From a virus: DNA of 20,355 nt. The position numbers and the translations under genes are program-made. The stretch spans positions 1 through 20,355 of IMG/VR virus record IMGVR_UViG_3300025162_000203, one strand, 5' to 3'. Below the pieces are notes generated by a model. It did no database searches, was not told the origin of the DNA, and saw only the letters and a list, made by a program, of their open reading frames with translations. The stretch's first letter is position 1, and each line of letters opens with the position of its first letter. Below, in pieces: positions 1 to 20,355 of this stretch.

Positions 1-1
1 T

Positions 2-457
2 GCAAAGCAAACTCGTCGTGGAAAAGGTAACGTCCTGATCGTTTCTTCAGACGTTGCTTCAGCAATGGCTATGGCTGGTGTTCTTTCTTATACACCTGCT
101 CTGCAAGCTGACCTCCAAGTTGACGATACAGGTAACACGTTTGCTGGTATGTTGCATGGTCGTATCAAGGTTTATATCGATCCATACTTTGGTGGCTACA
201 CATCTAACCAAGAATTGGTTACTGTTGGTTATAAGGGTTCTTCACCTTATGATGCTGGTCTGTTCTATTGCCCATACGTTCCTCTCCAGATGGTTCGTGC
301 TGTGGATCAGTTCACATTCCAACCTAAAATTGGATTTAAGACACGTTATGGTATGGTTGCTAACCCATTTGCTCAAGGTCTCACACAAGGCAGTGGTCAA
401 TTGAATGCACGTACTAATGTGTATTACCGCATCTTCGGCGTGAAAAATTTAATGTGA
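2..457 (+). CDS. 23: Major capsid protein gp23, C-terminal part (cut by window edge)
   Basis: The open frame enters from the left edge and reads K-Q-T-R-R-G-K-G-N from its second codon, then S-S-D-V-A-S-A-M-A-M-A-G-V. These blocks are typical of the C-terminal third of the T4 major capsid protein gp23. Further along come D-P-Y-F-G-G-Y and a C-terminal Y-Y-R-I-F-G-V. The protein builds the hexamers of the prohead shell and the mature head. About 151 residues are visible of roughly 450-520 expected, so the start lies outside the window. The gene ends in TGA and is followed by two inverted repeats, one a strong terminator, as expected for a highly expressed structural gene. Codon use is richer in C-ending codons than in the neighbouring replication genes. 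The family call is secure. Confidence 0.95.
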   Translation, partial: AKQTRRGKGNVLIVSSDVASAMAMAGVLSYTPALQADLQVDDTGNTFAGMLHGRIKVYIDPYFGGYTSNQELVTVGYKGSSPYDAGLFYCPYVPLQMVRAVDQFTFQPKIGFKTRYGMVANPFAQGLTQGSGQLNARTNVYYRIFGVKNLM

Positions 458-464
458 TGAATCG

Positions 465-496
465 AGTACTTACGAGATTTACTTCAAGTAAGTACT
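465..496 (+). repeat. Inverted repeat downstream of gp23
   Basis: AGTACTTAC at 465-473 is the perfect reverse complement of GTAAGTACT at 488-496, with a 14-nt loop. No T-run follows, so it is not an intrinsic terminator by itself. It lies 8 nt after the capsid stop codon and upstream of the real terminator at 538. It could protect the 3' end of the capsid mRNA; this role is inferred. Confidence 0.5.
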
Positions 497-537
497 TAAA
501 TTCATATATTAAACCATCGCTAAGAATGGTAAATTTT

Positions 538-565
538 AATAGGGAACTTCGGTTCCCTATTTTTT
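538..565 (+). terminator. Rho-independent terminator of the capsid transcript
   Basis: AATAGGGAAC (538-547), the stable tetraloop TTCG (548-551) and GTTCCCTATT (552-561) form a perfect 10-bp hairpin. A run of T follows directly. This is a textbook intrinsic terminator with a UUCG loop closed by C-G. Confidence 0.93.
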
Positions 566-576
566 GTATATAAACA

Positions 577-584
577 CATAAATA
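577..584 (+). promoter_or_regulatory. Possible late promoter (CATAAATA)
   Basis: CATAAATA differs by one base from the T4 late promoter core TATAAATA. It lies between the capsid terminator and a structural gene that starts 30 nt downstream, where a late promoter is expected. One mismatch in a very AT-rich gap keeps the call tentative. Confidence 0.4.
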
Positions 585-614
585 TAATAATTACATCATC
601 ACTTGGTTTGAATA

Positions 615-1133
615 ATGACAGCACTTACCAGAACTCCACAAAATACAAATTATCTACAACCAACCAAATTTCTATTAACTTTGGATAGAATTCCTAATAC
701 CCAATATTTCTGTCAAACAGCAAATATTCCTGGTGTTTCAATTGATTCACCTACTTTTAATACACCAAGAATAAATTTTCAAATTGCTGGTTCAAAGATA
801 GCATATAATGATTTTACTATTAAATTCAATATAGATGAAAATGTACAATCTTGGATGGATATATATAATTGGTTTCTTTCGATTGCTTCACCTCAAGGTA
901 GTGAACAAAGTAATGCATTGACTGCTATAGCAAGTAATAAAAATTCATTACAAAGTTATTCGGATGGTACATTGACAGTCCTTTCAGCATTAAATAATCC
1001 ATTAATCAATGTAAGATTTATTAATATGTTTCCTGTTTCTCTAACTGATATTGATTTTGATACCGCATCTTCGGCTGACAACATTCTAACGGCTACTGCT
1101 GTTTTTAAATACCAATACTTCACGTTTAATTAA
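615..1133 (+). CDS. Tail-tube-fold structural protein (gp3/gp19-like)
   Basis: This is a 172-residue protein. It begins with a short lead and P-T-K-F-L-L-T-L-D, followed by Y-F-C-Q-T-A-N-I-P-G-V at about residues 31-41, a region like the F-x-C-x-A-x-x-L-P-G pattern of T4 gp19. Next come a D-F-T-I-K-F-N-I-D-E strand and a W-x-x-I-Y-N-W helix, and it ends in K-Y-Q-Y-F. This layout is that of the myovirus tail-tube fold, shared by the tube protein and by tube-capping or completion proteins. In marine T4-like phages the gene between gp23 and uvsY is usually annotated gp3 (tail completion), and the length is close to the about 176 residues of T4 gp3. I cannot separate gp3 from a gp19-like paralogue by eye, so no symbol is given. 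No strong Shine-Dalgarno sequence is seen before the ATG. Confidence 0.75.
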   Translation: MTALTRTPQNTNYLQPTKFLLTLDRIPNTQYFCQTANIPGVSIDSPTFNTPRINFQIAGSKIAYNDFTIKFNIDENVQSWMDIYNWFLSIASPQGSEQSNALTAIASNKNSLQSYSDGTLTVLSALNNPLINVRFINMFPVSLTDIDFDTASSADNILTATAVFKYQYFTFN

Positions 1134-1141
1134 CACAACCA

Positions 1142-1170
1142 TTGAATATTAACATTGCATATGTTATAAT
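1142..1170 (+). promoter_or_regulatory. Sigma70-type promoter for the uvsY-uvsW operon
   Basis: TTGAAT (1142-1147), a 17-nt spacer and TATAAT (1165-1170), with an extended -10 TG one base upstream (1162-1163). It sits 31 nt before the uvsY ATG, in the only gap between a late structural gene and a recombination operon. This fits host-polymerase (early) transcription. Confidence 0.72.
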
Positions 1171-1201
1171 GTAGAATTAATGTTAGAATATTGAGTTTAA
1201 T

Positions 1202-1636
1202 ATGGAAAATTTAGAACAAGTGTTAAAAATGTGGGAAAAGGATGCCGAGATTGATCAAACAGAACCTGGCAAAGAATTAATTCGTATTCCTATTCTTCAC
1301 AACAAATATCTAACCATTCTAACCAATCAAAAGTTAGCTGCAAAAAGAATCAACTTTGAATATCTAAAGATGCGTAAGGTGAAATGGGAATATTACACTG
1401 GTAAATTATCACAAGAAGAATTAGATCATCGTGGATGGGAACCATTCCGTTACACGTTGAAGTCGGATATTAGTTTATATTTGGAATCTGACATTGATTT
1501 GATTAAAATAATTGAAAGAAAAATATATCATGAAGAGGCTGTGTCTGTCATTGAATCTATTTTGTCAGAACTCAAATCAAGAACGTTCCAGTTGAGGGAC
1601 TTTATACAATGGGAGAGGTTCATCGGTGGCAGTTGA
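1202..1636 (+). CDS. uvsY: UvsY-like recombination mediator
   Basis: This is a 144-residue protein, close to the 137 residues of T4 UvsY. The alignable core is H-N-K-Y-L-T-I-L followed by K-L-A-A-K-R-I-N-F-E-Y-L-K and then W-E-Y-Y-T-G-K. It parallels T4 UvsY, where K-W-L-N-K-H-S-S-I is followed by a basic helix and L-D-Y-Y-S-G-R. The C-terminal part keeps I-L-S-E-L-K-S-R-T-F-Q-L-R-D, matching A-L-D-A-I-K-S-R-G-F-A-I-K. UvsY loads UvsX recombinase onto gp32-coated single-stranded DNA during recombination-dependent replication. Its position directly upstream of, and overlapping, uvsW is the T4 arrangement. A good promoter lies just upstream. Confidence 0.88.
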   Translation: MENLEQVLKMWEKDAEIDQTEPGKELIRIPILHNKYLTILTNQKLAAKRINFEYLKMRKVKWEYYTGKLSQEELDHRGWEPFRYTLKSDISLYLESDIDLIKIIERKIYHEEAVSVIESILSELKSRTFQLRDFIQWERFIGGS

Positions 1637-2375
1637 TATTATAATATCTAAAAAAGATGAAGTATTTGCCAAGTTAACGTGTGAAAAACACGTGGCAAAA
1701 GAATTAAGTGTTTACTTTACGTTTATGGTTCCAGGTCATCAATTTACACCAGCATTCCGTAATAAAATTTGGGATGGTAAAATAAGACTTTTTAATCTCA
1801 ATACATCAAATATATACTTAGGCCTTATATCTTATATTGAAGAATTTTGTGAGTCAAGAGGTTACACATTTGAATATGATGAAACACGACTTGATCTAGA
1901 AGACATTTTTTCTTTGTATCATATAAATAAATTTCTTGATTCTCTTAATCTTTATTCACGTGGCCAATCAATCAAAGCACGAGACCATCAAATAGAAGCG
2001 TTACAACACGCTATGCAGAAGCGCAGGGCTTTACTGTTATCTCCTACTGCCTCTGGTAAATCGCTCATCATCTACACCCTATTCAGACAATTATTAGACT
2101 ATCAAGATTTGAAAGGATTAATTATTGTTCCCACTACTTCACTTTGTATGCAAATGAAATCGGATTTTGAAGATTATTCATCGGAGAATGGTTTTGATGT
2201 GGAAGATAATGTTAGTATTATAATGCAAGGATATACAAAATATCCAACAAAAAAAATAATAAAAATAACATTATTGGATGGAACAATTAAAAAATATAAA
2301 GAACATGATGTGGTAAAAACACAAAGAGGAAACATTTTAGCTAAAGATGTTATTTCAAGTGACGATATATTATAA
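1626..2375 (+). CDS. uvsW: UvsW helicase, N-terminal fragment (motifs I and Ia) with Hint-like tail
   Basis: This is the first of three pieces of the UvsW superfamily 2 helicase, which in T4 unwinds branched DNA and R-loops. A GTG start is chosen because GGAGAGG lies 7-8 nt upstream and the gene overlaps uvsY by 11 nt. The N-terminal domain contains F-R-N-K-I-W-D-G-K-I-R-L, matching T4. Walker A is S-P-T-A-S-G-K-S and motif Ia is L-I-I-V-P-T-T-S-L. Helicase similarity runs to about I-I-M-Q-G-Y-T-K (near base 2243). The last roughly 44 residues have no counterpart in UvsW. They read I-K-I-T-L-L-D-G-T-I, then E-H-D-V-V-K-T-Q-R-G and A-K-D-V-I-S-S-D-D-I, which resembles the block B region of inteins. 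The DEAH motif and everything after it are on the next fragment. Confidence 0.85.
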   Translation: MAVDIIISKKDEVFAKLTCEKHVAKELSVYFTFMVPGHQFTPAFRNKIWDGKIRLFNLNTSNIYLGLISYIEEFCESRGYTFEYDETRLDLEDIFSLYHINKFLDSLNLYSRGQSIKARDHQIEALQHAMQKRRALLLSPTASGKSLIIYTLFRQLLDYQDLKGLIIVPTTSLCMQMKSDFEDYSSENGFDVEDNVSIIMQGYTKYPTKKIIKITLLDGTIKKYKEHDVVKTQRGNILAKDVISSDDIL

Positions 2376-2378
2376 ATA
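2371..2378 (+). promoter_or_regulatory. T4-type late promoter core upstream of the GIY-YIG gene
   Basis: An exact TATAAATA. It overlaps the stop codon of the UvsW N-fragment and ends 33 nt before the endonuclease ATG. A matching TATAAATA lies at nearly the same distance before the second endonuclease gene. In T4, intron endonuclease genes such as I-TevI are driven by late promoters. Confidence 0.55.
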
Positions 2379-2402
2379 ATAGTTCCTACTACATCTTTAG
2401 TT
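2376..2402 (+). repeat. Diverged second copy of UvsW motif Ia (I-I-V-P-T-T-S-L-V)
   Basis: Directly after the stop codon of the N-fragment, in the same frame and leading in frame into the endonuclease ATG at 2412, nine codons read I-I-V-P-T-T-S-L-V. This is the motif Ia peptide found at about 2121-2144 in the same gene (I-I-V-P-T-T-S-L-C), but several codons differ at synonymous positions. It is therefore not a recent tandem copy. It looks like a scrap of a different UvsW gene carried in with the endonuclease. Confidence 0.6.
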
Positions 2403-2411
2403 AATTATTAT

Positions 2412-3173
2412 ATGAACACATTTAAACCAACTTATCTATACATAAAACAACACATTATAACCGGACTAAAATATTTTGGAAAAACAACAAAATCTGATCC
2501 ATATAATTATTTGGGTTCTGGTAAAATATGGATTAGGCACATTAAAAAGCACGGAAAACAATATGTAAAAACTATATGGGTCAGCGAATTATTTTATAAT
2601 AGAAAGGATCTTATAAATTTTGCTTTAGATTTTTCCAAAAAAAATAATATTGTTGATTCGGCCGAATGGGCAAACCTAAAGGAAGAAAATGGATTAGATG
2701 GTGGAATATTACCAAAACAGTCATTAGATAATATTTCGAAATTATTAACAGGAAGAAATAAAGAAACACACAATTATATTAAAGAAGCTTCTATAAAAAA
2801 ATCAAAAACGATGAAAGATCCCAACGGAAAATATCAAACTGAAGGCCGAAAAAAAATTAATCAATGGTTAGATTCATTAACCGAAAATGAAAGAAAAGAA
2901 AAATTAGGACATACGGTATCCCAAAAGCAAAAAGATAAATTAAGTCTAGACAGAACCGGCAAAACTAAAGAAAATTGTAAACGAGTTAAAAAAATGTCCG
3001 AAACTAAAAAAGAATATTATTTATCTTTAAATGAAAAAGAAAGAAAAGAAAAATTAGGACACTCAAAAGGTTCTCATTGGTACCACAATGATGATTTGAG
3101 ATTATGTAAAACATTCAAACCGAATAATGTAACGGCCGGTTGGATTAGAGGCAAAAAAAAGTATGAAAATTGA
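2412..3173 (+). CDS. GIY-YIG homing endonuclease inserted in uvsW
   Basis: This is a 253-residue protein. The N-terminal nuclease domain has Y-L-Y-I-K (8-12) and K-Y-F-G-K-T (20-25) in place of the GIY and YIG motifs. Then come Y-L-G-S-G-K-I-W (33-40), R-H-I-K-K-H-G (42-48), and E-W-A-N-L-K-E-E-N-G (85-94), which should supply the catalytic Glu and Asn. The C-terminal half is basic and contains two copies of E-R-K-E-K-L-G-H, probably DNA-contacting segments. It ends with the G-S-H-W-Y-H-N-D ... G-W-I-R-G motif often seen in phage endonucleases. The gene separates UvsW motif Ia from motif II and overlaps the next helicase fragment by 11 nt. It would cut uninterrupted uvsW alleles. There is too little non-coding sequence around it for a group I intron core. 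Confidence 0.85.
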   Translation: MNTFKPTYLYIKQHIITGLKYFGKTTKSDPYNYLGSGKIWIRHIKKHGKQYVKTIWVSELFYNRKDLINFALDFSKKNNIVDSAEWANLKEENGLDGGILPKQSLDNISKLLTGRNKETHNYIKEASIKKSKTMKDPNGKYQTEGRKKINQWLDSLTENERKEKLGHTVSQKQKDKLSLDRTGKTKENCKRVKKMSETKKEYYLSLNEKERKEKLGHSKGSHWYHNDDLRLCKTFKPNNVTAGWIRGKKKYEN

Positions 3174-3975
3174 AAAAATTGAAATCGTAGAAGAAAGTCC
3201 TAATCTAATTATTTCCACTTGGCAATCACTATACAATCAACCAAAAGAATATTTTGAACAATTTCAATATGTCATTGGTGATGAAGCACATCTTTTCAAA
3301 GCACAATCACTTACCACAATTCTCACATCATGCATTAATACCAAATATCGCATTGGTTTAACCGGTACGCTTGATGGAACAAAAACACATAAACTTGTAC
3401 TTGAAGGATTGTTTGGTCCTGTAAGGAAAGTCATTACAACGAAAGAATTGATTGACAAGAAAGAACTATCTGATTTTGAAATTAAGTGTTTAATATTAAA
3501 TTATGAACCTAGCATTTGTGAAGAAATGAAAGGTAAAACCTATCAAGAAGAAATAAACTACTTAATCACAAATGAACATAGAAACAAGTTTATTAAAAAC
3601 CTTGCGGTAAGTATGACCACTAATACTTTGGTTTTGTTCCAATTAGTTGACAAACACGGAAGAATACTGTATGATATGATAAGAGAAACAAAGAAAATAG
3701 GTGATCGTAAAGTTTTCTTTGTTCATGGCGGAACTGATACGGATGACCGTGAAGAAATTCGTAGAATTATGGAATTTTGTAAAGAAGATACTATTTTTTT
3801 AGATTTTGATGATTATGAAATAATGATAGATCCAAATGAACCTATAGATTTGGTTAATAAATTACAAAAAAAAGCTAAAGATATTACTGAAAATGATGAT
3901 ATTGACACCAGTATTCTTATAAATAAGATACAGACATCAATATTAAAAGGTTATGTATGGAAAAAGAAAGGTTAA
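3163..3975 (+). CDS. uvsW: UvsW helicase, middle fragment (motifs II-IV) with Hint-like tail
   Basis: This is the second UvsW piece. After a leader of about 15 residues (M-K-I-E-K-I-E-I-V-E) it resumes helicase sequence at L-I-I-S-T-W-Q-S-L-Y. It carries motif II I-G-D-E-A-H, motif III L-T-G-T-L-D-G-T, the conserved T-Y-Q-E-E-I segment, N-T-L-V-L-F-Q-L-V-D-K-H-G and V-F-F-V-H-G-G-T-D. Helicase similarity ends near residue 205 at R-R-I-M-E-F-C-K-E-D. The remaining 60-65 residues are not UvsW. They run I-F-L-D-F-D-D-Y-E-I-M-I and later A-K-D-I-T-E-N-D-D-I, a pattern that lines up with the tail of the first fragment. The fragment has its own ATG, overlaps the GIY-YIG gene by 11 nt, and overlaps the HNH gene by 19 nt. 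Its frame differs from that of the first fragment, so simple readthrough cannot rejoin them. Confidence 0.85.
   Translation: MKIEKIEIVEESPNLIISTWQSLYNQPKEYFEQFQYVIGDEAHLFKAQSLTTILTSCINTKYRIGLTGTLDGTKTHKLVLEGLFGPVRKVITTKELIDKKELSDFEIKCLILNYEPSICEEMKGKTYQEEINYLITNEHRNKFIKNLAVSMTTNTLVLFQLVDKHGRILYDMIRETKKIGDRKVFFVHGGTDTDDREEIRRIMEFCKEDTIFLDFDDYEIMIDPNEPIDLVNKLQKKAKDITENDDIDTSILINKIQTSILKGYVWKKKG
3918..3925 (+). promoter_or_regulatory. T4-type late promoter core upstream of the HNH gene
   Basis: An exact TATAAATA inside the tail of the UvsW middle fragment, ending 31 nt before the HNH endonuclease ATG. The spacing mirrors the motif at 2371-2378 before the first endonuclease. Confidence 0.5.
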
Positions 3976-4835
3976 TTCAAATATTCAGGTTAAAATTAGG
4001 CACACCTGACAATGAAGAAAAATTATTGGAATATATCAATTTTTGTTTAGATAAACACAATGATTATGAAGATTACCACGAAAAACACCACATATTACCT
4101 AGAGCTGTTTTTCCTGAGCATACAAAAGATGATTGGAACATATGCTGTTTATCTTACGAAAATCACGTTTTAGGTCATTTTTTGTTGGCAGAAGCGTATT
4201 TAAATAGAAAATTTTCTAGAACATTAAATTTTTTACAAAATAAAACAGAAGATGAAATTATAAAATTAAAAAAAATATTATCAGAAACTACCAAAAAATG
4301 GTGGAAAGATTTAACAGAAGAAGAATATGATGCTAGATGTTTAATGTATAGTGTAAGAATGAAAAAAATGATGCAGTCTGGTTCAGAATTTCATAAAAAA
4401 GTATGTGATGGTATAAATGAATATTATAAAAACAATCCACACAGAAAAGAAGAATTAAAAAAATTCTTTAAAGATTTATGGAAAAATAAAACAAAAGAAG
4501 AATATAACAAATGGTGTTCAAATATGAAATGGAATGAAGATAGAAGAACACACCACAAAAAATATATGGAAGAAAGATATCAAGATTCAAATTTTAAAGA
4601 ATCGTTTGATAAAAAAATGAAAGAAGTAAATAGTAATATTAATAAAAGAAAAGATGCTAGCGTTAAATTAAAAGAAAAATGGAAAGATCCAGATTTTATT
4701 GATAAGATGAATAAAAGAAAACCAGTAAGTTCAAATAGTTCAAAATTGAAAGAAAAATGGAAAGATCCTGTTTGGAAAGAATATATGTTAAATCAAAGAA
4801 AAATTAAAAGGAAGTTAAAAAATGAAACCAAATAA
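3957..4835 (+). CDS. HNH homing endonuclease inserted in uvsW
   Basis: This is a 292-residue protein. The HNH core is H-H-I-L-P-R (44-49), N61 in D-W-N-I-C-C-L-S, and H70 in Y-E-N-H-V-L-G-H, followed by F-L-L-A-E-A-Y. The rest is very basic and rich in Lys, Trp and Glu. It repeats K-L-K-E-K-W-K-D-P (coding copies near 4665 and 4744), which looks like duplicated DNA-binding helices. The gene sits between UvsW motif IV and motif V. It overlaps the middle fragment by 19 nt and the C-terminal fragment by 14 nt, so all pieces are translationally packed. It belongs to a different nuclease family from the first insertion, so the two insertions were independent. Confidence 0.85.
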   Translation: MEKERLIQIFRLKLGTPDNEEKLLEYINFCLDKHNDYEDYHEKHHILPRAVFPEHTKDDWNICCLSYENHVLGHFLLAEAYLNRKFSRTLNFLQNKTEDEIIKLKKILSETTKKWWKDLTEEEYDARCLMYSVRMKKMMQSGSEFHKKVCDGINEYYKNNPHRKEELKKFFKDLWKNKTKEEYNKWCSNMKWNEDRRTHHKKYMEERYQDSNFKESFDKKMKEVNSNINKRKDASVKLKEKWKDPDFIDKMNKRKPVSSNSSKLKEKWKDPVWKEYMLNQRKIKRKLKNETK

Positions 4836-5152
4836 AGTCAGTAAAGGGGGGAACGGAGCTATTATTGTGGCTTCGTTCGGTACATTTCTCCACTGGAGTT
4901 AACATCAGGAACTTGCATAACATTATATTTGCTTCTCCTTCAAAGTCAAGGGTGCGAAATCTTCAATCAATTGGACGAGGTCTTCGGCAATCTGAAGGAA
5001 AAAGCAAAGCAGTTCTTTATGATATAGCGGATGACATGCGACATAATAAATATATGAACTTTACACTAAAACATTTTACTGAAAGAGTAAAAATTTATAC
5101 TGAAGAGAAATTCCCATTCAAAATTTATAAAATAGGACTTAAAAATGGATAA
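4822..5152 (+). CDS. uvsW: UvsW helicase, C-terminal fragment (motifs V-VI) with an apparent +1 frameshift
   Basis: This is the third UvsW piece. The start chosen is ATG 4822, with AGGAAG about 8 nt upstream. From there the frame reads M-K-P-N-K-V-S-K-G-G-N-G and then A-I-I-V-A-S-F-G-T-F, matching T4 I-I-I-V-A-S-Y-G-V-F. In that frame it would stop at 4900-4902. The helicase sequence continues one base later as S-T-G-V-N-I-R-N-L-H-N (motif V) and Q-S-I-G-R-G-L-R-Q (motif VI), ending K-I-G-L-K-N-G. The switch falls at about 4876-4883 in ACATTTCTCC, where one extra base breaks the frame. It may be a sequencing error, a real mutation, or +1 slippage of tRNA-Phe from TTT to TTC. Without a shift, the main part would need a weak TTG start at 4865. 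The stop overlaps the next gene by 8 nt. Confidence 0.78.
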
Positions 5153-5537
5153 CGTTAGAATAGTTCGTTTACAGAATGGTGAAGATATAATTGGTGATAT
5201 TACTTTTAAAATTGATGGTTCATTTGATATTTACGAACCTATGGTAGTTTTTATTGATTACCGCAGTAAATATGCTGGTTTGATTATGAAACATTGGCTT
5301 CCACTTCAACTCGTCAAGAAGAATGAGATCACGCTTTTCCCTAAAGATATTCTTTTTATTACAGAACCAACAAACGAATTTGCGGAATACTATATTGAAA
5401 CTGTACAAAAGATTCATGATATGTTAGCCGCTAAAGATCAATTAAAAACTATGTTATCTGATTTAGATGATGCTGATTCTGAAGACTTGATTCAGCAATT
5501 TGATGATCTAGATAATAACAATAATCTATTACATTAA
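5145..5537 (+). CDS. Conserved T4-like phage protein with an Sm-like N-terminal domain
   Basis: This is a 130-residue protein that starts inside the last codons of uvsW. The N-terminal part reads V-R-I-V-R-L-Q-N-G-E-D-I-I-G-D-I, with later Y-E-P-M-V-V-F and W-L-P-L, a pattern of short strands like a small Sm-like beta-barrel. The C-terminal part is acidic and helical with an Asp/Asn-rich tail. I recognise the pattern from proteins found next to uvsW and gp55 in marine T4-like phages, but no function is established to my knowledge. An RNA- or protein-binding role is only an inference from the fold. Translational coupling to uvsW is suggested by the overlap. Confidence 0.65.
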   Translation: MDNVRIVRLQNGEDIIGDITFKIDGSFDIYEPMVVFIDYRSKYAGLIMKHWLPLQLVKKNEITLFPKDILFITEPTNEFAEYYIETVQKIHDMLAAKDQLKTMLSDLDDADSEDLIQQFDDLDNNNNLLH

Positions 5538-5615
5538 ATTTATACTTTCAATCGTCTACATACCTAACTATACACTCTGTCAAGGGAGATGTCAACCTTA
5601 TTATGGAAAAATATT

Positions 5616-6146
5616 ATGGCAACTAAGAACTACATCAACAACTCTGACTTTTTGAAAGCATTAGCTGATTACAAAGCCAAATGCGTAGAAGCAGAAAACA
5701 ACAAGAAATCTAAACCACCAATACCAAATTATATTGGTGAATGTTTTATGAAGATAGCCGAAGGTCTATCACACAAGCCAAATTTTATAAATTACCCAAT
5801 GCGTGAAGACATGATTGGTGATGGTATTGAAAATTGTTTGATGTATTTCAGTAATTTTGATCCAACCAAATCATCTAATCCATTTGCTTACTTTACACAG
5901 ATCATATACTATGCATTTCTCAGACGTATACAAAAAGAGAAAAAACAACTATATGTTAAATACAAAGCAACCGAACATTATGGTATTCTTGATGAGTTTG
6001 AAATGATGGAATCCGAAGATGGTTCTACGGTACAATTTGAAATGTATGATAACATTGCCGAATTCATTGAAACATACGAAGAAGCCAAAAAGAATAAAAA
6101 AATGGTAATTAAGCCTAAAGGTATTGAAAAGTTTCTGGAAGAGTGA
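5616..6146 (+). CDS. 55: Late-transcription sigma factor gp55
   Basis: This protein directs host RNA polymerase to TATAAATA late promoters and works with the sliding clamp as activator. Matching blocks to T4 gp55 are N-Y-I-N-N-S-D-F-L near the start, then I-A-E-G-L-S, M-I-G-D-G-I-E, N-F-D-P-T-K, N-P-F-A-Y-F-T-Q, and R-R-I-Q-K-E-K-K-Q. The extreme C-terminus (I-E-K-F-L-E-E) resembles the short hydrophobic clamp-binding tail of gp55. ATG 5616 is preferred because it gives M-A-T-K-N-Y-I-N-N, close to the T4 N-terminus, with a weak GGAA upstream. An in-frame ATG at 5589 would add nine residues but directly abuts GGGAG, with no spacing. TATAAATA motifs elsewhere in the window are plausible targets. 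Confidence 0.9.
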   Translation: MATKNYINNSDFLKALADYKAKCVEAENNKKSKPPIPNYIGECFMKIAEGLSHKPNFINYPMREDMIGDGIENCLMYFSNFDPTKSSNPFAYFTQIIYYAFLRRIQKEKKQLYVKYKATEHYGILDEFEMMESEDGSTVQFEMYDNIAEFIETYEEAKKNKKMVIKPKGIEKFLEE

Positions 6147-6172
6147 TATACTATCATTTTTAGGAATATATT

Positions 6173-6334
6173 ATGTATAAAGTTACGTACAGAACAGACT
6201 TATCCGAAACTGTAGTTATTGAAACTAAAGAGTTTGAGACATATAGAAGTGCAATGTATTTTGCCACTAAATTTCAAGCTGACGGTCTTATATTAGAGAT
6301 TAAATGGTGTCCAAAAGAAAAGGTTAAATTATAA
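6173..6334 (+). CDS. Small conserved protein between gp55 and gp47 (53 aa)
   Basis: The frame begins with ATG after TAGGAATATATT (weak Shine-Dalgarno AGGA) and reads M-Y-K-V-T-Y-R-T-D-L-S-E, ending W-C-P-K-E-K-V-K-L. The alternating polar and hydrophobic strands plus a central helix (Y-R-S-A-M-Y-F-A-T-K-F) suggest a small alpha/beta domain. Small genes occur at this position in related phages, and the frame fills the gap between two core genes with normal codon use. Function unknown. Confidence 0.65.
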   Translation: MYKVTYRTDLSETVVIETKEFETYRSAMYFATKFQADGLILEIKWCPKEKVKL

Positions 6335-6351
6335 TGATTGGAGATATTTAA

Positions 6352-7422
6352 GTGAAGGTAGCAATAATAACTGATACACATTGGGGTGCAAGAAACGACA
6401 GTTTAAATTTTATAGATTATTATGAAAAGTTTTATCGGGATACTTTTTTTCCAACATTGGATAAAGAAGTCATCGATACAGTATTGATGCTTGGTGATAC
6501 TTTTGATAGAAGAAAATATATCAACTTTGTTACTTGGAATAAAGCTAAAAGTATATATTTTGATCAACTAGCCAAACGAAATATACAAACATATATTTTA
6601 GTGGGTAACCATGATACCTCATATAAAAATACGAATAAAATAAATTCTCCGGACCTATTACTCAGAGAGTATACCAATATTCAGGTCATTGATGAACCCA
6701 CCACAATTGATGTGAAAGATACTGCCATCTGTATGATGCCTTGGATTTGTCCTGAAAATTACAGCGACTCCATCCAAACTATTAAAGAAACCGATGCGGA
6801 AATTTGCATGGGTCATTTAGAAATATCTGGATTTGCAATGCATCGTGGTATGAAATCAGAAGAAGGATTGAGTCGTGATCTTTTTAGAAAGTTTGATATG
6901 GTTTTCAGTGGTCATTATCACCACAGGTCTACTCAGGATAATATCTCGTATTTGGGCAACCCCTACGAACTCACATGGCAAGATCATGGTGATCCTAGGG
7001 GTTTCCACATTTTTGATTTATCTGACCGCACTTTGGAATTTGTGGAAAATACTAACATAATGTTCCATCGTATAGTTTATGACGACAAAGAAAATACAAT
7101 TTCACAAATTACAAGTAAAGATTTATCACAATATAAAAATACTTATGTAAAAGTTGTCGTTATTAATAAAACAAATCCTTACTTATTTGATCAGTTTATG
7201 ATTAACTTATATAACAATGATCCAATTGATGTTACGATTGCTGAGGATTTTGTAGACTTGACAGAAAATCTTGAAGATGATAAAATAGATGAAGCTGAAG
7301 ATACAATTACCATTATCAATAAATTTGTTGATGCTGTTGAATATGAAAACATTGATAATAAAAGATTGAAAAATATTCTAAAAGAATTATACGTGGAAGC
7401 CTTAAACACAGAGCAAGCATGA
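6352..7422 (+). CDS. 47: Recombination endonuclease subunit gp47 (Mre11-like)
   Basis: This is a 356-residue metallophosphoesterase nuclease that pairs with gp46 to resect DNA ends for recombination-dependent replication and host DNA breakdown. The metal-binding motifs are all present: D-T-H-W-G (8-12), G-D-T-F-D-R-R (48-54), G-N-H-D (85-88), G-H-L-E (154-157) and G-H-Y-H-H-R (187-192). The start is GTG, supported by GGAG at 6340-6343, 8 nt upstream. The stop overlaps the gp46 start (ATGATAA), indicating coupled synthesis of the two subunits. The length is close to T4 gp47 (339). The family is secure. Confidence 0.95.
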   Translation: MKVAIITDTHWGARNDSLNFIDYYEKFYRDTFFPTLDKEVIDTVLMLGDTFDRRKYINFVTWNKAKSIYFDQLAKRNIQTYILVGNHDTSYKNTNKINSPDLLLREYTNIQVIDEPTTIDVKDTAICMMPWICPENYSDSIQTIKETDAEICMGHLEISGFAMHRGMKSEEGLSRDLFRKFDMVFSGHYHHRSTQDNISYLGNPYELTWQDHGDPRGFHIFDLSDRTLEFVENTNIMFHRIVYDDKENTISQITSKDLSQYKNTYVKVVVINKTNPYLFDQFMINLYNNDPIDVTIAEDFVDLTENLEDDKIDEAEDTITIINKFVDAVEYENIDNKRLKNILKELYVEALNTEQA

Positions 7423-9146
7423 TAAAGTTTGAAAAAATATTTTGGAAGAATTTTCTTTCAACAGGTGCAGCATTTACAGAAATAGATTTTACAAGATCAC
7501 AAAACACACTTATTATTGGTAACAACGGTGCAGGTAAATCAACAATTCTTGATGCCTTGTGTTTTGGATTATTTGGTAAAGCATTTCGTAAGATCAATAA
7601 ACCGAATTTATTGAACAGTATTAACCAGTCTGACTGTATTGTTCAGGTTGAATTTTCTATTGGAAAAAAGAATTATAAGATAATTCGTGGTATTAAACCA
7701 AATATATTTGAAATTTACTGTAATGGTATACTTGTAAATCAAGATGCTAAAGTAATGGATTACCAAGAACATCTTGAAAAGTTTATTCTCAAATTAAATT
7801 ATAAATCATTTACACAAGTTGTTATTCTTGGGTCGGCCTCATTTGTACCTTTTATGCAACTGTCTGCTTCTGATCGTCGAGCCATTATTGAAGATTTATT
7901 AGATATTCAAATCTTTTCATCTATGAATAGTGTTGTAAAAGAAAAGATGTCGGCAATAAAAGATCAAACACAGAAAAACAAATATGCAATGGATTTGGCA
8001 TCTGAAAAAATAAAGATGCAAAAAGAATCTATTGAAGAACACAAGAAACACAACGAAGAAGAAATTGATAATAAACAAAAAGAAATCCATGCGTCTTTGA
8101 ATCAAACTATCAAGTTAAATAAAGACATTGTATTGATTCAAAAACACATAAATGTATTACAGAGTAACATTTCTGATAAATTATCCATAGAAAACAAAAG
8201 TTCAAAGTTAATTCAAATAGAATCTAAATTAGAAACACGTTTGAAAAAAATTGAAAAAGAGGAGAAGTTTTATGAAGAAAACGACAACTGCCCAACATGT
8301 AAACAAGGTATTGATGACACCTTTAGACATCAACAACTTAGCGGATGCAATAATACAAAAAGAGAAATTAGCCTTGCTATCACAGATATACAAAAACAAA
8401 TTGAAGAGACAAACAAACGTACAGGTGAAATCCAAAAAATAGTTAATAATATTCAAAGTCACAATAATGAAATTGTTAAAAACAATTCAACTATTTCAGC
8501 AATAAATTCTTACATTATAAAAGTTCAAAAAGAAATTAAAGTTTTATCTGATCGTAAAGAAACACTTGAAATTGAAAATAGTAACGCTAAGTTAAAAGAA
8601 TTACGTGAAGAATTAACCTCTCTCATTAAAGAACAAGAGATATTGTCTAGTGAAAAACAATATTATGAATTCGCAGCTTCATTATTAAAAGATGGTGGTA
8701 TTAAAACAAAGATCATCAAACAATACCTGCCAATCATGAATAAATTGATTAACAAATATCTCACAGCAATGGATTTCTTTGTAAATTTCAATATCAATGA
8801 AAATTTTGAAGAAACGATTAAGAGTAGACATCGTGATGAGTTTTCTTACGCTAATTTCTCCGAGGGAGAAAAACAAAAGATTGATATGGCTTTATTATTG
8901 ACATGGAGACAAATAGCCAAACTGAAGAATTCGACAAACACAAATCTATTAATTTTGGATGAAATATTTGATTCTAGTTTAGATACTGCTTCCGTTGAAT
9001 TATTGATGTCCTTATTAAAAGATTTATCTTCAGATACTAATGTTTTTGTTATTAGCCATAAATCTGATCAATTATTTGACCGTTTTCGTTCTGTAATTAA
9101 ATTTGTTAAAAAGAATAACTTTTCTGCAATTGAACATAAAGGATAA
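7419..9146 (+). CDS. 46: Recombination endonuclease subunit gp46 (Rad50-like SMC ATPase)
   Basis: This is a 575-residue SMC-type ATPase. Walker A G-N-N-G-A-G-K-S-T is at 34-42. It is followed by a long Lys/Glu-rich coiled coil, a zinc hook C-P-T-C (Cys291, Cys294), a returning coiled coil, the ABC signature F-S-E-G-E-K-Q near 480, Walker B L-L-I-L-D-E-I-F-D near 510-518, and an H-loop V-I-S-H-K near 547. With gp47 it forms the phage Mre11-Rad50-type complex that processes double-strand breaks. The ATG overlaps the gp47 stop. Length is close to T4 gp46 (560). AAGGA near its end serves as the ribosome-binding site of the next gene, 5 nt downstream. Confidence 0.95.
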   Translation: MIKFEKIFWKNFLSTGAAFTEIDFTRSQNTLIIGNNGAGKSTILDALCFGLFGKAFRKINKPNLLNSINQSDCIVQVEFSIGKKNYKIIRGIKPNIFEIYCNGILVNQDAKVMDYQEHLEKFILKLNYKSFTQVVILGSASFVPFMQLSASDRRAIIEDLLDIQIFSSMNSVVKEKMSAIKDQTQKNKYAMDLASEKIKMQKESIEEHKKHNEEEIDNKQKEIHASLNQTIKLNKDIVLIQKHINVLQSNISDKLSIENKSSKLIQIESKLETRLKKIEKEEKFYEENDNCPTCKQGIDDTFRHQQLSGCNNTKREISLAITDIQKQIEETNKRTGEIQKIVNNIQSHNNEIVKNNSTISAINSYIIKVQKEIKVLSDRKETLEIENSNAKLKELREELTSLIKEQEILSSEKQYYEFAASLLKDGGIKTKIIKQYLPIMNKLINKYLTAMDFFVNFNINENFEETIKSRHRDEFSYANFSEGEKQKIDMALLLTWRQIAKLKNSTNTNLLILDEIFDSSLDTASVELLMSLLKDLSSDTNVFVISHKSDQLFDRFRSVIKFVKKNNFSAIEHKG

Positions 9147-9151
9147 ACAAA

Positions 9152-9730
9152 ATGAGCGAAATAATTAAGTTTAATACAGAAGAACTGGCAAAAGTAAATG
9201 TAGTAAATGTACCAATACAAGTAAAAATATTTAATCTAGTTCCTGAGAATCATCCAATCTTAAAACAAGTATTACCTGAATTTGATTTTTTAAATGCACC
9301 CGTTAATCCAAATGAATTTGCATCATCACTTGTCGAGACTTGTAAAATAAACAAGGGTATTGGTCTATCTGCAAATCAATGTGGTTTTCCTTATCGTGTT
9401 TTTGTTATGGGTGCCAATGATGATTATGTGGCTTTCTTTAATCCTAAAATTATCAATAAATCAGATAACGAAATTCATATGTTGGAAGGATGTTTATCTT
9501 TTCCATTATTAGGTTTAAAGATAACAAGACCAGAAGAAATTCATGTTCAATATCAAGATTTTAATGGTATCACTCGTGAAACTAAATTTGTTGGGCTATC
9601 TGCTCGTTGTTTTCAGCATGAATTATCGCATTTAAATGGACTAACTATGCTGGACGAAACTAAACCGCTGGCACTAAAAACAGGTTTAAATAAACGTAAA
9701 AAAATGGCTAATCGTATTAAAATAAAATGA
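9152..9730 (+). CDS. def: Peptide deformylase
   Basis: This is a 192-residue zinc/iron hydrolase that removes the formyl group from nascent protein N-termini. All three family motifs are present: G-I-G-L-S-A-N-Q (69-76), E-G-C-L-S-F-P (112-118, metal-ligand Cys) and Q-H-E-L-S-H-L-N-G (155-163, H-E-x-x-H with two His ligands). Deformylases are frequent in marine T4-like phages. The gene has a good ribosome site (AAGGA) and opens a run of four overlapping genes: its TGA shares ATGA with the asparagine-synthetase-like gene. It has an N-terminal extension of about 25 residues before the first recognisable strand. A link to the modification genes downstream may be only transcriptional. Confidence 0.92.
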   Translation: MSEIIKFNTEELAKVNVVNVPIQVKIFNLVPENHPILKQVLPEFDFLNAPVNPNEFASSLVETCKINKGIGLSANQCGFPYRVFVMGANDDYVAFFNPKIINKSDNEIHMLEGCLSFPLLGLKITRPEEIHVQYQDFNGITRETKFVGLSARCFQHELSHLNGLTMLDETKPLALKTGLNKRKKMANRIKIK

Positions 9731-10521
9731 TCGATAAATTATTATGTGAAGTAATTGAGAAAGAAAGTGAAGGACATGATGAAGTAGCTATATTGCTTTC
9801 TGGTGGGGTTGACTCAATATCTTGTGCATTAGCAGCTCATCGTATAGGTAAAAAAGTAAACACATATACCTTTCATTTAAATGATCAAATTTCTTATGAT
9901 TCCGCTAAGGCAATTTCTGTATCTCATCAGATGGGCTGGAGATGCGTTGTAACTGATATCCTTACGGATGATATAGAAAATCATTTTAAAACGCTTAGAA
10001 GTGATTTTGAATGCACCAAAAAGACGCATTATGAATGTACTTACCCATTTCTTTACATTTATCCGCAGATTAAAGAAAAAGTAGTAATTTCGGGTGTAGC
10101 CGCTGATGGACATTATGGTGTTTCTAAAAAAGCGTGTATACATTTCAAACAACCAAAATCTTTGTTTGATGAATTTCGTCAGGATTATTTTTCAAATCTT
10201 AATCCAGCAGGCTATCAACAACAATTGTTATTATGTAAAAAATATGATAAAAAATTTATCGCACCGTATTTAAATTCAACCGTTGTTGATTTTTTTAGAC
10301 AATATGATTGGTTTGAATTAAACAAACCATATCAAAAACATCATGTTCGCTCGGCATTCACCGAATTTGAAGAACTTGGTAAAGTTAAACAACATATTAA
10401 CTTACAACTAGGTGCAGGGGTTGACAAAGCATTTGAAAGCCTGTTACAATCTAATGAGATTAATTTTAAAAATAGAAAACGTATGTTGGATGTTTATCGT
10501 GATTGGAATTTATATAAATGA
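9727..10521 (+). CDS. Asparagine-synthetase-like PP-loop ATPase without glutaminase domain
   Basis: This 264-residue protein corresponds to the C-terminal synthetase domain of AsnB-type enzymes. The pyrophosphate loop S-G-G-V-D-S is at 25-30. S-G-V-A-A-D-G-H-Y-G (122-131) matches the S-G-x-G-A-D-E-x-x-G-G-Y motif, with the usual Glu replaced by Gly. It ends with A-P-Y-L-N-S-T-V-V-D-F and L-Q-L-G-A-G-V-D-K-A-F. The family adenylates a carboxylate with ATP and lets an amine attack it. The N-terminal Cys-2 glutaminase domain is absent, so free ammonia or another amine would be the donor. It overlaps deformylase and the cytosine methyltransferase by 4 nt on each side (ATGA), so it is probably made in step with the methyltransferase. 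I infer that it may act on a DNA-borne carboxylate. Plain asparagine or other small-molecule synthesis is the alternative. Confidence 0.75.
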   Translation: MIDKLLCEVIEKESEGHDEVAILLSGGVDSISCALAAHRIGKKVNTYTFHLNDQISYDSAKAISVSHQMGWRCVVTDILTDDIENHFKTLRSDFECTKKTHYECTYPFLYIYPQIKEKVVISGVAADGHYGVSKKACIHFKQPKSLFDEFRQDYFSNLNPAGYQQQLLLCKKYDKKFIAPYLNSTVVDFFRQYDWFELNKPYQKHHVRSAFTEFEELGKVKQHINLQLGAGVDKAFESLLQSNEINFKNRKRMLDVYRDWNLYK

Positions 10522-11765
10522 TAATTGAAAAATATGAACCATATACTGTTGGAGATGTTAAATCTAGTTCTAACCGTAATTTATTTACTGTCATTTCTAC
10601 TTTTGCTGGTGGCGGTGGTTCTTCTACAGGTTATCGTTTGGCTGGTGGTAATGTTCTTGCCATAAATGAATTTGTTGATGAAGCAGTTAAAACATATTCT
10701 TTAAACTTTCCTGATACCAAAGTTATTCCTGGTGATATTAAGAAAATTACTGGCCAAGACTTTTTAAATATAACAGGTTTACAATCTGGTGAACTTGATA
10801 TATTTGATGGTTCACCACCATGTTCGGCATTCTCTGTTTCAGGTAAAAGAGAAAAGAATTGGAAAGGTGCTAAGAAAGATACTCGTGTTTCTTACTTTAA
10901 TGATGATGGTGATCTTGTCCATGAAGGAGAACTGATTGAAAAAACTGGCATTAAAAGTTATTCAGATAATCAAGTTGTAGAAGCAATTGAAGATTTGTTT
11001 TTTGAATTCATTCGTGTTGTTAAAGATATACAACCAAAAGTTATTATTGCCGAGAATGTTAAGGGCATCACAATGGGTGCGGCAAAAATTAAATTGTATG
11101 AATTTCAAAATTCATTTGAAGAATTAGGATATTATGTTACACATCACGTATTAAGTGCAGCAGACTACGGAGTTCCACAAGCAAGAGAAAGATTGTTCTT
11201 TGTTTGTGTAAGAAATGACGTAGCAGATGCGATTGGAATAAATGAAATGACATTGAATAGTCTTTCATATCCAAGATCAACTTCTAAACATATCGGACTA
11301 AGAACCGCAATTCAAGACATAATAAATGATCCTGAAGAAGAAAAGATGTTAGAAGATTTCGTAGAAGGTTCATTTCAGAAAAGATTTTTGAGTTTATTAC
11401 CTTTTAATCCTGAGAAACACACTAAACCATCCGATAAACAATTTACAGGCAAGAATGGACCGAATGAAAAAGGTTCTTGTTTTAATATGATTCGGCCAGC
11501 ACCACATCTTCCAAGTCCTACTCTGACACAACAAGGTCAACAGCGCGGTGTATCTGGTGTATTTCATTATGAAAAGAATCGTAAGTTTACAATTAAAGAA
11601 TTAAAACGTATCATGAGTTTGCCAGAAGACTTTCAATTGACTGGTACATTTGATCAACAAGCAGAACGTTGTGGTCGCATGGTTGCACCTAAGATGATGG
11701 CAGCCTTGGCAACGACAGTATATGAGAATATATTGAAACCGTATAAGGAGTTACAAAATGTCTAA
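10518..11765 (+). CDS. C5-cytosine DNA methyltransferase with Arg in motif X (predicted carboxymethyltransferase)
   Basis: This is a 415-residue Dcm-family enzyme. Motif I is F-A-G-G-G-G-S-S-T-G (29-38). Motif IV is G-S-P-P-C-S-A-F-S (98-106), with nucleophile Cys102. Motif VI is E-N-V (179-181) and motif VIII is Q-A-R-E-R-L-F (221-227). Motif IX is R-K-F-T-I-K-E-L-K-R-I-M-S-L-P-E-D-F (355-372). Motif X is C-G-R-M-V-A-P-K (385-392). The invariant motif X Asn (G-N-x-V-P) is Arg387. In engineered M.MpeI, mutation of this Asn to a basic residue enables use of carboxy-SAM. The CmoA-like gene starts inside this gene's last codons (8-nt overlap). All catalytic motifs are intact, so the enzyme should be active. 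The target sequence cannot be read from the variable region (about 230-350). Ordinary 5-methylation is the conservative alternative. Confidence 0.9.
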   Translation: MIIEKYEPYTVGDVKSSSNRNLFTVISTFAGGGGSSTGYRLAGGNVLAINEFVDEAVKTYSLNFPDTKVIPGDIKKITGQDFLNITGLQSGELDIFDGSPPCSAFSVSGKREKNWKGAKKDTRVSYFNDDGDLVHEGELIEKTGIKSYSDNQVVEAIEDLFFEFIRVVKDIQPKVIIAENVKGITMGAAKIKLYEFQNSFEELGYYVTHHVLSAADYGVPQARERLFFVCVRNDVADAIGINEMTLNSLSYPRSTSKHIGLRTAIQDIINDPEEEKMLEDFVEGSFQKRFLSLLPFNPEKHTKPSDKQFTGKNGPNEKGSCFNMIRPAPHLPSPTLTQQGQQRGVSGVFHYEKNRKFTIKELKRIMSLPEDFQLTGTFDQQAERCGRMVAPKMMAALATTVYENILKPYKELQNV

Positions 11766-12447
11766 ATTCACATTTGCTCAAAGAGAAGAAGGATTTGATA
11801 ATCACATTGAACAGAGTATTCGTGGTTATTCTAATCTAATGCAAGACGTATTAAAAATTTCAGAATACTTTGTTGAAGATAATAGTAATGTTGTTGATAT
11901 TGGTTGTTCAACTGGTAAGATGTTGAAAGCCATGATTAAACAAAACACTTTTGCACCAAAAGCAGATTATATTGGTATTGAAATTGAAGAAGATTTCTAT
12001 CGTGATTTTACAGAAGATGAAATTAAAAATAGCAATCTACATTATTATAGAGGTGATGTTCGTGACTTTGATTTTGGTACAAATAATTGTTCATTGATTA
12101 CGTCAATATTTACATTGCAGTTTATGCAAGAAGATCAACGTCAATCTGTAATTAAACAGATTTATCGTGGATTAAAGAAAGGTGGTGCCTTTATATTTTC
12201 AGAAAAAACAATTGCTGAGAATCCTAAGATTCAAGAGATTCGTACTTTTACTTATTACGATTATAAGAGACAGTTTTTTACGTCTGACGATATTCTTGAT
12301 AAAGAAAAGAAATTGCGTCATATGATGAAATTGAATAATAGAAATGAATTGGTTAGAATGTGTGCAACCGCTGGGTTTGAATTTCAATCCATTGATACGT
12401 TTTGGCAAAATCATGCATTCACTGGGTTTATTGCCATTAAAAACTAA
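11758..12447 (+). CDS. cmoA: CmoA-like carboxy-S-adenosylmethionine synthase
   Basis: This is a 229-residue class I SAM-binding protein that lines up with E. coli CmoA (247 aa) along most of its length. Matching segments: E-Q-S-I-R-G-Y-S-N (CmoA R-S-V-P-G-Y-S-N), V-V-D-I-G-C-S-T-G (45-53), F-T-L-Q-F (118-122), I-Y-R-G-L-K-K-G-G-A-F-I-F-S-E-K (135-150), D-Y-K-R (168-171), and a C-terminal A-G-F ... F-W-Q ... F-I-A-I-K. CmoA converts SAM plus prephenate to carboxy-SAM, normally for tRNA wobble uridine modification with CmoB. No CmoB is seen here; the partner is instead a DNA cytosine methyltransferase whose stop codon it overlaps. CmoA Arg199, which binds the carboxylate, aligns by eye to the Lys184/Lys185 pair, with one gap. 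A generic methyltransferase is the alternative. Confidence 0.82.
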   Translation: MSKFTFAQREEGFDNHIEQSIRGYSNLMQDVLKISEYFVEDNSNVVDIGCSTGKMLKAMIKQNTFAPKADYIGIEIEEDFYRDFTEDEIKNSNLHYYRGDVRDFDFGTNNCSLITSIFTLQFMQEDQRQSVIKQIYRGLKKGGAFIFSEKTIAENPKIQEIRTFTYYDYKRQFFTSDDILDKEKKLRHMMKLNNRNELVRMCATAGFEFQSIDTFWQNHAFTGFIAIKN

Positions 12448-12455
12448 TGGCAATA
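12429..12455 (+). repeat. Strong hairpin over the stop codon of the CmoA-like gene
   Basis: TATTGCCATTA (12429-12439) is the exact reverse complement of TAATGGCAATA (12445-12455), with the loop AAAAC. The gene's TAA stop is the first part of the right arm. No T-run follows, so it is not a standard terminator. It may protect the 3' end of the modification-operon mRNA. Confidence 0.6.
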
Positions 12456-12458
12456 GTG

Positions 12459-12481
12459 AAGTATATGTCTGAAATATACTT
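12459..12481 (+). repeat. Inverted repeat abutting the -35 box of the next promoter
   Basis: AAGTATAT (12459-12466) and ATATACTT (12474-12481) are perfect inverted arms around a 7-nt centre. The right arm overlaps the first two bases of the TTGACA box. Position and symmetry suit an operator, possibly for the winged-helix protein encoded just downstream; this is inferred. Confidence 0.4.
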
Positions 12482-12508
12482 GACATATGCACTATATAAT
12501 GTTATTAT
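12480..12508 (+). promoter_or_regulatory. Sigma70-type promoter of the winged-helix gene
   Basis: A perfect TTGACA (12480-12485), a 17-nt spacer and TATTAT (12503-12508). An exact TATAAT lies at 12495-12500 but is only 9 nt from the -35 box. The start site would fall near 12515, leaving a leader of about 45 nt that contains a small hairpin (CTCGT/ACGAG). Confidence 0.75.
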
Positions 12509-12559
12509 GATTGAACTCGTAATGAAACGAGGAAATTTAACTATGAAAAAGGAATTAAA

Positions 12560-12832
12560 ATGACTAAATTATCCGCAAAACAAAAAATGTTGAACACTCT
12601 TCAAAAAACTGAAGGCTACAACACTTTTACTGTAGAACAAGCACGCCGTCGTTTTGGTGTACAGAACGTTTCAGCCCGTATTGAAGAACTTCGTAAAGAA
12701 GGTCACTGTATCTACACTAATACAAAAACTCTGGAAAATGGTAGTAAAGTTAATTATTACCGTATGGGTAAGCCATCCCGTGAAATGATTAAAACTGCTG
12801 CATTATTTGCTAGTGACACTTTTTACGCTTAA
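12560..12832 (+). CDS. Small winged-helix/HTH DNA-binding protein
   Basis: This is a 90-residue protein. After a helix (K-Q-K-M-L-N-T-L-Q-K) it reads F-T-V-E-Q-A-R-R-R-F-G-V-Q-N-V-S-A-R-I-E-E-L-R-K-E-G, a clear helix-turn-helix. A beta wing follows (C-I-Y-T-N-T-K-T-L, V-N-Y-Y-R-M-G). Proteins of this kind are common and abundant in marine T4-like phages, where they are annotated simply as helix-turn-helix proteins. It has a private consensus promoter, a good ribosome site (AAGGAATTAAA before ATG) and a private terminator, so it is an independent and probably strongly expressed early unit. A palindrome at the promoter suggests self-regulation, which is unproven. Codon use is richer in C-ending codons than its neighbours, consistent with high expression. 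Confidence 0.8.
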   Translation: MTKLSAKQKMLNTLQKTEGYNTFTVEQARRRFGVQNVSARIEELRKEGHCIYTNTKTLENGSKVNYYRMGKPSREMIKTAALFASDTFYA

Positions 12833-12846
12833 TTAGTTTTAAACTT

Positions 12847-12873
12847 ATGGGAGAATGAATCTCCCATTTTTTT
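12847..12873 (+). terminator. Rho-independent terminator after the winged-helix gene
   Basis: ATGGGAGA (12847-12854) and TCTCCCAT (12860-12867) pair perfectly around a 5-nt loop and run into seven T residues (12867-12873). Confidence 0.92.
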
Positions 12874-12893
12874 ATTTTATAATCGGATAGCAA

Positions 12894-13712
12894 ATGGAAA
12901 TTTCAATTAAAACAGAAGACTTAAAAACCAAAAGCATTTTTTGTGCTACACCTATGTACGGTGGTATGAATCACGGTCTTTACATGAAATCATGTTTAGA
13001 TTTGCAAGGTATGTGTATACAGTACGGCATTCAAATCAAATTCTCTTTTCTATTCAATGAATCATTGATTACCCGTGCAAGAAATTATCTTGTTGATGAG
13101 TTCCTACATCGTTCAGATTGTACTCATCTACTATTTTTGGATTCTGATATTTCTTTTAATCCACAAGATGTTATCGCAATGTTGGCCCTTGATAAAGATG
13201 TAATCGGTGCGCCATATCCAAAGAAAGCAATTAAATGGCGTTCAGTTGCTAAAGCACTAGAAAAGAATCCTGGTATTGATCATAGTATGCTTGAGAAAGT
13301 TGCTGGTGATTTTGTCTTTAATCCAGTAAAAGGTACAGCAGAGTTCAATGTATCCGAACCATTATCTGTGCTAGAGATTGGTACTGGTTTCATGATGGTT
13401 AAGCGTGAAGTGTTCACCAAAATGGCAGATCAGTATCCAACAATTCGTTATAAGCCAGATCATGTTGGTCAAGCCAACTTCGATGGTTCACGTTATATTC
13501 ATGCCTTCTTTGATACTGTTATCGATACCAAAGACTCAATCACTGGTGGTGGCTCTGATCGTTACTTGTCGGAAGATTATATGTTCTGTCAGATGTGGCG
13601 TAAAATGGGTGGTGAAATTTTCTTGTGTCCATGGATGAGAACTGCTCATATTGGTACGTATCATTTCCAAGGTGATATGCCAGCCGTGGCAAATTTTGTG
13701 GGTGAAATGTAA
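12894..13712 (+). CDS. Glycosyltransferase-like protein (GT-A fold)
   Basis: This is a 272-residue protein. It begins I-F-C-A-T-P-M-Y-G-G-M, followed by S-L-I-T-R-A-R-N-Y-L-V and then H-L-L-F-L-D-S-D-I-S-F, where D-S-D is the expected metal- and sugar-nucleotide-binding D-x-D motif. V-I-G-A-P-Y-P-K-K and G-T-G-F-M-M-V-K-R follow, then a late S-E-D-Y-M-F-C and H-I-G-T-Y-H-F. This order is typical of GT-A glycosyltransferases common in marine T4-like phages. The acceptor is unknown; surface glycan or glycosylation of modified DNA bases are both possible, and nothing here decides. It lies downstream of a terminator. I see no strong promoter or ribosome site before it beyond a GGATAG segment. Confidence 0.75.
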   Translation: MEISIKTEDLKTKSIFCATPMYGGMNHGLYMKSCLDLQGMCIQYGIQIKFSFLFNESLITRARNYLVDEFLHRSDCTHLLFLDSDISFNPQDVIAMLALDKDVIGAPYPKKAIKWRSVAKALEKNPGIDHSMLEKVAGDFVFNPVKGTAEFNVSEPLSVLEIGTGFMMVKREVFTKMADQYPTIRYKPDHVGQANFDGSRYIHAFFDTVIDTKDSITGGGSDRYLSEDYMFCQMWRKMGGEIFLCPWMRTAHIGTYHFQGDMPAVANFVGEM

Positions 13713-13734
13713 AACACTCGTATGGAGATTGTAG

Positions 13735-14403
13735 ATGGCAATAATCGGGTTAGTTGGCTTCATTGGTTCTGGTAAAGGAACTGCTGGAGACATTCTAAGT
13801 GAATTTGGTTTCATTAAAGAGAGTTTTGCTGGGTCAGTTAAAGATATTGCCTCCGTTATGTTTGGCTGGCCTAGGCATCTACTTGAAGGTGATACTGATG
13901 TATCTAGAAGTTTTCGTGAATGGCCAGACCATGACTGGTCATTAAAGTTCAATCGACCGTTCACACCAAGAGAAGCATTACAGAAAATTGGAACAGAGGT
14001 CGGCCGTGATGTATTTCACGAAGACTTTTGGGTTCAAGTATTAGACGCTAAAGTTAACATGGAAAAAAACTATGTTATTACCGATGTTCGTTTTCCAAAT
14101 GAAATTAAATGGATACATGACAATGATGGTCTCGTAATCGAAATACAACGTGGTGAAAATCCATATTGGTATTCTTCTTTATCAGATATAAAAACACCAG
14201 GCCTAAGAAAATTATACATGAATGATTTTAATATTCATGAATCTGAATGGGCATGGGTTGGTAATGAAATTGATTATCGTATTGATAATAATACATCTAA
14301 AGAAGGATTAAAAAATGGCTTGGTCGCTATATTGACAACAAGATTAGATAAGAGTACAATAAGTACACTACATAATGGAGAATTAAATGAAATTATCAAA
14401 TGA
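13735..14403 (+). CDS. 1: Deoxynucleoside monophosphate kinase (gp1-like)
   Basis: This is a 222-residue P-loop kinase. The N-terminus reads A-I-I-G-L-V-G-F-I-G-S-G-K-G-T (Walker A), then F-A-G-S-V-K-D-I-A, then R-E-A-L-Q-K-I-G-T-E-V-G-R, W-V and V-I-T-D-V-R-F-P-N-E. This matches the order in T4 gp1, which phosphorylates dNMPs for the phage precursor pathway (L-A-G-P-I-K-D, L-M-Q-A-L-G-T-D, Y-I-V-P-D-T-R). GGAG lies 7 nt before the ATG. The gene overlaps gp45 by 17 nt. If cytosine modification occurs after replication, as predicted here, this kinase need not handle a modified nucleotide. Confidence 0.8.
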   Translation: MAIIGLVGFIGSGKGTAGDILSEFGFIKESFAGSVKDIASVMFGWPRHLLEGDTDVSRSFREWPDHDWSLKFNRPFTPREALQKIGTEVGRDVFHEDFWVQVLDAKVNMEKNYVITDVRFPNEIKWIHDNDGLVIEIQRGENPYWYSSLSDIKTPGLRKLYMNDFNIHESEWAWVGNEIDYRIDNNTSKEGLKNGLVAILTTRLDKSTISTLHNGELNEIIK

Positions 14404-15058
14404 TACCCTAGCGGTACTTAAAAACTTTTCAGAAATTAATGATGGTATTCAATTTAAGAAAGGTAAGATCCTCAGAACTATTTCACCTGGTAAATCAGTA
14501 ATGGCTCAAGCTATTATTGCTGATGATATTCCAGATGAGTTTTGTGTGAATGATTTAAATAAATTTCTTGCAGTCAATTCTTTAGCAAAAGATACAGAAA
14601 TTAAATTTACTGATAAACAAATATATTTTACAGTAAATAATCGCACTACAAAGATTACAAAAGGTGAATTGCGGGCAATTGTTGTTCCACCTGAAAAAAA
14701 CATTATTATTGATAAGCCAGATTGTATATTTAAAATGTCGAAAGATGATTTTGATAGTACAATTAAACTTGCTGGTATTCTTTCTTCACCAAACATTTCA
14801 ATTGAATCTGATGGGGATGACATTAGTATTGTTACCGCTGATATAAAAGAAAGTTCTTCTGATAAAAACTATACTAAAGTAGCAAAAGGTAACGGTAAAA
14901 AGTTTAATATTATTTTTAGAAAAGAAAATATTAAAATGATTTCTGGTAGTTATGAAGTGATCATATCATTTAAAGGTTTTGTTCACTTTAAAAATGAAAA
15001 TGGTCTGATTGATTATTGGGTTGCATTTGAAGCCAAAGATTCAAATATTGGAGATTAA
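14387..15058 (+). CDS. 45: Sliding clamp gp45
   Basis: This is a 223-residue DNA polymerase processivity clamp; T4 gp45 has 228 residues. The start M-K-L-S-N-D-T-L-A-V-L-K-N-F-S-E-I-N matches T4 M-K-L-S-K-D-T-T-A-L-L-K-N-F. The C-terminus Y-W-V-A-F-E-A-K-D-S parallels Y-V-V-A-L-E-A-D-S. It forms a trimeric ring and also activates late transcription through gp55. GGAG is placed 7-8 nt before the ATG, inside the kinase gene. The clamp-loader genes gp44 and gp62 follow after three small genes. In T4 this mRNA is a RegA target, and regA is present downstream. Confidence 0.93.
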   Translation: MKLSNDTLAVLKNFSEINDGIQFKKGKILRTISPGKSVMAQAIIADDIPDEFCVNDLNKFLAVNSLAKDTEIKFTDKQIYFTVNNRTTKITKGELRAIVVPPEKNIIIDKPDCIFKMSKDDFDSTIKLAGILSSPNISIESDGDDISIVTADIKESSSDKNYTKVAKGNGKKFNIIFRKENIKMISGSYEVIISFKGFVHFKNENGLIDYWVAFEAKDSNIGD

Positions 15059-15059
15059 T

Positions 15060-15254
15060 ATGTTATTGCTTTTTACAGAGTTTCAAACAGGTAATTCTAT
15101 TGCTGTAAATCCATCAAATGTTGTTTGTGTATTTACTGGTAAAGATCCAAAGACTGAAATTGAAACAACATTTATTAACATGACTAATGGTAATCTTGTT
15201 GTTGAAGAAGATTATCTTGACGTAGTTGGTCGAATCAATGGTTCACTACAATGA
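15060..15254 (+). CDS. Small conserved protein after gp45 (64 aa)
   Basis: The true start is probably ATG 15060, with GGAG at 15050-15053; a longer frame from 15009 would run inside gp45. The protein reads M-L-L-L-F-T-E-F-Q-T-G-N-S, then V-V-C-V-F-T-G, and ends V-V-G-R-I-N-G-S-L-Q. The strand-rich pattern suggests a compact beta protein. Small genes of this type lie between gp45 and gp44 in marine T4-like phages. It overlaps the next gene by 4 nt (ATGA). Function unknown. Confidence 0.65.
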   Translation: MLLLFTEFQTGNSIAVNPSNVVCVFTGKDPKTEIETTFINMTNGNLVVEEDYLDVVGRINGSLQ

Positions 15255-15466
15255 AAACTGAAGAAGAACAATTGGAATTTTCTCGTAGACAAAAAGAGAT
15301 TGCTCAAATACATTCTGATTTAGTTTCAAATATTGGTACACCTACTACAGACGAACACGTTCAGTTGATTAAAACTTCTGAAAGTGTTATGATTAAAAAC
15401 ATGCAGGATCTTGTATATGCTTACATTGGTTCTGATTTTCACCAAATAATGAAGGAAAAAGAATGA
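15251..15466 (+). CDS. Small helical protein of unknown function (71 aa)
   Basis: The 71-residue frame overlaps both neighbours by 4 nt (ATGA at each end), which supports real translation. It looks almost entirely helical: E-E-E-Q-L-E-F-S-R-R-Q-K-E-I-A at the start, then V-Q-L-I-K-T-S-E-S-V-M-I-K-N-M. No motif is recognised. Its place between clamp and clamp-loader genes suggests a replication or transcription accessory role, without further evidence. Confidence 0.6.
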   Translation: MKTEEEQLEFSRRQKEIAQIHSDLVSNIGTPTTDEHVQLIKTSESVMIKNMQDLVYAYIGSDFHQIMKEKE

Positions 15467-15735
15467 CAGTTCAAACATTGTTTGGAACATTTACAGACGA
15501 ACAGTTAAAAACACTCAAGGGTGCAATTGATGAAATTGTAACTGTTATGTATAAAATGGATGCTAATAAAACCGAATTAAAAGATATTATGGATAGTACA
15601 TTTGATACATTGAAGATTCCTAAAAAGATTCTTAGAAAAATGGCAAGAGTTCAATATAAACAATCTTTCCAAGAAGAAGTAACAGAATCAAAAGAATTTG
15701 AAACATTATTTGAAGGTATGACAGAAGTTAAGTGA
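15463..15735 (+). CDS. Small helical protein, possibly DsbA-like (90 aa)
   Basis: This 90-residue protein contains E-L-K-D-I-M-D-S-T-F-D-T-L, then I-P-K-K-I-L-R-K-M-A-R-V-Q-Y-K-Q-S, and a C-terminal acidic segment E-F-E-T-L-F-E-G-M. The order of a helix, a basic K-K-I-L-R-K-M patch and an acidic tail resembles T4 DsbA, a small double-stranded DNA-binding regulator of late transcription (T4 has L-I-K-D-I, then M-F-N-R-L-L-A-L-Y-H-K). The similarity is short, so DsbA is a suggestion only. It overlaps the preceding gene by 4 nt. Confidence 0.55.
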   Translation: MTVQTLFGTFTDEQLKTLKGAIDEIVTVMYKMDANKTELKDIMDSTFDTLKIPKKILRKMARVQYKQSFQEEVTESKEFETLFEGMTEVK

Positions 15736-15762
15736 TGAAGTATTATATTATGGAGAATTTGA

Positions 15763-16701
15763 ATGAATGCACTAGAACACACCCTTTGGGTCGAGAAGTA
15801 TCGACCAACTAAAGTAGAAGATTGTATTTTACCTGATGCGATAAAGTCTACTTTTCAAGAGTACGTCAACCGTAAAGAAATCCCTAACCTTTTACTATCT
15901 GGTTCGGCAGGTGTAGGTAAAACTACAATTGCCAAAGCCTTGTGTATTGAAGTTGATGCTGATTATATGGTCGTAAATGGATCATCTGATCGTGGTATTA
16001 ATGAAATCAAACAAATTGTTAAAAACTTTTCTTCAACAGTAAGTTTTACTGGTGGTCGCAAAGTGATCATAATTGATGAGGCTGACAATCTAACAAATGA
16101 TGCACAATTAGCATTAAGAGCCTCAATAGAAGAAGTTTCTATTAATTGTTCTTTTATCTTTACTTGTAATTTCAAAAATCGTATCCAAGAACCAATTCAT
16201 TCACGTTGTTCTGTTATCGAATTTAAAATTAACGGATCAAAAGCGAAAATGGCAACACAGTTTTTCAAACGTGTTGAATGGATATTAGAACAAGAAAATG
16301 TTAAATATGATAAAGAAGTCGTAGCTGCTGTTATCACAAAACACTTTCCCGATAATCGTAGAATTCTTAATGAACTTCAACGATATTCTGTATCTGGTGT
16401 AATTGATAAAGGTATTCTATCTAATATTTCTGATATTCAATTAAATACACTAATTACTTCTTTGAAAGAAAAAGATTTTTCCGCCGCACGTAAATGGGTT
16501 TCTAATAATCTTGATAATGATACTTCAATTTTATTCAGAAAAATATATGATTCGATGTATGGACATATGAAACCTAATTCTATTCCACAGTTAGTTTTTA
16601 TTTTAGCAAAATACCAATATCAAAATGCTTTTTGTTCCGATAGAGAAATTAATTTTATGGCCTGTCTAGTTGAATTAATGGTAGATGTTGAATGGAAATA
16701 A
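15763..16701 (+). CDS. 44: Clamp loader large subunit gp44 (AAA+ ATPase)
   Basis: This is a 312-residue AAA+ ATPase that opens and loads the gp45 clamp with gp62. It carries W-V-E-K-Y-R-P (9-15), Walker A G-S-A-G-V-G-K-T-T (47-55), Walker B I-I-I-D-E-A-D (102-108), sensor I T-C-N (134-136) and the arginine-finger motif S-R-C (147-149). Length is close to T4 gp44 (319). GGAG stands about 8 nt before the ATG. About 84 nt separate it from gp62; that gap holds only stop-interrupted frames. Confidence 0.95.
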   Translation: MNALEHTLWVEKYRPTKVEDCILPDAIKSTFQEYVNRKEIPNLLLSGSAGVGKTTIAKALCIEVDADYMVVNGSSDRGINEIKQIVKNFSSTVSFTGGRKVIIIDEADNLTNDAQLALRASIEEVSINCSFIFTCNFKNRIQEPIHSRCSVIEFKINGSKAKMATQFFKRVEWILEQENVKYDKEVVAAVITKHFPDNRRILNELQRYSVSGVIDKGILSNISDIQLNTLITSLKEKDFSAARKWVSNNLDNDTSILFRKIYDSMYGHMKPNSIPQLVFILAKYQYQNAFCSDREINFMACLVELMVDVEWK

Positions 16702-16785
16702 TAAAATATCAGCAGAAGAAATTTGAAAAAAATAAAATTTACAAATATTAACATGGAAAGAAAGTCGTGAAAAGTGGAGTAAATA

Positions 16786-17163
16786 ATGGCTGACCTTTTT
16801 AAAGAAATTATTCCTTCAATTCTTACAACAAAGAAGAACGTATTACAAACTGAAGAAGACATAAAGAAATATCCTCCTTTTATTGTTAATCGTGCCTTGT
16901 CTAATCATATGGATTGCGTGTTGTACGCCAATGAAATGAATTTATATCATGAGTTGGATAACGATATGCAATATTCTTATTTTCTAAATAGTATTAGACC
17001 TATGAATCGTAAGTTTCAAACTTGGAACACGAACAATGTCGATGAAACCATTCAGTACATAAAAAAATATTTTGGTTATACAAACGAAAAAGCAAAAGAT
17101 GTATTGGGTATCCTTAGTGATAAACAAATCGCTGAAATAAAAGAAAAAATAAAAGCGGGGTGA
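16786..17163 (+). CDS. 62: Clamp loader small subunit gp62
   Basis: This is a 125-residue protein between gp44 and regA, the exact T4 order. It has P-P-F-I-V-N-R-A-L-S-N-H-M-D, a conserved stretch of phage gp62 proteins, then Y-F-L-N-S-I-R-P-M-N-R-K. It is shorter than T4 gp62 (187), as is usual in marine T4-like phages. It has no ATPase motif, as expected for the subunit that bridges the gp44 ring. GGAG precedes the ATG by 7-8 nt. Confidence 0.88.
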   Translation: MADLFKEIIPSILTTKKNVLQTEEDIKKYPPFIVNRALSNHMDCVLYANEMNLYHELDNDMQYSYFLNSIRPMNRKFQTWNTNNVDETIQYIKKYFGYTNEKAKDVLGILSDKQIAEIKEKIKAG

Positions 17164-17168
17164 TAGGC

Positions 17169-17588
17169 ATGATATCAATAGAAGACTTAGTTGAAGTTAC
17201 TTTAAATGAAAGAGATGATTTTTTAAAAGTTCGTGAAACACTTACACGTATTGGTGTAGCTTCAAAAAAAGATAAAACACTTTTTCAAAGCTGTCACATC
17301 TTACACAAACAAGGTAAATATTACATCGTTCACTTTAAAGAACTATTTGCTCTTGATGGTAAACCTGCTGATATTACTGATAATGATCTCTCCAGACGTA
17401 ACGCAATTGCCAAACTTTTACAAGATTGGGAATTGGTAAATGTTGTTTGCTTAGAACAGATAGAAACACCAACACCAATATATCTTTCACAGATAAAAAT
17501 CTTATCTCATAAAGAGAAACAAGAATGGCAACTGACTCCTAAGTACAATATAGGTTCTTCTAAGAAAAAATATATCTCATTGTTGTAA
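17169..17588 (+). CDS. regA: Translational repressor RegA
   Basis: This protein binds the ribosome-binding regions of early mRNAs and blocks their translation. It matches T4 RegA closely: D-D-F-L-K-V-R-E-T-L-T-R-I-G, F-Q-S-C-H-I-L-H-K-Q-G, Y-Y-I-V-H-F-K-E-L, R-R-N-A-I-A-K-L-L-Q-D-W-E-L and W-Q-L-T-P-K-Y-N-I-G. ATG 17169 is preferred, with GGGG 8 nt upstream. A GTG at 17160 overlapping the gp62 stop would add three residues. It is about 139 residues against 122 in T4, with a Lys-rich C-terminal extension. Known T4 targets include the genes for gp44 and gp45, both just upstream here. Confidence 0.93.
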   Translation: MISIEDLVEVTLNERDDFLKVRETLTRIGVASKKDKTLFQSCHILHKQGKYYIVHFKELFALDGKPADITDNDLSRRNAIAKLLQDWELVNVVCLEQIETPTPIYLSQIKILSHKEKQEWQLTPKYNIGSSKKKYISLL

Positions 17589-17614
17589 TAAAACAACAAA
17601 AAAAGTTTAAAATG

Positions 17615-17648
17615 GGTGAAATTAAAACTTCACCCTTGTTTTTTTTAT
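17615..17648 (+). terminator. Rho-independent terminator after regA
   Basis: GGGTGAA (17615-17621) and TTCACCC (17630-17636) pair around an 8-nt loop and are followed by TTG and a long T-run (from 17640). It closes the gp45-gp44-gp62-regA block. Confidence 0.88.
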
Positions 17649-17664
17649 ATATATGATGTATAAT
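17638..17664 (+). promoter_or_regulatory. Weak candidate promoter for the small genes downstream
   Basis: TTGTTT (17638-17643) and TATAAT (17659-17664) with a 15-nt spacer, followed directly by a second TATAAT (17665-17670). The -35 box is poor and overlaps the terminator T-run. The position just after a terminator and before a new gene supports a promoter somewhere here, but the region is almost all A and T. Confidence 0.35.
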
Positions 17665-17695
17665 TATAATATAAAATCTTTTTTTCGAGAATATT

Positions 17696-17884
17696 ATGAA
17701 AATTGTCAAAAATACAAAACTAACGTTAATGCGAAATAAATTCAACCAGGATTTATTATATACTTCCTCAGAATGGCCAGAAAGAGAAATTGATGGTATT
17801 AAATTTGTCTCTGTCAAAGTTAGACAAAATGATTCTTATCTTAAACTTATGCGTAAAGATCAACTTGAAAGGGTGAAGCAATGA
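17696..17884 (+). CDS. Small protein of unknown function (62 aa)
   Basis: The 62-residue frame begins M-K-I-V-K-N-T-K-L-T-L-M-R-N-K-F and contains S-S-E-W-P-E-R-E-I-D-G-I-K-F-V-S-V. It is basic, with no recognised motif. Codon use matches its neighbours and the stop overlaps the next start by 4 nt, which supports translation. A TCGAGA element lies 11-16 nt before the ATG, but no clear ribosome site. Confidence 0.55.
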   Translation: MKIVKNTKLTLMRNKFNQDLLYTSSEWPEREIDGIKFVSVKVRQNDSYLKLMRKDQLERVKQ

Positions 17885-18081
17885 GTAAACTTGATGAAGC
17901 AGTAAGACAACGCAAATATTTTGATGTTAAAAGCAAAATAGATTTAAACATTTTTAAACATTTTGTTATTCATAGTGCTTGGGGAAAAGAATGTTGTCCA
18001 TTTCTTTTAGAAGAACCATTTTTGAATATTCCAGATATGATTCATTATAAAATTACCAATGAATTTTTAAGAATTGAATAA
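17881..18081 (+). CDS. Small conserved phage protein (66 aa)
   Basis: This 66-residue protein carries W-G-K-E-C-C-P-F-L-L-E-E-P-F-L-N-I-P-D-M-I. The C-P-F-x-L-E-x-P-x-L-x-I-P-x-M-I signature is one I recognise from small uncharacterised proteins of marine T4-like phages. The paired Cys residues are notable. The ATG overlaps the previous stop (ATGA) and AAGGGTG supplies a ribosome site. Function unknown. Confidence 0.6.
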   Translation: MSKLDEAVRQRKYFDVKSKIDLNIFKHFVIHSAWGKECCPFLLEEPFLNIPDMIHYKITNEFLRIE

Positions 18082-18087
18082 AAATAT

Positions 18088-18169
18088 ACGGGAGTATCTC
18101 ATTCGGCTTCTACCCGAACGTTAATCGAGTAATTGGAGTATGCAGGTTCAAGTCCTGTCTCCCGTGCCA
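18088..18169 (+). tRNA. Odd tRNA-like gene, possibly tRNA-Arg(TCT) lacking a D arm
   Basis: Canonical parts: a perfect 7-bp acceptor (ACGGGAG 18088-18094 with CTCCCGT), a T arm GCAGG-TTCAAGT-CCTGT, discriminator G18166 and encoded CCA (18167-18169). The middle is not canonical. A perfect anticodon-type arm, TTCGG-CTTCTAC-CCGAA (18102-18118), gives anticodon TCT with T33 and A37. It starts only seven bases after the acceptor, leaving no room for a D arm, and about 23 nt separate it from the T arm. An alternative stem around ACGTTAA (anticodon GTT, Asn) keeps more usual spacing but has a mismatch and C at position 33, and its D stem does not pair. AGA is a common codon in this AT-rich genome, which favours Arg. 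It could be a functional unusual tRNA or a decayed one. Confidence 0.55.
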
Positions 18170-18217
18170 TTCTATTAAAAAGAATGAAATAGAAGATATT
18201 AGGAAAGGTTGTTTTGT

Positions 18218-18290
18218 GGACCTCTAGTTTAATGGTAAAACAACAAACTCATAATTTGTCAGAGTGCTGGTTCGACTCCAGCGGGGTCCA
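18218..18290 (+). tRNA. tRNA-Met (anticodon CAT)
   Basis: A full cloverleaf: acceptor GGACCTC with GGGGTCC (one G-T pair), D arm GTTT-AATGGTAA-AAAC, anticodon arm ACAAA-CTCATAA-TTTGT, variable loop CAGAGT, T arm GCTGG-TTCGACT-CCAGC and discriminator A. CCA is not encoded (CAA follows). The CAT anticodon could also be a lysidine-modified tRNA-Ile; Met is the default. Confidence 0.9.
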
Positions 18291-18307
18291 CAAAATAATT
18301 TTCTTTC

Positions 18308-18335
18308 ATTGGTTCAAATCCAATTGGGCCCACCA
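18308..18335 (+). pseudogene. 3' remnant of another tRNA
   Basis: ATTGG-TTCAAAT-CCAAT forms a standard T arm, followed by a 7-nt acceptor strand TGGGCCC, discriminator A and encoded CCA (18333-18335). No matching 5' half (GGGCCCA) lies upstream; the complete tRNA-Met ends only 17 nt before. It is therefore a truncated tRNA, left by deletion or by insertion of mobile DNA. The endonuclease remnant right after it is suggestive. Confidence 0.65.
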
Positions 18336-18345
18336 AAACAACTTT

Positions 18346-18480
18346 AGTCAAAAATACGAGTGTGGAGCTAAATGGATAACTAATGGAACACTTTCTAAAA
18401 CTATTAAACCTCACGAACAAATGCCAGAAGGATATTATTATGGAAGAGTTTGCTCCAGAAAAGAAAAAAAAATACATTGA
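18346..18480 (+). pseudogene. Remnant of a homing endonuclease C-terminus
   Basis: One frame reads G-A-K-W-I-T-N-G-T-L-S-K-T-I-K-P and then M-P-E-G-Y-Y-Y-G-R before a TGA at 18478-18480. This is the W-x-x-N-G ... P-x-G-(W/Y)-x-x-G pattern at the C-terminus of many phage GIY-YIG and HNH homing endonucleases; compare the end of the GIY-YIG gene in uvsW. No nuclease domain or start codon precedes it, because the frame runs back into tRNA sequence. Its last 41 bases overlap the start of the dCMP deaminase gene in another frame. Confidence 0.55.
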
Positions 18481-18904
18481 CTTTTATATGAACGTTGCAG
18501 AAAATGTTGCAAATATGTCATATGCAAAAAGATTAAAAGTTGGTAGTGTTTTAGTTAAAGATGGAAATATTATTAGTTTTGGGTGGAATGGTATGCCTTC
18601 TGGTTGGGATAATAATTGTGAAGATGATTATCTTGATGAGAGGCATCATATAACCTTAAAAACTAAACCAGAAGTGATTCATTCCGAAATGAATTGTTTG
18701 ATGAAAGTAACTAAATCAAACAATTCATCCAAAGATGCAGTTATGTTTTTAACCCATTCTCCATGTATGGACTGTGCTAAACAGATATTTACTGCTGGTA
18801 TAAATAAAGTATACTATCGTGAACACTATCGTTCTACCGATGGAATCGATTTTCTAAAAAAATGTAACATAGAGGTAGAACAATGTCTTGGGGATATCAC
18901 CTAG
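18440..18904 (+). CDS. cd: Deoxycytidylate (dCMP) deaminase
   Basis: This enzyme converts dCMP to dUMP for thymidylate synthesis. ATG 18440 is chosen because AAGGA lies 7-8 nt upstream and it gives a natural N-terminus (M-E-E-F-A-P-E-K); an upstream in-frame ATG at 18383 lies in endonuclease remnant sequence. Zinc-site motifs are H-S-E (in V-I-H-S-E-M-N-C) and S-P-C-M-D-C. Further family features are R-L-K-V-G-S-V-L-V-K-D and G-W-N-G-M-P-S-G. It is about 154 residues, a little shorter than T4 Cd (193). It overlaps the SpeD-like gene by 22 nt. With the dNMP kinase it belongs to the nucleotide-precursor set. Confidence 0.9.
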   Translation: MEEFAPEKKKKYIDFYMNVAENVANMSYAKRLKVGSVLVKDGNIISFGWNGMPSGWDNNCEDDYLDERHHITLKTKPEVIHSEMNCLMKVTKSNNSSKDAVMFLTHSPCMDCAKQIFTAGINKVYYREHYRSTDGIDFLKKCNIEVEQCLGDIT

Positions 18905-19236
18905 TCTTAGATGTAAGGGCTTGCCAAAAAGATAAAGTAACTGATCCAATTTATATTTCTAAATTTATTAAAAAAATAGTAAAAGAAATAGATATGATTC
19001 CATATGGTGAACCAATGACTGTTCACTTTGCGGATTATACGGAAAAAGCAGGTTGGACTATTATTCAGCTTATTGAAACCTCTAGTATTGTTGGTCATTT
19101 TCTGGATGAGTCTGGTGACCTCTATTTGGATGTTTTTAGTTGTAAAAACTTTGACGAAACTGTAGTCAGAGATTTAGTTAAAGAATATTTTAACCCTGAA
19201 AATATACATGTAACAAGTTTGTCACGGCAAGCCTAA
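18883..19236 (+). CDS. S-adenosylmethionine decarboxylase (SpeD)-like protein
   Basis: This 117-residue protein has the size and strand order of prokaryotic SpeD. It begins W-G-Y-H-L-V-L-D-V, as in G-x-H-L-x-x-D, and has the conserved L-D-V-F-S-C-K-N-F (SpeD V-D-V-F-T-C-G). SpeD self-cleaves at a Ser in E-S-H-x-S-I-H-T-W to make its pyruvoyl cofactor. The corresponding stretch here reads E-T-S-S-I-V-G-H-F. Counting back without gaps from the D-V-F-S-C block, Val occupies the cleavage-site Ser and the His is kept. Unless a gap restores one of the two nearby Ser residues, the protein may not process itself. It could be a degenerate or repurposed SpeD. Phage SpeD homologues with other decarboxylase activities are known. 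Confidence 0.68.
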   Translation: MSWGYHLVLDVRACQKDKVTDPIYISKFIKKIVKEIDMIPYGEPMTVHFADYTEKAGWTIIQLIETSSIVGHFLDESGDLYLDVFSCKNFDETVVRDLVKEYFNPENIHVTSLSRQA

Positions 19237-19278
19237 CTAAATATTCTTGTAAACCGTTGTAAATACGCAACAAGTCAC

Positions 19279-19345
19279 TTGACAACCATTTTTAAACAAG
19301 TTGCAATGGTTATTGGGTGTCAAAAGGTCAATTACAAGGAGACCT
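19279..19345 (+). promoter_or_regulatory. Structured leader of the metallopeptidase gene
   Basis: The 111-nt gap after the SpeD-like gene is rich in inverted repeats. AACCATT (19284-19290) pairs with AATGGTT (19305-19311), TTGACA (19279-19284) with TGTCAA (19318-19323), and CAAGT-C-ACTTG forms a palindrome at 19271-19281. AGGTC (19325-19329) pairs with GACCT (19341-19345), placing the Shine-Dalgarno AAGGAG (19336-19341) mostly in its loop. The TTGACA could also be a -35 box, but the -10 at proper spacing is poor (TGCAAT). Confidence 0.45.
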
Positions 19346-19347
19346 AA

Positions 19348-19854
19348 ATGCACATTGAGGTTATCAATTGCAGGGATGATCGATTAGTTGATTATATTGT
19401 TCGTGCTGTACAATTTTATGGTGAAATTTTAATATCAAAAAGAATATTAAAAAATATTTCAATAGAAATAAATTTTGATGATGATTTAACTGATTTAGGT
19501 GGTGCTTCTATTGATGGTTATAATACTTCAGGTAAAGCTAGAGAATTTACAATTGATTTGAGTCGTAAGATTAGTGGTAAATCTGTTTTAATGACACTTG
19601 CACATGAAATGGTTCACATTAAACAATTTATTTATGGTGAAACCAATGAAAGTTTAAGTAAATGGCAAGGATCACATATTGACTCTGATGTTGTAGATTA
19701 TTATGATTTGCCTTGGGAAATAGAAGCATATGGTAAAGAACAAGGATTATTTTCTAAACTTGTTATAAAAGAAAAACTATGGGATGTATTTGAAGATGTA
19801 TGTTTACCAGATTCTTCTCCAGAATTTGAAAATGTAGGTTGGAAAATTATATAA
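19348..19854 (+). CDS. Zincin-like metallopeptidase domain protein
   Basis: This is a 168-residue protein with the zinc-binding motif H-E-M-V-H in L-M-T-L-A-H-E-M-V-H-I-K-Q-F, preceded by a strand F-T-I-D-L-S. W-E-I-E-A-Y-G downstream could provide the third (Glu) ligand. This resembles the compact SprT-like/IrrE-like zincins of phages. No signal peptide is seen, so a cytoplasmic role is expected. AAGGAG is well spaced (6 nt) before the ATG and lies in a hairpin loop. Substrate unknown. Similar proteins occur in marine T4-like phages as hypothetical proteins. Confidence 0.65.
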   Translation: MHIEVINCRDDRLVDYIVRAVQFYGEILISKRILKNISIEINFDDDLTDLGGASIDGYNTSGKAREFTIDLSRKISGKSVLMTLAHEMVHIKQFIYGETNESLSKWQGSHIDSDVVDYYDLPWEIEAYGKEQGLFSKLVIKEKLWDVFEDVCLPDSSPEFENVGWKII

Positions 19855-19860
19855 AAATTG

Positions 19861-19868
19861 TATAAATA
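19861..19868 (+). promoter_or_regulatory. T4-type late promoter core
   Basis: An exact TATAAATA in the gap after the metallopeptidase gene, on the + strand and outside coding sequence. Transcription would begin near 19874-19876. Confidence 0.6.
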
Positions 19869-19873
19869 AGAAT

Positions 19874-19978
19874 ATGAACGAACTAAACATTAAATCCTCG
19901 CATGAACAGTTATCATATCGTCCTTTTAATTGGGTAACAATTAGCTGCGCCTGCTCAAAAGAGGTTTGTGTGTATTAA
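19874..19978 (+). CDS. Possible 34-aa peptide or leader peptide
   Basis: ATG follows the late promoter motif by 5 nt, with no room for a ribosome site, so translation would be leaderless or from a longer transcript. The frame ends T-I-S-C-A-C-S-K-E-V-C-V-Y, with three Cys codons in its last ten. Its last codons cover the left arm of the possible antiterminator. Weakly supported. Confidence 0.22.
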   Translation: MNELNIKSSHEQLSYRPFNWVTISCACSKEVCVY

Positions 19979-20018
19979 AAAATAAAAAAATAAGAGTAAA
20001 AATAAAACACAAACCTCT
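19960..20018 (+). promoter_or_regulatory. Competing hairpin (antiterminator-like) overlapping a terminator arm
   Basis: A 12-bp perfect inverted repeat (19960-19971 with 20007-20018) is separated by a 35-nt A-rich loop. Eight bases of its right arm (20011-20018) are also used by the terminator stem. This is the layout of a transcription attenuator, though no regulatory input is evident. Confidence 0.4.
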
Positions 20019-20041
20019 AGATTTTATTCTAGAGGTTTTTT
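20011..20041 (+). terminator. Rho-independent terminator
   Basis: AAACCTCTAGA (20011-20021) and TCTAGAGGTTT (20028-20038) pair perfectly over 11 bp around TTTTAT and run into six T residues. A second smaller hairpin, CTGTTGT/ACAACAG (20047-20066), follows. Confidence 0.92.
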
Positions 20042-20081
20042 CTTTTCTGTTGTATAAGAACAACAGTACCAAAAATAGTTG

Positions 20082-20109
20082 TTGACTTTGTGTGTGGTTC
20101 GTGTATAAT
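20082..20109 (+). promoter_or_regulatory. Sigma70-type promoter of the metallophosphoesterase gene
   Basis: TTGACT (20082-20087), a 16-nt spacer and a perfect TATAAT (20104-20109), 25 nt before the ATG. Confidence 0.78.
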
Positions 20110-20133
20110 AGAGTATGTTTTATAGGAGATGAT

Positions 20134-20355
20134 ATGCCGTCAGTATTTCTTTACTCAGACCCCCATTTTTCACACCAAGGAGTTTGTCGTTTTATGCGTA
20201 ATGATGGTGTGACTAAACTTCGTCCTTGGGAAACGTCAGAAGAAATGGATGAAGAACTTGTTCGTAGATTTAACGAAACAGTTGGTCCTAACGACAAAGT
20301 GTATATGCTGGGAGATATTGCGTTTAAGCGTAGTCATATCCGCATCTTAGAGCGT
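20134..20355 (+). CDS. Calcineurin-like metallophosphoesterase, N-terminal part (cut by window edge)
   Basis: 74 codons are visible. The start M-P-S-V-F-L-Y-S-D-P-H-F-S-H contains the first metal motif D-x-H, and V-Y-M-L-G-D-I-A-F supplies the second (G-D). Between them, W-E-T-S-E-E-M-D-E-E-L-V-R-R-F-N is typical of the small phage phosphoesterase branch. AGGAG is 5-6 nt before the ATG and a consensus promoter is just upstream, so it is a separate early unit. The rest of the active site (G-N-H-D and G-H-x-H) lies outside the window. The substrate cannot be told. Confidence 0.85.
   Translation, partial: MPSVFLYSDPHFSHQGVCRFMRNDGVTKLRPWETSEEMDEELVRRFNETVGPNDKVYMLGDIAFKRSHIRILER

Follow-up and report, generated by a model that had tools for sequence, protein, structure and literature searches.

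Natural 5-carboxymethylcytosine (5cxmC) was described in one paper recovered by full-text search (Yang et al., Nat Commun 2025, December; PMC12783734). In Synechococcus phage S-B43, CmoA makes carboxy-SAM (Cx-SAM), CmoX carboxymethylates cytosine in the GC motif to give 5cxmC, and CmoY ligates glycine to the 5cxmC carboxylate; 5gcxmC is present in S-B43 DNA (PMC12783734). The wild-type CmoX (SpCmoX) accepted carboxy-SAM only, and PDB entry 8YF3 represents SpCmoX with carboxy-SAM (PMC12783734). The residues named at its carboxy-SAM site are Phe25, Glu47, Phe48, Asp69, Cys98 and Arg350, of which Arg350 contacts the carboxymethyl group (PMC12783734). In addition, ligase clusters with differing active-site residues were described, the largest grouping at ~30% identity around SpCmoY (PMC12783734). 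In Escherichia coli CmoA, a salt bridge from Arg199 binds the carboxylate of carboxy-SAM (PMC3663124), and the S-B43 enzyme (SpCmoA) is more active than that of E. coli (PMC12783734). The original prediction for the DNA considered here left open whether a natural example of 5cxmC was known; one had already been reported (Yang et al. 2025, PMC12783734), and the present locus is not a first.

The window, that is, the whole stretch of DNA that was analysed, is a 20,355-base virus record carrying T4-like genes for tail tube, UvsY, UvsW, a late sigma factor, a metallophosphatase (gp47-like), a sliding clamp and clamp loaders. Among 50,697 phage records, hardly any close DNA match to positions 9000-20355 was found. 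A C5-cytosine methyltransferase overlapping a CmoA-like ORF by 8 nt had been predicted, and both ORFs are present and match these families. The predicted two-gene extent (10518-12447) thus covers both genes; however, the adjacent CmoY at 9727-10521 had been missed. The gene order is cmoY-cmoX-cmoA, the cassette starts at 9727, and upstream of it lie gp47/gp46-like genes and then a deformylase:

9152..9730, + strand: peptide deformylase (PF01327, E 6.5e-35), directly upstream of cmoY
9727..10521, + strand: 264-aa CmoY-like amide ligase, ATP-dependent (AMP-forming), consisting of the synthetase domain and lacking a glutaminase domain
10518..11765, + strand: CmoX, predicted DNA cytosine C5-carboxymethyltransferase, 415 aa; SPPC with Cys102, and Arg387 equivalent to SpCmoX Arg350
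11758..12447, + strand: CmoA, 229 aa, predicted carboxy-SAM synthase of the phage type, in which Glu183/Arg187 replace E. coli Arg199/Glu203

According to the ORF coordinates, cmoX and cmoA overlap by 8 nt, cmoY overlaps the start of cmoX by 4 nt, and the deformylase gene overlaps cmoY by 4 nt. We assign the deformylase no part in the modification. In cmoY-less loci such as L032, a deformylase-like ORF, recognized from its sequence and not by a profile match, also precedes CmoX.

We consider it very probable that the three genes constitute a cmoY-cmoX-cmoA DNA hypermodification cassette that makes 5cxmC within a pathway of the S-B43 type. The pathway is strongly supported, since each of the three genes has its homologue in the biochemically characterised cassette and CmoX retains the arginine that reads the carboxylate. 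This reading draws on homology, the order of the genes, the residues of the active sites and co-occurrence, each enzymatic step having been shown in S-B43 (PMC12783734); for the window phage we infer the chemistry, which amine is joined, the motif that is modified and the protection from restriction. CmoA would convert SAM and host prephenate to carboxy-SAM. CmoX would then flip out a cytosine, Cys102 would attack C6, and the carboxymethyl group, selected by Arg387, would be moved onto C5 to yield 5cxmC, which CmoY would turn into an amide with an amine predicted from homology. The genome so modified would be expected to resist host restriction. The phage had been predicted to make its own carboxy-SAM and to write 5cxmC as its mark. 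The pathway is borne out by the S-B43 homology and Arg387; however, because CmoY lies beside CmoX, 5cxmC is probably an intermediate, and the final base is likely an amide such as 5-glycylcarboxymethylcytosine. The latter would still carry the negative charge that had been predicted for the mark.

The CmoY-like protein matches the Pfam Asn_synthase family (PF00733, E 4.6e-10), has the PP-loop motif SGGVDS at residues 25-30, and is 50.0% identical over 98% to the S-B43 'putative asparagine synthase', which is SpCmoY. Its AlphaFold model (pLDDT 93) has beta-lactam synthetase, carbapenam synthetase and asparagine synthetase as the nearest PDB folds, and several charged positions hardly vary among the CmoY proteins compared. 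Glycine as the amine is suggested by the overall similarity to SpCmoY, and we hold it less firmly than the formation of 5cxmC. S-adenosylmethionine decarboxylase is a polyamine-pathway enzyme, and a gene for it occurs at 18883-19236. This gene, the identity of just 50% to SpCmoY, and the existence of ligase clusters with different active-site residues (PMC12783734) would fit a CmoY that joins another amine to 5cxmC, such as a different amino acid, ammonia or a polyamine, so that the final base would be unlike that of S-B43. We regard this as unlikely, though worth keeping in mind. The window CmoY probably belongs to the largest ligase cluster, as this extends to ~30% identity around SpCmoY; the absence of a glutaminase domain argues against ammonia from glutamine, and the decarboxylase gene lies more than 6 kb away.

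The second protein of the cassette, CmoX, matches Pfam DNA_methylase (PF00145, E 2.7e-54) and NCBIfam dcm (E 2e-46), and its closest solved structure, far ahead of the others, is 8yf3 (E 6.3e-107). It has the C5-methyltransferase fold with SPPC at residues 99-102, Cys102 aligning with SpCmoX Cys98, and is 48.5% identical to S-B43 CmoX. All of the carboxy-SAM-site residues of SpCmoX are kept, as Phe29, Glu51, Phe52, Asp73, Cys102 and Arg387, respectively. At the position of Arg350, 101 of the 103 alignment rows have Arg; both rows with Leu are the protein of Methylophilales phage Melnitz, in whose complete genome no CmoA match was found. The HhaI-like methylase of Melnitz is presumably a plain methyltransferase, and the phage provides a natural negative control, in which the arginine and the cofactor synthase are missing together. 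An ordinary 5mC methyltransferase identity for the window CmoX was rejected on the grounds of Arg387 and the linked cmoA.

In the maximum likelihood tree of CmoX, the S-B43 enzyme falls in a clade of 12 rows (support 100/99), and the window CmoX lies outside it, in a part of the tree that is only moderately resolved (88/81). The stretch after SPPC is ~40 residues long in many members of the window CmoX's group, the window included, and at most 21 residues in the others. Both features speak against the favoured reading. Since the window CmoX is outside the assayed S-B43 clade, its DNA motif may differ from GC. Two CmoX genes occur in ten loci (L139, L140, L145, L146, L147 and L155-L159 (tandem)), and in L155 and L159 one CmoX is inside the S-B43 clade and one outside; the paired proteins of such loci may target different motifs. 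The clade position of the window CmoX, the long stretch after SPPC and the two-CmoX loci were not found in the main text of PMC12783734. Given the clade split and the two-CmoX loci, the GC motif is not to be assumed for the window enzyme. That the window cassette and its relatives form a second, uncharacterised branch of cytosine carboxymethyltransferases with a DNA target unlike that of the S-B43 branch, that phages with one CmoX of each branch modify two motifs, and that the CmoY here may attach another amine is a tentative extension, which we would put at rather less than an even chance. Depletion of the GC motif was also considered as a possible trace of specificity; the GC dinucleotide is only slightly under-represented (rho 0.91, in a window of 31% GC), which is uninformative.

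Adjoining methyltransferase and CmoA-like genes, which the original prediction proposed to look for in phage genomes, do occur together. CmoX is near CmoA in 78 of the 80 viral-contig loci found with CmoA, the exceptions (L008 and L045) being cut by contig ends, and CmoA is present in 74/80 loci found with CmoX; the two sets share some contigs, and the counts are not independent. CmoY is in the cluster in 38/80 of the CmoA-found and 67/80 of the CmoX-found loci. Neither CmoY nor any other Asn_synthase-family gene was found elsewhere in Synechococcus phage S-CRM01, in RN05-S or in five IMG/VR records (the longest of 143,934 bases), all of which carry CmoX and CmoA. CmoY is therefore optional in the cassette, and complete genomes with CmoX and CmoA and no ligase, which were not found in the main text of PMC12783734, may keep plain 5cxmC. 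The CmoA proteins of RN05-S (L005) and S-B43 (L002) are 99% identical and their CmoX proteins 90% identical, with no CmoY between the two genes in RN05-S. Thus, the two phages offer a natural comparison of 5cxmC without and with the glycine step. Meanwhile, the order X-Y-A occurs in L044, L097 and similar loci, so the cassette order is shuffled and the linkage kept. Two loci were recovered when bacterial genomes were scanned with the CmoA alignment. The first (L162, PAAV01000009.1), labelled as a Chloroflexi MAG, has a CmoA of the phage type (49% identity) next to phage-like genes and is probably a mis-binned phage contig; the second, in a Pelagibacteraceae genome, is a gene that resembles CmoA distantly.

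CmoA normally partners CmoB on tRNA, PHROGs names the family tRNA methyltransferase, and two tRNA genes are located at 18088-18290 of the window. These points could be taken to mean that CmoX is an ordinary 5mC enzyme and that carboxy-SAM from CmoA serves tRNA modification of the phage or host. However, Arg387 stands at the carboxylate-reading position, which is Leu in the CmoA-less Melnitz homologue, cmoX and cmoA overlap by 8 nt, and CmoX and CmoA co-occur very strongly. In addition, wild-type SpCmoX took carboxy-SAM only (PMC12783734), and no CmoB-family match was found among the window proteins searched. A tRNA role in place of DNA carboxymethylation is therefore highly improbable.

The original prediction matched 11758-12447 to CmoA, and the profile search agrees: the best NCBIfam match is TIGR00740 (E 2.9e-28), and the first family other than CmoA follows at E 2.4e-11. 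E. coli CmoA also heads the structure comparisons, with 4gek (2.8e-23) for sequence and 4iwn (TM 0.85; AlphaFold model pLDDT 91.4) for fold. The score of 99 bits is below the curated TIGR00740 cut-off of 193 bits, which makes the protein a divergent member, and identity to S-B43 CmoA is 48.9%. The cofactor residues Tyr39, Asp62, Gly64 and Ser66 are invariant in the alignment. Of the 93 aligned rows, 89 have Glu at position 199, among them the window (Glu183) and SpCmoA, and 89 have Arg at position 203, a helical turn further along (Arg187 in the window); by these counts, the remaining four rows have Arg199 and Glu203, as in E. coli. Judging from the alignment, Arg203 may take over the role of Arg199 in phage CmoA. 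The exchanged Arg199/Glu203 pair, seen in nearly all these phage CmoAs, was not found in the main text of PMC12783734. Loss of the carboxylate-binding pocket had been named as an observation that would speak against the prediction, and the Glu at position 199 looks like half of it; however, it does not refute the prediction, because SpCmoA, which was assayed, likewise has Glu there and outperforms E. coli CmoA. Loss of function from the missing Arg199 was rejected on the same ground. That the 229-aa protein is instead a CmoA paralogue that no longer makes carboxy-SAM, such as a plain SAM methyltransferase, would fit Glu183 and the 99 bits against a cut-off of 193, yet it is scarcely credible given the same Glu in the biochemically active SpCmoA, counts (89 Glu199, 89 Arg203) consistent with Arg a helical turn further along in every row with Glu at 199, and the invariant Tyr39, Asp62, Gly64 and Ser66.

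Other genes on the contig were also inspected. Just downstream of the cassette, 12894-13712 encodes a weak Anp1 glycosyltransferase-like protein (phrog_1574); ORFs like it are also near CmoX/CmoA in L032 and L143, and a role in modification is a mere candidate. The S-adenosylmethionine decarboxylase gene adjoins a dCMP/dCTP-deaminase-like gene (18383-18904). The uvsW gene is broken within 1626-5152:

1626-2375, 3163-3975 and 4865-5152: uvsW helicase in three ORFs
2412-3173: GIY-YIG-like ORF splitting uvsW, assigned by eye, no profile match
3957-4835: HNH homing endonuclease splitting uvsW

No group I or other Rfam intron matched in the broken uvsW, and one sub-threshold antisense-RNA Rfam match in this region was dismissed as chance. 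By eye, the end of the first uvsW piece resembles the N-terminal part of an intein, so uvsW may have been fractured, with split inteins in its pieces.

Compared with known systems, the tRNA wobble modification by E. coli CmoA/CmoB shares a CmoA homologue of the same fold (TM 0.85) and ~29% identity; in contrast, the acceptor enzyme there is CmoB and here a DNA C5-methyltransferase homologue, and Arg199/Glu203 are exchanged here. Engineered M.MpeI N374K, cited in PMC12783734, resembles CmoX in its positive residue at the carboxylate-reading position and in its product, 5cxmC, whereas it is engineered and CG-preferring and has no CmoA or CmoY of its own. The Melnitz HhaI-like methylase is 42% identical to the window CmoX and has SPPC, but carries Leu at the Arg387 position. 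S-CRM01 and RN05-S have adjoining CmoA and CmoX with the conserved residues, and differ in being complete genomes without CmoY or any Asn_synthase-family gene. The closest likeness is to S-B43: the same three clustered genes (48.5-50% identity over 96-98% of length), SPPC, the carboxylate-binding Arg, the CmoA Glu/Arg pair, and a CmoY without glutaminase domain. However, the order is A-Y-X in S-B43 and Y-X-A in the window, CmoX of the window exceeds its S-B43 counterpart by 43 aa and branches outside the S-B43 clade, and the window cassette follows gp47/gp46-like genes and a deformylase. The window cassette is clearly a further example of the published system and not a new one. Coming from a T4-like environmental phage with a CmoX outside the assayed clade, it independently supports 5cxmC as a natural, widespread phage base, and it adds testable details: the Arg-to-Leu control in Melnitz, the complete genomes with CmoX and CmoA but no ligase, the Arg/Glu exchange in CmoA, and the genomes with two CmoX genes.
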